Positions 1 to 64,000 of a DNA stretch of 64,000 nt are shown here, piece by piece. Source of the stretch: an uncultured Armatimonadota bacterium (GTDB taxonomy: Bacteria > Armatimonadota > Fimbriimonadia > Fimbriimonadales > Fimbriimonadaceae); assembly GCA_903899015.1 (NCBI GenBank), contig CAIUHP010000072.1, positions 1-64,000 of the forward strand, in the 5' to 3' direction. The first letter of the stretch is position 1, and every line of letters begins with the position of its first letter. A program made the translations under genes and the position numbers. The notes under the pieces are model-generated. The model did not search any database, was not told where the DNA came from, and saw nothing but the letters and a program-made list of their open reading frames with translations.

Positions 1-124
1 CAAACGTCGTCCTCACTCGGCACTTGGAGGAATCTCTCCCGCGACTTACAAAGCAAATCTAGTTAAAATGGAGGCAGAGGCACTAACACTCTAGGTGGGT
101 CAACATCCGGGGACCGGTCAAAGG

Positions 125-937
125 CTAACTGGGAATGCGCCGGAATCCGGGTGTATCAGAGGCTAGGCGGAGGGATGCGAGGGTGCGGGCGATTCGTTTG
201 GAACCGGCGCCTTCTTCGATTCGGTTGGCTAGGCTAGTGAGGCAGAGGCTGCTGGCGAGACCCTTGTGATGGGTAATCGCGAGGACTGGATTACGACTCC
301 AAATAGCCTGAGTCAGATTCCCTTTGCTATCGAAACCTGCCACTAAAGTCTGGTCGCCATCAATTACCAACTGAAGAGTTTGGCCACCCCAATCTTGGGT
401 TTCATCGGGGACAATTTCGACTCCTTCAATTCGAATCGCATGATCTGATTTAAGAGCGATATCGACCCCACGAGTGGTCGCGGCGAGCAATTCATCGGCA
501 AAGTGAGTTGTGAAAGGTCCAATGATAACGCCCAGTACTACTTTTTGGGCCCCGCTTATCATCTCTCTCGATCGCTGGAACACTTGTTCTTTGCTTCTAA
601 TTTGGTAGATTCGGTCGTCTGGAGAAGATTGGTTCAAGTGACTGAGACTCTGGTGAGCAAGTGAACGCTTGGACTCAAATTCGCGGCTAAGTCGAGTCAG
701 TAATTCGTCGGAAGAAACAGCCCGGCACATGCGCGATGTTCCATCTTCGACGATGATGGCGCCCTTTTGTTCAAGGGTCTGAATGGCCTTATACGTATTG
801 GCGGCAGGTTTGCCGATTGCCTGGGCGATTCGGTATCCGGTTGCGGGAGATTCCTGGATAAGAAAGGAGTAGATCTCTGCCTCCAGGTTTGTAAACCCCA
901 AATCCGCAAGCGCCTTGACACTATCCTGCACAGCCAT
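125..937 (-). CDS. TrmB-family transcriptional regulator
   Basis: 270-residue predicted DNA-binding protein. Residues ~8-75 form a winged helix-turn-helix of the TrmB type, with an AEIYSFLIQESPATGYRIAQ helix-turn-helix segment followed by a recognition helix and wing (NTYKAIQTLEQKGAI). Residues ~105-250 match the TrmB/PLD-like effector region, seen as VVLGVIIGPFTTHFADEL and LVIDGDQTLVAG. TrmB proteins usually sense sugars or other small ligands; the ligand cannot be read here. It is divergent from the secreted M28 peptidase pair, so regulation of those genes or of itself is possible but is inference. The ATG at 937 is chosen because the reading begins at the conserved first helix and a TACAAT hexamer lies 9 nt upstream. 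Confidence 0.8.
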   Translation of the reverse strand: MAVQDSVKALADLGFTNLEAEIYSFLIQESPATGYRIAQAIGKPAANTYKAIQTLEQKGAIIVEDGTSRMCRAVSSDELLTRLSREFESKRSLAHQSLSHLNQSSPDDRIYQIRSKEQVFQRSREMISGAQKVVLGVIIGPFTTHFADELLAATTRGVDIALKSDHAIRIEGVEIVPDETQDWGGQTLQLVIDGDQTLVAGFDSKGNLTQAIWSRNPVLAITHHKGLASSLCLTSLANRIEEGAGSKRIARTLASLRLASDTPGFRRIPS

Positions 938-946
938 TGTAGGTTC

Positions 947-952
947 ATTGTA
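947..952 (-). promoter_or_regulatory. -10-like TACAAT for the TrmB-type gene
   Basis: TACAAT ends 9 nt before the ATG at 937 and no Shine-Dalgarno sequence lies between them. A transcript started from this hexamer would have a leader of about 0-3 nt. No clear -35 is visible. Confidence 0.4.
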
Positions 953-1070
953 TGCCAGTTAGGGCGTTTCATGCGAGTTCAGCCAATTCATGTGGATGTT
1001 AAGACTGGGCAAAGAACCTTGAACAGTGTATAAACCTGTATGCGGCGCATGTCGCTTCTGGGTACGACGT

Positions 1071-2645
1071 ATGAAATCATCCTCCTTATTTAGGTTATCT
1101 GCACTTTCGCTGATTCTTCCTGCTTGTCTCCTAGCCCATGCACAAGGTGACCCTTCTACCATCGAACGGATCCTCGATCAAGGCAAAAATCACAGTCAGA
1201 TCGTCGATCGTTTCCACCACCTGTGCTTTGATATTGGTCCTCGCTTAACGAGCTCGCCTGAATTATTCACCGCACAAAAGTGGGCGTTATCCCAATTTAA
1301 GAAGTTTGGCTGCACCAACGTCCACCTCGAGCAGTGGGGAACATTCCCAGTCGGTTCCGATCGCGGACCTCTTCAAGTCGCACGCATGGTCGAGCCTTTT
1401 GAATCCGACATGGAGTTCACTACGCCAGCATGGTCAAATGGCACCAATGGTTTGGTGAAAGCAGAAGTTGTTCGTGTTCCAAGTAGCGTCGACGAGATCA
1501 AAGGACACGAGTCGAACTTCAAAGGCAAGTGGATCTTGATGCCGGCACCAGGCGGTACTGCTCCCATTCCAGGCTCACCGGGCACGATGCCGGTCCGACA
1601 AAATGTAGGCGGTCCAGGAACTCCGATGGGAGCAGGCACGGGCCGAAGAGGCAGTCGCGGTGCCGGTGGCGCATCAGGTGTGGGAGGATCAGGCTCCGGC
1701 GGCGGAGGTGCTCAAGGTGGCGTTAGCCCCGACGTCATCACCGAGCTAGAGAAAATTGGAATTGCAGGCCGAATCTCAGGAAGTCGCGGCGAAACCGTTC
1801 TTACAAGCGGTCCAAAGTGGAATTCCGTAACTTTCGAAAAACACCCCGGTTCACCTGCCGTTACCGTTCGCCGTTCCGATTACGAGCGCATCGCACGGAA
1901 TTTGGATTTCAAGCGCAAAGTCGTTTTGGAGATTGGGGCCGAAAATCGATGGTTTAAGGGACCGATTCCTTGCTACAACGTTATCGCGGAAATTAAAGGA
2001 ACGGAAAAGCCAGATGAAGTTGTGATCGTGAGCGGTCACTTTGACTCATGGAACGGACCTGGCTCTCAAGGGGCGCAGGATAACGGTGTTGGCTCGATGA
2101 CGGCGATGGAAGCCGCGCGTATCCTTTGCGCAGCCCACGCAAAGCCCAAGCGCACGATCCGATTCATTCTCTGGTCCGGTGAGGAGCAGGGCATTTTTGG
2201 TTCTACCAACTATGTAAAGATGCACAAATCTGAGTTGGATAAGATCAGCGCCGTTCTCGTTGACGATGGCGGAGGGAACTATCAGGGTGGCTACTCCGTT
2301 CTGCCTCAGATGAAGGACATGATGGAAAAGGCGATCGAGCCGATGGCTAAGGCTTTCCCAGACCTTCCGGAATCCATTACGGTACTGAGTGGCACGCGCA
2401 TGCCTCGAGGCGGAGGAAGCGATCACGCACCTTTCAACGCGGTTGGAGTTCCGGGATTCTTCACCAAAGAGACGGGCAAACTGGATTACAACTACGTCCA
2501 CCACACCCAACATGACCGGTTTGAGACATGTATTCCCGAGTACTTGATTCAAAGTGCAACGAACCATGCGGTGGTCTCATTCAACCTCGCTTGTGCCGAA
2601 ACGATGTTGCCGAGAGAACCCAAGCCGGTCGTAAGCGGTAGCTAA
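1071..2645 (+). CDS. secreted M28 zinc aminopeptidase with Gly-rich insert
   Basis: 524-residue exported peptidase of family M28. The reading is open from a GTG at 1026, but the ATG at 1071 starts directly on a signal peptide (MKSSSLFRLSALSLILPACL, cleavage near AHAQ). Zinc-site residues are visible in order: GHFDSW (H ~323), AQDNG (D ~338), SGEEQG (catalytic E and ligand E, ~368), VDDGG (D ~398) and YVHHTQHD (H ~477). The first half has the conserved FDIGPRLTSSPE segment shared with the next gene. Residues ~158-221 are a Gly/Ser/Pro-rich low-complexity stretch that the adjacent paralogue lacks. Likely periplasmic or secreted peptide hydrolysis. The substrate is unknown. Confidence 0.87.
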   Translation: MKSSSLFRLSALSLILPACLLAHAQGDPSTIERILDQGKNHSQIVDRFHHLCFDIGPRLTSSPELFTAQKWALSQFKKFGCTNVHLEQWGTFPVGSDRGPLQVARMVEPFESDMEFTTPAWSNGTNGLVKAEVVRVPSSVDEIKGHESNFKGKWILMPAPGGTAPIPGSPGTMPVRQNVGGPGTPMGAGTGRRGSRGAGGASGVGGSGSGGGGAQGGVSPDVITELEKIGIAGRISGSRGETVLTSGPKWNSVTFEKHPGSPAVTVRRSDYERIARNLDFKRKVVLEIGAENRWFKGPIPCYNVIAEIKGTEKPDEVVIVSGHFDSWNGPGSQGAQDNGVGSMTAMEAARILCAAHAKPKRTIRFILWSGEEQGIFGSTNYVKMHKSELDKISAVLVDDGGGNYQGGYSVLPQMKDMMEKAIEPMAKAFPDLPESITVLSGTRMPRGGGSDHAPFNAVGVPGFFTKETGKLDYNYVHHTQHDRFETCIPEYLIQSATNHAVVSFNLACAETMLPREPKPVVSGS

Positions 2646-2728
2646 CTTATCGGAATCGAACGTCAGGAGGATTCAATCGCGATGCGATTGTTCCTCCTCC
2701 AATCTGCGCTGATATCCCCCTTCTATTC

Positions 2729-4135
2729 ATGAAATCAAAGTCACTCTTCTTCCTGCTTCCTCTCGCACTTACCGGCTCGGCATTTGCGCAAGGAGATCCT
2801 CAAACGTTGGATCGAATTATTGAGCAAGGGAAGTTCCACAACCAAGTGATGAAGCGGTTGCACGAACTCTGTTTCGATATCGGCCCGCGCGTGACCGGTT
2901 CACCCAAACTGGCGAAAGCCCAGCGATGGGCGATGGGGAAATTTCAATCGTTTGGACTGACCAACATTCACTTGGAGCAGTGGGGTGAAGTGCCAGTAGG
3001 GTTCGAGCGAGGAGATCATCAGATTGGTCGAATGGTGGAACCATTCGAGTCAAACATCTCCTTTACCACCATGAACTGGATGCCCGGCACCAACGGACTG
3101 GTTAGGGGCCGAGCCGTTTTGGCCCCGACGACGATGGAGCAGTTCGAAAGGAACAAGGCCGACCTAAAGGGGGCTTGGGTCATCTTCTATGATGGGGTGG
3201 GAATGGGCGGACCTCGAAAGCCGGAAGACGCGGCGATCAAGAAAGCGCTCGATGCGCTCGGCATTGCGGGGCGCATTTATGGCTCGCAAGATGAACGAGT
3301 TTGGTCTCACGGTTCCTACACTGGAAAGACGATCACCAAGTATCCATCAGAAGTTCAAATCGTTGTGAGCAAGCCGGACTACGACCGAATTGTCCGAAAC
3401 ATTCGTTTTGGTCGGAAACCCATTTTGGAGTTCCAAGCCGAAAACAAATGGTTCAAGGGGCCGATCCCCCAGTACAACGTCGTCGCGGAAATTAAGGGCA
3501 CCGAAAAGCCCGATGAAGTCGTCATCGTTTGCGGTCATTTAGATTCCTGGAATTCTCCTGGTTCTCAAGGTGCGAATGACAATGGGACCGGAACCGTTAC
3601 CGCGATTGAGGCCGCCCGAATTCTTACCGCCGCTCATGCCAAGCCAAAACGGACGATTCGGTTTATTCTTTGGTCGGGTGAAGAGCAAGGCTTACTTGGT
3701 TCAACCGCCTACGTAAAGAACCATGAATCGGAGTGGGACAAGATCTCTGCGGTTCTAAACGACGACGATGGGAGCAATTACCAGAGCGGTTACTGGGGCT
3801 ACGCAGTGATGAAACCGATGCTACAGGAGGCTTACGCTCCCACCGTAAAGGCGTTTCCCGACATGCCTCAGCACTTCGATACTTACAGCAACATGGCGAA
3901 CGACGGAGGCAGTGACCAAGCTCCCTTCAACTACGTTGGAATTCCGGGGCTGAGCGTCCGTCAGGCAGGGCGTCAGAACTACTCTCATGTTTGGCACACC
4001 CAGTTTGATCGGTATGAAGAGGCCATTCCAGAGTATCTAGTACAGGCTTCCACCAACCATGCGGTTGTTTCCTACTATCTTGCGTGCGCACTCACCCTGC
4101 TTCCTCGGGGACCTAAACCACCGAAGAAGTCTTAA
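2729..4135 (+). CDS. secreted M28 zinc aminopeptidase (tandem paralogue)
   Basis: 468-residue M28 peptidase, paralogous along its length to the gene ending 83 bp upstream. A signal peptide is evident (MKSKSLFFLLPLALTGSAFA, then QGDPQTLDRI). Zinc ligands and catalytic residues: GHLDSW (~270), ANDNG (~283), SGEEQG (~318), DDDG (~344) and HVWHTQFD (~421). The Gly-rich insert of the first copy is replaced by a short KPEDAAIKKALDALG segment. The last 4 bp overlap the convergent metallophosphoesterase gene. A tandem duplication with divergence of the insert is the simplest history. Confidence 0.88.
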   Translation: MKSKSLFFLLPLALTGSAFAQGDPQTLDRIIEQGKFHNQVMKRLHELCFDIGPRVTGSPKLAKAQRWAMGKFQSFGLTNIHLEQWGEVPVGFERGDHQIGRMVEPFESNISFTTMNWMPGTNGLVRGRAVLAPTTMEQFERNKADLKGAWVIFYDGVGMGGPRKPEDAAIKKALDALGIAGRIYGSQDERVWSHGSYTGKTITKYPSEVQIVVSKPDYDRIVRNIRFGRKPILEFQAENKWFKGPIPQYNVVAEIKGTEKPDEVVIVCGHLDSWNSPGSQGANDNGTGTVTAIEAARILTAAHAKPKRTIRFILWSGEEQGLLGSTAYVKNHESEWDKISAVLNDDDGSNYQSGYWGYAVMKPMLQEAYAPTVKAFPDMPQHFDTYSNMANDGGSDQAPFNYVGIPGLSVRQAGRQNYSHVWHTQFDRYEEAIPEYLVQASTNHAVVSYYLACALTLLPRGPKPPKKS

Positions 4136-4950
4136 GCGTAGATTTCTGCAGGTACGAGCGTGAGAATCGCGACTTCGGGCGCGCAGTTCAGTCGTGAGGG
4201 TAGGAACGTCGTACCAATCCCTCGCGAGACGTAGATCGGAGTGGGGGCGTCGGGATAGAAGCCTCGAGGGTACTTGCGCCCATTCTCGGTGTGCATTGGG
4301 GTGAATCCCCCTGGGAAGCGGAACTGGCCACCGTGACTGTGGCCGCTTAGCTGGAGGACGCATCCTCGCGGCAGATAGTCAACCATGTCAGGTTCGTGCC
4401 AAAGCGCAATACAGGGATCCGCGTCGGCAAGCGACATCGCATAGGCAGGCTCGGCATGACCATCAGAAGCTGAGTCGATACCGACCCAGGTGATGCCTGC
4501 GTGTCGCCAAACTTCGTTGCGCAGCAACTTAATGTTGAGTTCGTCGCAGATCATGCGCAGGATTTCGGGGTCGCCTCGATAGTAGTCGTGATTGCCTGGA
4601 ATCGCAACGACGTTACCATCCATCAGCAGGAGTTGCTCCAAACAGTCCCCCAATATTCGAGGCACACTCGGATTCCAAGATTCGACAAAGTCTCCCGCTA
4701 TGACAACCATATCGGGCGATTCGTCAAGCGCCTTTTCGATTGCGCGGTAGGCAAGATCAATGGATGCCCGTGAGCCAATATGCAAGTCCGACAGAAGAGC
4801 AATTCGATAACCGCTCAATCGCTCGGGCCAGCCAGGTAAAGCTAAAGTCTTTCGCTCAACGACAACCTTTCGAGCTTCGACAAGCGCTCCGTAAACCAGG
4901 GTGGCCACACCTGCCGCCCCTGCCAAAAATGCCAAATCTCGTAAGCGCAT
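4132..4950 (-). CDS. membrane-anchored metallophosphoesterase (YkuE/YaeI-like)
   Basis: 272-residue calcineurin-like phosphoesterase. Metal-binding motifs in order: DLHIGS (~56), GDFVESW (~88), GNHDYYRG (~121), a WHEPD segment, and SGHSHGGQFRFPGG near the C-terminus. This order matches the YkuE/YaeI subfamily, whose members act on phosphodiesters, including lipid A or UDP-sugar lipid precursors in some cases. An N-terminal hydrophobic segment (LAFLAGAAGVATLVYGALV) probably anchors it in the membrane with the active site outside. It follows a paralogous gene with a 40-bp gap, so the two are probably co-transcribed. The substrate is not predictable. Confidence 0.85.
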   Translation of the reverse strand: MRLRDLAFLAGAAGVATLVYGALVEARKVVVERKTLALPGWPERLSGYRIALLSDLHIGSRASIDLAYRAIEKALDESPDMVVIAGDFVESWNPSVPRILGDCLEQLLLMDGNVVAIPGNHDYYRGDPEILRMICDELNIKLLRNEVWRHAGITWVGIDSASDGHAEPAYAMSLADADPCIALWHEPDMVDYLPRGCVLQLSGHSHGGQFRFPGGFTPMHTENGRKYPRGFYPDAPTPIYVSRGIGTTFLPSRLNCAPEVAILTLVPAEIYA

Positions 4951-4990
4951 GGTTAGGTTGTACCTGCCTTCAGGGGCGATGGTTTCAGAT

Positions 4991-5824
4991 CTAGGCTCCC
5001 TTCAGCGTTAGGATCGTGACTTCAGGCTGGCAGAACAGGCGCCACCGGGGGCCGCTCGTTCCGATTCCTCTTGTGACGTAAAGTGGGACTCGAGCATCCG
5101 GGTAGAAACCGCAGTAGTACTTCTTCGATCCTCGCGGCATGTGAATTGGGATTCCGCCTGGCAAGCAGACTTGCCCTCCGTGACTGTGCCCGCTTAACTG
5201 CAAACTAACATTGGTCGGCACGAAGTCGACGTAGTCGGGCTCATGGAAGAGAGCGAGCAGCGACTTTGAGAATTGTTTCTTCCCGAGAAAATTCGTGTCG
5301 TATTTCTCGGCAATCCCGTCGTCGATACCGGCGATCGACACTCCATCGAGTTCGAATATCTCATTCCTCAACAGCTTTGCGGCCGACTGATTGATTGTAT
5401 CGGCGACTCGGGTGATTCCACCCATGTCGTAGTCATGATTCCCGAGCGTGGCTACGACCGGACATTTGGCATCATGTAGCGGTTCAAGCGATTTCAGAAC
5501 CAGCGCATGATCCGGCTTTGGCCCCAAAGTAATGAAGTCCCCAGGAATGGCGATCAAGTCCGGCTTTTCCGCAATGGCCAATCGCATCGCTTTAGCGGTG
5601 TGTTCGGCATCCCAAACAGAATCGACATGGAGGTCGGCTAGAACGGCTACCTTGAACCCATTGGCATCCCAATGGGGAAGCTCTAATTCATGGTGCTCGA
5701 CACTCAGCCAACTCGACTCATAGTTTGCAAACGACGTCGTGAAGAGGGTGGTGATTGCCCCTGCAGATGCCCAACGAAGGACATCGCGACGCGTTGGTTC
5801 TGGTTTCTTGTTTGGCTTCGGCAA
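4991..5824 (-). CDS. TAT-exported metallophosphoesterase (paralogue)
   Basis: 277-residue calcineurin-like phosphoesterase, upstream partner of the gene ending at 4132. It carries the same motif order: LADLHVDS, GDFITL, LGNHDYDMGG, FHEPDYVD, SGHSHGGQVCLPGG. Its N-terminus is a twin-arginine signal (TRRDVLRWASAGA followed by a hydrophobic stretch), so it is predicted to fold before export. The start used is a TTG at 5824, the only sensible codon before the twin-arginine motif, with AGGT about 7 nt upstream. The pair looks like a duplication in which one copy is membrane anchored and the other Tat-exported. Confidence 0.82.
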   Translation of the reverse strand: MPKPNKKPEPTRRDVLRWASAGAITTLFTTSFANYESSWLSVEHHELELPHWDANGFKVAVLADLHVDSVWDAEHTAKAMRLAIAEKPDLIAIPGDFITLGPKPDHALVLKSLEPLHDAKCPVVATLGNHDYDMGGITRVADTINQSAAKLLRNEIFELDGVSIAGIDDGIAEKYDTNFLGKKQFSKSLLALFHEPDYVDFVPTNVSLQLSGHSHGGQVCLPGGIPIHMPRGSKKYYCGFYPDARVPLYVTRGIGTSGPRWRLFCQPEVTILTLKGA

Positions 5825-5833
5825 ATCGGTGAC

Positions 5834-6862
5834 CTAGGAGCGAGGGTTATTATCTTGAACACGTTCTCGACTCTTAGAGTTCGCGGCTTTCAAGGCATGC
5901 ATGTACATCATCAATGAGCGAAGAGACACCTGCTTGGCATAAAAGCTCTCTGAGCCGAGTTCAAGAAGATCGTCCGCAAGGGCCAGGATCGTGTTGCAGT
6001 GGGTTGCTCCCTTCAATGCATGTAGATAGGCAAGGTCGAGGAGGCGTAGACGATGATCTTTGATGACTTCTTCGGAGAACAACTGTTTGCGGGTGGAGTC
6101 CATGACCGCATTCCACTTTTCCTTATCGATGGGAGCAGACTCTTCGCCATCTACTCGACTATCCGTGAGTTCCATGACGGTTGGAGCCAAGGAACCTAAC
6201 TCCAGACGCCAGGACTGAGTCGAAGGATCTTCACTTAGGAACTTCTCAAAATCTTCTTCCGTGACTTTTGCTCGAGGCATGGAGTCCGTTGGATGCCCTG
6301 GCAAGATTTGCTTGGGCAACGACGAGCGCCAGTAAGCCATAACCGGCGGCAGACTCTTAGTGATTGAAATGGCTTCCGCCAGGCGTGAGAAAGCGAACTC
6401 AAGAGGAATTTCCGCTGCCACGTAGGGAGTCGGAACCATGTTTCGCAGCCTGATTAACTTGGTGTGAGTTTCATCCAGAGTGGTTGCGTCTTCCACCGCT
6501 CGCGTAACACCAGTCCTCGCGTTGATATGGGCAACGAGCCAGTGGACCCGTCCCTTTTCTTCGCGACCATAGGTGATGATCGAATCGCCCAGGCCGTCGG
6601 AACTAACCATGAAGGCGACCTCAATGGGAGGCGTAGGAGCGGGAACTTCATGGGCAAACTCCTCGATTTCACGGGGTTCGATGCCAGATTGGGAAAGAAG
6701 ATATAAAACTTTTCTCAAGGCCCGCTTATCGGTCTTTTCGGGAAAGCCAAGTTCAAGCTCCGCGATGGTGTCCGCCAAACTTTGGCTAGGATCTTCCTTC
6801 GCGAGCTTTTCAAACTCGCTCCATTGGCGAGCTTTTATCCAGCTACTCCATTCCCGTCTCAT
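5834..6862 (-). CDS. hypothetical protein, 342 aa
   Basis: I do not recognise a family. The protein is soluble-looking, acidic and helix-rich, with no signal peptide or membrane segment. An N-terminal helical part (~1-75, including EFEKLAKEDPSQSLADTIAE) precedes a mixed alpha/beta middle (~80-180, with VSSDGLGDSIITYG and WLVAHINARTG) and a helical C-terminus. The frame is open throughout and codon use resembles its neighbours, so the gene is probably real. It lies just upstream of the two phosphoesterases on the same strand with a 9-bp gap, so co-transcription is likely. Confidence 0.7.
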   Translation of the reverse strand: MRREWSSWIKARQWSEFEKLAKEDPSQSLADTIAELELGFPEKTDKRALRKVLYLLSQSGIEPREIEEFAHEVPAPTPPIEVAFMVSSDGLGDSIITYGREEKGRVHWLVAHINARTGVTRAVEDATTLDETHTKLIRLRNMVPTPYVAAEIPLEFAFSRLAEAISITKSLPPVMAYWRSSLPKQILPGHPTDSMPRAKVTEEDFEKFLSEDPSTQSWRLELGSLAPTVMELTDSRVDGEESAPIDKEKWNAVMDSTRKQLFSEEVIKDHRLRLLDLAYLHALKGATHCNTILALADDLLELGSESFYAKQVSLRSLMMYMHALKAANSKSRERVQDNNPRS

Positions 6863-6871
6863 ATTGCCTAG

Positions 6872-6877
6872 AGTTTA
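6872..6877 (-). promoter_or_regulatory. -10-like TAAACT for the 342-aa gene
   Basis: TAAACT ends 9 nt upstream of the ATG at 6862. An AGG triplet lies between the two, so either a leaderless or a weak Shine-Dalgarno start is possible. Confidence 0.3.
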
Positions 6878-7020
6878 TCTTGTCGGATGCTCCGAGCGGT
6901 CGATTTAGCAGTTTCCAGGATACAAAAGGTGTCCGAACGATTGTTTGCCACGTGCCGACTCCTGCTTCGAAACTCGGTTGACTTCAGACGGTTTTGTGCT
7001 CGTAAATCGTTAGCCGAAAT

Positions 7021-7058
7021 CGAGGATTTTTTATTGTTGAAAACCTCGTCTTAACAAT
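7021..7058 (+). promoter_or_regulatory. hairpin plus single Pho-like half site upstream of pstS
   Basis: CGAGGATTTT (7021-7030) pairs with AAAACCTCG (7040-7048), allowing one bulge. The hairpin is followed at once by CTTAACAA at 7050-7057, the same octamer that forms the first half of the repeat at 7120. It lies in the 323-bp gap between two divergent genes. Function is unproven; an upstream activator site for the pst operon is plausible. Confidence 0.3.
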
Positions 7059-7119
7059 TGATTTTCTGGCTCATTTGAACCTGAGCGGGTGTGTTCCCCG
7101 GATGTCTTGCCATGCGTTT

Positions 7120-7138
7120 CTTAACAATTCCTTAATAG
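7120..7138 (+). promoter_or_regulatory. Pho-box-like direct repeat upstream of pstSCA
   Basis: CTTAACAA and CTTAATAG are separated by TTC, giving an 11-bp period (TTAACA-N5-TTAATA). This resembles the TTAACA-N5 repeats bound by PhoP in Bacillus and the 8-bp/3-bp spaced PhoB boxes of cyanobacteria. It ends 8 bp before a TANNNT hexamer (TAGCTT, 7147-7152), where a PhoB-type activator would replace the -35 element. The downstream genes encode a phosphate transporter, which fits phosphate-starvation control. The spacing and sequence are seen; the regulator is inferred. Confidence 0.55.
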
Positions 7139-7185
7139 ACGATTGGTAGCTTCAAATACTGAAACGAGAGAGATTGATAAATAAC

Positions 7186-8247
7186 ATGAAGAAGATATCC
7201 ATTAACTCGGCAAGTGCAGCAGCCATCTTGATTGCATCAAGCTTTGCTTTTGTAGGATGCAGCGGCGGCGACAACAAGGGTGAAGCAACTCCGGCTCCAG
7301 GAGCGACTACACCGGCGGCTGGAACCACTGCAAAGGTCAGCGGAAAGCTAACGATTGACGGCAGCACCACGGTTTATCCAATCGCTCAGCAGATGGGTGA
7401 GGACTTCAAGACCGACAATCCTGATTCAGACATCACGGTTAACAAGTCTGGAACTGGAAGCGGATTCCAGAAGTTCGTCCGAGGCGAAATCGACATCGCC
7501 ACTGCTTCGCGGTCCATCCAGCCAAAGGAAGATGCCGACCTAAAAGCTAAGGGCATCGATTACATCGAGATCCCGATTGCTTACGATGGCGTTTCAGTCG
7601 TCGTTAACCCAAAGAACGATTGGGCAACTAGCCTCACAACCGATGAGTTGAAGAAGGCATGGTCGTCTACCAGCACGGTTAAGCTCTGGAGCGACATTCG
7701 ACCGACATTCCCTAAGGAAAAGATTACGTTCTACGGTCCAACCGATAACCACGGAACCTACGAGTACTTCACTGAGGCGATCAACAAGAAGAAGAATGAC
7801 CTTCGAGCCGATTGCCAGAAGAACCAAGAGTACAACGCAATCGTTCAGTCAGTGAACGGTGACAAGGATGGAATCGCGTACGTTGGCTTCAACTACTACG
7901 ATCAGAACAAGGACAAGGTCAAGGTTGTTCCAGTGGATGCAGGAAAGGGAGCCGTTGCTCCATCGGCTGCCACCATTGCGGACGGAACCTACACCCCACT
8001 TTCACGACCTTTGTTCATCTATGTGAGTAAGAAGGCTTACGATACGAAACCTCAGGTTAAGGCGTTCGTTGAATTCGCTCTTGGCGAGAAAGGAAACAAA
8101 GCGGTCACCGATTCGAGCTACGTTCTTCTACCAAAGGATCTTCATGATCTGATTCTGAAGCACGTTTCGGACGAGAAGACCGGTACCCTATTCGCAACAG
8201 TTGCTCCAGGCACCAAGCTTGCGGATCTGTATTCGAAAGTCAAGTAA
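7186..8247 (+). CDS. pstS: phosphate ABC transporter substrate-binding lipoprotein PstS
   Basis: 353-residue periplasmic phosphate-binding protein. The ATG at 7186 begins a lipoprotein signal ending at FVGC|SGG; the in-frame TTG at 7174 would sit inside the GAGAGAGA that can serve as ribosome binding site for the ATG, so it is rejected. A Gly/Ala/Pro/Thr-rich linker (~25-48) leads into the mature domain. The phosphate-binding loops are recognisable: DGSTTVYPIAQ, KSGTGSGFQKF with the following RGEIDIATASR, and GTYEYF. It delivers phosphate to the PstC-PstA channel encoded next. A Pho-box-like repeat lies 48 bp upstream of the start. Confidence 0.93.
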   Translation: MKKISINSASAAAILIASSFAFVGCSGGDNKGEATPAPGATTPAAGTTAKVSGKLTIDGSTTVYPIAQQMGEDFKTDNPDSDITVNKSGTGSGFQKFVRGEIDIATASRSIQPKEDADLKAKGIDYIEIPIAYDGVSVVVNPKNDWATSLTTDELKKAWSSTSTVKLWSDIRPTFPKEKITFYGPTDNHGTYEYFTEAINKKKNDLRADCQKNQEYNAIVQSVNGDKDGIAYVGFNYYDQNKDKVKVVPVDAGKGAVAPSAATIADGTYTPLSRPLFIYVSKKAYDTKPQVKAFVEFALGEKGNKAVTDSSYVLLPKDLHDLILKHVSDEKTGTLFATVAPGTKLADLYSKVK

Positions 8248-8253
8248 ATAAAC

Positions 8254-9204
8254 ATGGCCGGCGTTCCTCTTTCAGCGGATCCGTCAAACCCGAGCCCTTC
8301 TTCACGATTGAGGAAGGGCTTAGGCATGCGCGGGGTGAGCGAAAACATTGTCAAGTGGCTCTGTTTTGCATGCGCACTGGTTTCTATCATCACGACGTTT
8401 GGAATTGTTTACGTCTTGCTGAGTCAGTCACTACCATTCTTCCGCGAAGTTTCGCCGGTTAAGTTCTTCACGGGCACGGTGTGGGCTCCCACTCCTGAGC
8501 CTGGCAAATTCGGCGTTCTGCCACTAATCACTGGAACTCTGATGATTACGGTAGGAGCAGGCATCATTGCGGTTCCACTAGGATTGCTGAGCGCGATCTT
8601 TCTGAGCGAATACGCCAGCAAGCGCATACGAGGTTTTCTGAAGCCAACACTTGAGCTTCTAGCGGGTATCCCAACCGTCGTTTACGGTTACTTCGGCATC
8701 TTCTTTGTCACCCCGCTATTACGCCATTTCATTCCAGAAATTCAGAGTTCCAACGCCGCATCGGGTGCGATCGTGGTGGGAATCATGATTTTGCCGCTCG
8801 TCTCTTCACTTTGCGAAGACGCCTTGACCGCTGTTCCCCTCGCTCTTCGAGAAGGCGCTTACGGATTGGGAGCGACCAAAATGGAAGTCACGACGAAGAT
8901 CGTCGTTCCAGCCGCCCTTTCTGGAGTCATGGCCTCTTTCATCCTGGCCCTGTCTCGAGCTTTGGGCGAAACGATGGCAGTCACCCTCGCCGCAGGATCT
9001 GACCCCGTTTTAACCTTCAATCCAGCGAAAGCGATTGAGACAATGACCGCCTATATCGTTTCGACAAGTAAAGGTGATGCCGGGGTTGGCACAATTCGCT
9101 ACAACTCGATTTTTGCGGTAGGAGTCACCCTCTTCTTCTTCACGATGGTGATGAATCTCATTGCGACGCGACTGGTTAAGAAGTTCCGGCAGGTGTATTC
9201 ATGA
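8254..9204 (+). CDS. pstC: phosphate ABC transporter permease PstC
   Basis: 316-residue inner-membrane permease. Six hydrophobic segments are visible, starting with CFACALVSIITTFGIVYVLL after a cytoplasmic N-terminus of about 30 residues. The cytoplasmic EAA-type loop REGAYGLGATKMEVTTKIV marks the contact site for an ATPase, and LSRALGETMAVTLAAG is the conserved PstC end of that region. It forms the phosphate channel with PstA. The start lies 6 bp after pstS and the stop overlaps the pstA start (ATGA), so expression is coupled. Confidence 0.93.
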   Translation: MAGVPLSADPSNPSPSSRLRKGLGMRGVSENIVKWLCFACALVSIITTFGIVYVLLSQSLPFFREVSPVKFFTGTVWAPTPEPGKFGVLPLITGTLMITVGAGIIAVPLGLLSAIFLSEYASKRIRGFLKPTLELLAGIPTVVYGYFGIFFVTPLLRHFIPEIQSSNAASGAIVVGIMILPLVSSLCEDALTAVPLALREGAYGLGATKMEVTTKIVVPAALSGVMASFILALSRALGETMAVTLAAGSDPVLTFNPAKAIETMTAYIVSTSKGDAGVGTIRYNSIFAVGVTLFFFTMVMNLIATRLVKKFRQVYS

Positions 9205-10076
9205 GCCTGGTTGCCGCTAGCCAGAAGCACATGCGCATGCGCAAGCGCAAGGATGCGATCTTCAAGGTCCTATGCTTCTTTGCCGCCGGGTTGGGCGTTT
9301 TGCTTTTGGTTCTGTTCCTCTACAAAATCGTCACCGACGGTTTGGTGAGGTTGAGTTGGACCTTTATCGTCTCCAACTTGTCGTCTCGTCCCCAGCGCAC
9401 AGGTATTTGGCCGGCCATTATTGGCAGCACCTACGTCATGACCTTAACCGGGATCATCGCGGTACCCATGGGCGTCGGAGCCGCTGTTTACCTTCAAGAA
9501 TTCAACACGCGTAAGAACCGTTTAACGGAATTCATTCAGCTGAATATTGCCAACCTCGCGGGCGTTCCGTCGATAGTTTATGGCATGCTCGGCCTCGCCG
9601 TTTTTGTAAGGTGGATGGCACTTAAGGAGAGCATTATCTCGGGTGCCCTGACGATGAGTCTTTTGATTCTGCCGATGGTAATTATCATCACGCAGGAAGC
9701 TCTTAAAGCGGTCCCCCGAGGCTACCGAGACGGCTCGTTGGCTCTTGGATCGACAACATGGCAAGCGATTCGGTACCAAGTGCTCCCGGCGGCCGCTCCC
9801 GGAATCCTCACTGGCATCATCCTCTCCATCTCACGTGCGATTGGAGAAACGGCTCCCCTAATCGTCGTCGGCGCTGCCGCCTATGTTTCATCTCTGCCTC
9901 ATGGCGTCGGCGATCGATATACCGTTCTGCCGATCAAGATATTTGACTGGGCAGGAGAAGCAAAGCGAGGCTTTAACGAGGACGCAGCTACCGCGATCCT
10001 GGTTCTGATGGTCGCCTTGCTCGTCCTGAACTCCATTGCGATTTATCTCCGCAGTCGATCACGCTCAAAAGCGTAG
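9201..10076 (+). CDS. pstA: phosphate ABC transporter permease PstA
   Basis: 291-residue permease with six predicted membrane segments, from CFFAAGLGVLLLVLFLYKIV to the final AILVLMVALLVLNSIAIYL. The ATPase-contact loop is RDGSLALGSTTWQAIRYQVL, followed by ISRAIGETAPLIVVGAAAY, typical of PstA. It overlaps pstC by 4 bp. In most bacteria pstB (the ATPase) and often phoU follow; here the next gene is an unrelated DUF4127 protein, so the ATPase must be encoded elsewhere. Confidence 0.93.
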   Translation: MSLVAASQKHMRMRKRKDAIFKVLCFFAAGLGVLLLVLFLYKIVTDGLVRLSWTFIVSNLSSRPQRTGIWPAIIGSTYVMTLTGIIAVPMGVGAAVYLQEFNTRKNRLTEFIQLNIANLAGVPSIVYGMLGLAVFVRWMALKESIISGALTMSLLILPMVIIITQEALKAVPRGYRDGSLALGSTTWQAIRYQVLPAAAPGILTGIILSISRAIGETAPLIVVGAAAYVSSLPHGVGDRYTVLPIKIFDWAGEAKRGFNEDAATAILVLMVALLVLNSIAIYLRSRSRSKA

Positions 10077-10169
10077 TGACATGGCTTATGAAGTTGCGAT
10101 GGGGCGCCGATGTTGAAAATCGGACTTGCGAAGTTGCCTCGATTGGCTTATGATTAGGCCAATAGGGGG

Positions 10170-10175
10170 TACCCT
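10170..10175 (+). promoter_or_regulatory. -10-like TACCCT for the DUF4127 gene
   Basis: TACCCT ends 10 nt before the ATG at 10186. An AGGGGG run at 10164-10169 is 16 nt from the ATG, too far for an ordinary ribosome binding site. A 10-bp direct repeat, TGGCTTATGA at 10082-10091 and 10144-10153, also lies in this gap. Confidence 0.3.
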
Positions 10176-10185
10176 AACAAGTCGA

Positions 10186-11763
10186 ATGAAGGGGTTACTG
10201 TCTCTGCTGTTTCTGTTGGTGACAGCGGTTGCGTTTGGTAACCGTATCCTTCTTGTTCCCCTCGATAGTCGACCGGCTCCAGGTCAGTTCGCTCAGATGA
10301 TTGGGCGTATCGACGGCGTCGATGTTCGAATGCCTCCGTTTGAGTCACTTGGCCGCTTTACGACTCCGGGCAACCCCGATCGAATTCTGGACTGGCTTGA
10401 GAATCAAGACATGTCCGATGTGACTTCGATCATCGCCAGCACCGACATGATTTGCTACGGCGGGCTGATTGCATCGAGGATTTATGATGTCTCGTCGGTT
10501 GTTGCAGCACGACGCATCAATCGCTTGATGGATATAAAGCGTAAGTATCCCAAGACAAAGTTGTACTTATTTAGTTCAACGATGCGCCTTGCGCCAACCG
10601 CGACCCTCAAGGCTTCCAAGTTTCGGCTGAAGATCGCTCGCTACGAAGAGTTAAAGGATATTGCGAACCGGACCGGCGATATCAAAGCCCGGCCGGAAAT
10701 GATCACGCTTCACAAGAAGATCCCGGTCGGCGAGATTGAACAGTACGAACTCACTCGACAGCGAAATCACAAGCTCCAGAAGCTCCTGGTCCAGCTCACG
10801 AAAGATTCTTTGGTCGATTTTCTCGTGATTGGTCAAGACGATGCGCGACCCTATGGTCCTCACGTCGCCGAGACCCTGGATCTCAGGCAGCTCGTGCGGC
10901 AGAACGGACTCAATTGGAAGGTCTATTTCTGCGAAGGGGTGGACCAACATTCGATCATTCTTTTGAGCCGAGCGCTCTTGAAAGAAGTTGATTGGACTCC
11001 AAGGGTGAGAGTGGTCTATTCTGACGAATCCGCTCGAAGCACTTACGCCAATTACGAGTCAAGGAAGATTGACGAGAGCCTTTCGGAACAGTTGTTGGCG
11101 AGCGGTGCGCGCCCGGTCGGAAAGAATGGAGAGTACGACTACACGCTGTATCTCAATACTCCTAATCGGCGAGAATCGACGTTTAAGAAGTTTCTTGAAA
11201 ACCTGAAGAGCGACCTAGATAAAGGGGAGCCGACCGCCGTAGCCGATATTAACCTGGGCAATGACGGTACCGCCGATCCTGAGCTATTCCAGGCACTTTG
11301 GGAACAAGATCGTCTCACCAAATTGCTTTCCTATGCAGGCTGGAACACCGCCGGCAACACGATCGGAACTTCTATTCCCGCTGCCAACATCTATCTGCTT
11401 GCCAAACGAACGGATGTTGACCCGCTAGTTCGCGAAGTTGCTCAGCGTGAATTCCTCATTCACCGGTTCATCAACGACTACGCCTATCACAAGTTCACTC
11501 GACCTTCAGCGTATGCTCTGATCGAACCCGGTCATCACGAAGAGATTTACGGAGACGAGTGGGACGAAGTGAACACCTATGTCTCGCGAGACCTTCTGAA
11601 GCACCTGAGGGTGTTCTTCGATCAAGGATTTCTCGGGAAGACGTTTACGGCTGGCGACCGAAATTATCAGTTCACCGGTCTGACCGATGCCAAGGTTTGG
11701 CTCCCATGGCCGCGACCGTACGAAGCTCGACTTGAGTTCCACATCCAAGTCCGTCAAGATTGA
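10186..11763 (+). CDS. DUF4127 family exported protein
   Basis: 525-residue protein of the DUF4127 type, recognised by RILLVPLDSRPAPGQFAQMI at the mature N-terminus, STDMICYGGLIASR, FLVIGQDDARPYGPH and the late DINLGNDGTADPELF segment. No biochemical role is established for this family to my knowledge. The frame is open from 10126, but the ATG at 10186 starts a good signal peptide (MKGLLSLLFLLVTAVAFG), so I use that. It follows pstA by 109 bp on the same strand but probably has its own promoter. Confidence 0.82.
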   Translation: MKGLLSLLFLLVTAVAFGNRILLVPLDSRPAPGQFAQMIGRIDGVDVRMPPFESLGRFTTPGNPDRILDWLENQDMSDVTSIIASTDMICYGGLIASRIYDVSSVVAARRINRLMDIKRKYPKTKLYLFSSTMRLAPTATLKASKFRLKIARYEELKDIANRTGDIKARPEMITLHKKIPVGEIEQYELTRQRNHKLQKLLVQLTKDSLVDFLVIGQDDARPYGPHVAETLDLRQLVRQNGLNWKVYFCEGVDQHSIILLSRALLKEVDWTPRVRVVYSDESARSTYANYESRKIDESLSEQLLASGARPVGKNGEYDYTLYLNTPNRRESTFKKFLENLKSDLDKGEPTAVADINLGNDGTADPELFQALWEQDRLTKLLSYAGWNTAGNTIGTSIPAANIYLLAKRTDVDPLVREVAQREFLIHRFINDYAYHKFTRPSAYALIEPGHHEEIYGDEWDEVNTYVSRDLLKHLRVFFDQGFLGKTFTAGDRNYQFTGLTDAKVWLPWPRPYEARLEFHIQVRQD

Positions 11764-11804
11764 CGGCTCGCGGACAAGGCTCATTCCTCCGAATACTTTG
11801 TGAC

Positions 11805-12251
11805 TTAGGAGAACAACCCATGCTCTCTGGCCAAACGCATACCGAGCTTGGCAAGAGAGACGAGTGGCAAGTGTCGGACTTCGTCAGGCGTGAACCATTC
11901 ACAGATGTCGGTCGTGCCCCCCTTCTCGTAAGTGAGGGTCGTACCACCTTCGATTTTGACGCGATAGATTAAGCGGATCGCGTGCATACGAGCGTCGGTA
12001 AAGTGAAAGAGCTCGGAATTGACGGAAAGTACACCTTGCTGTGAAATCTTAAGACCGGTCTCTTCAAGAACTTCTCGAACGACCGTGCTGTCTGGATGTT
12101 CGCCGAACTCAACCTTTCCACCAGGAAGCGTCCACATGCCTTCCGAACCAGTCATGTTCGTAAGACGGCATAGCAGAATCTTGCCTTCCTTAATAATCAG
12201 CCCGTATGCCGCAAGGCGCTGGACTTCTGGTTTTGATTGAACCTCGGGCAC
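11805..12251 (-). CDS. Nudix hydrolase
   Basis: 148-residue MutT/Nudix-type pyrophosphohydrolase. The full Nudix box is present at residues ~45-67 (G-K-V-E-F-G-E, seven residues, then REVLEETGL), including the REUxEExGU core that binds the metal. It starts with a GTG at 12251. Nudix enzymes cleave nucleoside diphosphate-linked compounds; the exact substrate cannot be told from sequence. It is convergent with DUF4127, a 41-bp gap apart, and divergent from the DUF885 gene. Confidence 0.87.
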   Translation of the reverse strand: MPEVQSKPEVQRLAAYGLIIKEGKILLCRLTNMTGSEGMWTLPGGKVEFGEHPDSTVVREVLEETGLKISQQGVLSVNSELFHFTDARMHAIRLIYRVKIEGGTTLTYEKGGTTDICEWFTPDEVRHLPLVSLAKLGMRLAREHGLFS

Positions 12252-12260
12252 GGGATAGTT

Positions 12261-12266
12261 AGAATA
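12261..12266 (-). promoter_or_regulatory. -10-like TATTCT for the Nudix gene
   Basis: TATTCT ends 9 nt before the GTG start at 12251, with no purine-rich ribosome binding site between them. Confidence 0.4.
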
Positions 12267-12406
12267 CCTTGAACGGGCTTTGAGCCTAATCTGGAAATCG
12301 GAATCTCAGCTTGGAAAGTGAAAGAATCCGACCGGTGCGGCCTGAGTTTCTTAACAATCGGGGCCTTCGATCGAAGGTGCTAAAGCACTACTCGTCCCGA
12401 ACGCGC

Positions 12407-12412
12407 TATTCT
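12407..12412 (+). promoter_or_regulatory. -10-like TATTCT for the DUF885 gene
   Basis: TATTCT ends 6 nt before the ATG at 12419. The spacer TTGGTG is not an obvious Shine-Dalgarno site. This placement also supports choosing 12419 over the upstream in-frame start at 12311. Confidence 0.45.
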
Positions 12413-12418
12413 TTGGTG

Positions 12419-14128
12419 ATGCGATTGATTCAAGTTTCAATCATTCTGGTAACGTTCCTGGCAATGCAAGCTTCAGCGCAAACTACCGATCCCTCCGCGA
12501 GCGAGATGCGTTTTCCTTTGGAGAAGATTCAAGCGGACCTGAGGGTTCTTAGAAGCAAGTACACCGTTCCGCTCTCTGATGTTTATCAGAAACGGATGGA
12601 AGCTTTTTATCACGAATGGCTGAATGGATTAGAGAAGGAGCCGTTTGACTCGATGAGCCATGCGGGGCAGGTGGATTATGTACTCTTCAAGAACAACCTT
12701 CGGCATGAATTGAAGCGACTGGCTCAATCCAAACAGAAGCAGGACGAACTCCTTCCGATTCTTCCGTTTGCCAAGACGATAGTCAGGTTGGAAGAGGCCT
12801 GGCAAGCGATGGAGCCGGTCGAACCGCAGAAGGTGGCGACCACGCTTAACGACCTTCTCAAACAGATCGACGAAGCTAAGAAAGCCATTGAGAAAGGCCA
12901 AAAGTCAGACCGAGTGGTGGCCAACCGAGCGGTCGGAACTCTCCAGCGTTTGCGAAGATCCTTTGCCGATTGGTTCGGCTTCTATAACGGATACGATCCC
13001 ATGTTCTCGTGGTGGGTATCTGAGCCGTACAAAGAGGTGGCCAAGTCGCTAGAGGAGTACACCAACCTCGTACGAGACAAGCTGGTAGGCATCAAGCCAG
13101 ACGATAAAACAACGATCATTGGCGACCCGATCGGTGATGCTGCCCTCCACGAAGAGTTGGAAGATGCGATGATCCCCTATTCACCGAGTGAAATCATTGA
13201 GATCGCCAATAAGGAATTTGCTTGGTGCGAGACGGAGATGAAGAAAGCCTCCCATGAACTCGGCTATGGCGACGATTGGAAGAAAGCGCTTGAGCACACG
13301 AAGCAGCAGTACGTCGAGCCTGGCAAGCAGCCCGCGCTGATTAAGTTCTTGGCTGAAGAAGCCACGAAATTTGTGGTCGATCGTGACCTTGTCACCGTTC
13401 CGCCGCTGGCGATAGAGGGTTATCGGATGAGCATGATGTCGCCTGAGCGCCAATTAGTGAATCCGTTCTTTCTGGGTGGCGAGGAAATTCAAGTGAGCTA
13501 CCCGACGGACACGATGTCACATGAGCAGAAAATGATGAGCATGCGGGGCAACAACCGTCATTTCGCCCGCGCGACCGTCTTCCATGAACTGATTCCTGGC
13601 CATCACCTGCAAGGGTTTATGCAGGAGCGTTATCGCACCTACCGCGGTCTATTCGATACCCCTTTCTGGGTGGAAGGTTGGGCCCTTTATTGGGAGATGC
13701 TCCTTTGGGATCTCCATTTTCCGAAGACGCCCGAAGATAAGGTTGGAATGTTGTTCTGGCGCATGCATCGCTGCGCACGCATCATATTTTCCTTCAGCTT
13801 CCACACAGGAAAGATGACTCCTCAGCAGTGCGTGGACTTCTTAGTCGAGCGCGTTGGCCACGAGCGTGACAATGCGGCTGCAGAAGTTCGCCGCTCCTTT
13901 GGAGGATCCTACGAACCGCTTTACCAAGCGGCTTACATGTTGGGGGGCCTTCAGATCCGATCTCTCCGCCACGAACTGGTGGATTCAGGGAAGATGACTA
14001 ACAAGCAGTTCCACGACGCGATCTTGCACGAGAACGCCATCCCTATCGAGATGGTCCGTGCGTCTCTAGAAAACGTCCCCTTGACCCGAGACACCCGGTC
14101 AACCTGGCGCTTCTATGACCACAATTAG
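12419..14128 (+). CDS. DUF885 family zinc-dependent peptidase-like protein
   Basis: 569-residue exported protein of the DUF885 family. The reading is open from 12311, but the ATG at 12419 starts a signal peptide (MRLIQVSIILVTFLAMQASA). The diagnostic region is VFHELIPGHHLQGFMQERYR near residue ~385, followed by FWVEGWALYWEM; His/Glu residues there are the presumed metal ligands and catalytic Glu. DUF885 members are thought to be metallopeptidases related to M32-type folds, but few are characterised. Rich in charged helices otherwise. Likely periplasmic. Confidence 0.83.
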   Translation: MRLIQVSIILVTFLAMQASAQTTDPSASEMRFPLEKIQADLRVLRSKYTVPLSDVYQKRMEAFYHEWLNGLEKEPFDSMSHAGQVDYVLFKNNLRHELKRLAQSKQKQDELLPILPFAKTIVRLEEAWQAMEPVEPQKVATTLNDLLKQIDEAKKAIEKGQKSDRVVANRAVGTLQRLRRSFADWFGFYNGYDPMFSWWVSEPYKEVAKSLEEYTNLVRDKLVGIKPDDKTTIIGDPIGDAALHEELEDAMIPYSPSEIIEIANKEFAWCETEMKKASHELGYGDDWKKALEHTKQQYVEPGKQPALIKFLAEEATKFVVDRDLVTVPPLAIEGYRMSMMSPERQLVNPFFLGGEEIQVSYPTDTMSHEQKMMSMRGNNRHFARATVFHELIPGHHLQGFMQERYRTYRGLFDTPFWVEGWALYWEMLLWDLHFPKTPEDKVGMLFWRMHRCARIIFSFSFHTGKMTPQQCVDFLVERVGHERDNAAAEVRRSFGGSYEPLYQAAYMLGGLQIRSLRHELVDSGKMTNKQFHDAILHENAIPIEMVRASLENVPLTRDTRSTWRFYDHN

Positions 14129-14276
14129 CTAACTTCCCAACAACGTTGGCCCGTTTGGCAAAAAGCGGGTCAACGAGTAGGAGTTGGAACGTCTGTCACG
14201 TAAACGTGTGATGTCAGATGACCACTACGTTCGCTGGTAACATAGGAAAACTCGATTCGCGAGGAATCTTTACTTT

Positions 14277-15119
14277 ATGATCCCAACCGTTCTCGCTTCT
14301 GCACAAATCGTAGCTAGTTATGCTGGCGTTTCTCCAGCAACAGCTTCAACTACCGGTGGCAACGTCTCTCAGCCTGCGGCTCCGTTTTCTTCGGTGCCTT
14401 CAAAGCAGACTCAGACCGATGTTCCTAAGGTAGCCCCCGCACCCCCCAAGCAAACTCTCAAGTTCATTGAATCGGGTTACTTCGATTTGGGTTACGAGAA
14501 GTTGATCGGTCTGTTCAGTGACGCGATCGTACACGGTGGTGTTGCTTATGGCGACGATGACCTGACTGCGTTCGGGCGCTACAGTTCGCTCGACACTCGC
14601 GGAACGGGACTTCCTTATCCCCAGGCCGTCACTGGTACCACGGTTGGATTTGAAGCGAGACACTGGTTCCCTAAGCATCAGATGTTTGCGACCTTCCAGA
14701 TGGGCGATACCCTCAGCGGACCGAACAAGGGCAAAACAGATACCCGTTATGGCCTTGTGGGCTATACCAACTGGGTTTACGAAAAGTGGTTTAGCGACGT
14801 TTATGGGGAACTGTTCTACATCCCCATCGCAGGAGACACGTTCTTGGATATCCGATTCCGAAGCGGTCAGACGCTGATGAAGGATAAGGACGGCAACTAC
14901 TTCTGGCTTTATGTCGTCGGCCAAGGCTGGGCGGCAGGTCAAGGTGTTAGCGGCACTGAAAACCGCGTTGAAGCTGGTCCCGGAATTGCGTATGTCTACA
15001 AGAAACTGGCCCTGTCGGTCAATCTTGAAATGCGCGGCGGATACTCATTCCGAGGTCCGATTCCTAATCCGGTCTACTTCAATCCGACGCTTATTATCTC
15101 AAGCGGCTTCCAGAAGTAA
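14277..15119 (+). CDS. probable outer-membrane beta-strand-rich protein
   Basis: 280-residue protein with no family I can name. A short hydrophobic N-terminus is followed by a Pro/Ser/Thr/Gln-rich linker (~20-58). From ~60 onward the sequence alternates polar and aromatic residues in short strands (FIESGYFDLGYEK, ATFQMGDTLSG, YGLVGYTNWVYEKW, DIRFRSGQTLM, NLEMRGGYSFRG) and ends in a hydrophobic strand, which suggests a small beta-barrel. A GAGGAA lies 10 nt upstream of the ATG. A strong terminator follows the stop, so it is probably the only gene in its transcript. Confidence 0.7.
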   Translation: MIPTVLASAQIVASYAGVSPATASTTGGNVSQPAAPFSSVPSKQTQTDVPKVAPAPPKQTLKFIESGYFDLGYEKLIGLFSDAIVHGGVAYGDDDLTAFGRYSSLDTRGTGLPYPQAVTGTTVGFEARHWFPKHQMFATFQMGDTLSGPNKGKTDTRYGLVGYTNWVYEKWFSDVYGELFYIPIAGDTFLDIRFRSGQTLMKDKDGNYFWLYVVGQGWAAGQGVSGTENRVEAGPGIAYVYKKLALSVNLEMRGGYSFRGPIPNPVYFNPTLIISSGFQK

Positions 15120-15125
15120 TCGATC

Positions 15126-15163
15126 AAAAAGCCGGACTCTTCTAAGGGAGTCCGGCTTTTTTT
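15126..15163 (+). terminator. rho-independent terminator
   Basis: AAAAAGCCGGACTC (15126-15139) pairs perfectly with GAGTCCGGCTTTTT starting at 15148, with an 8-nt loop and a run of T. It closes the preceding 280-residue gene. The A-rich left arm also gives a T tract on the other strand, so it could stop the convergent acetylation operon too. Confidence 0.9.
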
Positions 15164-15205
15164 GCATTTGATCATCCCACCAAAGCGGGAAATAAGCAGG
15201 CTGAT

Positions 15206-16174
15206 CTACTTGGTGGGCGTTACATCCACGAAATAGAGGGCGGAGATATCGCCATCCAGATTGTCAACTTGGAACTCTTTTTCAAACTTCGGGTCTGAGC
15301 TGAGGGGCTGGATCACCATCTGGGCTTTGTCGCCGGTTTTCGCGTTGGCTACGTCGGTTTTCTTGCCCGCGATCAGTCCGAATCGAAACACTCGAATTTT
15401 CATTCCCGGTTTGAGAGCGCTCATTCGTCCCGATTGAATGCTGGTAATGGTGTATTCCTCAGCAACCAAAGCAGTGCGGTAAGGAGCAATTCGATCGAGT
15501 TCGGGAACGGGAGTCAGGGCCCCGAGTTCGGCATTGATGGTCACCGTCTTCGTGTCGGCATTAAGAGCTTTGGCCATGCTCTGGCCAGCGTGAAGATTGG
15601 CAACGATTTCGTCTTCGGTGAGTTCTCGGGAATAGCCACAGACGCCGATGATAGCTCCTTTCCAACTGTCCATTCCTACTTGCAAGGGCAGCAGAGGGCT
15701 GGTAGGGGTGATCGTCTGCAGTGCCCGCTCACCATTGATGGAGGCCAACACCGAATCGTAATGCTTGACGAATTGGATGTCATTCAACCCATCGGGACGC
15801 AAGGCTCCAATATCCAGTTGGCTCGATTCCTTGAGATACCAAAGGTGGCCATTCTTCACCGCGAGGGAAAGCCCCCCGAATTTGGCAAGTGTTCCGTCGG
15901 TGGTGGTGGTGAAAAGGATTTGAAGCGACTTCCATGCCGAAGAGTCGTTAGGAAGAGCAATATTGGACGTGGTCGGGTCTGCTGGCTCGTTCTTGGCCAC
16001 CTTTTCAGGAGATGGAGCGGTGGTTTGAAGCGACACCTGGACATGCTGTAACATTGCCGAACCCGTTGCGACTCCGTTGATCGCAAACAATGAGTTCGGC
16101 ACCAAGGGCCACTTGGCAGGACCCTGAGAGAAACCAACCGAAAGACAAACCGATAAAATGGCGAGTGGGATCAT
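15206..16174 (-). CDS. LamG-like exported protein, last gene of acetylation operon
   Basis: 322-residue exported protein. A signal peptide (MIPLAILSVCLSVGFSQG) precedes a middle region (~85-205) that reads like a concanavalin A/LamG jelly roll: WKSLQILFTTTTDGTLAKFG, LWYLKESSQLDIG, VLASINGERALQ, WKGAIIGVCGYSRELTEDEI. LamG-type domains bind or display carbohydrate. The C-terminal third is unassigned. Its start overlaps the stop of the hydrolase gene by 4 bp, so it is translationally coupled and a working part of the polysaccharide O-acetylation locus. The carbohydrate-binding role is inference. Confidence 0.7.
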   Translation of the reverse strand: MIPLAILSVCLSVGFSQGPAKWPLVPNSLFAINGVATGSAMLQHVQVSLQTTAPSPEKVAKNEPADPTTSNIALPNDSSAWKSLQILFTTTTDGTLAKFGGLSLAVKNGHLWYLKESSQLDIGALRPDGLNDIQFVKHYDSVLASINGERALQTITPTSPLLPLQVGMDSWKGAIIGVCGYSRELTEDEIVANLHAGQSMAKALNADTKTVTINAELGALTPVPELDRIAPYRTALVAEEYTITSIQSGRMSALKPGMKIRVFRFGLIAGKKTDVANAKTGDKAQMVIQPLSSDPKFEKEFQVDNLDGDISALYFVDVTPTK

Positions 16175-17865
16175 TTCACAAGTATCGAGCCAATCTGAAG
16201 ATTGCGTTTGTTAGGATCGAGGAAGAGGGTGGAAACCTGAGCGAGATTTTTGATCTTCTTCAGCGAAACGGAATACTCTTTCCAACCTTTGGCAAAGACA
16301 CTACCGGTCGGTACTAAGTCGACTTGCGTGTAGTTGGCTTTGCCAATTTCCACATAGTAGTTGGGATGGAACGCAAAGTAAGCACTGATTGGACCAGCCA
16401 GCCCATCGCCTTTCAGCCAGATATTGAAAGTCTGTTTGTTGCCCCAAAGGACGCCATCGACGTTCTGGAAAGTGATCGTTCCTTCGTGGCCGGGAGTTAC
16501 AATCGCAGACCCTTTGCCTTCAGGACCTTCGGTGCTCCAGGTGATATCGCCGGTGCGAATGTAAAGATCATCCTTTTCGGATGGATCAAACAGAACAGTC
16601 GGGTACGTCGCGTTTGCTTGTGCGATTCCGAGAGTTGAAGGTTCGATGTACTGAGGTCCGTTGGCGATCGTTCCAAACTTTTCGGTCTCAACTTCGGCGG
16701 CAAGATACATTGGCACTGAAGGGCTGTAGACCGGAATTTCAGCTTGGTAGGATTCACCTTGTTTGGTCATCGGCACTCGATGCCATGTGCGTCCCATCCA
16801 GTCACCGGCTTTGCCGTAACTCACGAGGACTTCCGAATGGGTGAGCGGCACCTTCGAATCGACGCTACAAACATAGATGAGTTTATTGCCTTCTACCTTG
16901 ATCGCTCCATCACCAAGCGAAGTTGGCTTCTCGCCTCCAAATTGCCAATGAGCTTGCCAACCGGTATAGCCGCGGAACTCTTTGCGAGAAGTCTCTTCGT
17001 GGTGGCGATTGGGAACTAAAACAAACCGCTTCTCACATTTGAGTTGGTCATACATCTCGATGATGGAGTCGAGCTTTGTGTAGTAGTCGTCGAGCGCGGT
17101 TCCTACGTAGATGGGCTTGGTGCCGTACTTGGCATAGGCCGCTGGGCAATACATCTCGTATAGCTTTCGAGATAGAACCGCCGGTTGCCCGCCTGAAGTA
17201 CCGTCTTCGTCGGTATGGTAACCCAGCCCGTGGTAGATGAAGTAGCAGCAGAGCCGATCGTCGAGGGCGTGGAGAAGCCCCACCATCGTTCCCGCCCATG
17301 AGTAGCCGGTGACAATGGTGGATGACAAATTGACTTCGGGGCGGGTCGACAAGTAATCCATCATCCGGAGCAGCGCAACCGTGTAATGGTAAATGTAGCT
17401 TTGATTCTTGTCTTCGGTGAATTGCTCGTTGATGCTGAATGGCTGCTTGTATTTCGGACCGCCAACTGAATCCTTCTTAGTAGGGTCCGTGTTGCCGGTA
17501 GGTGGAGCAACCGCGACTCCAAAGAATCCATTGGTTGCTTCCGCAATCAAGGGCTTTACCCGGAATCGTTCGACCACGACATCTCCAGGTGCAGCTTTGG
17601 CGCCGTCCTTGTAAGTTAGAATCGCGTAGATTCGGACGCCGGGGAGGGAGGTGTAGCGAATCTCCTCAATATTGACGTCGCCTTGCTTCGTCTTTGAAAT
17701 CGTTTCCACATCCAGAGGAACAGATCGGATGGCCTTCAGATCGAAAATACCAATGGTATCGGGGGTTTGGCTCTTGAGTGACGTTGCCGACGAGACCATT
17801 GCGATGGCTGCGAGCACGGCACAAGCGGCCAATTTCAACGGGTTCTTCAATTCGTTACGATGCAT
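16171..17865 (-). CDS. exported alpha/beta hydrolase, acetyl-xylan-esterase-like
   Basis: 564-residue exported protein. The N-terminus carries a signal segment (LAACAVLAAIAMVSSATS). Residues ~180-305 are an alpha/beta hydrolase: nucleophile motif GYSWAG, Asp in TALDDYYTK and His in VPNRHHEE complete a plausible catalytic triad. The C-terminal ~200 residues look like beta-sandwich carbohydrate-binding modules (NIWLKGDGLAGPISAYFAFH). The fold and context suggest an esterase acting on acetylated polysaccharide, perhaps trimming or reversing the work of the MBOAT/AlgJ genes upstream. It is the fourth of five genes, 42 bp after the SGNH gene. The esterase call is moderate. Confidence 0.7.
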   Translation of the reverse strand: MHRNELKNPLKLAACAVLAAIAMVSSATSLKSQTPDTIGIFDLKAIRSVPLDVETISKTKQGDVNIEEIRYTSLPGVRIYAILTYKDGAKAAPGDVVVERFRVKPLIAEATNGFFGVAVAPPTGNTDPTKKDSVGGPKYKQPFSINEQFTEDKNQSYIYHYTVALLRMMDYLSTRPEVNLSSTIVTGYSWAGTMVGLLHALDDRLCCYFIYHGLGYHTDEDGTSGGQPAVLSRKLYEMYCPAAYAKYGTKPIYVGTALDDYYTKLDSIIEMYDQLKCEKRFVLVPNRHHEETSRKEFRGYTGWQAHWQFGGEKPTSLGDGAIKVEGNKLIYVCSVDSKVPLTHSEVLVSYGKAGDWMGRTWHRVPMTKQGESYQAEIPVYSPSVPMYLAAEVETEKFGTIANGPQYIEPSTLGIAQANATYPTVLFDPSEKDDLYIRTGDITWSTEGPEGKGSAIVTPGHEGTITFQNVDGVLWGNKQTFNIWLKGDGLAGPISAYFAFHPNYYVEIGKANYTQVDLVPTGSVFAKGWKEYSVSLKKIKNLAQVSTLFLDPNKRNLQIGSILVK

Positions 17866-17907
17866 TAAGACGGGTTCTCCACATTCATGATATCTAGTAA
17901 GGGGGTT

Positions 17908-18951
17908 CTAGGGTCGAATTACTGGAACCCGCCTCCATCCTTGGCCCTCCGTGAATTCACGTACGGTAAAGCACCAGACAATAACTTTTTTGCCCGCGAG
18001 GTTGTCTCCTCGCCGAGCCAAATTCATTCGAGCGGGCGTGGCTCCAGAGCCTCGGACCGCAACGACATCGGGGCTGATGCCGCACTTGAGGGCCAAATTC
18101 TCCGGCAAACCGCAACCGGTTGCCAACATATCTTCTCCGATGGAATAGATCAGGTTGTGGCTGTCTCCGAGTAGGACGATCGGGCTCTGTCGGAACGAAG
18201 CAACGGGTGCGCCATTGGCATCTGAAACCTTGGTCAGAACCAAAGTTTCCGGGCTGCTTTTGGCATCGCCGGGCTGGCTCGCAAGATCTCCCACGACGTT
18301 GATGGTTTGCGAAGTCCCCGTGAACTTTGCGTGAGGTTTACCGGTTAAACCTGGCAATAACGATAACTTTTTGGCGATTTCATCGGCGGCAATTCGAATT
18401 CCGTAGCCTGACCAATGGGTGTCTTCTTTGCTATAGAGCAACTCTTCCGGATGTTCGCTTCGAGCCTTGAGGAACAGCGGAGCAAGGTCAACGACGTCGA
18501 TACCGTTCTTCTTCAAAATCGTGTTGAATTCGGCATCGGCTGCATCCAGACGTTGAGTGGGTGAGTTGATGGCACCATCAACAATCTTTTCGGGATAGAT
18601 CGCGGACTTGGCGGGCACCGGAACCATGATCAGCGCCACGCCGGCTTTGTCGAGTTGAGCTTTGAAGTCAAGAATTGCTGGCAACGGATCTGCGGCGGCG
18701 GGATTCGTCGCTTTGCTAACTTTGGATGCTGCTTCGCCCCAAAATGGACCCACACTCAAATGACGCAGCTCGCCCGGCAAGAACAACCATCCGTCCTTTC
18801 CGGGAATGACGGTTGGTGCAGATTCCTTATAGGATGCCAGTTTGGCAGTGAGGGCGCTCTTAAAGTCCTCAACTCCATCGGCTGCCAACAAAGATGCGGA
18901 GAGTAAGCCGAGCAAACACCCGGTCGTGATTTTGGTTTTCATGTTCGTCAT
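17908..18951 (-). CDS. AlgJ/AlgX-like SGNH O-acetyltransferase
   Basis: 347-residue exported SGNH-like protein of the alginate O-acetyltransferase type. Characteristic motifs in order: GKDGWLFLPGELRH (~53), SKEDTHWSGYGIRIAADE (Asp-His of the triad, ~190), and IVLLGDSHNLIYSIGEDML (GDS serine, ~285). The ATG at 18951 overlaps the preceding gene's TGA (ATGA); an in-frame ATG 9 bp later starts the signal peptide MKTKITTGCLLGLLSASLLA. In alginate systems AlgJ/AlgX transfer acetyl groups from the MBOAT protein to the polymer. The polymer here is unknown. Confidence 0.82.
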   Translation of the reverse strand: MTNMKTKITTGCLLGLLSASLLAADGVEDFKSALTAKLASYKESAPTVIPGKDGWLFLPGELRHLSVGPFWGEAASKVSKATNPAAADPLPAILDFKAQLDKAGVALIMVPVPAKSAIYPEKIVDGAINSPTQRLDAADAEFNTILKKNGIDVVDLAPLFLKARSEHPEELLYSKEDTHWSGYGIRIAADEIAKKLSLLPGLTGKPHAKFTGTSQTINVVGDLASQPGDAKSSPETLVLTKVSDANGAPVASFRQSPIVLLGDSHNLIYSIGEDMLATGCGLPENLALKCGISPDVVAVRGSGATPARMNLARRGDNLAGKKVIVWCFTVREFTEGQGWRRVPVIRP

Positions 18952-20894
18952 TTGCCTACCTCTCCCCAGAACGCACTCCAAGAAAGCGAGTCATCAGAAT
19001 CAAGTTCTTGTCGATTCAGACCTCCGTATTTCCCTTCGACATTCGCCCACGGTGTTAGCTTGAATTTGAGAATCTGTCCCACTGAGTACGCACCATCCAC
19101 AAGTTGATTGTCTTTCATTCCCCAAACGTAGACGACAATGTTTGGACCCTTCACCGTCCCTCCGGAAACTTTGATGTCCGTTATCTGGAGTGCGATCAGG
19201 CAGTCTTTGTAGGGTACCGAACCTGGCTTAGGCGTCACTGCTCGAGATGCGATTCGTCCCGTGACATACAGGCCCTCGGGTGGAGCTGGTTTCACGGGTT
19301 GCTTCGAGCCAGTGGTGGGCGGCTTGGTCCCGACTTGATTGGTGGAAGGAACCGGAGTCGGCTGTTTTGCTCCCTGAGTGGTAGGTTTAGGTTTAACGAT
19401 TGCGGGAACGGGCGTTGCGTTACCAGGCTTTTTCACTACACCAGGCTGAGTTGGTCCGGTAGAAGTTACTGCTGCAGGAGGATTTACGTGGGGAGTGGTT
19501 GGATGGGGCTCTTCGACCGGCTTGGGAGGCTGGGCAAGATGAATCATCTTCCAATCTCCTTCCGCAAGATCTCGCATTGAAAATTCGTAAATGACCAGAT
19601 GCTTGCCTGCGAGTCGATCGATTCCCGAAGCAAGCTGCTGAGCCAGGGCACGTCTTGAAGAAAAAGCGCCACCTGCGTTGATCGCAATCTTGTCGATCGG
19701 TCGATCAAGAAGATAGCTCAAGCGCTCGGCAAACCCGGCACTGGATCCCCAACCCATTCCCTCAAGAGAATAGATGTTGGAAAAGCTATCGCCCAAGAGC
19801 AACACGTCCGCCTTGGGGTCGCTTCGCCATGGTGATCCGTCAGGCATATTCGTTTTAAGTAAGCTAACCAATTCCTTGGGATAGAGAGTCTGATCTTCGG
19901 GTAATTTCAGCATCTCCGCAATGTCTCCCAAATTCGATACGCTCACTTCCTGCTCGCCGTAACGCGGACGGTCAATTTGAGGCAATTTACTGTCCATCCA
20001 TATGGATTTGGCTAACCCACGAGCGACTTCTTCCATGCCATTGGGCGTCCAGTGAGTATCCGTCGCAAGGAACTGCTTCCGACTTGTGCTCCTCTTTTGC
20101 TCGAGCAAGGTCGGAGTGGGATCGAAGACCTTAATTCCAAGATTGGATAGTTTTTGAACGAAAGGCTTGAACGATGCGTTCTCGAGCGCGCTGGTGCTTT
20201 CGCCTTGCCCAGTTAACATCTCTGGGTAAATCATCGGTTTAGTGGACACCGGCACGACAATTAGCTCGATGCCCCGACCTTTCAGTTGGTCGTTGAAGTC
20301 AGAGATTGCTTTAATCGGGTTGGGTTGGATTGCTGAGATTCCGTGTGAACGTAATTTGAGCGTCTCCGGGGCCAAGAAAGGTCCGTTCGTTAGGTACTCG
20401 ACGTCCGGTCGATAAAACAACCACCCATTGACGCCTACAAACGCTTTCTCGTTGCCAACCCCTAAAACTCCGGTCATCACCCCTTGAGTAGGCGAAAGAA
20501 GAGACTTCGTAAGGATGGAGTTCTCCTTGAGTGTCGTCTCAAAGGCGCTGATGCTCTCGCCACTTGGTATGAGACTCCAATATCCCCAGAACCCATTCGC
20601 CTGGGCGATTGCGTCGGTTTTCGGAAGCAGCTTGAATACGTCGTACACTTGGGGTAGCAGTGAGGGCTCTGGTTGGCCGCTTGTGGCCGTCCATCGAGTT
20701 CGTTTCGCCTCGTTTTGACGAATTTCCACCACGTGCTGAGCCACTGGAATTCCAAAAATCACGGCTAAGAACATCGCCGCTGTGAGCCACTGAGTTCCTT
20801 TGGAGAACTCGGTGTGGTTAAGGCATCTATCCGCTTCTTCTTCACGAGTTTTGTGAAGCCGACCGGTGGTTTTGGTTGGATTGACTTGGCTCAT
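18948..20894 (-). CDS. AlgX/AlgJ-like SGNH acetyltransferase with Pro-rich linker and C-terminal domain
   Basis: 648-residue protein with one N-terminal membrane segment (WLTAAMFLAVIFGIPVAQHV, ~36-55), so probably anchored in the inner membrane facing the periplasm. The SGNH-like domain spans ~140-435 with FVGVNGWLFYRPDVEYL, LATDTHWTPNGMEEVA and DVLLLGDSFSNIYS, giving the Asp-His and Ser of the triad. A Pro/Thr/Lys-rich linker (~440-540) follows, then a ~105-residue C-terminal beta-rich domain (KDCLIALQITDIKVSGG) that I cannot assign. It starts 4 bp downstream of the MBOAT gene stop and overlaps the next SGNH gene by 4 bp. Confidence 0.82.
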   Translation of the reverse strand: MSQVNPTKTTGRLHKTREEEADRCLNHTEFSKGTQWLTAAMFLAVIFGIPVAQHVVEIRQNEAKRTRWTATSGQPEPSLLPQVYDVFKLLPKTDAIAQANGFWGYWSLIPSGESISAFETTLKENSILTKSLLSPTQGVMTGVLGVGNEKAFVGVNGWLFYRPDVEYLTNGPFLAPETLKLRSHGISAIQPNPIKAISDFNDQLKGRGIELIVVPVSTKPMIYPEMLTGQGESTSALENASFKPFVQKLSNLGIKVFDPTPTLLEQKRSTSRKQFLATDTHWTPNGMEEVARGLAKSIWMDSKLPQIDRPRYGEQEVSVSNLGDIAEMLKLPEDQTLYPKELVSLLKTNMPDGSPWRSDPKADVLLLGDSFSNIYSLEGMGWGSSAGFAERLSYLLDRPIDKIAINAGGAFSSRRALAQQLASGIDRLAGKHLVIYEFSMRDLAEGDWKMIHLAQPPKPVEEPHPTTPHVNPPAAVTSTGPTQPGVVKKPGNATPVPAIVKPKPTTQGAKQPTPVPSTNQVGTKPPTTGSKQPVKPAPPEGLYVTGRIASRAVTPKPGSVPYKDCLIALQITDIKVSGGTVKGPNIVVYVWGMKDNQLVDGAYSVGQILKFKLTPWANVEGKYGGLNRQELDSDDSLSWSAFWGEVGK

Positions 20895-20898
20895 GACG

Positions 20899-22371
20899 TT
20901 AGAAAATGAAGTAGATAAACGGGTTGTATTCTTGGGTTACCAAAACGACAACCGCGAGCAGAAAGACGCCGAAACAGCAGACTGCCTTTCGACGAGTGAA
21001 GTTTTGGGTCCACTCCCATGTGTCTTGTACGAACCAAACCATGATCGCGGCCACTGCGAAGGCAAGTAAGTAGTACGGCTTGTAGATCAATCCGCTGACC
21101 AAGCTGGCATTCGCAGATCTTGGCCCTAGTCCGAACATGGAGCTCAAATAGGAGGTCGCCTTGCCCAGGTCGTTTGCTCGAAAGAAGATCCATCCCACCT
21201 GCACGACAAAGAACGTGATGGCGCCTCGAATGAGATGCGGAAGTTTGAAGTAAGGGTGCTGATCTCCAAGTGCTTTTTCTGCCGCGAGCGATCCTCCGTG
21301 AAGTCCACCCCAAATCACGAAGTTCCAAGAGGCACCGTGCCAAAGTCCGCCCAGCAGCATCGTCACCATCAGATTGATGTAGGTGCGAGTCTTGCCTTTG
21401 CGGTTGCCCCCTAATGGAATATAGAGGTACTCACGGAGCCATGTAGAAAGGGAGATATGCCAGCGTCGCCAAAACTCGGTGATTGAGAGCGAGCGATAGG
21501 GCGCATCGAAGTTTCTTGCGAAAACAAATCCGAACATCAGGCCAAGGCCAATTGCCATGTCGGAATAAGCGCTGAAGTCAATGAAGATCTGAAACGAGTA
21601 GCTCACCGCTCCAAACCACGCATCAAGTGGGTGAATACTATGAGCGTTGAACGCGGTATCGGCGACCTTTCCACAAGGGTTTGCCAGCAAGATCTTCTTG
21701 GCCATTCCCAGCATAAAGAAGGCTGAACCGCGTGCAAATTTATCGATCGTCAGGGAGCGTTTCTCAAGCTGGTCGGCTAGGAATGAGAACTTGAGGATTG
21801 GACCTGCTACCAGGTGAGGGAACATCGACACAAAGCAGGAGAAGTCGATGAAATTCCGCATCGCCTTTGCGTCGCCCCGGTAAACGTCGATGATGTAGCT
21901 GAGTGATTGGAAGGTGTAAAAGCTGATTCCAAGCGGCAACACCACGCGGAAGAACGTATCCCAATGAAGCTGAGAAGCTCCAGCCGCGAGTACCGCGCCG
22001 TTATAGCTGTCGAGGAAGAAGTTGAAGTACTTAAAGAACCCAAGCATCAACAGATTGGAGACAATCGAGATGATGAGGGCAGTTCGCTGGCATTTCGAGC
22101 GCTCGGTCCTCGGTAATTCGACCAATTTCGGCTTCCAATCTTTCCAAAAACGCCAGGAGCTGTACGCGATGACCAGGCTCAATAACCAGTCAAGAAACGT
22201 GGTGCCGAACATCAAAAAGATGAACTTAGGGTTCACCCAGCCGTAGAACACGTAGCCAAGCAACGCTAGACAAAGGTTGCGAGCACGTTGCGGAGCCTTA
22301 TAAAGCGAGTAATAGATCGCCAAGGCCAAGGGTAAGAAGTAGAAAGCGAATATTTGTGAACTAAAGACCAC
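20899..22371 (-). CDS. MBOAT O-acyltransferase, AlgI-like
   Basis: 490-residue polytopic membrane protein. It begins FSSQIFAFYFLPLALAIYY, typical of AlgI/DltB-type MBOAT proteins, and carries the core motif FWRRWHISLSTWLREYLYIP followed by LLGGLWHGASWNFVIWGGLH, with the conserved catalytic His in WHGASW. Its role would be to move acetyl groups across the inner membrane for SGNH proteins encoded just downstream. The start is GTG at 22371, set by a strong GGAGGAG about 8 nt upstream. First gene of the five-gene operon. Confidence 0.92.
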   Translation of the reverse strand: MVFSSQIFAFYFLPLALAIYYSLYKAPQRARNLCLALLGYVFYGWVNPKFIFLMFGTTFLDWLLSLVIAYSSWRFWKDWKPKLVELPRTERSKCQRTALIISIVSNLLMLGFFKYFNFFLDSYNGAVLAAGASQLHWDTFFRVVLPLGISFYTFQSLSYIIDVYRGDAKAMRNFIDFSCFVSMFPHLVAGPILKFSFLADQLEKRSLTIDKFARGSAFFMLGMAKKILLANPCGKVADTAFNAHSIHPLDAWFGAVSYSFQIFIDFSAYSDMAIGLGLMFGFVFARNFDAPYRSLSITEFWRRWHISLSTWLREYLYIPLGGNRKGKTRTYINLMVTMLLGGLWHGASWNFVIWGGLHGGSLAAEKALGDQHPYFKLPHLIRGAITFFVVQVGWIFFRANDLGKATSYLSSMFGLGPRSANASLVSGLIYKPYYLLAFAVAAIMVWFVQDTWEWTQNFTRRKAVCCFGVFLLAVVVLVTQEYNPFIYFIF

Positions 22372-22379
22372 TTATAACT

Positions 22380-22386
22380 CTCCTCC
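22380..22386 (-). promoter_or_regulatory. Shine-Dalgarno GGAGGAG deciding the MBOAT start
   Basis: GGAGGAG lies about 8 nt upstream of the GTG at 22371 and fixes this as the start. Strong Shine-Dalgarno sites are not common among operon-leading genes in this window. Confidence 0.75.
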
Positions 22387-22559
22387 TACTTCGCCTTGGA
22401 GAGGTCGCTTCAGACGCAACGGGGCCAGTCTTGATTCCTCTCCACCAAAAAATACCTGGTACAAATCCGCCCATCTAGTCACGGAAAAGGGTTCTACCAA
22501 AGAGTGGACGAATTCGAAGCCCATCATGAAGCAGGCAGGCTCAACTTTAACCCAGCGAC

Positions 22560-22592
22560 AAAAAAGGGACACTCGACTGAGCATCCCTTTAA
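22560..22592 (-). terminator. rho-independent terminator after the TIM-barrel gene
   Basis: On the minus strand AAAGGGA pairs with TCCCTTT, with an inner CTC-AGTC-GAG stem-loop and a T6 tail. It lies 20 bp after the stop of the sugar isomerase-like gene and insulates the acetylation operon from it. Confidence 0.75.
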
Positions 22593-22611
22593 GTTTAAAA
22601 AGACCTGATTC

Positions 22612-23463
22612 TTAAATGAATTCGAATATCTTATTCATGCTGGCAGCGACGATGTCGAGGCGTGCGGCATCGTTGGGCAAGTCGCTAAGCTCTTTCTTGA
22701 ATGGTTCCGCGACAACCGGGCCGGAATAGCCAATCTCCTTCAACGCGTTGAGGAAGCCTTTCATGTCAATCAGACCCGTTTCGCCGGGAAGTCCACGAAC
22801 ACCGTCCAATTGCTCATCGACTGGAACACCCAACGGGCCGTCGTTGACATGCACGTAGACAACATCGGCCTCACTAAGTTGTTTGATTTGGTCGTTGGTG
22901 CCGTGGGAAGTGTAAAGGTGCCAGCTATCAAGGAGGAGCCCAACATTGGGACCGATCCAGTTCGCCATATTCATCATGCCCGGAAGGTCGTAGACAAATT
23001 CGTGGGTGAATTTATCCCGAAGGGTCTTGGGGCCAACGAATTCCAATCCTAATCGGTGACCGTGCTCACCCAAGATGTCTGCGATCGGCTTGAATCTCTC
23101 GACGTGGAATTTGAGGTTTGCATCGAATTCTAGGTCGTTTGAAGCAGGCATGATCCAAGTTGAAACGCGGAAGCATCCAATTTCTGCGGCTGCTTTTGCG
23201 AGCCGCGGCAGCTTTTGTAAATCGCTTTTCCAGTTTTCTTCCGAGGATCTCCAGTCGGTCGGTAAGCCCCAACCGCAAGCAATCACATCGGCTTGCTCAA
23301 AAAGTGAAGTCACCGACTCTGCGCCGCCAGCGTCGATAAGGTCGGCAACTTCATAGACGTCGATTTCAACCCCTGCAAAGCCATGACCTTTGGCAGCAGC
23401 GATGCGCTGCTGAATGTTCTCTACTTTGACTCCAATAGCACCTGGACTCAGACCGATGTACAT
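22612..23463 (-). CDS. sugar phosphate isomerase/epimerase-like TIM barrel
   Basis: 283-residue protein of the xylose isomerase-like/AP endonuclease 2 TIM-barrel superfamily. Metal-binding positions are recognisable: GLEFVGP (Glu, ~138), LLLDSWHLYTSH (Asp-x-x-His, ~180), VYVHVNDGPLG (His and Asp, ~210) and VVAEPFKKEL (Glu, ~255). Members isomerise or epimerise sugars or inositols; the substrate is not predictable. It is monocistronic, closed by its own terminator. No Shine-Dalgarno site is obvious before the ATG. Confidence 0.82.
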   Translation of the reverse strand: MYIGLSPGAIGVKVENIQQRIAAAKGHGFAGVEIDVYEVADLIDAGGAESVTSLFEQADVIACGWGLPTDWRSSEENWKSDLQKLPRLAKAAAEIGCFRVSTWIMPASNDLEFDANLKFHVERFKPIADILGEHGHRLGLEFVGPKTLRDKFTHEFVYDLPGMMNMANWIGPNVGLLLDSWHLYTSHGTNDQIKQLSEADVVYVHVNDGPLGVPVDEQLDGVRGLPGETGLIDMKGFLNALKEIGYSGPVVAEPFKKELSDLPNDAARLDIVAASMNKIFEFI

Positions 23464-23505
23464 GCTTGAAGGTTTACCGCAACGGCGCTGTGAATAACCG
23501 GAGAA

Positions 23506-24837
23506 TTAGATCGGTTTTGTGAGTCCAACCGGTTGGGGTTGGTACCCAACAAAAACTTCGGACAGATTGTCATTTCTCATTCGGTTTTTCACGACTTCGG
23601 ACAGTACGTCTCGGTAATCCGTCGTGACTCGAAGGTCTCCAGTTTCGTCTAGTTGGTGGTCCTCAAGGCCCGGCCATTTGGAATAGATTTGCCCGCCCAT
23701 TGTTCCTCCTCCCATCAGCATCATAAAACTAGCCCGTCCGTGATCGGTGCCAAGGCTGCTGTTTTCGGCAACGCGTCGGCCGAATTCGGTCATGACGACC
23801 ACCGTGACATGATTCATGTCGCTTCCCATATCGGTTGCGAACGCTGCAAGGGATTGCCCCAAATCATCAAGCGCTAAGGGCAGAATACCGACCGTACTTC
23901 CTTGTGCGAAGTGAGTGTCCCACCCTGTTCGGTCAAGGGATGCGATTTCCAATCCAAGGTTCGCACGGATGAGGCATGCTGTTTGACGAAGTCCATTGCC
24001 CAAGTCCGACGTTGGATATTTGGCTCCGTTGGATGGCTGATAGCTCTTAGGATCGATTTTACGAAGCGAGCTCAAAACGGCAAGCGTTTCTTGTCCGGCA
24101 TGGGCGACTTCATCCTTGTCACCTTTATAGAGGTCTAGCAGAGCCTTTTCGAAGTGGATTTGTTTGTCTTCGGGAGTATTCAATTTAAAGTCTGCCAGAG
24201 ACTCTAAAGCGACCGCATTTGCGGCTCCACGAAGCATATCCGGCAAGGTTCCGCTAAATGCGACTGCTCGCAACGGTGAGTCTGTTGGGGACTCCGTCAG
24301 CGCCATGTGCCGTGCTATCCATCCACTCGCAGGGCCAGGACCTTCGGCTGCCAGACCTCGTTCAACCGCGGCCATCGCTTCGAAATGTGATCGCGTAGCG
24401 TCTTGGGAACCGCAAGCGTGAAGGCAAGCCAGCTTGCCTTCCCGATAGAAATTGAGAAGGGGAGCAAGAGATGGATGCAAGCCGAACTTGCCGTCTAGAT
24501 CCAGTAGCCGAGCGGCTACTCCAGACCGTCTATCCTTGGGTGACGCTATGGATAGGTTGGGTCGTTTGCGATAGTAGGCGTCCTCGAAATACGGGGCGAC
24601 GATGTTGAGCCCGTCGGCTCCCCCTCGCAGAAACACATTGACGAGTACATCATGGGGGCGATTTTTGCCTACTTTGCTGACTTTTAGCTCGGCCAACGAA
24701 GATCGTGTTCCTGCCCAGGCGGCCAAGCTGAAGCCTGCTCCAAGTAGCAGGTTTCGTCGAGTTGGCTTAGCTTGCTGAAGAGCCTGCCAAAGTTTATTTT
24801 CGGTGCAACTGAACCAGTCTTGACTCATTTTTCTCAC
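23506..24837 (-). CDS. DUF1501 family TAT-exported protein
   Basis: 443-residue protein of the DUF1501 family (sulfatase/phosphatase-like fold). The N-terminus has a twin-arginine-type signal (TRRNLLLGAGFSLAAWAGT). Family landmarks are FLRGGADGLNIVAPYF, LHPSLAPLLNFYREGKLACL, WDTHFAQG and VVVMTEFGRRVAENSSLGTDHG. Biochemical function is not established. It begins 12 bp after the DUF1800 gene; DUF1501 and DUF1800 genes commonly sit together in Planctomycetes and Armatimonadota, and the pair probably acts together in the periplasm. Confidence 0.88.
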   Translation of the reverse strand: MRKMSQDWFSCTENKLWQALQQAKPTRRNLLLGAGFSLAAWAGTRSSLAELKVSKVGKNRPHDVLVNVFLRGGADGLNIVAPYFEDAYYRKRPNLSIASPKDRRSGVAARLLDLDGKFGLHPSLAPLLNFYREGKLACLHACGSQDATRSHFEAMAAVERGLAAEGPGPASGWIARHMALTESPTDSPLRAVAFSGTLPDMLRGAANAVALESLADFKLNTPEDKQIHFEKALLDLYKGDKDEVAHAGQETLAVLSSLRKIDPKSYQPSNGAKYPTSDLGNGLRQTACLIRANLGLEIASLDRTGWDTHFAQGSTVGILPLALDDLGQSLAAFATDMGSDMNHVTVVVMTEFGRRVAENSSLGTDHGRASFMMLMGGGTMGGQIYSKWPGLEDHQLDETGDLRVTTDYRDVLSEVVKNRMRNDNLSEVFVGYQPQPVGLTKPI

Positions 24838-24849
24838 TCAATCGGCACG

Positions 24850-26301
24850 CTATCGCCATTGGAACGACGGTGAAGCCAAACAAAGGAATCCGGCCCCTTC
24901 ATATCCCTTTGTGCCGTGACTCATTTCTTGCGTGAGCTTTTGAAGAAGCACACGGTCCTGGCTGCCTGCTCGTCGAGCGTGGGTGAGTTCGAAGAGTTTC
25001 TCAGGATTATTTTCTCGCACTAACTCGGGCCAATTCACTTCGGTCCCTCGGATAGTGTTTGAGGCAAGTTGATAGGCAAAATTCCAGCGCGGGAGCATCG
25101 TGCCGGTCCACGCACCGGTGTTCGAAGGATATCCGTCGGGCATTGGCCATTGGTAAAGTGGCTCACCCAGTGCGGCGAGGTGGGTTTGAATCGCTTCTCC
25201 GCCGTCCGTATCGGCTTCCAAGGCACGAATTGAGGACACGATGTAGTCAAACGGTCGCTTGAGGATAGGTGGAGAATTCATCAAGTCGTCTGAGACCAAA
25301 ATCGGTCGAATCATTGAAGGAATATCTCCCTTCGAATTCAAGTAGGTCTGAGCCGTTCGATCGACCCACTTCTCTCCATCCGCTCCTAAAAAGTAGGTGC
25401 AGAGCTTGGTTGCTAGGTGGTGAGCGGTAGCAGGGTGGTTCGCAAGAATCTCCAGTACGTGCTCGGCATCCTGCTTGCCTCCCCCGGCAGGAATGGTATG
25501 GCCCAAGACGTGTTTGACTCCATTATCGTGCTTTTCTTCCTCGAAGATATAAGCCCATCGATGGTGTAGGAATCGTCGCTCAATCGTCCAACCGGTGAAG
25601 CACCGGGCAACTTCCTGAACATCTTTTTGGGAGTATCCGCCCTTCACACCCATCGTGTGGAGTTCCATGATTTCTCGTGCGTAATTCTCATTTGCCCGAC
25701 CGGAGACATTGCTTTGGTTGTCGAGATAGATAAGCATTGCCGGGCTGTGGGCCGAGGCCTTGAGCATTTCTGGGAAAGAGCCAAGTGCGTGCTTACGAAT
25801 GACATTCGTTTCGTCGGTGGCCTTCCGGAAAGCGGCAAGTCCTTTCCGACCGTAAATGTTGAAATGATTCGTCCAAAAATCAACCATCCTTTCGTGAAGT
25901 TGATTTTTTCCATAGGCAGCACGGAGGATTGCTGCCATCTGAAGTTGGCGAAGGACTTCTCGTTCGGGGAGATCTTGGGTGTCGTACGGGTCCATCTGAA
26001 AAACATCCAGCCGATTCAGCAGAAACTGAAGGCGCATGTCTTCCTTTTCGTCCGCGCGAATGAGTGAGTCGACGTAAGTAATCCGTCCCATGCTTTGAAC
26101 AGCCGCAATCTCGCCTGGGCGAGGTCCAAAAGTCAATCGTTGTACGAGACGAGCTGTCTCATCGGTTTTTCCTGCGGGCAAGGCCGAATCGTATTGATGC
26201 TCCACGAAGTGGTTGGCCAGTTTGGCGCAACCACCCAATGCGCTTGCTGCGCTACCCATGAGCCCGATTCGAAGGCAGTCACGCCGGGAAACACCGCTCA
26301 T
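24850..26301 (-). CDS. DUF1800 family protein
   Basis: 483-residue DUF1800 protein. Recognised from RLVQRLTFGPRPGEIAAV, MVDFWTNHFNIYGRKG, YLDNQSNVSGRANENYAREI with the following MELHTMGVKGGYSQKDVQEV, and the late PMPDGYPSNTGAWTG segment. The N-terminus (SRRDCLRIGLMGSAASALGGCA) combines a twin-arginine motif with a lipobox-like GGC, so a Tat-exported lipoprotein is possible. Function of the family is unknown. It overlaps the upstream membrane protein gene by 4 bp (ATGA) and precedes the DUF1501 gene. Confidence 0.87.
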   Translation of the reverse strand: MSGVSRRDCLRIGLMGSAASALGGCAKLANHFVEHQYDSALPAGKTDETARLVQRLTFGPRPGEIAAVQSMGRITYVDSLIRADEKEDMRLQFLLNRLDVFQMDPYDTQDLPEREVLRQLQMAAILRAAYGKNQLHERMVDFWTNHFNIYGRKGLAAFRKATDETNVIRKHALGSFPEMLKASAHSPAMLIYLDNQSNVSGRANENYAREIMELHTMGVKGGYSQKDVQEVARCFTGWTIERRFLHHRWAYIFEEEKHDNGVKHVLGHTIPAGGGKQDAEHVLEILANHPATAHHLATKLCTYFLGADGEKWVDRTAQTYLNSKGDIPSMIRPILVSDDLMNSPPILKRPFDYIVSSIRALEADTDGGEAIQTHLAALGEPLYQWPMPDGYPSNTGAWTGTMLPRWNFAYQLASNTIRGTEVNWPELVRENNPEKLFELTHARRAGSQDRVLLQKLTQEMSHGTKGYEGAGFLCLASPSFQWR

Positions 26302-26816
26302 GCCGTTTCAAGTTGGGAAATGGAAGGAGTGCGCGAAGCGCGTTGCACGGCTGCTTTGGAACCTGCACCGACGGCTGCGAGAAAGAGGACGGGACCAAAA
26401 GCAAACCAGCCGACGAATGGGACGATGCAACCAGTGATCATAAACGCTGCCCCTCGACAAAATGCTGCGTAGTGGTTCATTTCGGGCGCCATGCTCTGCA
26501 TCCGGTCTCCTGCCATTCGCGCTGCTCCGGCTAGGCCCAACGCCGCTACTGAAAGGATCACGAGCAAAACAATCCAGCCAACCAGCTTTACCACCGGGTT
26601 CGGAACTGCAAGTAGAACGGCACCAAGAACCCCCAAGGTGGCAACGATGATCGCTCCACGACCGACGCACTTGCCGGGGTTTGCACTCAGGATTGCCTTT
26701 GCGATTTCACTTCGATCGGGAAACAACAGACCATAAGTTACGGTCAGAGCCCAGGCCGATAAACAGGTCCCAATAAGCAGAGAAACAAAGGCCAAAACGT
26801 CGCCTTGAATGAACAT
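26298..26816 (-). CDS. small multi-pass membrane protein
   Basis: 172-residue predicted inner-membrane protein with about four hydrophobic segments (VLAFVSLLIGTCLSAWALTV, GAIIVATLGVLGAVLLAVP, LVGWIVLLVILSVAALGLAG and one near AAFMITGCIVPFVGWFAFGP). The frame is open from 26843, but GGAGGAAGTG directly precedes the ATG at 26816, so I start there. I recognise no family. It is the first gene of the transcript leading into DUF1800 and DUF1501, with a 4-bp overlap, so it may anchor or assist that pair. Confidence 0.72.
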   Translation of the reverse strand: MFIQGDVLAFVSLLIGTCLSAWALTVTYGLLFPDRSEIAKAILSANPGKCVGRGAIIVATLGVLGAVLLAVPNPVVKLVGWIVLLVILSVAALGLAGAARMAGDRMQSMAPEMNHYAAFCRGAAFMITGCIVPFVGWFAFGPVLFLAAVGAGSKAAVQRASRTPSISQLETA

Positions 26817-27063
26817 CACTTCCTCCAAACGCACTTGCGTCATTACCAGTTCGTTCCTATACGTGGGAGGGTTGCAGTCCCTGACTCAATCCGGGGACTA
26901 GGCCCTAAACCTGGTATGTCCGCATCTCAAAGTTTCCCGAGACGGGCACTTAAACGCTTAATGTTGGGAAAGAAGCGAAGAAACCATCCTCAACGAGGCG
27001 AAATCAGGCACTTTTGGCGTTTCTAAGAGAACGATTCACATTAAACTATTCTTTCGCGCGAGG

Positions 27064-29220
27064 GTGACACGTTCTCGCTTCGAAACGGAAAGTCGCATGA
27101 GCAGCGTAGCCCCGCGAATGAAAGGAAAGAATCGAATTCCAATACATCTGATGAAACTTGGTGTTTGGGTTGGTTCGATCTTCCTATGGTCGGCTGCGTT
27201 TGCCAGCGGGCCCCCGCCAAAAGACTTCCCTCATTTTAAAGTCCCAGGTCATGAGCCTGAGATGAACGCCTTGCGTAATCTCTTTTGGCGTCACTATTCC
27301 GAGGCGGGTCCGGGTGCAACGCTTTGGGACGAGTGGATTCCGAGCCCGACCTTGTGGCCTGCGATTTCTACGGAAGCTCGAATGGTTGAAATTCGAGAAC
27401 GATGGAAACAGGCGCTTTCAAATCGCATCCTCGATAGTGAAGGGTACGTCTCAACTCATCAACACGCTTCGATTGCCCACCCTCTAGGTTGGCCCTTCCC
27501 GTTCTGGTCGCAAGGGACGGGTGGATACGGCTGGCATTTTTCCTTTAAAGACACGGTCGGTCCACCATGGCGACCAGAAACGCTGAGCGATATCGTTGGT
27601 TGGGAACTGACCGGAGCAACTGCCGTCAGCATGAGCGCAGACGGTTGGAACGTTCAGCTTGATTCAGTGGGAGCAGTCGTTTCGACTCCGTTCAAACCTA
27701 TTGACACTTTCCAAGCTCCGTTTATCCAATTGCGTTGGCGAGCAACTGGCCTGACCAACGCCCATCCCTACATTGAGTGGGCTACCGAAGCGGAGTCCGG
27801 TTTTTCAAAGTCTCGAAGGATGTATTTCGATCCCGCTGGGGCCGATGCGACGACGCATACCGTTATCCCGATGTACCTGCACAAGGAGTGGACGGGTACG
27901 GCTACTCGTTTGCGCCTTGGGTTCGACAACAAGACAGGCGCATCGGTAACGATTCAGGCCCTTTTCACTCAATACGACACGCGGCAGAACGTCAACAACG
28001 CGAGCTTTATTGACGGTTGCGCATCGTATATTCGCTGGACCGGCGACATCGAGTTCCTTAAGTTCAATATTGAACGCATTCGAATCGCGCTCCAGTACAT
28101 GATGAACGAGCAGCAAGGGCTCGAAAAGAAGGTCATTAAGACCAATTGGGTTGGTCATAACGGGAAGAGCGGAATCCAATTTGAAGATGGCAAGAAGGTC
28201 ATCGTATCAGGACAAGGGATTGGCGATAACTACTGGGACATCCTCCCATTTGGAAATCTCGATGCCTATGCGACGTTGCGATACTACGGATCGCTTAAGA
28301 ATGTAGCCGACCTTGAGCGAGAGATCCGCGAACACAAGGAGTGGGGCATTGAAGCCCCGCCTCGATCACTTTCTGTTGAGAAACTGGAAGCTCATGCTGC
28401 CGAGGTTAAACGAGAAGGCAATCGACTGTTTTGGGACCCCAAAACGGAGCGTTTTATCGCTTGCATCGATACCGCAAACAAACCGCACGATTACGGTTAC
28501 ACGTTCCTCAACCTGGAGTCCATTTACTACGATTTCGCCGATGATCGGCACGCTGAAAAGATCATGCAATGGATTCGCGGAGAGCGAATTGTAGGCAGTG
28601 ATACTTCAACCGGAACTGACATTTACCGTTGGCGTTTTGCCCCACGTGCGACCACGCGTAGAAACATTGATTGGTACATCTGGGCTTGGAGTGGGCCGGA
28701 ATCCCTCGCCTGGGGAGATCAAGTTCAGGACGGTGGGGCGGTGCTCGGCTGGTCGTACCATGACATCATGTCGCGGCTCAAGATAGAAGGCCCTGAAGAC
28801 GCTTGGAATCGTCTACGGGAGATTGCCTTCTGGTACGCCGAAGTCGAAGCTGCGGGCGGGTATCGCCAATACTACAACGGTAGCCACGAAGGACACCTTC
28901 AAGGAGGAGGCACCCCTGGCGGGCTCGGTTTGGATAGCGAATTCACCGAAAGCATCCTCGTTCCTCAAACCCTTCTCGACGGCTTCCTGGGGTTCGAGCC
29001 AAAGGGCGGTGGCTTTGAGGTCAGCCCAAGGCTTCCGAAAGATTGGCCAGAATTCACGATCGACCAGATTCATTGGCACGGTCTCGTACTCAGTATCCGG
29101 GCCACTCACAAAGAGATCGAAATCAATCGATCCGGCCCGCTAGATCCGGTTGAAGTAACCATCAATGGCCGTAAACCGATCACTTGGTCGGGTGACAAAC
29201 CGCTCAAAGCGAAGCTTTAA
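27064..29220 (+). CDS. exported (alpha/alpha)6-barrel glycoside hydrolase-like protein
   Basis: 718-residue exported protein. A hydrophobic signal segment (LGVWVGSIFLWSAAFASG) sits at residues 32-49; the GTG at 27064 follows a TATTCT hexamer by 11 nt, while ATGs at 27097, 27118 and 27151 are alternatives. Residues ~165-300 read as a beta-sandwich (WELTGATAVSMSADGWNVQL), and ~310-630 as a six-hairpin glycosidase (CASYIRWTGDIEFLKFN, GDNYWDILPFGNLDAYATLR, YTFLNLESIYYDF). The final region is a beta-sandwich. The fold is shared by GH37/63/78/95-like enzymes; I cannot name the family. GH9 lies just downstream. Confidence 0.7.
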   Translation: MTRSRFETESRMSSVAPRMKGKNRIPIHLMKLGVWVGSIFLWSAAFASGPPPKDFPHFKVPGHEPEMNALRNLFWRHYSEAGPGATLWDEWIPSPTLWPAISTEARMVEIRERWKQALSNRILDSEGYVSTHQHASIAHPLGWPFPFWSQGTGGYGWHFSFKDTVGPPWRPETLSDIVGWELTGATAVSMSADGWNVQLDSVGAVVSTPFKPIDTFQAPFIQLRWRATGLTNAHPYIEWATEAESGFSKSRRMYFDPAGADATTHTVIPMYLHKEWTGTATRLRLGFDNKTGASVTIQALFTQYDTRQNVNNASFIDGCASYIRWTGDIEFLKFNIERIRIALQYMMNEQQGLEKKVIKTNWVGHNGKSGIQFEDGKKVIVSGQGIGDNYWDILPFGNLDAYATLRYYGSLKNVADLEREIREHKEWGIEAPPRSLSVEKLEAHAAEVKREGNRLFWDPKTERFIACIDTANKPHDYGYTFLNLESIYYDFADDRHAEKIMQWIRGERIVGSDTSTGTDIYRWRFAPRATTRRNIDWYIWAWSGPESLAWGDQVQDGGAVLGWSYHDIMSRLKIEGPEDAWNRLREIAFWYAEVEAAGGYRQYYNGSHEGHLQGGGTPGGLGLDSEFTESILVPQTLLDGFLGFEPKGGGFEVSPRLPKDWPEFTIDQIHWHGLVLSIRATHKEIEINRSGPLDPVEVTINGRKPITWSGDKPLKAKL

Positions 29221-29278
29221 GTTTGGGAGTTAAGTATCAGGTTTTGTAACCTCTTTCCCCTCTAATCAGCCTATGCGG

Positions 29279-29284
29279 TAGTCT
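29279..29284 (+). promoter_or_regulatory. -10-like TAGTCT for the GH9 gene
   Basis: TAGTCT ends 6 nt before the ATG at 29291 and no ribosome binding site lies between them. A leaderless message is suggested. Confidence 0.35.
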
Positions 29285-29290
29285 CGCAAC

Positions 29291-31144
29291 ATGTTGCTCA
29301 CCTTGACATTGTCGTTTGGGATTGCTGCTCAGGATTATCCGGCGTACTCAGTGCGACCGCTATCTGGAGTGACCATCGCGGGTCTTCCGGCCGTAACCAG
29401 CCACCTCTGTGTTGACCAATTTGGTTACCTCCTGGCGAGCAAGAAGGTCGCGGTGATCTCTGACCCGGTGAAGGGATTTAATGCGGATGATCACTACACG
29501 CCGGGCAAGACCCTTGAGGTCCGACAGAGGAGCGGCAAGACCGTCCTTTCGGGGCATCCGTTGGCGTGGAAAGACGGTGCAACGCATGAAGATTCGGGTG
29601 ACCGAGGATGGTGGTTCGATTTTTCTTCGCTGACCAAACCGGGTCATTATTATATTTACGATCCATCCACGAAGCTCCGGTCACCTCTATTTCGAATTGG
29701 AGAAAAGGTCTTCAAGCCCGTTTTGACCGCGGCAACTCGAATGTTTTACTACCAGCGGCTTGGTGTCGCGCTCAAGAATCCTTACTCCAAAGGTTCGTGG
29801 GTCGATGGACCAGCCTATCTTCAAGACGGTCACGCTCGATCCGTTTTAGCTAAAGGTGACGCCAGTCAGGAACGCAACATGGTTGGTGGTTGGATGGATG
29901 CAGGAGATACCGACAAGTACCCGCCCTTCAACGGTGACGTCATTCACCCATTGCTGTACGCCTACACCGCAAATCCCAAAGTCTTTACCGACGATTTCGG
30001 AATTCCAGAGTCAGGGAATGGACTTCCCGATTTACTCGACGAAGTGAAGTTCCAAATCGATTGGCTGATCCGAATGCAGTTTCCCGATGGCTCTGTGCCA
30101 GTCAAGATGGGCAATATTGATTACAACGGAAAGCAGCCTCTCAGTAAGGATATGCGCACCCGATATTACGGGCCAAAGGACTCTGGGGCAACGATCTATA
30201 CCTGTGCGAATTTCGCTCATGCCGCCCGAGTTTATGGCAAATTCCCGGCCTGGCATAAATATGCGGCCGACCTCCGAGCAAAGGCACTACTTGCTTGGAA
30301 TTGGTATCAGACTCATCCCCGTACCTACCGATCGGATACCGGTGAGATCAAATCAGGCATTGCGAATCGGTCTGCAGACGAGCAGGACCGAATGGAGGCT
30401 TATGCCGCAATTCACCTGTTTGCTTTGACGGGAGACACGAAGTATCAGGCGATCATTCGAAAGAAGGTTTCGAAAGCCCGACAACTCTCTGAATACAACT
30501 GGAGCCCCTACGAAACCGGGGCAGCGGAAGCACTCGTTGACTATTTAACCGTTCCCGGTGCGGATCGAGACGTGGTCAAGCAAATTCGCGAGAAGTTGGC
30601 GTCCTCAGCTTTGAGCGATCATTTCGCACCGAAGCCAGAGGCTGATCTTTATCGCGCTTGGATGGAGCCCACGAATTATCACTGGGGAAGCAATACCATC
30701 CGTGCTAGCTGGGGAGTGGTCTCACTGTTCGCTGCTAAGAACGGCACGACGAAAAAACAGATCCAGCAAAATTGCCTCGATCGTGCCGCCGACATGCTCC
30801 ACTCCTTCCACGGTGTCAATCCGCTTGGAGTGGTTTACCTGTCCAATATGGGAAGCTATGGGGCCGAACATTCCCTCAAATATATCTACCATGAGCGTTA
30901 CGGCTTCGGGACTGCCTTCTCAGAGAATCCTCCTCCCGGATATGTTGTTGGTGGACCCAATCAGAGCTTTGGCGGTAAGTCACCGGCCGGCAAACCCTCC
31001 CTCGATTGGGTCCGAAGTCAACCAAGGGGCAAGGCCTACGCTGATTTCAACTTGGGTTGGCCCGAAAGCAGTTGGGAACTCAGTGAACCAGCGATTTATT
31101 ATCAGGCGATCTACGTGAGGTTGCTCGCCGAGTTTGCTAAGTAG
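29291..31144 (+). CDS. GH9 family endoglucanase-like glycoside hydrolase
   Basis: 617-residue secreted enzyme. After a signal peptide (MLLTLTLSFGIAAQ) comes an N-terminal Ig-like cellulase domain (~35-140, LCVDQFGYLLASKKVAVISD) and a GH9 (alpha/alpha)6 catalytic domain (~145-615). GGWMDAGDTDKYPPF (~200) holds the paired catalytic-base aspartates, GVNPLGVVYLSNMGSYG matches the conserved substrate-cleft region, and SEPAIYYQAIY (~598) holds the proton-donor Glu. GH9 enzymes cleave beta-1,4-glucans or related polymers. Domain order matches the N-terminal-Ig type of GH9. High confidence in family, moderate in substrate. Confidence 0.88.
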   Translation: MLLTLTLSFGIAAQDYPAYSVRPLSGVTIAGLPAVTSHLCVDQFGYLLASKKVAVISDPVKGFNADDHYTPGKTLEVRQRSGKTVLSGHPLAWKDGATHEDSGDRGWWFDFSSLTKPGHYYIYDPSTKLRSPLFRIGEKVFKPVLTAATRMFYYQRLGVALKNPYSKGSWVDGPAYLQDGHARSVLAKGDASQERNMVGGWMDAGDTDKYPPFNGDVIHPLLYAYTANPKVFTDDFGIPESGNGLPDLLDEVKFQIDWLIRMQFPDGSVPVKMGNIDYNGKQPLSKDMRTRYYGPKDSGATIYTCANFAHAARVYGKFPAWHKYAADLRAKALLAWNWYQTHPRTYRSDTGEIKSGIANRSADEQDRMEAYAAIHLFALTGDTKYQAIIRKKVSKARQLSEYNWSPYETGAAEALVDYLTVPGADRDVVKQIREKLASSALSDHFAPKPEADLYRAWMEPTNYHWGSNTIRASWGVVSLFAAKNGTTKKQIQQNCLDRAADMLHSFHGVNPLGVVYLSNMGSYGAEHSLKYIYHERYGFGTAFSENPPPGYVVGGPNQSFGGKSPAGKPSLDWVRSQPRGKAYADFNLGWPESSWELSEPAIYYQAIYVRLLAEFAK

Positions 31145-31156
31145 GGATTGAAGCGT

Positions 31157-31347
31157 TTACTTCGAGACCGTTAGACTCGCGGCCTTCGTGACTCCCCCGA
31201 AATTAGCCGAGACAGTCAAGCCAGATTTAGAACTGACCTTGACTGTCTTAGCCCTAATCGCAATGGTCCTCCTGGAGACATGGCATAAGGATTCTTATCG
31301 GAGGACCAAGCGTAAACGGTGTTGTCGTCGCCAAAAGAAGATCCAGA
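31157..31347 (-). pseudogene. remnant of an Ig-like/beta-propeller exported protein
   Basis: This 285-bp gap is not empty. On the minus strand, downstream of a TAG at 31350-31348, one frame reads SFGDDNTVYAWSSDKNPYAM and then becomes nonsense. A second frame, shifted by one base, reads VKVSSKSGLTVSANFGGVTK and AASLTVSK before a TAA at 31159-31157. The ending is typical of the last strand of bacterial Ig-like or cell-surface repeat domains, and the first part of a blade-like repeat. I infer the 3' end of a decayed exported protein gene with one frameshift and no start. No intact copy is in the window. Confidence 0.45.
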
Positions 31348-31429
31348 CTACAACACATTTAGTCGAGAGTCAGTGGTGTATTTGTTCGCAAAGGAAACTA
31401 AATGTGTCGAAAGTTCCGGACAACCTTCT

Positions 31430-32653
31430 TCACACGACTTGAACCATCTTTTCTCCAAACGGCTTGATTCCCGCGTGCGTGTTAACGGAGGTCAAGCAAG
31501 CGGCGATCACTCCCACGATTAATAGAGCTAAGAGGGTGGTCTTTCGACTCGCTGGAATGAACCCGCATATCAAGCTGACAACAAAACTGCTCAGGCCAAT
31601 CATGAGAACGCTCAGATTTCGGGCCCAGGTGTCGAATGCATCACGATCGCCAATCGTGATGCGCTGCTCTTGGAACGGAGAATTCTCGATAACGATGTCG
31701 TTTTGCATCTGTTCAGGGCCCAAATCACCCCTTAGTCGAGTGATATTACATCCCTTCCATGCCAGGCATTCGAGCGGTTCGTAGATTAACGTATCTTTAC
31801 TAAATTTAACAACGCGGCTCTCAGGGAAGCGAGATGAATTCCAAATTTGTAATGGCTTTGCGGTGGCTGTTCCGTCTGATAAAACGACGAGGTCGAGGGT
31901 CGTTCGATTCCCTTGGGCAGCCGTCAGCCTAAGCGGATATATCGCTTGCTTTGACGGAAACGTTATCGCCAACGGCTGCGCAACTCCGTGTCCGGACGCT
32001 TTGAGCAATTTGGCAACCATAAAGCACCACCCTTCTTTAACATATTGAGCGACTACCGGCTCGGCCTCCGCAGGAAGTTGGCCACCATTTTTCCTCATCC
32101 ATGTTGAGAGAGCTTTCGCATCTTCTGATTTCACGATCTCAACACTGTAATTACCAACGGTCATCTGCTCGAGCCTCAGGACGGGAGTGCCACGCGAACT
32201 GACTTGGGCGTAAACAGGGAAGAAGACCGCTAGCAGAACTAGAAAGAGGAAGCCAGCTAAGGCAAGCCGACCTGCATTCTTCCGAGAAGGTTGCCAAGAA
32301 GCCCATAAGGCGGCAGTAAAGAATACGACTCCAATGGAAAGGTATAAAGTCGATGGCTGAAACCTATCGAGTCTGGGGCCGAATCTTCGAGAATTGTGGT
32401 CAAACCAACCGGTTGCGACATCGTAAATCTTGGTTGGGGGATTTGGTAACGGGACGATCCACGCGTAATCTCCAGGCTCACCATTCAAAACCGACTCAAT
32501 AATTAGGGTTTCCTGCCCATCTTTCTGGACAACTAAACCTCGATGGAAGGGAAGAGTTGGTTTGGTAATTCCACCAAGGCTTGCATACATACCGCCTGCA
32601 CACGCAAGAGCCCCCAAAGCCAATAGCATGAGCAAGGCGACCGCGCGCTTCAT
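31430..32653 (-). CDS. DUF2330 domain exported membrane protein
   Basis: 407-residue protein with a signal peptide (MKRAVALLMLLALGALACAG). Residues ~25-290 match DUF2330: HRGLVVQKDGQETLIIESVL, GDYAWIVPLPNPPTKIYDV, VEIVKSEDAKALSTWM and VAQYVKEGWCFMVAKL. A membrane segment interrupts it at ~92-145 (ALAGFLFLVLLAVFFPVYA) and others lie near the C-terminus (LALLIVGVIAACLTSV). Function of the family is unknown. An ATG lies 12 bp upstream at 32665, but a TATGAT hexamer overlaps it and sits 7 nt before 32653, so I use 32653. Confidence 0.78.
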   Translation of the reverse strand: MKRAVALLMLLALGALACAGGMYASLGGITKPTLPFHRGLVVQKDGQETLIIESVLNGEPGDYAWIVPLPNPPTKIYDVATGWFDHNSRRFGPRLDRFQPSTLYLSIGVVFFTAALWASWQPSRKNAGRLALAGFLFLVLLAVFFPVYAQVSSRGTPVLRLEQMTVGNYSVEIVKSEDAKALSTWMRKNGGQLPAEAEPVVAQYVKEGWCFMVAKLLKASGHGVAQPLAITFPSKQAIYPLRLTAAQGNRTTLDLVVLSDGTATAKPLQIWNSSRFPESRVVKFSKDTLIYEPLECLAWKGCNITRLRGDLGPEQMQNDIVIENSPFQEQRITIGDRDAFDTWARNLSVLMIGLSSFVVSLICGFIPASRKTTLLALLIVGVIAACLTSVNTHAGIKPFGEKMVQVV

Positions 32654-32660
32654 GACCTGT

Positions 32661-32666
32661 ATCATA
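32661..32666 (-). promoter_or_regulatory. -10-like TATGAT for the DUF2330 gene
   Basis: TATGAT ends 7 nt before the ATG at 32653 and contains part of the alternative upstream ATG, which argues against that start. Confidence 0.4.
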
Positions 32667-32689
32667 TCGCAGAGTTACTGCGAGTGCCA

Positions 32690-32723
32690 AGAAAATGGGC
32701 GCCCATCCAATCGACGGGCGCCC
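32690..32723 (-). terminator. rho-independent terminator after metG
   Basis: GGGCGCCC occurs twice (32697-32704 and 32716-32723) and, being self-complementary, forms a perfect 8-bp stem with an 11-nt loop. On the minus strand it is followed by ATTTTCTT. It lies 21 bp after the metG stop. Confidence 0.75.
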
Positions 32724-32743
32724 TTGACAACATTCCGAGAGGG

Positions 32744-34687
32744 CTACTTGACGCCGGTGCCTTCGGGAGCTTCTTTATCTGGCTGGAGCAGAATCGCTCC
32801 TCCATCGGCATCTGTAGCGGCGAGGAGCATGCCTTGGCTCTCGACGCCACGAAGTTTGGCGGGCTTAAGGTTAACGCAAACGATGACTTGTCGGCTAATG
32901 AGATCCTCAGCGCTGTAACTCTTTCGAATTCCGGCAACGATTTGTCGGCGCTCTTCGCCGATAACCACTTGAAGCTTCATAAGCTTATCGGAGCCTTCTA
33001 CCGGTTCAGCTTCGAGAACTCGTCCGACCTTAAGTTTTACTTTCGCAAAATCATCAATTGTAATTTCAGTTGCAACGGCTTCCTCTTTCTGAGCGGGAAT
33101 TGGCGTGGCAGTTGGCTGGGGTTTTGGCTGTTCCATTTTCTTTGGTTCTTCTTTCTTAGTCAGTTCAAGGCGAGGGAAAATTGGTTTGGGTTGCGACAGG
33201 GCCGTACCTTCGATGAGGGAACCTTCCGTTCCAATTTGGGACCAATCGGTAAGCGGGGAGGAACCGAGTTGAGCGGCAATTGCGTCGGCGGTTTTTGGCA
33301 TGATCGACCGAACAAGTCCTTCGGCCGTGCGCAAGCACAGGAGCATCGACCGGATGACTCCTGGCAGGGCAGGATCATTATTCTTAGCGAGGGCCCAAGG
33401 AGCGCGAGTGTCGATATACTTGTTCAAGAATCGAACAACGCTCCAAGCGGCGTCAGTTGCATGGTCGATTCGGAACGTGACCATAGCGGTCTCAAAATCA
33501 GCCTTCGCTTTCGCGATCGCTTGGACGGCTTCTTCTTCCACGGATCCACCAGGAACGGAACCGCCGACAAACTTATGGCTCATCGCGAGACTGCGGTTGA
33601 GCGCATTGCCGAGGTCATTCGCAAGATCGGTGTTGTACTTACGATCAAACTCTTCGTAGGTGAAGACCGAGTCGTTGTCCACCGGAAGCGTCGCGGCCAT
33701 ATAGAATCGCACCGCATCTATCGCAACATCGAGTGCGCAAGTTGATCGCTCAGAAAGTTCTGCGGCCAATTCAAGCGGTGCCACGACATTGCCTTTTGAT
33801 TTGGAAATCTTCTCGCCGCCCATCAATAACCAGGCGTGTCCGACGAGTGTTTCTGGCAAAGGTAAGCCCACGCCGAGAAGCATGGCTGGCCATAGGGTGG
33901 CGTGAAATCGGGTGAGAATATCCTTGCCCATCCACTGAACTTCCGCGGGCCAATAGTCTTCCCAACCTGGTTTTGGCCAACCGGTCGCCGCTATGTAGTT
34001 GATCAGTGCATCAAACCAGACATAAACGACTTGGCTGTCATCTCCTGGTACCGGAATGCCCCAGCCTGGGTTGGCTCGCGAAATACAAACGTCTCGAAGT
34101 CCTTGTTTGATAAACGAGACGACTTCGTTCTTTCGGGTTTCAGGAAGAATGAAGTTGGGGTTCGCATCAATATGAGCCATCAGGGGCTCTGCAAAGGAGC
34201 TCATGCGGAAGAAGTAGTTGTCCTCCTTCACCCAGCGAACTTCGTTGCCGTCGGGACTCTTGCCATCGACAAGGTCCGATTCCTTGTAGAATGTCTCGCT
34301 CGATACGTCATACCAGCCCTCGTAAGTGCCGGTGTAGATGTGCCCTTTTTCCTGCAGGATGCGGAAAAACTCTTGGACCGCGATTCGGTGGCGGGGCTCG
34401 GTCGTGCGAATGAAGTCATCGAATTCGATGAACATTCCAGGCCAAATTTCCTTAAACTTGGAGGAGATTTCGTCGACAAATGCCATCGGGTCTTTGCCAG
34501 CTTTCTCAGCGGCTTCTTTGACCTTGAGGCCATTTTCGTCGGTACCGGTGAGGAAAAACACTTCTCGACCACGCATCTTTTGGTATCGTGCGGTTACATC
34601 CGCAGCCAGCGTCGTGAGCGCCGTTCCGATGTGCGGAACCGAGTTCACGTAATAAATAGGCGTGGTGATCGTGTACTTCTTCGACAT
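32744..34687 (-). CDS. metG: methionyl-tRNA synthetase with C-terminal tRNA-binding domain
   Basis: 647-residue class I aminoacyl-tRNA synthetase. The HIGH motif is PHIGTALTT (~17-25) and the KMSKS motif GEKISKSKGN (~294). The zinc-knuckle region (YEGWYDVSSETFY ... GKSPDGN) lacks all Cys ligands, so this is the one-knuckle, zinc-free type. After a Lys/Pro-rich linker the C-terminal ~105 residues form an EMAP/Trbp111-like tRNA-binding domain (KVKLKVGRVLEAEPVEGSD), which dimerises the enzyme in other bacteria. A GTG at 34720 is in frame, but conserved sequence begins at the ATG at 34687. It charges tRNA-Met and initiator tRNA in the cytoplasm. Confidence 0.96.
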   Translation of the reverse strand: MSKKYTITTPIYYVNSVPHIGTALTTLAADVTARYQKMRGREVFFLTGTDENGLKVKEAAEKAGKDPMAFVDEISSKFKEIWPGMFIEFDDFIRTTEPRHRIAVQEFFRILQEKGHIYTGTYEGWYDVSSETFYKESDLVDGKSPDGNEVRWVKEDNYFFRMSSFAEPLMAHIDANPNFILPETRKNEVVSFIKQGLRDVCISRANPGWGIPVPGDDSQVVYVWFDALINYIAATGWPKPGWEDYWPAEVQWMGKDILTRFHATLWPAMLLGVGLPLPETLVGHAWLLMGGEKISKSKGNVVAPLELAAELSERSTCALDVAIDAVRFYMAATLPVDNDSVFTYEEFDRKYNTDLANDLGNALNRSLAMSHKFVGGSVPGGSVEEEAVQAIAKAKADFETAMVTFRIDHATDAAWSVVRFLNKYIDTRAPWALAKNNDPALPGVIRSMLLCLRTAEGLVRSIMPKTADAIAAQLGSSPLTDWSQIGTEGSLIEGTALSQPKPIFPRLELTKKEEPKKMEQPKPQPTATPIPAQKEEAVATEITIDDFAKVKLKVGRVLEAEPVEGSDKLMKLQVVIGEERRQIVAGIRKSYSAEDLISRQVIVCVNLKPAKLRGVESQGMLLAATDADGGAILLQPDKEAPEGTGVK

Positions 34688-34695
34688 GAGACCAG

Positions 34696-34701
34696 AGTTT
34701 A
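34696..34701 (-). promoter_or_regulatory. -10-like TAAACT for metG
   Basis: TAAACT ends 8 nt before the metG ATG at 34687, with CTGGTCTC between and no good Shine-Dalgarno site. Confidence 0.35.
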
Positions 34702-34716
34702 CCGGTGAACTCACTA

Positions 34717-34914
34717 TCACCCTGCATATGCAGCGAGATCTGCTCGTAGCTGATTAAGCAAAGTCAGATCGCCAGAGTTGTTTAGCCAGCTCAGCCATCT
34801 CTCTCTGTCTTCTAAGAAAAAGTGCTTTGTCCAATCCTCAGCTGCCCTACCTGGGATCTGTCTTGAAAGGACGTATTGGCTTTCCTCGCAAACCTGCTTC
34901 TTATCCGCGTACAT
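34717..34914 (-). CDS. possible 65-aa protein upstream of metG
   Basis: Unrecognised small reading frame with a hydrophilic, protein-like composition (SRQIPGRAAEDWTKHFFLED, WLSWLNNSGDLTLLNQLRAD). Open sequence continues 10 codons upstream of the ATG to a TAA, and no ribosome binding site is visible, so the true start is uncertain. Its TGA lies 30 bp before the metG ATG. It could be a real small gene, or the tail of a decayed one; another frame just upstream (ending near 34939) also reads like coding sequence (APRDVSDRLKAIQE). Low confidence. Confidence 0.35.
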   Translation of the reverse strand: MYADKKQVCEESQYVLSRQIPGRAAEDWTKHFFLEDRERWLSWLNNSGDLTLLNQLRADLAAYAG

Positions 34915-34995
34915 CGCATTACCGATTTGGCTATTCTTGGATCGCCTTTAGTCGATCGCTAACATCTCTTGGAGCTTTAGCTTCGCCATTAACGA

Positions 34996-37254
34996 CTACT
35001 TCACAAGAACGGCTTGTGCCTTTTCAATTGCGTCCGATAGCCGGTCGAGGGTGGCTGCTACCTTTGGTATTTCAGAATTCACTTCTGACCAGTTGCGCTG
35101 CTCAATTGCTTCACGGACGGACGGAATCGTCTTGACGCCATAGCCTGTGTAGAAACCGGGTGCGTAAATCATATGTCGATACCATGGCCGGCGAGGAAGT
35201 CCAGAGCCAAGCAGGGCTCGCTCGGTGGCCATCATTGCGTGGTCTAGCTCAACCGAAGGAACGCCGTCTTTCGAAGCTTCTTCATACTCAGCGCTTACCT
35301 TTTTCAATCGTCTTAACGCCGTTTGCATGAGTGCAAAGTCGATCGAAGGAACGTCTGGCTTGATCTTTGGAAGCACGCGTGATTTCGTCGGATCGAATGT
35401 CGCTTTCAAGGTGCCGTCTTTGACTAGTTGATTCTGTTCTGCAGTTTCTTCTCGCATGGCATCCACCAACTTAGGAAGCTCTTGTGCGAATTTGTCGATC
35501 GTCTCCGAGAGGCGGACGAACTCAAATGGAAGGATATCGGCATTGGCAAACCGCATCATGGTGTGCCCCGACATCTTGGCGAGCGCTACGCCATAGTGGA
35601 AGCCAGGGTCGCCGTAGTGGGTGTACCAATTGTATGAGTCGTAAGTTGAGTGATATACGCCACCAGGGTTTTCGCCACCGAAACCCATGTCCAGTGACGA
35701 GATTCCCAAATGCTGAAGAAAACCGCTAAAGTCGGAGCCTGCGCCTAACGCTCCAATCTCCATGTCCCGATTCACTCGGAGTTTCTTTCGCTCTGCAGGG
35801 CTAGCTGAAACAATCTTCTGATCGAGTGCTCGGTTTGCCAAAGTAACCTGCGTTTCTGGATCGATTACGGATCGCTCGACCTCATTGATAAACTTCTCCA
35901 AGCTGTGGGAGCCACTGATTCCGAGGAATCCTCGACCGTTCGAGTCGGTGTTCAGATACACAACTGCTTTCTTGGTGAGTTCGTCCTGATGAGTCTCGCA
36001 CCATTCGGTAGAACCGAGAAGTCCCGGCTCTTCGCCATCCCAAAGGCAGTAGATCATGGTTCGACGGGGACGCCATCCAGTCTTGAGCATTGCTCCGATC
36101 CCTTTGGCTTCCTCAAGGAGCGAAACCGCGCCGCTAAGAGGATCTTCTGCACCCATCACCCAACCGTCGTAGTGGTTGCCTCGAATGACCCACTCATCGG
36201 GAAGTTCGCTTCCCTTGATTTGGGCGACGACATCTCGCGCTTCGACGAAGTCCCAGTTAAATTTGAGTTTGAGGTGGACGTCGGTATCTCCGGCACCAAC
36301 GTGGTAAGTGATGGGTAAGGCACCTCGCCAATCGTCGGGTGCTACCGGACCTCGAAGAGTTCTCAGCAAGGGAAGGGCATCGCCGTAGGAGATCGGCTGG
36401 CAAGGGATCTTGGTGATCGTCTGGACATCTTTAATCGCGATTCTCTTGACGCCTTTCACCGAGCCTACTCCGGGAGTGGTTGGGTCGCCGGGGTAGACGG
36501 GCATGTCGGCCACTGAACCGCGCTGAACGCCATTCGGATTGAGGTAGGGCCCGAAGGGATACACCTCACCTTGGTAGTAGCCATCATCTTTGGGATCAGA
36601 ATAGATCAAGCAACCGATTGCCCCGTGCTCGGCGGCAACTTTCGGCTTGATACCGCGCCATCCACCACCATATCGTGCAATGACGATCTTTCCCTTAACG
36701 CTGATACCGAGCGCTTCAAGCGTCTCGTAATCTTTGGGCATGCCGTAATTAACATAGACCAACTTTCCGGTCACGTCACCGTCGCAGGAGTAGCAGTTGT
36801 AGGGCGGCAAACCACCGGGAGCAGTGGAAGTGGAATCTTGCGCGAGTGCAGGCTCGGCAAGTTTGGCTTTGTAGCCAGGCATCTCCAAGAGCCGCACTTT
36901 GGGGGTCGCAAAGAGCACGTTGAATCGTTCGATGTGGGCGTCCCAGCCAAAGCTCTTGAAAAGTGATTCCGCGTATTTAGCATTCTCCAGCCCGTAGGAC
37001 GAACCGACGTGATGTGGCTTGGCGGATAACCGCTTGAGGAAAACGGGTAGGTCGGCACGGTTGAGAGACTGATCGAATTTGGTTTCGAGAGCAATCTGAG
37101 CGTTCGCATGATCAGCCGCAAATCCCATTAGCTGGTGAGTATCGGGCTGAGTTGCAGCGAGGGCAATGAGAGGAAGCAGGCCACACATCGTGCCAACGAG
37201 TCTACTGCCTTCGCAACGAACTTGGCAGTGAGTTCCTTTACTAAAATGGATCAC
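34996..37254 (-). CDS. M28B-type peptidase with PA and dimerisation domains (PSMA-like)
   Basis: 752-residue exported metallopeptidase resembling glutamate carboxypeptidase II. Order: signal segment (LVGTMCGLLPLIALAA), N-terminal region, protease-associated domain (~150-290, GKLVYVNYGMPKDYETLEAL, GAIGCLIYSDPKDDG), M28 domain (~325-590) with GNHYDGW, DPLSGA, WDGEEPGLLGS, LNTDSNG and HSTYDSYNW as zinc and catalytic positions, then a helical dimerisation domain. The GTG at 37254 is preferred to the ATG at 37188 because it supplies positive residues ahead of a hydrophobic core that begins before that ATG. Such enzymes release C-terminal residues such as glutamate from peptides. Its substrate is unknown. 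Confidence 0.85.
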   Translation of the reverse strand: MIHFSKGTHCQVRCEGSRLVGTMCGLLPLIALAATQPDTHQLMGFAADHANAQIALETKFDQSLNRADLPVFLKRLSAKPHHVGSSYGLENAKYAESLFKSFGWDAHIERFNVLFATPKVRLLEMPGYKAKLAEPALAQDSTSTAPGGLPPYNCYSCDGDVTGKLVYVNYGMPKDYETLEALGISVKGKIVIARYGGGWRGIKPKVAAEHGAIGCLIYSDPKDDGYYQGEVYPFGPYLNPNGVQRGSVADMPVYPGDPTTPGVGSVKGVKRIAIKDVQTITKIPCQPISYGDALPLLRTLRGPVAPDDWRGALPITYHVGAGDTDVHLKLKFNWDFVEARDVVAQIKGSELPDEWVIRGNHYDGWVMGAEDPLSGAVSLLEEAKGIGAMLKTGWRPRRTMIYCLWDGEEPGLLGSTEWCETHQDELTKKAVVYLNTDSNGRGFLGISGSHSLEKFINEVERSVIDPETQVTLANRALDQKIVSASPAERKKLRVNRDMEIGALGAGSDFSGFLQHLGISSLDMGFGGENPGGVYHSTYDSYNWYTHYGDPGFHYGVALAKMSGHTMMRFANADILPFEFVRLSETIDKFAQELPKLVDAMREETAEQNQLVKDGTLKATFDPTKSRVLPKIKPDVPSIDFALMQTALRRLKKVSAEYEEASKDGVPSVELDHAMMATERALLGSGLPRRPWYRHMIYAPGFYTGYGVKTIPSVREAIEQRNWSEVNSEIPKVAATLDRLSDAIEKAQAVLVK

Positions 37255-37617
37255 GACATCTGTGGCAGTTCCTTCGAGCCCGGGAGGTAACGGTGCATGT
37301 TGATTTGCAGCGATGAGAGACCCATTGTCAGGTTGCTAAATCTCACCTTTATGCCGCGTGTATGAAGTTGTTTGCCCTTTGAATTGCTAGAACTGCTGGA
37401 TGAACCAGGCTTCGACGTTCTTACGCAGATTCGGTCTCAAGAGCAATGTCAAAAGATCCAGATGGTGCTCATGTTGAGTTTCCAAGAATGATCGTGGTCT
37501 TTGAGAGGAGCGTTTGTTCAAGGTGGATGAGTACTTTGATAAACTGTTCCACCCCATAACCGTGTTTCACTGATTCAGGGTCGTAACGAAAGGTCAACCT
37601 CTCGACAACAAACGAGA
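37255..37617. other. 363-bp intergenic stretch with a doubtful small frame
   Basis: Between the PSMA-like gene and the NAD(P)-binding gene no convincing gene is visible. On the minus strand an ATG at 37627 opens a 52-codon frame to 37469 (MDSISFVVERLTFRYDPESV). A second frame immediately after it reads EHHLDLLTLLLRPNLRKNVE and stops near 37390. This could be a frameshifted remnant or chance. No hairpin or repeat stands out. Confidence 0.3.
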
Positions 37618-37623
37618 TAGAAT
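37618..37623 (+). promoter_or_regulatory. -10-like TAGAAT for the NAD(P)-binding gene
   Basis: GATAGAATC, identical to the sequence before the ATPase gene at 44021, places TAGAAT 7 nt upstream of the ATG at 37631. There is no Shine-Dalgarno site in between. Confidence 0.45.
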
Positions 37624-37630
37624 CCATCCG

Positions 37631-38266
37631 ATGACGATTGCAGTATTTGGTGCTTCCGGACGGACTGGCAAGCTTATTTGTGAATTGGGAGTCAAAGCAG
37701 GGCATCAAATTCGAGCAATCGTCCGCGATCCTCAGAAGGTCGCCACGATCGAAGGTATCGAGATTGTCCAAGCTGACGTTTTCGATCAGAAACAGGTGGA
37801 GACCGCATTAAAGAATGTGGATGCAGTTATTGACTGCTTGGGGTCCAACGACCTTGGTAAGACCAACCTTCAAGAAACAACCATCCACATCATTATCAAG
37901 GCGACGCAAGTTTGCAACGTCAAACGCATCGTGATCTTGGGTGCCTCAGGCGCGCTTCACGACCCGATGTGCAATGAGACGCTTGGACGAAAGATCTTTT
38001 TCGTCATCATTCGTAACACGCTCCTCAAGAATCCAATGAACGACTCGGGAGCCCAGCAGAAGATCATCGAAGCGTCCGATTTGGATTACACAGTGGTTCA
38101 CCCGCCGCGACTGCTCGATATTCCTGCGAAAGGGGCTTTCCGCACCGATCCAAACGGACTGCCACGCGGCGGTCGAGAACTCGGACGTGCAGACCTCGCC
38201 ACTTACATGCTCAGTCTTTTAGAGGATCCATCCTCTATCCGAACCGGTCCGTACATCGCCTATTGA
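37631..38266 (+). CDS. NAD(P)-binding Rossmann protein, NmrA/BLVRB-like
   Basis: 211-residue protein with an N-terminal dinucleotide-binding motif (IAVFGASGRTGKLICELG) of the atypical short-chain dehydrogenase kind, then VRDPQKV, AVIDCLGSND and KRIVILGASGALHD. It resembles biliverdin reductase B/NmrA-like proteins that bind NAD(P)H and act as reductases or redox sensors. The substrate is not predictable. The stop overlaps a TTG in the next frame, and the DUF4038 ATG is 23 bp downstream, so the two are probably co-transcribed. Confidence 0.85.
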   Translation: MTIAVFGASGRTGKLICELGVKAGHQIRAIVRDPQKVATIEGIEIVQADVFDQKQVETALKNVDAVIDCLGSNDLGKTNLQETTIHIIIKATQVCNVKRIVILGASGALHDPMCNETLGRKIFFVIIRNTLLKNPMNDSGAQQKIIEASDLDYTVVHPPRLLDIPAKGAFRTDPNGLPRGGRELGRADLATYMLSLLEDPSSIRTGPYIAY

Positions 38267-38289
38267 CCTTGGTTTTAAGACGTTCCACC

Positions 38290-39657
38290 ATGCTTCCATT
38301 AAAGATTCACCCTAAAAATCCTCATCTACTCGGAAGTGCCGACGGTGTTGAAATGTTTCTTTTGGGAGATACCGCTTGGCAGTTGCTGCAAAGGCTGTCA
38401 CGAGACGAAATCCAATACTATTTGGATAACCGAGCCGCGAAGGGATTCAACTTGATTTGCACGGTTTTCCTGTCTGAATTCGATGGATTGAGGGTGCCCA
38501 ATCAAGAAAGTCACGTGCCCCTCGATTCATTCGAACCCATACAGATCAATGCACAGTATCTAGATCTGGTCAAATTCTTGTTAACGGAAGCCAACCAAAG
38601 AGGCATTTTCGTTGGCTTACTTCCAACTTGGGGTGACAAAATGACCGCTCCTTGGGGCATAGGGCCCCGAATCTTTGAAGTCGGGGACGAAGCCAAATGT
38701 TTCGACTTCGGGAAGTTATTGGCAGAGGGTCTCAAAGACCACTCCAACATCCTATGGGTTCTCGGCGGAGACCGCCCCGCAAACCTTTCAAAGACTGCAT
38801 TGGATTGGCCCTACCCGTGGCAGGCAGGATTTACTGTCGATACGGACTGGGAGCCGCTTTGGCGAGCAATGTCGCAGGGGATTGTCCAAGTGCTTCCCGA
38901 AGCGCTTTTTGCGTTTCACCCTCAAGGAGGTTCACTCTCAACGTCCCAGTTGATTCACAAGTCCGACTGGCTGGATATCAATATGATCCAATCCGGTCAT
39001 GGTGGCGGTCACGATATCCCGATCTGGGATTGGATTGGGCGGGACTATGCCATGCGACCAGCAAAACCAACGTTGGATGCGGAACCCAATTACGAGGACC
39101 ATCCCGTAAGTCCATGGCCGACCTGGGATCCCGCATCCGGATACTTTGACGAATACGATGTTCGCAAGCAATGCTATCGATCGGTGTTTGCGGGCGGGTG
39201 CGGCGTTATTTATGGTCATCACTGCGTTTGGCAATTTTGGAGCGAGGGTCGCGAACCGATCATGTGGCCCCAGTTCGATTGGAAAACCGCTTTAGATCGT
39301 CCCGGCGCCCACCATGTTGGTCAGCTTCGCAAACTTCTTAACCGTTTCGATCAACAAGTCCGCATGCCTGATCAATCGGTGTTCGTACGTGGACAAGGCT
39401 CCGGAGCCCATGCCAAATGCTGTATGAGAACAGAAGATTGGCAACTTGTCATGATCTATTTGCCAATGCGAGAAGCGCTTGAAATTTGGATTCCGACCGC
39501 TCCGGGAACCCACTACAAGCTCGAATGGATGTCTCCAATCAACCTTGTCGTGCAGGGGGAATCCTTCGTTGCCCGACCGGACCAACCGTTTTCAATCGAA
39601 CCTCCCGAAGGACTTTCCCCCGACGTCATCCTCATCCTGTCTAGAGTCCTAACTTGA
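38290..39657 (+). CDS. DUF4038 family glycoside hydrolase-like protein
   Basis: 455-residue TIM-barrel protein of the DUF4038 (apiosidase/GH140-like) type. Landmarks: FLLGDTAWQLLQRLSRDEIQ, AAKGFNLICTVFLSEFDGL, LWVLGGDRPANL, QSGHGGGHDIP and DAEPNYEDHP, followed by a C-terminal beta-sandwich (VFVRGQGSGAHAKC, MIYLPMREALEIWIPTAPG) like the collagen-binding domain often paired with DUF4038. Related enzymes cleave apiose from pectin. No signal peptide is visible, so it may be cytoplasmic. The ATG at 38290 is preferred to the TTG at 38263. Confidence 0.83.
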   Translation: MLPLKIHPKNPHLLGSADGVEMFLLGDTAWQLLQRLSRDEIQYYLDNRAAKGFNLICTVFLSEFDGLRVPNQESHVPLDSFEPIQINAQYLDLVKFLLTEANQRGIFVGLLPTWGDKMTAPWGIGPRIFEVGDEAKCFDFGKLLAEGLKDHSNILWVLGGDRPANLSKTALDWPYPWQAGFTVDTDWEPLWRAMSQGIVQVLPEALFAFHPQGGSLSTSQLIHKSDWLDINMIQSGHGGGHDIPIWDWIGRDYAMRPAKPTLDAEPNYEDHPVSPWPTWDPASGYFDEYDVRKQCYRSVFAGGCGVIYGHHCVWQFWSEGREPIMWPQFDWKTALDRPGAHHVGQLRKLLNRFDQQVRMPDQSVFVRGQGSGAHAKCCMRTEDWQLVMIYLPMREALEIWIPTAPGTHYKLEWMSPINLVVQGESFVARPDQPFSIEPPEGLSPDVILILSRVLT

Positions 39658-39659
39658 AG

Positions 39660-39689
39660 CTGCCTCGAATCAATGTTGATTCGAGGCAG
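39660..39689. terminator. perfect hairpin between convergent genes
   Basis: CTGCCTCGAATCAA (39660-39673) and its exact reverse complement (39676-39689) are separated by 2 nt. It lies between the DUF4038 stop and the end of the convergent 170-residue gene. There is no T run, so it is either a factor-assisted two-way terminator or a 3'-end stabiliser. Confidence 0.5.
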
Positions 39690-39704
39690 TAACATGCTCA
39701 ACAG

Positions 39705-40217
39705 TTAGCTTGGGTCAATGATGTGGGCCGATTCCACCATTCGCTTGAAATACGATGAAATCTGTTTCTCTTCCTTTGGGTCGCCAATAATCACGCTCAA
39801 CGCAATTGCGGCGCCATGTTGGTCCTTGAGCAAAACGAACTTACGCTTCACAAACCCGGCCTTGTTGGCAACTTCAAACGAGCAGCTTTCATAACCCGTC
39901 TTGGTTTTGCCTAAGCGATACGGCGTAGCTTTGCCAGGCTCTTGCTGATAGATGAAGAACAACGATGTCTTGTAAAGTTGATCCCAACTCTGCTTGGTAA
40001 CACCTGCCGTCATCACACCAAGCTCAGTGTCTTTGCCAAGCGAAGGAGTGATGCTTCTAGCACCCCAAGGAGTCTGACTTCCAACCGTCCAAGACTTTGG
40101 AACCTCCACGGTGTAGGCCTTCGATGTCACTTGTACGAAACCATCGGGGAGTGGCGTGAGCTTTACATCCTTTGCGGCGGTTTGCCCAAGAACGAACGTG
40201 ATCAATGTTGCAACCAT
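39705..40217 (-). CDS. small exported hypothetical protein
   Basis: 170-residue protein with a weak N-terminal signal (MVATLITFVLGQTAA). The rest reads as alternating strands and helices: VQVTSKAYTVEVPKSWTVGS, GARSITPSLGKDTELGVM, FEVANKAGFVKRKFVLLKD, ALSVIIGDPKEEKQISSYFK. The pattern resembles PsbP/DUF1795-type proteins (a lone alpha/beta/alpha domain that starts with an Ala-Tyr-x-Val-x-x-P-x-x-W motif) but I cannot confirm it. It follows the GH97 gene on the same strand with a 44-bp gap. Confidence 0.65.
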   Translation of the reverse strand: MVATLITFVLGQTAAKDVKLTPLPDGFVQVTSKAYTVEVPKSWTVGSQTPWGARSITPSLGKDTELGVMTAGVTKQSWDQLYKTSLFFIYQQEPGKATPYRLGKTKTGYESCSFEVANKAGFVKRKFVLLKDQHGAAIALSVIIGDPKEEKQISSYFKRMVESAHIIDPS

Positions 40218-40261
40218 GAAAAGGTTTACGCAACGACAACCGGTTTGATTTCGCGAGCGAA

Positions 40262-42112
40262 CTACTGAGCAATGAGCCGCGCTGCAAAGCCTCCCGCGTT
40301 CGCCATTTGAATCGTCAACTGACTCTCACGACTAATCTCGTGTTTGCTCACCAGCACATCCTCCATGCTCTGACCATCCACAAAGCTTTCCATGCGATAT
40401 TTACGATGAGCTAAGAAAGAAAGAGAAACCGAAATGGATTTGGCCTGATCGCTGTTCATGCCAACGATCCACCAAGCATTGCCCTTTCGCCGAGCAATCA
40501 CTAGGCTCTCGGCAAAGTCAGCTTGAAGCACCTTTATCTCATCCCATACGGTGGGAAGGCCACGGAAGAACTCGATCCCGGGCTTATTCCGGTAATTCTC
40601 GGGTGCATCGCACATCACAAGAAAAGGAGAACTCATCATCACCGCAAGGGCTAACTGGCGACAACGGGTGCCTCGTGTTTCGGTCGGGATGGAATTGGTT
40701 CTGAATTCGGAATTCGCCTTGTTGAGAAAAGCACCTGGAGTTACATCTGCAGGTCCGAGCAGCCCCCGTGTAAACGGGAGTGTGATCATGTGTTTGGGAG
40801 TAAATAGCTCCCCTTGAAGCTTGTTGTACTCCAGCCCTAAAACTCCCTCTTGGGTGATGTAGTTGGGATAGGTGCGATCCAACCCAGTCGGTTTGTAAGC
40901 TCCGTGGAAATCAATCATTAAATGGTGGCGGGCCGCGGCACTGAGTGTTTCTTCATAGAATCGAACAGTTGCCTGATCGTCACTGTTCATAAAGTCGATC
41001 TTCACCCCTGCAATTCCCCATTTGGAATAGAGTTCAAAAAGCCGATCGGCACCCGCCTGTTTTACATCTTTGCTGTGAACCCACAAGAACAGCTTCACCT
41101 GCTTGGATTTGGCATATCGAATCAGTTCAGGTACGTCGACATGGGACAATGGCTTCATAGCCGTATCGAGATCTTTGCTATCCATGTCGTACCAAAACCA
41201 GTCGATGAGTTGATACTGCCAACCCATTTCGGACGCGAAGTCGATATATCTCTTGTGAGCTTGAGTGTCGCCCCTTGCTCCGAGCCCGGTGTATTGCGGC
41301 AGAGTCCGATTCTGGCCTGTCCACCAAGGATCCCAGGCGGAAATTCCGGGCTTGATCCAACTTGTATCCTTCAAACGGGATGGCTCTGCGAGCGTCTTGA
41401 TGAGGCTGGACGAGATCAACCCCGCGGCATACGCTGAAACCAGTACCACTCGCCAAGGACTCTGACATGGGCCCTCCACGTCAGTGCTCGAGGCCATCGA
41501 AACTTGAAGCGTTTCGTTTCCGCCTCTTTTCAGGAACATGCCTGACCAATTGCGAAGGTCCGACTCTGAAATTGCCGCAAAACCGGCGGGAGTTTTGACA
41601 ACCGCCGGGAGGCAGAACGGGCTCGTAGGCAGCTTATCGAGAGTCGTTTCGGGATACTGAACTTCGGTTGCGACAGAAAATTGTCCGCCCCAGGTTGGGT
41701 AATCGCCCGCAAACGCAAATTCTGAGTGATCTTGGGTGATGCCGTAAGCGCCCGATGGAAGGTCATAGCGAAACGCGAACCCATCATCATAGACCCGAAA
41801 CACAATCGAAAATTCGTGTCTTCCGTTTTGGCAACGAAGGATCGTACCGTTGTAGTTGTCGGGCACATTTCTTTTTGGCCCAAACGAGTCTTCCCAGCTA
41901 CCTCTGTGCCGAATAGATTGAGTTTCAGTGATCTGAGACTGTTTCCCTATTCTTGACCGATCGGAGAACTCCAATCCTAGATGCGATGGTTTGATGACGA
42001 TCTTGCCGTTTAGCTGGACATCGTACGACAAGTCATCTCCAAATAGTTGGACGACCAAGCGATGGTTAGGAGATTCGATCCGGACTGGTTGCGTGATCGA
42101 GAACAGGAACAT
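40262..42112 (-). CDS. GH97 family glycoside hydrolase
   Basis: 616-residue enzyme of family GH97 (alpha-glucosidase/alpha-galactosidase type). An N-terminal beta-super-sandwich (~5-260) with NHRLVVQLFGDDLSYDVQLN and VFRVYDDGFAFRYDLP precedes the TIM barrel. WGIAGVKIDFMNSDDQ (~371) carries an Asp in the position used as nucleophile by retaining members, rather than the Glu base of inverting SusB-like enzymes. A C-terminal beta domain ends the protein. No clear signal peptide is seen, since a stop lies four codons upstream of the ATG; location is uncertain. A TAGGAT hexamer lies 6 nt before the ATG. Confidence 0.88.
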   Translation of the reverse strand: MFLFSITQPVRIESPNHRLVVQLFGDDLSYDVQLNGKIVIKPSHLGLEFSDRSRIGKQSQITETQSIRHRGSWEDSFGPKRNVPDNYNGTILRCQNGRHEFSIVFRVYDDGFAFRYDLPSGAYGITQDHSEFAFAGDYPTWGGQFSVATEVQYPETTLDKLPTSPFCLPAVVKTPAGFAAISESDLRNWSGMFLKRGGNETLQVSMASSTDVEGPCQSPWRVVLVSAYAAGLISSSLIKTLAEPSRLKDTSWIKPGISAWDPWWTGQNRTLPQYTGLGARGDTQAHKRYIDFASEMGWQYQLIDWFWYDMDSKDLDTAMKPLSHVDVPELIRYAKSKQVKLFLWVHSKDVKQAGADRLFELYSKWGIAGVKIDFMNSDDQATVRFYEETLSAAARHHLMIDFHGAYKPTGLDRTYPNYITQEGVLGLEYNKLQGELFTPKHMITLPFTRGLLGPADVTPGAFLNKANSEFRTNSIPTETRGTRCRQLALAVMMSSPFLVMCDAPENYRNKPGIEFFRGLPTVWDEIKVLQADFAESLVIARRKGNAWWIVGMNSDQAKSISVSLSFLAHRKYRMESFVDGQSMEDVLVSKHEISRESQLTIQMANAGGFAARLIAQ

Positions 42113-42118
42113 GTCGGA

Positions 42119-42124
42119 ATCCTA
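42119..42124 (-). promoter_or_regulatory. -10-like TAGGAT for the GH97 gene
   Basis: TAGGAT ends 6 nt before the ATG at 42112. The AGGA inside it could instead be a weak ribosome binding site, so the two readings compete. Confidence 0.35.
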
Positions 42125-42279
42125 CCCGGGGCAGAAATTCAAGCTATCAAGACGCGTTATGCCTCAAAACCAACGGAGCCTACCGCTGCCCAAAGAATCT
42201 TAGGAAGGTAGCCATGCCATCGGAACGTTCAACCGATTGACTCCAGCAACCGAGATGCCGATCTGTGCCAAAATCTAGT

Positions 42280-42513
42280 ATGACCACCGTCCGTGTGTAC
42301 GTCACTCTCAAGCCATCGCTTCTCGATTCTGCGGGACGTACCGTTGCAGGTGCCCTTCAAAAGCTCGGATACGAAGAGCTAACTCAGGCTCGCATCGGCA
42401 AACTGATTGAGCTCCAGGTTGAACATTACGACGATGCTCGAGTGAAAGAGATGTGCGATAAATTGCTGGCCAACCCGGTGATTGAGGACTACCAAATCGA
42501 GGTGGTTTCGTGA
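42280..42513 (+). CDS. purS: phosphoribosylformylglycinamidine synthase subunit PurS
   Basis: 77-residue PurS: VRVYVTLKPSLLDSAGRTVA, ALQKLGYEELTQARIGKLIE and the C-terminal NPVIEDYQIEVVS are typical over full length. PurS bridges PurL and PurQ in the fourth step of purine synthesis, the glutamine-dependent conversion of FGAR to FGAM. The ATG at 42280 fits the family start better than the GTG at 42265. Its stop overlaps the purQ GTG (GTGA). Confidence 0.94.
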   Translation: MTTVRVYVTLKPSLLDSAGRTVAGALQKLGYEELTQARIGKLIELQVEHYDDARVKEMCDKLLANPVIEDYQIEVVS

Positions 42514-43199
42514 AGGTTGCGGTCATCCGCTTTCCTGGCTCGAACTGCGACCAAGATGCCTTTCATTCCTTGCGGGACGATCTGGGCATCGGAGCGGAAT
42601 ACGTATGGCACGAATCTCACTCGTTGGCGGGATTCGATGCGGTATTTCTTCCCGGCGGCTTCTCCTACGGAGACTATTTGCGCTGTGGAGCGATGGCAGC
42701 CCGAGCACCTGTCATGGAGGAAGTCAAGCGGTTTGCCAAAGAAGGGAAGCCAGTCATCGGAGCTTGCAATGGCTTTCAAATGCTTTGCGAGTCGGGTCTA
42801 CTTCCAGGTGCTCTCCTTCTGAATGCCGAGCAGAAATTTATCTGTAAAGATGTCTATCTGAAGGCTGAGAATCGAACTTCCATCTGGACTCGGGGAGTCG
42901 ATAAGGTACTGAGAATTCCGATTGCGCATGGCGAAGGTCGCTATGTAGCGGACGATGAATTGGTGGCCCGTCTCGAAGGAAACGGCCAGATCGCTTTCCG
43001 GTATGTCACGGCTAGTGGTGAACAGTCGGACGAAGCAAACGTGAACGGATCGGCGCACAGTATTGCAGGCGTGTTAAATGAATCGGGCAACGTCCTTGGA
43101 TTGATGCCGCACCCTGAGCGGGCGACTCGAGCACTTTTAGGCTCAACCGATGGCTTTGCCATCTTGAATGGGTTGAAGCTAATAGCTTCTAACTTGTAA
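42510..43199 (+). CDS. purQ: phosphoribosylformylglycinamidine synthase glutaminase PurQ
   Basis: 229-residue class I glutamine amidotransferase. The start (VKVAVIRFPGSNCDQDAFHS) is typical; nucleophile Cys is in GACNGFQML (~86), and the His-Glu pair in GLMPHPERA (~201-203). It supplies ammonia to PurL through a PurS-containing complex. GTG start at 42510, coupled to purS by a 4-bp overlap. purL does not follow, so the synthase subunit is encoded elsewhere. Confidence 0.96.
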   Translation: MKVAVIRFPGSNCDQDAFHSLRDDLGIGAEYVWHESHSLAGFDAVFLPGGFSYGDYLRCGAMAARAPVMEEVKRFAKEGKPVIGACNGFQMLCESGLLPGALLLNAEQKFICKDVYLKAENRTSIWTRGVDKVLRIPIAHGEGRYVADDELVARLEGNGQIAFRYVTASGEQSDEANVNGSAHSIAGVLNESGNVLGLMPHPERATRALLGSTDGFAILNGLKLIASNL

Positions 43200-43221
43200 G
43201 ATTTGGTCCAAAGACTATAAT
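43194..43221 (+). promoter_or_regulatory. sigma-70-like promoter for the NlpC/P60 gene
   Basis: TTGTAA (43194-43199) and a consensus TATAAT (43216-43221) are 16 bp apart. The predicted transcript would begin about 8 nt before the ATG at 43236, leaving almost no leader. The -35 overlaps the end of purQ. Confidence 0.55.
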
Positions 43222-43235
43222 GAATCCGGCCTAGG

Positions 43236-43925
43236 ATGAGTTTTTCTCGCACCATACCGATCTTTCTTCTCACTGTGCTGGCAGTTGTAGCTCCTGCGCA
43301 GAATCGGGTTGCGTTTGGAAAGCTCGGAGAAACGACTGACAATACAGCGGTTTATTCTTCGCCCAGTCGACATGCTCGGATGTATTTCCGAGTCAAACCA
43401 TTCGTCGAACTGCTGGTCAGGAATAGCGACAACCCTGAGTGGTTTAAAGTGATGCTGAAGGATCGAACCTTCGGTTACATTCCGGCCAACAATGTTGCGG
43501 TCTTGCCTTACACCTTTTATCGCACTGCCGGCACTCGGTCTTCAACACTCGGGTCGCGAAGTGGAAGTGCGATGGCAAACCTTGCGATGAACTTTCAGGG
43601 AGTTCCTTACGAGTGGGGCGGCACGGACCTAACAAGTGGTGTGGACTGTTCTGGGTTCGTCAAGAAAATCGCAGGCTCGATCGGACTCAATCTCCCACGC
43701 ACCGCAGCGGAACAGGCTTACGTCGGCACTCCCATTGAACGCCTGGAAGATCTTCGCTCGGGAGATCGGCTCTATTTTTACGAGAAGAAACGAGGCAAGA
43801 TCGGTCATACCGGCATCTATCTCGGACGCGGATATTTTATCCATGCGTCGCACGGAAAGGGACAAGTTGCAACTGACTACCTTTCAGGAGGCTGGCGCAA
43901 GCTCCTTGTGGCAGCACGACGTTAA
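43236..43925 (+). CDS. NlpC/P60 cell-wall hydrolase with SH3-like domain
   Basis: 229-residue exported hydrolase. A signal peptide (FSRTIPIFLLTVLAVVAPAQ) precedes an SH3-like region (~35-90, FVELLVRNSDNPEWFKVMLK) and the NlpC/P60 domain (~108-229). Catalytic Cys is in SGVDCSGFVKKIAG (~138), catalytic His in KIGHTGIYLG (~190), and a third polar position in YFIHASHGKG. These enzymes cut peptide cross-links in peptidoglycan in the periplasm. It is preceded by its own promoter. Confidence 0.9.
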   Translation: MSFSRTIPIFLLTVLAVVAPAQNRVAFGKLGETTDNTAVYSSPSRHARMYFRVKPFVELLVRNSDNPEWFKVMLKDRTFGYIPANNVAVLPYTFYRTAGTRSSTLGSRSGSAMANLAMNFQGVPYEWGGTDLTSGVDCSGFVKKIAGSIGLNLPRTAAEQAYVGTPIERLEDLRSGDRLYFYEKKRGKIGHTGIYLGRGYFIHASHGKGQVATDYLSGGWRKLLVAARR

Positions 43926-43959
43926 TCAATAAACCCAACTATCAAAACTACGAGAAAGA

Positions 43960-44000
43960 ATCGCCATTCAGTGGTGAAAATTTCTCCACTGGATGGCGAT
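43960..44000. promoter_or_regulatory. 41-bp near-perfect palindrome before the ATPase gene
   Basis: ATCGCCATTCAGTGGTGAAA (43960-43979) and its reverse complement on 43981-44000 match at 18 of 20 positions around a single central base. No T run follows. It ends 8 bp before the TAGAAT at 44009, so it could be an operator over the -35 region of the ATPase gene, a terminator for the NlpC/P60 gene, or both. Confidence 0.55.
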
Positions 44001-44008
44001 AAATCTGA

Positions 44009-44014
44009 TAGAAT
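44009..44014 (+). promoter_or_regulatory. -10-like TAGAAT for the ATPase gene
   Basis: TAGAAT ends 6 nt before the ATG at 44021, in the same GATAGAATC context as the hexamer at 37618. No Shine-Dalgarno site is present. Confidence 0.45.
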
Positions 44015-44020
44015 CGATAC

Positions 44021-45241
44021 ATGATTGAGCGAAATGCTAGGAAGGCATTGCTTGAGGCGTTAGGAGATACGCCGGTTGTTTTGATTCATGGGCCCAGGCA
44101 GTCAGGGAAGAGCACTCTTGGCCAAAACCTTGAGCCGGATCGAAAATACGTAACGCTAGATGATCCAATCGCCTTGAACTTAGCTCGACGCGATCCGAGG
44201 GCTTTTCTTGAGGCCTATCCATCGCCGGTCATGATTGACGAAGTTCAGAGGGCTCCTGAGCTATTTATGGCGATCAAACTCCAAGTGGATCGTGATCGAA
44301 AAGCCGGGAAGTACCTCCTTACAGGATCCGCAAACGTTCTGAATCTTCCAAAACTCGCAGACTCGCTCGCGGGACGTATGGAGATCGTTGATCTCCTTCC
44401 ATTCAGCCAAGGCGAACTTGAGCTGACCTCCGATTCCTTCGTGGACCAAGTTTTTCAAGATCGATTTGAGCCTTTCTTTGATCAGGAAGATCTGAGAGGA
44501 GTGGTAGATCGCATCGTTCGAGGAGGATTTCCGGAGGCGAGTCTGCGCAGTTCTCAAAGCCGTCGAGATGCGTGGTTTGCCAATTACGTTCGCACCTTGT
44601 TAGAACGCGATGTGAAGGACGTTGCGAATATCGATGCGCTGGCGCAAATGCCTTTGCTTTTGCGTTTGCTGGCCGCTCGCTCGGGTAGCACCCTCAACGC
44701 GGCGGGACTTGCCACCGAGACTGGCATTCCCTACACCTCTCTTAAGCGCTATATCAGCTTGCTAGAAACCATTTTCTTGGTGCGCCTTGTCAATACGTGG
44801 TCTTCGGATCGTAGCCGCATTCTCACCAAGGCCCCCAAGGCATTTATGGTAGATACGGGGCTCCTTTGCTATCTTGCCAATCTGGATGCAAGGTCACTGC
44901 TGGGAGATTCGCTTCGTCTGAAGCCGGTGCTTGAGAACTTCGTGGCGATGGAGCTTCAAAAGCAATGTTCGTTTGGCGAGGTTAAGCCCTGGTTGCTTCA
45001 TCTTCGAACGATTCGACATCTGAGTGTGGACTTTGTGCTCGAATCGCGGCGCGGAGATGTGGTCGGCGTTCAGGTTCGAGCAAATAGCACGCTGCACGAA
45101 GACGACGCCGAGGGGCTGCGTTACTTGCGCGAATTGGTCGGTCCCTCTTTCGTTAGAGGGATCGTCCTTTACACCGGTAACGAGATTCAGCCTTTGGACG
45201 AACGAATTATCGGTGTTCCGATAAGCTCGCTCTGGAAGTAG
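44021..45241 (+). CDS. AAA ATPase with DUF4143 domain
   Basis: 406-residue protein. An N-terminal AAA_14-type domain has Walker A IHGPRQSGKSTLGQN (~22-36), Walker B PVMIDEVQRAPELFMA (~68-83) and a sensor-like LTGSANVLNLPKLADSLAGR. The C-terminal half is DUF4143 (GSTLNAAGLATETGIPYTSL, a winged helix; then KAFMVDTGLLCYL and VDFVLESRRGDVVGVQVRAN, a nuclease-like fold with D/E/Q-x-Q positions). Family members are widespread and uncharacterised; roles in stress or mobile-element defence have been proposed. It is monocistronic, convergent with the secretin gene, with 2 bp between their ends. Confidence 0.88.
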   Translation: MIERNARKALLEALGDTPVVLIHGPRQSGKSTLGQNLEPDRKYVTLDDPIALNLARRDPRAFLEAYPSPVMIDEVQRAPELFMAIKLQVDRDRKAGKYLLTGSANVLNLPKLADSLAGRMEIVDLLPFSQGELELTSDSFVDQVFQDRFEPFFDQEDLRGVVDRIVRGGFPEASLRSSQSRRDAWFANYVRTLLERDVKDVANIDALAQMPLLLRLLAARSGSTLNAAGLATETGIPYTSLKRYISLLETIFLVRLVNTWSSDRSRILTKAPKAFMVDTGLLCYLANLDARSLLGDSLRLKPVLENFVAMELQKQCSFGEVKPWLLHLRTIRHLSVDFVLESRRGDVVGVQVRANSTLHEDDAEGLRYLRELVGPSFVRGIVLYTGNEIQPLDERIIGVPISSLWK

Positions 45242-45243
45242 CT

Positions 45244-47688
45244 CTAGGATCCTTTGTGGTTTCCAGACAGGATTTTGCCGTCCTGTTTGAGCAACTTGGA
45301 GGTGTCCTTGTTCATATCCTTCTTCGTTTCTTCAAGAAGTCGCTTGGCTTCGGCTGGGTCCTTAACGACCCGAGGCGTTAAGAACACGAGCAATTCAGTC
45401 TTCTGATTGTCTGAAGTGTGGTTTCGGAAGATGGAACCCAGAACAGGGATATCACCCAGAAGGGGAATCTTGTTCATGGTTGAAGTGATTTGATTGCGGA
45501 TCATTCCGCCGAGGATAATCGTTTCGCCATCTTTCGCTGAAACGGTTGTCTCCGCTTCACGCTGGTTCACGATAGGCGCGTTGAAGGTGGTGTAGCCTTG
45601 GAGGTCGTTCGCGGTCTGAAGAACGTCCATCGTGACATAGCCATTGCTTGTGATGTGAGGGGTCACTGTCAATACGATTCCTACATCTTGGAAGCCGTAG
45701 TTGAAGCTGTTCGTGCCATTGATGTTCTGGATCGTGCTCACGATGTAGGGGATCTTCTGGCTAATGTTGATCTGGGCTTCCATGTTGTTCGTCGTGAAGA
45801 TTCGAGGCGTCGACAGAACTTGGAACTTGGTATCCGTTTGGAGCATGTTAAAGAAGGCAGTTAAGTCGCCTCCGGTAAGGGCATAGCTAAATCCTTGGAG
45901 AGCGGGATTGGCTCCTTGCAGGCCAAACGTTTGAGACGCTACCCCCTTGGTTCCCTGATTGCCGAGGATTTTGCTCTTAGCGAAATTCCACTCAACTCCG
46001 AATTGCTTGGACCTGTCAAGAGTGGCTTCAACGACGATCGTTTGAATCATAACCTGCTCGGGCAACTTGTCCAATTGGTCCAAGACCTTCTGGATCAGTT
46101 CCACATTGTCAGGGTTGGTCACGATGATAACCGCGTTGGTATTGGGATCGGCAATCGCCGTGACTTGGCCAGTTAGATCGTGGATATTGACGACCTTACC
46201 GTTGGTGTCATGTCCGACCGATTCACCGTTGCGGCCTCGTCCTCTTCCACCAAAGCTTCCGCCTCCATCAAACCCAAAGCTTTGGGTGAACATCTGAGTC
46301 ACACCAACCGATGTGAGAAGGTCACCACTTTCCGCGTTCGGATCCTGCATCTTCAGGGCCAGGTTCTTATCGTTTCCGATGTCCCCTCCCGCTCGAGAGG
46401 TGGTACTCGACGGAGCAGTGTTGTTAAAGACGTTGTTCGTCGGAGTAATCGGCGTGTTCCGACCCTGCTGTTGAACGCCTTGCCTCGGCCCAAATGCGGC
46501 AGTCAAGAGGTTTGCAACTGCATCGGCTCGTGCATTTTGGAGAGGGAAAACAAATGTTGTTGAGACAACCGATACCCTGTGATCTAAGCCTTCAATGAGC
46601 TTATCCGTCAATGCAATCTGCTCGTCGGTGCCGGTTACGATGACCGTGTTGGTTCGAGAGTCCGCAACCGCTTGGTTTTGCCCTCCTCCTCCAAATCCAA
46701 AGAAAAATGGGAAGAAATTATTACTACTATCTTTGGAGCCCTTGCCCTTTGATGCATTTGCCTCGAGAACGCTCTGCACGGTTGGAAGAACGTCCGTCGC
46801 GGTCGCATACACAAGATCGTACGACTTGGTCTTGAGCGGCTGGGTCTGTAGCTTGTCGATCTGCTTAATCAGGTCCGCAACTTCGGTTTGTTGAGCGGCT
46901 GGAGCATGAACGATCACGGAGTTACTGAACTCTTCGTATGACGCGCGAACCGATGGTCCGGGAGCGCCGCCGGGCTGTGGCTGACCACCGCGTCCAAAAA
47001 CCATGCCGAATTGTTGAGGGTTTGGCGGTCCGGCGGCAGCGAAAACTTCGTTGATCGCGCGTGCAACTTGAGTCGCACTGGCAAACTGCAAGGGATAAAA
47101 CTTCACTATCGGGACCGAAGTATCGACTGGCGGAGTCATCTGGATAATCGGTTGAGGTGGCGGCGGAGGTGGCTGAGGCTTTTTGGTAAGCGTGATGATT
47201 AGGATCTTTCGATCACGAGAAAATTCGAAACCGCGAAGCCTAAGAACGGATTGGAAAACATGAAAGGCTTCCGTGAGGCTCACCGGGTCGGCGGTGGTAA
47301 CCGTCATGTTGCCCGTTAGTTGAGGGTCTTTGACGATCGTCACGTGAGAGGCTTTTTGGATCATCGCGATAATGTTGTCGACATTCGCGTTTCGGAAATC
47401 TAGCTTGATACGAACCTTTGAATCCAGCTTTAGACTGTCCCATGCGTCGCCCGGATCGGGAATTGTGGCGTGAACTGGGGGAGTGGTGAGGCCCGGACCT
47501 TGTGGACCGGTCTTGACGCTTGTCGCAGGTGGCGCCTGAGTCGTGCCCGATTGAGGTGGTGGGTTGCCTGGCTTATCTTGCTTTCCAGCCGAAGCAGGCA
47601 AGCTACCTCCGTTCTGGGAGAGCGCCAGAATCGGGAGCAACATTAGAGACAGCGAGGCGTATTTAAGGGTTAATCGGGGCTTGGGCAT
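45244..47688 (-). CDS. secretin (GspD/PilQ family)
   Basis: 814-residue outer-membrane secretin. After a signal peptide (LKYASLSLMLLPILALSQ) and a Pro/Gly/Gln-rich stretch comes a STN/N0-like domain (~95-175, IRLK-like VRIKLDFRNANVDNIIAMIQ), two NolW/N1 domains (VKFYPLQFASATQVARAINE; TKSYDLVYATATDVLPTVQS) with Gly/Asn-rich insertions, another N-domain, and the secretin ring domain (~560-790): VMIQTIVVEATLDRSKQFGV and the signature VPLLGDIPVLGSIFRN. It would form the pore for type II secretion or type IV pili. No other secretion gene is adjacent, so its partners are elsewhere. Confidence 0.92.
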   Translation of the reverse strand: MPKPRLTLKYASLSLMLLPILALSQNGGSLPASAGKQDKPGNPPPQSGTTQAPPATSVKTGPQGPGLTTPPVHATIPDPGDAWDSLKLDSKVRIKLDFRNANVDNIIAMIQKASHVTIVKDPQLTGNMTVTTADPVSLTEAFHVFQSVLRLRGFEFSRDRKILIITLTKKPQPPPPPPQPIIQMTPPVDTSVPIVKFYPLQFASATQVARAINEVFAAAGPPNPQQFGMVFGRGGQPQPGGAPGPSVRASYEEFSNSVIVHAPAAQQTEVADLIKQIDKLQTQPLKTKSYDLVYATATDVLPTVQSVLEANASKGKGSKDSSNNFFPFFFGFGGGGQNQAVADSRTNTVIVTGTDEQIALTDKLIEGLDHRVSVVSTTFVFPLQNARADAVANLLTAAFGPRQGVQQQGRNTPITPTNNVFNNTAPSSTTSRAGGDIGNDKNLALKMQDPNAESGDLLTSVGVTQMFTQSFGFDGGGSFGGRGRGRNGESVGHDTNGKVVNIHDLTGQVTAIADPNTNAVIIVTNPDNVELIQKVLDQLDKLPEQVMIQTIVVEATLDRSKQFGVEWNFAKSKILGNQGTKGVASQTFGLQGANPALQGFSYALTGGDLTAFFNMLQTDTKFQVLSTPRIFTTNNMEAQINISQKIPYIVSTIQNINGTNSFNYGFQDVGIVLTVTPHITSNGYVTMDVLQTANDLQGYTTFNAPIVNQREAETTVSAKDGETIILGGMIRNQITSTMNKIPLLGDIPVLGSIFRNHTSDNQKTELLVFLTPRVVKDPAEAKRLLEETKKDMNKDTSKLLKQDGKILSGNHKGS

Positions 47689-47853
47689 CGGGATCTCTTG
47701 ATTCGACTATGAAGGCATTGAGATAGCTAAGTTGTTGACGCGGATTAAAAGCAAAAGGTTGGTACAAGCATCTAAGAAAACGTTCACTTTAGACTTACTA
47801 ACGATTCGGTTCCAGGGTTGCGAGCATTGGCATATACTAGTAGCCTGCTCATT

Positions 47854-47859
47854 GAGGAG
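47854..47859 (+). promoter_or_regulatory. Shine-Dalgarno GAGGAG deciding the NHL-protein start
   Basis: GAGGAG lies 7 nt before the ATG at 47867, and a TATACT hexamer sits a little upstream at 47833-47838. This rules out the long in-frame start at 47732, which would bury the twin-arginine signal. Confidence 0.75.
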
Positions 47860-47866
47860 TCCCCAC

Positions 47867-48901
47867 ATGGCTAACGATCTGACACGAAGACAATTTATTA
47901 CAACCACTGGTATCGCTGCCGCCACCTTGGCAGTTGGACGTATGCCTGCTTTTGGCGTTACGGAAAAACAAACTGCTCCCATCATCTTGGGAACGGGAAG
48001 CAACAAATATGAATGCCATCACGATTGGCTAACACTCCCTGACAATATTAAGTTCGGAGATACTCAAGGAGTTGCACAAGACGCGAAGGGGCATATCTAC
48101 ATCTCCCATACGGTTCACCCTACTAGCCAAAGCTCGGACGCAATTGCCGTATTTGACCAGCACGGCAAATTCATCAAGTCCTGGGGGTCTCGATTTAAGG
48201 GCGGCGGTCATGGTCTAGCCCTACGCAAAGAAGGGCATCAAGAGTTCCTTTACCATTGCGATACTGCTCATCGGCAAGTTGTGAAGACCACTCTTGATGG
48301 AGAAGTTCTCTGGGAGAAAGGAACACCGGAAGAGCCGGGTGTCTACAAGAACGGTGCCGCCTTTGTTCCAACCAATGTCGCTTTCTGTCCAGACGGAGGA
48401 TTCTTTATCTCCGATGGTTACGGATCAGGCTTCATTCATAAGTACGACAAGAATGCGGTTTGGGAAAAGACGTTCGGTGGTTCAGGAACAGAAGAAGGCA
48501 AGGTTCAATGCCCCCATGGTCTTTGGCTCGATGCTCGCGGCCATGAGCCTCTTTTAGTTGTTTCGGACCGTGAGAATCATCGCCTCCAATACTTCTCCCT
48601 CGACGGTAAGTTTGTGAAATTCGCGACCGACGGCATGCGCCGTCCCTGCAACAACTTCTTCCGGCATGACACCATGCTTGTTCCTGATCTTCGCAGCGTC
48701 GTTACGTTGCTCGACAAGGATAACAAGGTCATCGAAATGCTCGGTGATGGTGATCCATCCGCACTACGCGATGCTCCACGAGAAAAGTTCATTAACGGTA
48801 AGTTCATTCATCCGCACGACGCCATCTTCCTTCACAACGGAGATATCCTCGTTGCCGAATGGGTTCCGATCGGCCGAGTAACGCTCTTGAAGAAAGTCTG
48901 A
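47867..48901 (+). CDS. TAT-exported NHL/6-bladed beta-propeller protein
   Basis: 344-residue exported protein. Twin-arginine signal at the N-terminus (LTRRQFITTTGIAAATLAVG). From ~45 the sequence contains repeated propeller blades: DTQGVAQDAKGHIYISHTVH, AIAVFDQHGKFIKSWG, GHGLALRKEGHQEFLYHCD, NVAFCPDGGFFISDGYGSG, CPHGLWLDARGHEPLLVVSD, RENHRLQYFSLDGKFVKF. NHL-type propellers are binding or lyase scaffolds; no catalytic role is evident. A strong terminator follows, so it is transcribed alone. Confidence 0.87.
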   Translation: MANDLTRRQFITTTGIAAATLAVGRMPAFGVTEKQTAPIILGTGSNKYECHHDWLTLPDNIKFGDTQGVAQDAKGHIYISHTVHPTSQSSDAIAVFDQHGKFIKSWGSRFKGGGHGLALRKEGHQEFLYHCDTAHRQVVKTTLDGEVLWEKGTPEEPGVYKNGAAFVPTNVAFCPDGGFFISDGYGSGFIHKYDKNAVWEKTFGGSGTEEGKVQCPHGLWLDARGHEPLLVVSDRENHRLQYFSLDGKFVKFATDGMRRPCNNFFRHDTMLVPDLRSVVTLLDKDNKVIEMLGDGDPSALRDAPREKFINGKFIHPHDAIFLHNGDILVAEWVPIGRVTLLKKV

Positions 48902-48922
48902 TCTCGCTGGAAAAGACTTGGG

Positions 48923-48962
48923 CCGGAGCCAACAATCGCTGTTGGCTCCGGATCTTTTTTTA
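48923..48962 (+). terminator. rho-independent terminator
   Basis: CCGGAGCCAACA pairs perfectly with TGTTGGCTCCGG around a 5-nt loop, followed by ATC and a T run. It closes the NHL-protein gene; the T run reaches the stop codon of the convergent DUF1501 gene. Confidence 0.92.
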
Positions 48963-50432
48963 AGCTAGTAGCTTGGTAACGAGTTCGCCATGGACGTCCG
49001 TTAAGCGGAAGTTTCTGCCTTGGAACTTGTAGGTAAGCCGAGTATGGTCCAAGCCCATTTGGTGGAGAATCGTTGCGTTCAGGTCGTGTACGTGAACTGG
49101 GTCCTTAACCACGTTATAGCCTATGTCGTCAGTTTCACCGAGGGTGGTTCCAGGCTTGATGCCGCCTCCCGCCATCCAGCAACTATAAGCATGGGGATGG
49201 TGGTCTCGTCCCAAAAACTTCGAGCCATCTCGTGCTTCGTTTACTGGCGTTCGCCCGAATTCTCCGCTCCAAACGACCAACGTATCTTCCAGCAGTCCGC
49301 GACGTTTCAGATCAATGATGAGTGCGGTGGCCGCTTTGTCCGTCTCTTGGCAAAGCTTCGGCAAACCATGTTTCAAGTCATCGAATTCTGCTTCGCCATG
49401 GTGGTCCCAACCGCGGTGGTAGAGTTGAACGAATCGAACGCCCCGTTCAATTAAGCGGCGGGCTAGCAAGCAGTTATTTCCAAACGAGGCCTCTCCGGGT
49501 TTGGTGCCGTAAAGGTCATGCACTTCCTGTGGTTCTTTGGAGATATCCATTAGGTCCGGCACGCTGGTTTGCATCTTGTATGCCATCTCATAGGCAGCGA
49601 TCCGAGTCTCGATCTCAGGATCTCCCATCACGTTTTCACGCATCATGTTCAAATCGCGAATAGAGTCGAGTTGCTGACGGCGCGTATCTGCTGAGATTCC
49701 TTCAGGATCGGAAACATAGAGAACAGGATCACCCTTCGATCGGAATTCGACTCCTTGGTACACGGAAGGAAGGAAGCCGCTGCTCCAGCAAGACTTGCCC
49801 CCGTCCGGGTTGTTGTGTCCAGAGATGAGTACGACAAATCCAGGAAGATCTTCACACTCGCTGCCCAAGCCGTAGGTTAGCCAAGAGCCCATGCTTGGCC
49901 GGCCAGGCAACTGACTACCGGTGTTCATGAACAGCTGAGCGGGAGCATGGTTGAATTGGTCGGTGTGCATCGATTTCACAATCGTCACATCGTCCGCAAT
50001 GCTTTGCAGTCCGGGAAGAAGGTTCGAGATCTCTTGACCCGATTTTCCTACTTTCGAGAATTGGTGGGGTGAGCCAAGAAGTCTGGGGGTTCCTTTGATA
50101 AAGGCAAAGCGCTCGTTCTTGATGAATTCAGCCGGGATCGGTTCGCCATCATGCTTTTGAAGGGTTGGCTTCATGTCAAACAGATCAATTTGTGAAGGGG
50201 CTCCCGCCATAAATAGGTAGATCACTCGTTTGGCTTTCGGAGCAAAGTGCGGCATCTTAGGAGCGAACGGATCGGTTCGCTTGGATTTCTGCTTTTGAAA
50301 CGCGGCGAAGCCAGATTCACTGAGCATTGCGCTCAAGGCCAATGAGCCGATTCCGTAGCCTGCAGTCTTGAGCAGGTTGCGACGAGTTATTTCCCGAAGG
50401 ACGAGTTGGTCGATATTGTCGTTAATGCTCAT
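48960..50432 (-). CDS. DUF1501 family protein, partner of PSD1 protein
   Basis: 490-residue DUF1501 (sulfatase-like) protein. N-terminus with a Tat-like signal ([20 protein letters not shown]). Landmarks: [27 protein letters not shown]-like [75 protein letters not shown] and [18 protein letters not shown]. It starts 2 bp after the PSD1-type gene, the classic Planctomycete pairing of a c-type cytochrome domain protein with a DUF1501 protein. The biochemical role is unknown. Confidence 0.92.
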
Positions 50433-50434
50433 GA

Positions 50435-52756
50435 CTATTCCTTGGTAATTGCTTCGTCGAGATTCAAAATAACTTGGGCGACGATGGTGTAAGCAGCCTC
50501 GACAGCCAGCTTGGGGTTGTCGGTAGTAGATGAAAGTAGCTTCTTTGCTTCACTCGGGTTGGCTCCAAAGCGGACCTCCTGCTGACTGAGCAAAACCTCT
50601 AAGCGAGCCGTTTCGGCGGGACTCGGTTTGCGCACCATTACCGATCGAAAACCGAAATCCAATCGTGCTTTGGCTTCGGTGCCGCCGTCCTTCATCATTC
50701 GGTCCGCGAGGGCGTGGGCGGCGTTAAGGTAGACCTTATCGTTGAGCAAAGTGAGCGCTTGCAACGGTGTATTGGTTCGTAATCTCCTAACCGTACAGCT
50801 CTCTCGACTGGTCGCGTCGAAACTCAAGAACGATGGATAAGGCGAGGTTCGCTTCCAAAAGGTGTACAAACCGCGTCTTAGGCGATCCGTTCCAGGACTC
50901 AGTTGCCAAGACTCATCGTTGTAAGGTGTGTTCCATATGCCGTCTGGCTGGTCAGGGTAAACGCTCGGTCCTCCGATCTTGTTGCTGAGCAAACCTGATG
51001 CTTGAAGAGCGGAGTCTCGGATCATTTCTGCCGTCATTCGGAATCTGGGGCCGCGAGAAAGTAGCCGATTTTCCGGGTCCTTCTCTCGCATGGTTACGGT
51101 CTCGACGGATGACTGACGGTAGGTATTGCTCGTAACGATGAGTCGGTACATCGCCTTCATGCTCCAATGTCGGTTGATAAATTCAACCGCGAGCCAGTCG
51201 AGTAAATCCTTATAAATGGGCTTTTCACCTTGGGAGCCAAAGTCTTCAACGGTCTTGACCAAGCCGATTCCATAGATGCTTTCCCACATCTGGTTGATTC
51301 GAACTCGAGCCGTGAGAGGGTTTTCTGGACTGACGAGCCACTTTGCCAAGCCGAGTCGATTTTGAGGAAGATCTTTAGCGAGCCGTGGAAGAATCTTTGG
51401 AACATCTGCGGTGACGATCTTGCCTGGAGATAGGTAACCTCCTTTGATTCGGATTGGGGTCTTGGGCGGATATTCTCCCTTCTTCTCTTCAAGGATCAAT
51501 GCGCTTGCGCTCGACAACTCATTGATCTTCCCGCGTAACTGTTGAGCGGCATCGGAAACCGCCTTGTAGTCTTCGGGGCTGCCTTTTAGCTTGGGTAACG
51601 TCTTTTCGAGCTTTGCAAGTTCGTCGCTCATCTCATGAACTTTTGGATCAGTCAGGTCCAAAGTAGGTTCGTTGGAGCTCTCATAGAACGCCAACATGCG
51701 ATAGAAGTCTTCTTGGCTGAATGGGTCGTACTTGTGGTTGTGACACTGGGCGCAGCCAAGGGTTGAACCGAGCCATACACTGCCGGTGGTGGCAACTCGG
51801 TCGACTAGGGTCAACCATCGTTGCTCTCCTTTATCCACGCCTCCTTCCGTATTGAACATCGTGTTGCGGTGAAATCCAGTCGCAATAAGCTGATCGCGAC
51901 TCGCGTTGGGAAGGAGATCGCCTGCTAGCTGTTCAATCGTGAATTCATCGAATGGCATGTCTTGGTTAAATGCCTTGATCACCCAATCGCGATAGGGCCA
52001 CATGGTGCGATTGAGGTCCTTTTCATATCCAGTTGAGTCCGCATACCTAGCTAAGTCGAGCCAAGGTGTTGCTTGGTGCTCACCGTATGCGGGGGAGTCG
52101 AGTAGCTTGTCGACAACCAACTCGTATGCATTCGGCCGATTATCGGCGAGGAAGCGATTGGTGTCTTCAACGGACGGTGGCAGTCCGGTTAGGTCGAGGT
52201 AGACCCGTCGTAAAAGGGTTGCTTTGGGAGCAGGTGCGGATGGAGTTAAATGCTCGGAGGAAAGCTTGGCCAAAACGAACGAATCGATTGGGTTTTTGAT
52301 CCAAGCGGTTGGACCAACCTTTGGAACATGTTGCTCAGGCGCAATATACGCCCAATGTTTTCCAGCACCATTTGCACTTACATGGGCCCCCTCATCAATC
52401 CATTGCTTCATGGTTGCGATCTGAACCGGTGTTAATGGACTGAAACCCATCGGCATGCGAGGTCCTAGTTCCGTTCCCACAACCCTTTGGATGATTAGGC
52501 TACTGGCTGACTTCCCAGGGATGAACAGTGGCCCATTCTTGCCGCCCTTCAGGATTCCTGCCGCCGTGTCCAGCCGAAGTCGACCCATATGGCTTTCTGA
52601 TCCATGGCATTGGAGGCAATGAGCCCGGAAAATGGGAGCTATCTCTTGACTGAAGTCAACCTTAGGGGTTGGAGCTTTGGATGCAGCCGATGTCCCGATG
52701 AGAAGAACCCATGGCGAGACCACTATGCAACCTAAAGCGACCTTGCTGGCACGCAT
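50435..52756 (-). CDS. PSD1 and cytochrome c domain-containing protein
   Basis: 773-residue exported protein with the PSCyt1-PSCyt2-PSD1 architecture. A signal segment ([17 protein letters not shown]) leads into a haem c site, [20 protein letters not shown] (Cys-x-x-Cys-His, ~47-51). The PSCyt2/DUF1549 domain spans ~130-345 ([48 protein letters not shown]-like [18 protein letters not shown]), and PSD1/DUF1553 ~490-745 ([60 protein letters not shown]). One cytochrome suggests periplasmic electron transfer coupled to the DUF1501 partner; function is unproven. Confidence 0.93.
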
Positions 52757-52762
52757 TGCTCA

Positions 52763-52768
52763 ATGGTA
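52763..52768 (-). promoter_or_regulatory. extended -10-like TGATACCAT for the PSD1 gene
   Basis: TACCAT, preceded by TGA (an extended -10 arrangement), ends 6 nt before the ATG at 52756. No Shine-Dalgarno site is present. Confidence 0.45.
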
Positions 52769-52874
52769 TCACGCCTATCGGCGAGATAGGGACCCTGAAA
52801 AGATTGTTCGCCAAGTTAGACAAGTAATTGGCCCTAATTTATCGAACCGTCATCTCTTCGCCCATTTTCCTTGT

Positions 52875-52880
52875 TAAGAT
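52875..52880 (+). promoter_or_regulatory. -10-like TAAGAT for the 242-aa gene
   Basis: TAAGAT ends 8 nt before the ATG at 52889, with ATTAGTGG between. Confidence 0.4.
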
Positions 52881-52888
52881 ATTAGTGG

Positions 52889-53617
52889 ATGCAATTTTAC
52901 AGACAACCGGTTAAATTTGTGTCTCTGGGTACGCAATTATTAACTCTGCTAATAATATCTGCAGTTTGCGCCGAGCGTCGAGTGGTTGAGATTCCCGATT
53001 TTGCTCGAAACAGTCTGGCTCTAAAAGCTTATAAGCTGCAATCCGTCGCACTGGCCAACAGATCAGCGAACCACGATGCAGTCAAGATGAAAGCAACTGC
53101 TCTTATCTACGATTTGCCTCATCATGTGGAACCAAACGACATTGAGTGTGAATCCGCATCTGTCACCATCCAACGAATTGATTGCGTGGATCAATTTCGT
53201 AATTATCGAAATTTAGGACACGGTTATGCGCTGCGAATTTATCTTCATTCCGAGAAAGAATGGCCTGAAACGATTGCTCTTAAACTTAAGGGTCAACGAA
53301 TTGTAGGAAGGCTCACGGACCCTTCTGACCGATACGTTCACCTTTACGTATCGGATTGGAAGCACGAAAAGCCGAGAAGGATTTTGCCAACCGCTGACGC
53401 TAAGATCGTCTGGATTGTCAAACGAACGGGTTCGGATTACTTACACCCGGTGAATTTCCCTGGACTCTTGTGGGAATCTTGGTTTCGATCAGTGGGATCG
53501 ATGTGGGCTTATGCCGCTGCGGTGGAAACGGATCTCGTTGATGATCAAAGCCTGTCTCGCTTCTTAAAGAATGCTCACGCAAAGGCCATTTCCGCGAACG
53601 TGTACCTCTGCCCTTGA
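52889..53617 (+). CDS. exported hypothetical protein, 242 aa
   Basis: I do not recognise a family. A hydrophobic N-terminal segment (FVSLGTQLLTLLIISAVCA) looks like a signal peptide. The mature part has a beta-rich first half (SVTIQRIDCVDQFRNYRNLG, YALRIYLHSEKEWPETIALK, VGRLTDPSDRYVHLYVSDW) and a helical end with five or more aromatic residues (LLWESWFRSVGSMWAYAAAV). The gene is isolated, convergent with the pilin-like operon. Base use is more A+T-rich in its upstream region than in the body. Confidence 0.65.
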   Translation: MQFYRQPVKFVSLGTQLLTLLIISAVCAERRVVEIPDFARNSLALKAYKLQSVALANRSANHDAVKMKATALIYDLPHHVEPNDIECESASVTIQRIDCVDQFRNYRNLGHGYALRIYLHSEKEWPETIALKLKGQRIVGRLTDPSDRYVHLYVSDWKHEKPRRILPTADAKIVWIVKRTGSDYLHPVNFPGLLWESWFRSVGSMWAYAAAVETDLVDDQSLSRFLKNAHAKAISANVYLCP

Positions 53618-53629
53618 GCTTCAAACTCA

Positions 53630-53669
53630 AAAGAAAATCCGCCTAGCCCCACAAGTGGCTAAGCGGATT
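53630..53669 (-). terminator. rho-independent terminator of the pilin-lipoprotein operon
   Basis: On the minus strand AATCCGCTTAGCC pairs with GGCTAGGCGGATT (one mismatch) and is followed by TTTCTTTTG. It lies 14 bp after the stop of the small lipoprotein gene, which supports that gene being the end of the transcript. Confidence 0.75.
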
Positions 53670-53682
53670 CATCTTGTCGAGT

Positions 53683-53817
53683 CTATTTATCTTTCTTAGT
53701 TGTTTTATCGACGGTTGTTGTAGCGGTATCGGCAGGAGCCGAACAAGCTACCAAGCAAGAAACGACGAAGACTGATAATACAGCCAATTTGAGGTTGCGA
53801 AGAATGCGTGGGCTCAT
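53683..53817 (-). CDS. 44-aa small lipoprotein coupled to the pilin-like gene
   Basis: A short gene easily missed. [20 protein letters not shown] leads into CLVAC, a lipobox with Cys25, then [19 protein letters not shown], a Thr/Lys-rich tail. The ATG overlaps the TGA of the pilin-like gene (ATGA), so translation is coupled, and a terminator follows. The predicted product is a lipid-anchored peptide of about 20 residues after processing. No function is known; a structural or regulatory accessory of the pilin-like protein is inference. Confidence 0.75.
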
Positions 53818-54614
53818 AGCTTAACGCGGTCTCTCGTAATCATATCAGCAACGACGCCGCACTTTTGACCTACGCCGTATCCGCCGTTTCGCTCTTGAAC
53901 CTGGTCTACATCGTAGCAATACTTCTTGATGTCGTTGCCGTTTGCAGGCATGATGTCAAAGGCGTCGCCGTCCGCTTGGAAAGAATAACGATCCATCTTC
54001 ATGACCTTTGCATGGCCATCAATGAAGGTGAACGGATATTGACCACCGTGTCGAAGTGCCGACGCTGTGTTTCCATCACCCGTTTGGAAGTAGAACGATA
54101 GCGTGTACATGTTGGTGTCGTTGGTCGCACCAATCATGATCGTGTCAGCTGGTGAAGCGAAGTCACCCATGTTGCGGCCACGCCACATCGATCCACCTTG
54201 AGGATCGTCCTCTCGCTGATGGAAGATGCCGGTGCCGTTTTGATAGGAGTAGATGCCAAAGTTTGGAGCGAATCCGATGCATCGGCCGGTTGGATCGAAC
54301 GAGGTATCGCATCCGGTACGGGTTCTGGCTGGATCATAGACGATGCCCCGATTCTTGATGTACGGCTGGAGAATCGTTTGAAATTCTCCTTTATCGTCCA
54401 GATCATTATTTTGAGTCAAGAACGTGTCGTCCGAGTCGGTGTTATACATGAAGAACGCAATGCCGAACTGCTTACAGTTGCTTAACGCCTGAGTCTTCTT
54501 TGCGGCAGCCTTTGCCTGAGCGAAAACTGGGAAGAGAATGGCAGCAAGAATTGCGATGATCGCGATAACGACGAGAAGCTCAATAAGAGTGAAAGCCTTT
54601 CTAGAAAAATTCAT
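53814..54614 (-). CDS. type IV pilin-like (prepilin N-terminal) protein
   Basis: 266-residue prepilin-like protein. Class III signal [21 protein letters not shown], with Ala instead of Gly at -1 and Glu at +5, followed by [20 protein letters not shown], which is typical of Armatimonadota. The C-terminal half contains [20 protein letters not shown], an H-x9-DG motif as in DUF1559 proteins. Such proteins form pseudopili or surface structures after processing by a prepilin peptidase (not in this window). GAGG lies about 11 nt before the ATG. The gene overlaps the small lipoprotein gene by 4 bp. Confidence 0.9.
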
Positions 54615-54690
54615 TGTGAATGTGCCTCAGTGCACTGCGTGCAAGTTTACGACGCCAGTGCCACGAAGGACTAGTTGTATACATGACATT

Positions 54691-54718
54691 TTTTAACTGT
54701 TTGTTAAGGTCTGTTAAG
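54691..54718 (-). promoter_or_regulatory. direct repeats upstream of the pilin-like gene
   Basis: On the minus strand CTTAACA occurs twice 10 bp apart, followed by AGTTAAA another 10 bp on. The unit matches the CTTAACA found in the Pho-like box at 7120, but with a 10-bp instead of 11-bp period. It lies about 80-100 bp before the start codon, a fit for an activator site. Function is unproven. Confidence 0.35.
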
Positions 54719-54854
54719 CACATTGGCCCAAATCAGGTTCCTTTTTTCCATAAAATGTTAAGAGACTTACCACTTGTCTTAGAGTACTAGCCGTGAGACA
54801 ATACAATCTGTAAGTCATATGGCAGAAAATTCATTGGCGATCATATACATAAAT
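54719..54854. other. rest of the 301-bp gap between pilin-like gene and haem operon
   Basis: Apart from the repeat at 54691-54718 and the hairpin at 54855-54890, I see no reading frame, repeat or RNA structure here. The gap is A+T-rich, which fits a promoter region for the pilin-like gene. Confidence 0.4.
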
Positions 54855-54890
54855 TTGCCTGCCCCATCTCGATGAAGATAGGGCAGGCAA
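54855..54890 (-). terminator. hairpin terminating the haem operon
   Basis: TTGCCTGCCCCATCT (54855-54869) pairs with AGATAGGGCAGGCAA (54876-54890) with one mismatch and a 6-nt loop. On the minus strand it is followed by only a short T stretch (AAATTTATG), so termination may be partial. It is 25 bp after the hemH stop. Confidence 0.6.
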
Positions 54891-54915
54891 TGTGATCCGA
54901 CAGAGCGGCTCGATG

Positions 54916-55824
54916 TTATTCGAACATTTCTGCCGCGATTCCTGCGAGTGCATCCATGACTGTCAAATCGACGTTGATCACTTCTGCTCGTCGGAAGTTG
55001 AGGCTTAACTCCGCACAACGATCTCGGGCTTCAATTCCAAGATCGTAAAGTACTTCTAGGTGGTCGGAAACGAAGCCAACCGTGCAACAGACAATATTCT
55101 TGTATTTTGGAGCCTCGGCCGAAATAACTTCCAAAACATCTGGCCCAAGCCAGGGCTCGCCAGTTGTGCTTGCACTCTGGTAGGCAAATGTCCAGTGGGG
55201 AAGATTTAAATTCTCTGCCACAAGTTTACTGGTCTCCATAAGCTCTTCCGGATAAGGGTCGCCGGCCGCCATGATTCGCTGAGGAAGACTGTGAGCCGAG
55301 AAGATCACAAGTGTTTCTTCCGCATTCCAGCCGTTCAACTGGTCTTGAACTCGGTTCGCGACAGCCTCGATAAAGGCAGGCAAGGTACCCCACCTTTCCA
55401 GAACCGAGAGCTTCATTTCTGGAGCATTTTTGTCTCGTGAATCATAGGCGTATTTCTTGTAGGCTTCAACGCTATAGCTGGAGTAGTGCGGCGCAAGAAC
55501 AATGCCGACTGCGTCCGTTACGCCATCCTTTGCCATCTGTTCAACAACTTCAGCGACAAAAGGATGCGTGTGCTTGGCTCCGATATAAAGTTCAGCATCA
55601 ATCCCTCGTGCTTTAAGTGATTTCTGAATTGCGAGGCCTTGATTCTCTGAAATGTGCGACAAGGGCGATGGGCCGCCGATCGACTGATAGCGATCAATCA
55701 AATCCTGCAAAGCTTCTGGTTCAGGAGGGCGACCGCGTCGAATGTGGGTGTAGTAGGGCAACACGTCGTCAATCGACGAGGGAGTGCCGTAATGCATAAC
55801 AAGTAAAGCGTGCTTTTTTGGCAT
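54916..55824 (-). CDS. hemH: coproporphyrin-type ferrochelatase (HemH/CpfC)
   Basis: 302-residue ferrochelatase very close to the Bacillus protein in layout: YTHIRRGRPPEPEALQDLID, YIGAKHTHPFVAEVVEQMA, SIVLAPHYS-like VGIVLAPHYSSYSVEAYKKY, FSAHSLPQRI (catalytic His) and GFVSDHLEVLYDLG (catalytic Glu). The N-terminal YGTP keeps the Tyr that binds porphyrin iron in Bacillus. With hemQ in the same operon it probably inserts iron into coproporphyrin III, not protoporphyrin IX; under that scheme the name is cpfC. Last gene of the operon, 53 bp after hemE. Confidence 0.93.
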   Translation of the reverse strand: MPKKHALLVMHYGTPSSIDDVLPYYTHIRRGRPPEPEALQDLIDRYQSIGGPSPLSHISENQGLAIQKSLKARGIDAELYIGAKHTHPFVAEVVEQMAKDGVTDAVGIVLAPHYSSYSVEAYKKYAYDSRDKNAPEMKLSVLERWGTLPAFIEAVANRVQDQLNGWNAEETLVIFSAHSLPQRIMAAGDPYPEELMETSKLVAENLNLPHWTFAYQSASTTGEPWLGPDVLEVISAEAPKYKNIVCCTVGFVSDHLEVLYDLGIEARDRCAELSLNFRRAEVINVDLTVMDALAGIAAEMFE

Positions 55825-55877
55825 AGTAGGTTTCGTTTGGGCAATTCTACGAAGTCGAACAGATTCCGTTCGCGAAG

Positions 55878-56891
55878 TTAAGAACCCTGTACGGCCTCCA
55901 CAAGTGCTTGGACATTCTCCATCGGGGTAAGCGGATAGATGCCGTGACCAAGATTGAAAATGTGGCCAGGAAGAGTTCGACCTTGTTCCACAACCGCGAG
56001 TGCCTTTTTGCGGACGATTTCAGGGTTTGTGAGCAAGACAGCTGGATCAAGATTGCCTTGCATCGGGGTCGGGCGTACCAATTTGGCGGCGTGAGACAAA
56101 CTAATGCGCCAGTCCACTCCAATGACGTCTCCGCCTGCTTCTTGCATCACGTTTAAGAGGGCGGCGCTTCCCGTTCCAAAGTGGATGACAGGCGCTCCTA
56201 ATGGCTTCAAGCCTTCAAATATATGCTTCATATGAGGAAGCAAGAATTCTCGATAGGTGGCTTCATCCAGAACTCCAATCCAGCTATCAAAAAGCTGAAC
56301 CGCATCGGCTCCTGCCTGAATTTGAGCCCGCAAGTAACGGAGGGTGTTCTCAGCTAACAGAGCCATTAAGTTATGCCAAAACTCAGGCTCCATCAGCATG
56401 AGGCTGCGAGTGAGTTTGTGGTCCTTCGAGGGACCGCCTTCGATAAGGTACGACGCGAGGGTAAAGGGTGCTCCCGTAAACCCAATGAGGGGAACCTTGA
56501 GTTCTTTCTTGAGGATCCGAATGCTTTCCAGAACGAATGGGAGGCCCTCTTCTGGTTCAAACAATCGTAAAGCCGCAAGATCTTGTGCGGTTCGAATGGG
56601 ATGCTCAACAACAGGCCCGACACCTTCTTTGATGTCAAAAGGAGCTCCCATTGGGGTGAATGGAACGGTGAGGTCTGAGAATAAGATCGCGGCGTCAAAC
56701 CCAAATCTTCGAATCGGTTGAAGCGTGATCTCAGCTGCAACTTCGGGATGGCTTACGGATTCGACCATCGTCATACCCTTACGAATTTCACGATATTCAG
56801 GCAAATAACGACCTGCCTGGCGCATGACCCAAATGGGAGGACGGTCGACCGATTCACCTCGACAAGCTCTTAAAAATCGAGTGTCTTTCAT
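55878..56891 (-). CDS. hemE: uroporphyrinogen decarboxylase HemE
   Basis: 337-residue HemE. The family signature PPIWVMRQAGRYLPEYREIR appears at ~18-37 and the second one near GFTGAPFTLASYLIEGGPSK. It decarboxylates four acetate side chains of uroporphyrinogen III to give coproporphyrinogen III in the cytoplasm. Its ATG overlaps the hemL stop by 4 bp (ATGA). Confidence 0.97.
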   Translation of the reverse strand: MKDTRFLRACRGESVDRPPIWVMRQAGRYLPEYREIRKGMTMVESVSHPEVAAEITLQPIRRFGFDAAILFSDLTVPFTPMGAPFDIKEGVGPVVEHPIRTAQDLAALRLFEPEEGLPFVLESIRILKKELKVPLIGFTGAPFTLASYLIEGGPSKDHKLTRSLMLMEPEFWHNLMALLAENTLRYLRAQIQAGADAVQLFDSWIGVLDEATYREFLLPHMKHIFEGLKPLGAPVIHFGTGSAALLNVMQEAGGDVIGVDWRISLSHAAKLVRPTPMQGNLDPAVLLTNPEIVRKKALAVVEQGRTLPGHIFNLGHGIYPLTPMENVQALVEAVQGS

Positions 56892-58183
56892 GCCGACACC
56901 TCCTTGATACTTTCGGCAAACGCATCGACCGTTCGGTCGATGTCTTCATGGGTGTGAGATGCAGTTAGGAACCAGGCTTCAAGGGCACTCGGAGGTAGGT
57001 AAAAGCCTTTGTTGAGCATCGAGTGGAACAGTTGAGCAAAGTAGTTCTTATTCGATGCATTTGCCTCATCAAAATTGCGAACCGGCTGATCGGCAAAGAA
57101 AACGCTGATCATTGATCCGACTCTCTGAACTTGAGCTGGAATTTGCGCGGATGAGAACACTTGGTTGAGACCCGCTTCTAATCGCGCACCGCTAAGCTCG
57201 AGTTTCTCATAAACTTCGTCGTCACAATTTGAAAGCGCCGCGTATCCGGCCGCCATCGCGAGGGGATTTCCAGAAAGGGTTCCTGCTTGATACATCGGTC
57301 CAAGAGGGGCGACCAAATCCATGAGGTCTTTACGCCCACCATAAGCGCCGACGGGTAGTCCTCCGCCGATCACTTTGCCCATGCAAAGCAGATCGGGTTC
57401 AATTCCGTAGCGAACCGATGCCCCACCTTTCGACACGCGGAAGCCAGTCATGACCTCGTCAAATACAAGGAGAACACCATGGTGATCACAGAGCTCTCGA
57501 AGCTTGAGCAAGAAACCTGGGTCAGGTGGAATCAGTCCCATGTTTCCTGCCACTGGTTCAACCATGACGGCTGCGACCTCATCCGAATTGGCTTCGAGGA
57601 TTGCCTGAACGTTCTCAGCATCGTTAAAGCGAGCCAAGAGCGTATCGTGGGTAATCGAGTTTGGTACGCCCGCGCTGTCGGGTAAGCCAAAAGTTGCGAT
57701 TCCAGAACCGGCCTTTGCCAGGAGACTGTCAACCGCTCCATGATAGTTTCCTTCGAACTTAATCACCTTGTTACGGCCGGTTGCGGCACGTACTAAGCGA
57801 ATCGTCGCGAGGGTGGCTTCGGTGCCCGAATTTACGAATCGGATTCGCTCGACGGCAGGAATTCGGTTGATAATCTCGCGTGCAAGTCGTACTTCGCCCT
57901 CGTGGGGTGCCCCGAAGCTGGTGCCGTGGGACGCTGCATCGGAGATCGCGCTGACCACGCGAGGATCGGCATGTCCCAAGAGAATCGCACCCCAAGATGA
58001 AACGTAGTCGACGTATCGATTTCCGTCTGCATCAATCAGGTGAGAACCTTCCGCACTCTTGAAGAAGACTGGCGTGCCACCGACCGCTTTGAATGCTCGA
58101 ACGGGGCTATTGACGCCACCCGGCATCAAGCCACATGCCTCGGTGAAAAGCGCCTCGGAGGTTGGGCGAAGTGTCGACGACAT
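56888..58183 (-). CDS. hemL: glutamate-1-semialdehyde 2,1-aminomutase HemL
   Basis: 431-residue PLP-dependent aminomutase. Landmarks: ACGLMPGGVNSPVRAFKAVG, YVSSWGAILLGHADPRVVSA, RFVNSGTEATLATIRLVRA, KFEGNYHGAVDSLL, VLLVFDEVMTGFRVSKGG and LLCMGKVIGGGLPVGAYGG, where the Lys binds PLP. It converts glutamate-1-semialdehyde to 5-aminolevulinate, closing the C5 route begun by HemA. One-base overlap with hemQ (TAATG). Confidence 0.97.
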   Translation of the reverse strand: MSSTLRPTSEALFTEACGLMPGGVNSPVRAFKAVGGTPVFFKSAEGSHLIDADGNRYVDYVSSWGAILLGHADPRVVSAISDAASHGTSFGAPHEGEVRLAREIINRIPAVERIRFVNSGTEATLATIRLVRAATGRNKVIKFEGNYHGAVDSLLAKAGSGIATFGLPDSAGVPNSITHDTLLARFNDAENVQAILEANSDEVAAVMVEPVAGNMGLIPPDPGFLLKLRELCDHHGVLLVFDEVMTGFRVSKGGASVRYGIEPDLLCMGKVIGGGLPVGAYGGRKDLMDLVAPLGPMYQAGTLSGNPLAMAAGYAALSNCDDEVYEKLELSGARLEAGLNQVFSSAQIPAQVQRVGSMISVFFADQPVRNFDEANASNKNYFAQLFHSMLNKGFYLPPSALEAWFLTASHTHEDIDRTVDAFAESIKEVSA

Positions 58184-58854
58184 TAGCGAATGAACTCCTC
58201 AGGCTTCAAATAGACGCCAGTAACGAGAGGGGTGTCTGCGGCGGTGTAAAGTCGACCCTCGACGCCTCGAAGAGCATTGACCAATTCCGAGAATCGGACC
58301 GGATTATCCATCTCGTACGAAACCACGAATTCATGATCTTGAAGCCCGAACGAGTATAGGAGAAGCTGTTTAACGTCAAAATACTGCTTGCCAATCTTGA
58401 TGTGCTCGTTCATCATGCCTTGGCGGACGTCAGGGGTCTTCATGTACCACTCTTTCGTCTTGGTAAACGGATACACGACAAAGAATCTCTCTCGCTCGCC
58501 TTCGATGGCATCGATGTCCTGCTCGCTCTTACCACGCGAGTACATGGACGGCCGTGTGAAGCCCCAAAGGACTTGAACAGGCTTGATGTACCGCTTCCAA
58601 CCTTCCGAAACGCGATTGTAGTTGATCAAAGCCGCGGAAGAAACCTCTGGCTGCTCCGCAACCAACGCGGACCAGAGCATGAAATCCGTATCCGATCGGC
58701 AAGGAAAAACTGAGTAGAAGTGAGTTCCCGGAGCAATTGACTGTGCTTCAGAAACGAGCTTGGTCCGAAACGCCTTGCGGTCGTCATCGGAGAGTGCCCA
58801 ATAGGCGTCTGTGTATGCGTAAGTTGCGTAGATGTTTAGTTGTTGTTCAGCCAA
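58183..58854 (-). CDS. hemQ: coproheme decarboxylase HemQ (chlorite dismutase family)
   Basis: 223-residue HemQ/ChdC. The catalytic YPFTK motif (Tyr and Lys, family YPMxK) is present in FFVVYPFTKTKEWYMKTP, and the proximal His in MMNEHIKIGKQYFDVKQL, followed by LLLYSFGLQDHEFVVSYE. It lacks the Arg of true chlorite dismutases in the family's usual position as far as I can see. It would oxidatively decarboxylate coprohaem to haem b with peroxide. Its start lies inside the hemB 3' end (19-bp overlap). Confidence 0.9.
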   Translation of the reverse strand: MAEQQLNIYATYAYTDAYWALSDDDRKAFRTKLVSEAQSIAPGTHFYSVFPCRSDTDFMLWSALVAEQPEVSSAALINYNRVSEGWKRYIKPVQVLWGFTRPSMYSRGKSEQDIDAIEGERERFFVVYPFTKTKEWYMKTPDVRQGMMNEHIKIGKQYFDVKQLLLYSFGLQDHEFVVSYEMDNPVRFSELVNALRGVEGRLYTAADTPLVTGVYLKPEEFIR

Positions 58855-59804
58855 TTTGCGGCCTCCTTAGCGTGGTAGGTGATAATGAGATCCGCTCCTG
58901 CCCTTCGAAAGGCAGTTAGAGTCTCCAAAACGATTTTTCGCTCATCAAGCCATCCGCGCTCTGCGGCGGCTTTGATCATCGAATACTCTCCGCTCACGGC
59001 ATAAGCCGCAATCGGTAGGTCCGATAATTCTCGAGCTCTTAGAACGATATCAAGGTAGGCCAATCCAGGCTTGACCATCAAAATGTCGGCACCTTCTTCC
59101 ACGTCCTGCAAAAGTTCGCGGCGGGCATGGCGGGCGTTAGCATAGTCGTGCTGATAGGAGGCACGATCACCAAAGCTAGGTGCGGAATCGGCCGCTTCCC
59201 GGAACGGTCCGTAGAAGGCGGAGCTGAATTTGGCGGAGTAGGCCATGACCGCTACATCCTTGAATCCTTCCTGGTTCAACGCGCTTCTCAGCGCGCCAAC
59301 TTGTGCGTCCATCATTGACGAAGGTGCAACCACGTCTGCTCCTGCTTGAGCGTGCGATACCGCCATCTTCGCAAGGAGTGGAAGAGTTGCGTCATTATCG
59401 ACTTCATGTCCATTTAGCACGCCGCAGTGTCCATGCGGTACGTACGCACAGACGCAAACGTCAGTCATGACGATCAAATTCGGCGCCGCTTCTTTGGCTT
59501 CTCGGATTGCGTGCTGCACGATGCCATTTGCATCGTACGCACTTGAAGCCATGTCATCTTTCTCGGCGGGAAGTCCGAAGATCAGAATCGCGGGAATACC
59601 GAGAGCAGAGACTTCTTTGGCGACCTCCGCAACTTTGGAGAGTGGCCAACGAAACTGTCCCGGCATCGAAAGGATCGGCTCAGGCTCGGTTGCTTCCTCC
59701 CGAACGAAGATCGGATAAATGAGGTCCGTCACTTGCACGCTCGTCTCTCGGACGAGTGCTCTAAGCGACTCATTGCGTCGCATTCGTCTTAATCGATTTG
59801 GCAT
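58836..59804 (-). CDS. hemB: porphobilinogen synthase HemB
   Basis: 322-residue aminolevulinate dehydratase. Schiff-base lysines sit in AVMAYSAKFSSAFYGPFREA and ADILMVKPGLAYLDIVLRAR. The metal site TDVCVCAYVPHGHCGVLN has the three Cys of the zinc-dependent class. It joins two aminolevulinates into porphobilinogen. It follows hemD with a 2-bp gap and overlaps hemQ by 19 bp. Confidence 0.97.
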   Translation of the reverse strand: MPNRLRRMRRNESLRALVRETSVQVTDLIYPIFVREEATEPEPILSMPGQFRWPLSKVAEVAKEVSALGIPAILIFGLPAEKDDMASSAYDANGIVQHAIREAKEAAPNLIVMTDVCVCAYVPHGHCGVLNGHEVDNDATLPLLAKMAVSHAQAGADVVAPSSMMDAQVGALRSALNQEGFKDVAVMAYSAKFSSAFYGPFREAADSAPSFGDRASYQHDYANARHARRELLQDVEEGADILMVKPGLAYLDIVLRARELSDLPIAAYAVSGEYSMIKAAAERGWLDERKIVLETLTAFRRAGADLIITYHAKEAANWLNNN

Positions 59805-59806
59805 AA

Positions 59807-60625
59807 CTATCTCTTTCCCTCGGCGTGGGCGATGATCGCAGCCACCAAACCGGGGATGGTGTATTCGTCGGCACCGACCGCAACTTTAAATCCAAGGTCA
59901 GTAACGGTCTTTGCTGTTATTGGACCAATACATGCGATGGGGACCGTCCGCATCCAGCGCTCTCGCCCTGCCTCGCGCAATTTGGCAAGCGTAGCGTGGA
60001 CGGAGGCTGAGCTAGTAAGCGTGATGTAATCGGGTGCCGCCTCATTCGCTTTCAGCTTCGATTCCTGGTCGCTAATGATGCGATAGACCGCAACTTCGGT
60101 CACATCGCCACCTTTCTGACGCAGTTCGTTAGCAAGCTCTTTTCGAGCGATGTCCGCTCGCAAAAGCAGGAACCGCTTGCCCTTAATCTCTTCGATAGAG
60201 GAAGAGATTGCTTCAGAAACGTACTCTTTGGGAACGAAGTCGGGTTCGCGAAACTCTTTAGTAGCGACTTCGCAGGTTGCGGGTCCGATGACCGCCATCT
60301 TGAGCTTGTTGATTCCCTCACGAGAAACCCTTATTTGGTTGAGTCGAGAAGCAACTGCGGAAACTCCGTTCACGCTCGTGAAAATCACCCAATCGTATCG
60401 ATGGAGGTTGCGAAGCGCGGCGTCAAAGGCTTCGTAGTCGGTCGGGGGAGCGATCTCGATCGCAGGAAGCTGAATAGGTATGGCTCCCAACTCGACAAGC
60501 TTATCGACGAGCTTAGATGCTTGACCTCTTGGTCGCGTAACCAGAATCCGTTTGCCTTCGAGGGGACTGCTCAAGCTGATTTCACCCAACGACCTCGGGA
60601 AGAAGAGCCCGAGCTCCTTGATCAC
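59807..60625 (-). CDS. hemD: uroporphyrinogen-III synthase HemD
   Basis: 272-residue HemD-like protein. KRILVTRPRGQASKLVDKLV opens the first domain, then DWVIFTSVNGVSAVASRLNQ, KMAVIGPATCEVATKEF and, in the second domain, YITLTSSASVHATLAKLREA and ACIGPITAKTVTDLGFKVAV. Sequence conservation in this family is low, but context and these blocks agree. The GTG at 60625 has AAGG 4 nt upstream and overlaps hemC by 44 bp; TTG codons at 60589 or 60574 would also give full proteins. It cyclises hydroxymethylbilane with ring D inversion. Confidence 0.88.
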   Translation of the reverse strand: MIKELGLFFPRSLGEISLSSPLEGKRILVTRPRGQASKLVDKLVELGAIPIQLPAIEIAPPTDYEAFDAALRNLHRYDWVIFTSVNGVSAVASRLNQIRVSREGINKLKMAVIGPATCEVATKEFREPDFVPKEYVSEAISSSIEEIKGKRFLLLRADIARKELANELRQKGGDVTEVAVYRIISDQESKLKANEAAPDYITLTSSASVHATLAKLREAGRERWMRTVPIACIGPITAKTVTDLGFKVAVGADEYTIPGLVAAIIAHAEGKR

Positions 60626-61505
60626 AAAGCCTTGCCGCCAGGGCGATTCCGATGGAGGTTGCTAATGAGGCTTCGCCCAGTTCAACTCCTCGCATCACGG
60701 TCTTGCCGTCTGGTGAAGCGACTAAACCTTCTAGTGTTAGCGTTCCACCAAGAACGGTCGCCTGGGCGGCTACGGGCATGGAGCATCCGGTGCCGAAATG
60801 GTTGAGAAATGCTCTTTCCGCGATGCCAGCCTGTTCGGTTTCAAGGTGGTTGAATGAGGAGATCATCTCCGTAACCCAAGACCCGGTTTGAATTTCGAGA
60901 ATGAGGATTGCCTGGCCAGCAGCGGGCAAGATGGGAAGAGGCTCTACGTGAAGGTCTGCATAGTCCGACGCTGCCCAATTATCAAGTACGCCTAATCGCT
61001 GGAGTCCAGCCGAAGCCAGAACGATCGCATCGTAGACTCCTTCCTGAAGCTTGCGCATGCGAGTATCGACGTTGCCAACGAGTGGTCGAAATTGTAGGTC
61101 GGGACGCAAAGCAGCGAGCTGAGACGTACGTCGAACGCTACCAGTCCCTACGACGGAACCTTCTGGCAATTCGTCAAACGACTTTTCTCTCGAAATAAGT
61201 GCATCCGAAATGGCCTCTCGTTTCAAATTTGCGGCGAATGTCAGACCTTCGATGGGGCGCGTCGGCAAGTCCTTCAAGCAGTGAAGGGCAACATCAATCT
61301 CGCCGCGCAGGAGGGCTTCCTGAATTTCTTTGACAAAGGAACCGAGAACTTCTCGGTTGCCGCCGTCGCCACTGGTCTTGATCGGAACGATTTCGACGGT
61401 GACACCCGCGAATTTGTTCTGAACAAGTGCTTGAATCGTGTGGGCTTGAATAAGTGCGAGTTTGCTTCCGCGGGTGCCGAGCCGAATGGTTTGAGCCTTA
61501 CTGAT
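60582..61505 (-). CDS. hemC: hydroxymethylbilane synthase HemC, unusual ATC start
   Basis: 307 residues if read from 61505, the family's normal length. From there: SKAQTIRLGTRGSKLALIQA, then IKTSGDGG and DVALHCLKDLPTRPIEGL, GSVRRTSQLAALRPDL, and HFGTGCSMPVAA with the Cys that holds the dipyrromethane cofactor. There is no ATG, GTG or TTG between an in-frame TGA and residue 77; the first is a TTG at 61277 that would delete the conserved GTRGSKLAL and KTSGD blocks. An ATC at 61505 lies 8 nt after a perfect GGAGG and overlaps the hemA stop. HemC polymerises four porphobilinogens. Confidence 0.9.
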   Translation of the reverse strand: MSKAQTIRLGTRGSKLALIQAHTIQALVQNKFAGVTVEIVPIKTSGDGGNREVLGSFVKEIQEALLRGEIDVALHCLKDLPTRPIEGLTFAANLKREAISDALISREKSFDELPEGSVVGTGSVRRTSQLAALRPDLQFRPLVGNVDTRMRKLQEGVYDAIVLASAGLQRLGVLDNWAASDYADLHVEPLPILPAAGQAILILEIQTGSWVTEMISSFNHLETEQAGIAERAFLNHFGTGCSMPVAAQATVLGGTLTLEGLVASPDGKTVMRGVELGEASLATSIGIALAARLCDQGARALLPEVVG

Positions 61506-62877
61506 GACAATCGCCTCCGATTTCCGTTCGAAAAAGCTTGGTCACGAGGTCGCGCGATTCAGGTGCAATATTCTCATCCTTCAATTCCCGAATTGGAGAT
61601 TGCAGAAATCCCTTAACCATGCGGTGGGCAAGGTCAGAGACAATTTTCAAGTCTTGGGGAGAAAGGTGGCCGAGCCGCTCGCTTGCCCACTTCAAGTTCT
61701 GGTGCTTGACGCTGTCGGTATAGCGTACGAGCGCTTCGATCGAAGGAGAAGCTGCCTTTCGTTCGCATTCGGCTAGGTACTCATCGACTTCTTCTTGGAG
61801 CATGTGGAACGCGACTGGGATGCCGGCCATCCTCTTCTTCGAGTTTGCTGAACATCGAGCGATCATCTCATCCATATCCAGTAAATGAATGCCGTTCACA
61901 GTGGCCGCCGATGGGTGAATGTTCGGAGGAACGCCTAAGTCGACAATAGTCAACGGTCGATCGTTTCTCAAAGCCCCGAGCTGTGCGACTGCTTCCGTGC
62001 AGACAACGGGTCGATCCGATGACGTTGCGGCAAATACTGCATCTGCTTCGGTCAGGGTGTATTCGAGTTCACCAAGTGTGCGAGCATGGCCGTCATACCG
62101 TCGAGCCATATTTGCTGCATTCTCATGGGTCCGGTTGACGAAAATTAACCTCAATGGATGATGATTGGCGAGTTCTTTCGCGATTCGCTCGGCGATCTTG
62201 CCTGCGCCAATCACGACGACCGTCTTTCCTTCGAGTCCACCGGTGTACTGAGCAGCTTCGCGAACCGCAAGTGATCCGATGGAAGTAACGTTTCGGCAAA
62301 GTTCCGTCTCAGATCGAACCCGCCGACTGGCCGAGTGGCTCTTTCGAATCGCCAAATCTAAGTGTCGACCAATACAGTTCTCTTGTCGAGCAGCCGTTAT
62401 GGCCTCTTTCAGCTGAGCGAGGATCTCAGTCTCTCCAAGCACTGCTGAGTCGAGACCGCAGAAGACTTTAAAAAGATGTTTGACCGCATTCGGTCCTGCT
62501 TTCCAATAAAGGGCGGGGGCTAGTTCTTCGAAGGAGAGTCCCGATTCTTCGAGCAGAATTCGCTCGGCAACTTCGCGGCAACCACCCACGAAATAGACCT
62601 CAGTTCGATTACAAGTGGAGAGTGCGAGAACTTCATCGAACCCTGAATCCGTAAATTTGTGGAGCACGCGTACCAGGCTTTCGCCTGCCAATCCGAGCGA
62701 GCCTCGGATCGATAATGACGCGGTATGGTGGCTAATGCCGAGCAGACTAATCGGGACTGTCGCTGTCAAATTGTCTTCAAGCTCAGTGTAAAGCTCATGA
62801 AGAGTTTCCGCAGAAACTTCCGTAGCGGCCAGTCCGCCTTCGGCAATGTCTTCCTTAAGTTGGTGTTGGTTAGGCAC
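61498..62877 (-). CDS. hemA: glutamyl-tRNA reductase HemA
   Basis: 459-residue HemA. The conserved start of the family, PISLLGISHHTASLSIRGSL, lies ~43 residues in, so there is an N-terminal extension (NQHQLKEDIAEGGLAATEVS) not seen in most. Catalytic Cys is in LALSTCNRTEVYFVGG (~112), then GRHLDLAIRKSHSASRRVRS, and the NADPH domain KTVVVIGAGKIAERIAKELA. It reduces glutamyl-tRNA to glutamate-1-semialdehyde, the committed step. GTG start at 62877; a TACCAT lies 10 nt upstream. First gene of the eight-gene haem operon; its stop overlaps the proposed hemC start. Confidence 0.95.
   Translation of the reverse strand: MPNQHQLKEDIAEGGLAATEVSAETLHELYTELEDNLTATVPISLLGISHHTASLSIRGSLGLAGESLVRVLHKFTDSGFDEVLALSTCNRTEVYFVGGCREVAERILLEESGLSFEELAPALYWKAGPNAVKHLFKVFCGLDSAVLGETEILAQLKEAITAARQENCIGRHLDLAIRKSHSASRRVRSETELCRNVTSIGSLAVREAAQYTGGLEGKTVVVIGAGKIAERIAKELANHHPLRLIFVNRTHENAANMARRYDGHARTLGELEYTLTEADAVFAATSSDRPVVCTEAVAQLGALRNDRPLTIVDLGVPPNIHPSAATVNGIHLLDMDEMIARCSANSKKRMAGIPVAFHMLQEEVDEYLAECERKAASPSIEALVRYTDSVKHQNLKWASERLGHLSPQDLKIVSDLAHRMVKGFLQSPIRELKDENIAPESRDLVTKLFRTEIGGDCHQ
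61514..61518 (-). promoter_or_regulatory. Shine-Dalgarno GGAGG for hemC inside hemA
   Basis: GGAGG falls in the hemA C-terminal codons for Gly-Gly. It is 8 nt from the ATC at 61505 and only 2 nt from the in-frame ATT at 61511, so it supports ATC as the initiation codon. Confidence 0.65.
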
Positions 62878-62887
62878 TTCACTTAAA

Positions 62888-62893
62888 ATGGTA
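62888..62893 (-). promoter_or_regulatory. -10-like TACCAT for the haem operon
   Basis: TACCAT ends 10 nt before the hemA GTG. An inverted repeat, GTCGT at ~62910 with ACGAC at ~62927 around TTGACATTTTTG, lies just upstream and could be an operator, although its arms are only 5 bp. Confidence 0.35.
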
Positions 62894-63097
62894 TCTAACG
62901 AGTTCTACACGTCGTTTGACATTTTTGACGACAAGTCATGGCCTATAACGAGGCTGAGGGACTTTTAATCTTTACTTTTTAATCACGTATTTTATCCAGG
63001 TAATTCTTTGTCCATAGAATCTAGGACATGGCCCCGAATGGTCCGTTTTTGGCTGAAATCGGCTTGCTACGTGACGGAATGCCAATTGTTCCAGTAG

Positions 63098-63937
63098 TCA
63101 GCCGCGAAGATCTTGTCGGAGTTCGTCTTCGGCTTCTGTCAGTTGTCGGAGTTCGGCGAGAGTGGCTTCCAGGGCGCTACCGGGTTTGGGGGCGCCTGCG
63201 ATCAACTCTTCACCGGCGAGGCGTCGAGAAACGGCTTCTACTTGCTCGGCCATCTCAAAAAGCTTCTGGGCGACACCGCGACCTTCTTCGAAGAAGGGAG
63301 AGATGTGATCCACTCGACCTTTCGTGGTCAGAAAATCCTGGCCGACAACTTCATCAACTATCTCGGTCCATGCCCATCGATTGGGTTTCGTCGGGATGGA
63401 TGTCGCAAACAAGACCATAAGTTCTTGCATGCCCTGATCGACTGCGAGCAGCGATTGTTCCCGCGCGGATCGGAGGTGAGTCGGCAAATCTGCTCGTTGC
63501 CAATAGGGCGATTCCAGGGCTGCTCGGGCACGATGCCAATTTCGGGCCGACTCTTCTAGGAGACTTGCGACTTCGACGCTCAAATCTCGATGCAGGCGTC
63601 GCTTGTCTAAAATGGCTTCAAGTCGTTCGGCGATGTGTCGAGCCTCTCGACGAAGCCGCGCGTGAGCAGGTTCGGTCCGAACGCGGCGAGCCGACATGCC
63701 ATAGGCTCCGAGCATGTATCCCAGGAACGACACCATGCCTGCGAAGAACCCGCTGTTAAATCCGTGTGCCCCACCCGTCGCTAATGACGTAAAGACCGCG
63801 ACAGCTGTGCTAATTCCCAGACCGGTGAAAATGGTCGTAGGCGTAATGAGTAATGGCCAACCGCGCTTCCAACTTACCGCCCACTGGATGTAATCCGTGA
63901 GGTAAGGCATCTGCTTGGATCGGTTTTGACGTGCCAT
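63098..63937 (-). CDS. hypothetical membrane protein with helical cytoplasmic domain
   Basis: 279-residue protein of unknown family. Two membrane segments near the N-terminus (WPLLITPTTIFTGLGISTAV and SGFFAGMVSFLGYMLGAYG) are followed by a ~190-residue helical, Arg/Glu-rich domain with coiled-coil character (RLRREARHIAERLEAILDKR, VEVASLLEESARNWHRARA, LEATLAELRQLTEAEDELRQ). The start ATG has no clear Shine-Dalgarno site. It lies upstream of, and probably separate from, the haem operon (220-bp gap with no gene). A structural or mechanosensory role is only a guess. Confidence 0.7.
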   Translation of the reverse strand: MARQNRSKQMPYLTDYIQWAVSWKRGWPLLITPTTIFTGLGISTAVAVFTSLATGGAHGFNSGFFAGMVSFLGYMLGAYGMSARRVRTEPAHARLRREARHIAERLEAILDKRRLHRDLSVEVASLLEESARNWHRARAALESPYWQRADLPTHLRSAREQSLLAVDQGMQELMVLFATSIPTKPNRWAWTEIVDEVVGQDFLTTKGRVDHISPFFEEGRGVAQKLFEMAEQVEAVSRRLAGEELIAGAPKPGSALEATLAELRQLTEAEDELRQDLRG

Positions 63938-64000
63938 GGTTTTCTTGGTTTACGGGTGGTTGGCACCCCAGGTTGCGTTCTGTCTCGAACGCGCTCTGGG

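Follow-up and report, generated by a model that had tools for sequence, protein, structure and literature searches.

A Fimbriimonas MBOAT-SGNH operon with an undescribed domain shared by two proteins and a CE7-like hydrolase

In a 4.94-Mb draft genome of Fimbriimonas (Armatimonadota), five adjacent genes form an MBOAT-SGNH operon that is set apart by an undescribed domain common to two of its proteins and, within Armatimonadota, by a dedicated hydrolase resembling CE7 enzymes. The main new result concerns the domain: by profile comparison, X1C, at the C-terminus of one SGNH protein (SGNH-1), and LamC, at the C-terminus of a LamG-fold protein, belong to a single family that is absent from Pfam. 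The properties of bacterial surface polysaccharides are in many cases set by O-acetylation, but to our knowledge the accessory components responsible for polymer choice and for placement of the transferase have been described for only a few systems, mainly that of alginate. The shared domain is found with AlgX-type machinery in Armatimonadota, Verrucomicrobiota/Kiritimatiellae, Planctomycetota and Syntrophaceae, and provides a handle to find and annotate such systems. Since the Armatimonadota operon unites a writer, a presumed reader and a presumed eraser, their cooperation can be tested in the cultured species Fimbriimonas ginsengisoli. No paper on this gene combination was found in open-access text.

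Organization and catalytic components of the operon

The operon lies at positions 15206-22371 of the window, the 64,000-nucleotide stretch of DNA that was analysed, and consists of five minus-strand genes encoding, in this order, an AlgI-like MBOAT protein, the proteins SGNH-1 and SGNH-2, an alpha/beta hydrolase and the LamG protein. All five open reading frames of the original prediction are present. The gaps between the genes range from -4 to +42 bp: the MBOAT and SGNH-1 genes are 4 bp apart (+4), SGNH-1 and SGNH-2 share an ATGA overlap, SGNH-2 and the hydrolase are separated by 42 bp, and the hydrolase and LamG genes overlap by 4 bp. This spacing is operon-like.

The leading gene (20899..22371, minus strand) encodes a protein of 490 residues which matches PF03062 with an E-value of 3e-29, in agreement with its initial description as an AlgI-like MBOAT heading the operon. 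It starts with a GTG codon, preceded by the ribosome-binding site AGGAGGAG, and its product is 76-84% identical to the corresponding proteins of four other Fimbriimonas genomes. The sequence contains the His motif RRWHISLS, the motif GLWHGASW and, at the C-terminus, the hexapeptide FIYFIF (20902..20919, minus strand), which by motif comparison is an FxYxxF acyl shuttle with Tyr487 as its tyrosine. An F-x-Y-x-x-F terminus is present in 34 of the 34 MBOAT entries compared, a few of which represent the same gene twice. The window protein combines this terminus with the conserved histidine, the two features by which the MBOAT component of MBOAT-SGNH acyltransferases is recognized. In PatA, the tyrosine of FxYxxF is the carrier from which acetyl passes to the SGNH partner PatB, a model that its authors carry over to the alginate and cellulose systems (PMC12148441). 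The window genome contains a second MBOAT gene, 38% identical to the first, which is adjoined by a gene of 298 aa (L022:8589-10867, G000:C75).

SGNH-1 (AlgX1, 648 residues, 18948..20894, minus strand) and the exported SGNH-2 (AlgX2, ~347 residues, 17908..18951, minus strand) match PF16822 with E-values of 3e-31 and 2e-27, respectively. As predicted, both contain the DTHW and GDS motifs, which are found in nearly all relatives examined, and both possess the D-x-H and GDS serine expected of the SGNH partner in an MBOAT-SGNH acyltransferase. SGNH-1 comprises an N-terminal transmembrane segment, an SGNH/ALGX domain (19578..20438, minus strand) identified by its Pfam match and the motifs TDTHW and LGDSFS, a Pro-rich linker and a C-terminal domain, and this architecture had been correctly anticipated. 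The solved structures nearest to it by sequence are those of AlgJ (3e-11) and AlgX (2e-8). In SGNH-2 the corresponding motifs are VPVPAK, EDTHW and LGDSHN; its start is more likely the ATG at 18951 than the TTG at 18981 of the ORF list, because of the ATGA overlap. Compared with the signature motifs of AlgJ, PxK and (R/K)TDTHW (PMC4148444), SGNH-2 shows PAK and EDTHW, and SGNH-1 shows STK and TDTHW.

The exported hydrolase (564 residues, 16171..17865, minus strand; pLDDT of the predicted model 91) contains the anticipated GYSWAG motif and a signal-like N-terminal segment, and is built from a CE7-like core and C-terminal beta domains. A comparison of the model with the PDB yields CE7-type enzymes (acetyl xylan esterase / cephalosporin C deacetylase) as the best 21 entries, with Z-scores of 19.6-22.3, followed by a group of various hydrolases with Z-scores from 17.3. 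Foldseek and sequence profiles agree on CE7 as the nearest family, and the model displays the CE7 fold. Although the core superimposes on CE7 esterases with Z-scores of ~22 and rmsds of 3.3-4.1 Å for ~260 residues, sequence identities are 14-16%, and the window protein has an extra C-terminal beta region of 250 residues. The motifs GGSQG and RGQ, which are signatures of CE7, are absent from its sequence, and for this reason the hydrolase is described as CE7-like and not filed as CE7; in addition, no AXE1 Pfam match is obtained at an E-value of 0.1. S9 peptidases and CE15 are likewise similar to the core in structure comparisons. A PhoPQ-related identity was rejected, the match having an E-value of 3e-4, just under the cut-off, and being weaker than the CE7 evidence. 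Ser189, Asp260 and His289 (S189, D260 and H289), which are retained in at least 90% of 17 hydrolase relatives, form the putative catalytic triad.

Conservation of the gene order

The order MBOAT, SGNH-1, SGNH-2, hydrolase, LamG is kept in five of 20 Fimbriimonas genomes, i.e., the window genome, G013, G004, G005 and G008. Because four other Fimbriimonas genomes preserve both order and sequence, the locus is not the product of chance. In G013 the arrangement is as in the window, and in three of the five genomes the hydrolase gene is duplicated: it is doubled in tandem in G004 and G005, and in G008 the SGNH genes are followed by hydrolase, hydrolase, LamG, hydrolase and LamG-2. One of the G008 paralogues (L021:11936-13663, minus strand) has lost all three putative catalytic residues (Ser, Asp and His) and is likely a pseudoenzyme maintained beside copies that retain the triad.

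The full set occurs again in a second Armatimonadota family. In G190, all five genes and a beta-rich neighbour, discussed below, are found at one locus, in the order hydrolase and LamG-LamC, second hydrolase, AXE1 esterase, beta-rich neighbour, MBOAT, SGNH-1 and SGNH-2. The acetyl xylan esterase at this locus is a true AXE1 member, and SGNH-1 of G190 carries the C-terminal domain. The five-gene locus of the original prediction is real and conserved. Full-length relatives of the hydrolase are present in seven of 291 Armatimonadota genomes (the five Fimbriimonas genomes, G189 and G190), all seven of which also have SGNH-1 and a LamC protein; extra hydrolase copies in G189 and G190 are located away from the operon locus. 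A contig scan with the hydrolase alone gave no match to short exact peptide patterns, which miss relatives. Within the material searched the hydrolase is seen only in Armatimonadota, and it is therefore not essential to the module.

The beta-rich neighbour is a small exported protein of 280 residues, encoded convergently to the operon (14277..15119, plus strand). Orthologues adjoin the locus in G013 and G008, and in G190 the orthologue is the gene immediately upstream of MBOAT; in G004 the gene is not adjacent to the locus. Pfam and PDB searches with this protein returned no match. It is possibly a sixth component of the system, and an outer-membrane or export barrel would be our guess. On the other side of the operon, upstream of the MBOAT gene, TIM-barrel, DUF1501 and DUF1800 genes are found (22612-26301, minus strand), which keep the same position in G004 and G005; near the operon locus of G008, too, a DUF1800 gene is present.

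The shared X1C/LamC domain and its distribution

The LamG-fold protein (322 residues, exported, 15206..16174, minus strand) was modelled with a pLDDT of 89. Residues 17-206 form a jelly roll matching concanavalin A-like lectin domains with Z-scores of up to 15. The window protein itself has no Pfam match, and Pfam support for the LamG-like assignment, which had been proposed at the outset, comes from relatives only, two of which match Laminin_G_3 (best E-value 2.6e-11). The remaining part, LamC (15209..15562, minus strand; residues ~205-320), is predicted to be a separate small beta domain, with a block pLDDT of 94-98 across most of its length. X1C (18951..19274, minus strand) comprises ~108 residues. 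In an hhalign comparison X1C and LamC align with a probability of 97.2% and an E-value of 3.3e-11 (1e-6 in an earlier, smaller comparison), which identifies them as homologous. Pfam, NCBIfam and PDB sequence searches reveal no family for either domain; sub-threshold weak Pfam matches (S1-type, DUF1344) hint at a small beta-barrel and do not constitute evidence. This corrects the initial description: the two unassigned C-terminal domains, of SGNH-1 and of the LamG protein, form one family.

Relatives of SGNH-1 were sought with the SGNH-1 alignment, using patterns outside the C-terminal domain. SGNH-1-type loci are present in Syntrophaceae, Verrucomicrobia, Kiritimatiellae (Pontiella), Planctomycetota and related MAGs, and nearly all complete SGNH-1 genes at these loci bear the shared domain. 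At many of them the gene upstream of the MBOAT gene ends in the LamC form, located behind a propeller-like region that may or may not be accompanied by LamG; such propeller or propeller-LamG proteins are encoded just upstream of the MBOAT gene in Verrucomicrobiota, Kiritimatiellae and Syntrophaceae. The view of the LamG protein as a local extra is overturned by this recurrence in other phyla. Loci of the Fimbriimonas, Syntrophaceae and Pontiella types each carry copies of the domain on two different proteins, and several other Armatimonadota have it as a separate small lipoprotein, encoded next to SGNH-1. Three genomes without LamC at the SGNH locus have it elsewhere.

The association is also evident from genome counts. 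SGNH-1 is found in 24 of the 26 LamC-bearing Armatimonadota genomes, compared with 28 of 291 overall (hypergeometric 8e-29, kinship ignored; the strong SGNH-1 set of 28 genomes was hand-picked from E-values). In the phylum of Pontiella, all 29 LamC-bearing genomes have ALGX, which occurs in 101 of 288 genomes (hypergeometric 3e-15, kinship again ignored), and in 23 of the 29 a domain copy and an ALGX gene are no more than 6 kb apart.

The domain is also encountered in other settings. In the window genome, L029:533-2721 (G000:C4) encodes a standalone copy of 130 aa, with a BD-FAE-type esterase gene downstream and, in divergent orientation, an SGNH-like gene whose product has a GDS motif; the pair of domain and SGNH genes is found again in L030 (G013). 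In L131:2584-7932 an SGNH-like protein is fused to the shared domain, and a divergently encoded protein of 1065 aa also ends in it; no MBOAT gene is present in the stretch seen.

Proposed function and alternative explanations

Family assignments, catalytic motifs, conserved linkage, domain homology and the esterase-like fold are established here, and the operon probably functions in polysaccharide O-acylation of the MBOAT-SGNH type, most likely O-acetylation, with its own reader and eraser. The MBOAT protein would draw acetyl from acetyl-CoA and load the tyrosine of its C-terminal FIYFIF. The membrane-anchored SGNH-1, and perhaps SGNH-2, would take the acetyl group on the GDS serine and transfer it to a polymer located beyond the cytoplasmic membrane. 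This polymer would be bound by the LamG protein, and the CE7-like hydrolase may strip acetyl from it, for trimming or recycling. The shared domain could co-localize the transferase and the reader, either by polymer binding or by mutual docking. Acetyl as the acyl group, a polymer as the acceptor and the roles of the shared domain and the LamG protein are what we infer from these features. The idea that the set acetylates, recognizes and deacetylates a surface polymer is partly supported, by the gene order, whose loss in relatives would have counted against it and which is conserved, by the return of the full set in a second Armatimonadota family, and by the acetyl esterases being the nearest folds of the hydrolase.

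Among the closest known systems is that of alginate in Pseudomonas (AlgI/AlgJ/AlgF/AlgX), which likewise combines an MBOAT with two ALGX-family SGNH proteins, one of them membrane-anchored, has the same catalytic motifs and carries an accessory C-terminal domain on one SGNH protein. X1C occupies the position in SGNH-1 at which AlgX has its carbohydrate-binding module, and this C-terminal module of AlgX binds the polymer (PMC4148444). Unlike the alginate system, the operon adds an esterase and a LamG partner, X1C has no sequence match to the AlgX module, and the window ORFs scanned with Pfam include no alginate synthesis or export genes (alg8, alg44, algE, algK). The systems for acetylated cellulose, WssF-I and CcsHI, follow the same MBOAT-SGNH logic on an exopolysaccharide, but differ in their accessory proteins, and the window contains no cellulose synthase. 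The earlier statement that no polymer synthase is nearby stands for the window ORFs scanned (Pfam); elsewhere in the genome four long GT2 genes are present. Because no synthase lies near the operon, the polymer acceptor keeps its conditional status. In one Syntrophaceae genome the module is embedded in a glycan cluster of sugar-nucleotide, GT2, WsaF and GT9 genes, which supports a surface glycan as the acceptor. Chances seem about even that the systems with X1C/LamC constitute a class of their own in surface-polymer O-acylation, one that extends across phyla. In this class the domain would tie the SGNH transferase to lectin or propeller readers and, within Armatimonadota, also to a dedicated CE7-like eraser, whose target would be an undescribed polymer.

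The shared domain might instead be a pure docking module, analogous to AlgF, with copies that bind each other or a common partner and leave the polymer untouched. The beta-sandwich protein AlgF has a mediating role, in which it binds AlgJ and AlgX and does not bind alginate (PMC10641220), and both the small lipoprotein form beside SGNH-1 in other Armatimonadota and the presence of copies on two proteins of one locus would fit such a role. However, the shared domain showed no sequence match to AlgF, its place on SGNH-1 equals that of the polymer-binding module of AlgX (PMC4148444), and the L131 copy is fused to an SGNH protein in a stretch seen to lack an MBOAT gene; docking alone is possible, though not favoured. 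AlgF itself (PF11182) was found in none of 15 genomes, in a search without a positive control.

An esterase at such a locus is also known from the peptidoglycan OAP clusters, where an AlgI-like MBOAT, an SGNH transferase and an O-acetyl esterase are grouped as PatA/PatB with Ape1/Ape2 (PMC1199599). An esterase next to an AlgI-like MBOAT is therefore not unprecedented, a qualification to the initial description. PatA also shares the C-terminal FxYxxF shuttle (PMC12148441), whereas the esterase of the present operon is a CE7-like alpha/beta hydrolase instead of an SGNH/CE3 enzyme, and the operon differs further in its two ALGX-type transferases, LamG protein and shared domain. The abundance of glycoside hydrolases in the window (GH9, GH97, apiosidase-like), the resemblance of the hydrolase core to S9 peptidases and CE15, and the loss of the triad in one paralogue could indicate that the hydrolase, and perhaps the LamG protein, has some other, unrelated target, for example a peptide or the ester of a plant polysaccharide, and shares only the transcript with the acylation genes. 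This is unlikely, as the linkage of the hydrolase is kept in two families, no full-length relative was found in any genome without the machinery, and the LamG protein has a domain in common with SGNH-1. Quite improbable is a target in peptidoglycan or a wall-linked glycan, with the operon as a PatA/PatB/Ape counterpart: the common MBOAT, SGNH and esterase logic (PMC1199599) and the lack of a polymer synthase in the window would agree with it, but the solved structures nearest to the SGNH proteins by sequence are AlgJ and AlgX, the Syntrophaceae relatives lie within a surface-glycan cluster, and LamG and propeller partners suit larger, exposed glycans.

Two further gene groups were observed in the window, both on the minus strand. 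A PSCyt1/PSCyt2/PSD1 protein gene followed by a DUF1501 gene, a pair familiar from Planctomycetes, is located at 48960-52756, and a run of heme biosynthesis genes, including one for a chlorite dismutase-family (HemQ-like) protein, extends from 54916 to 62877.
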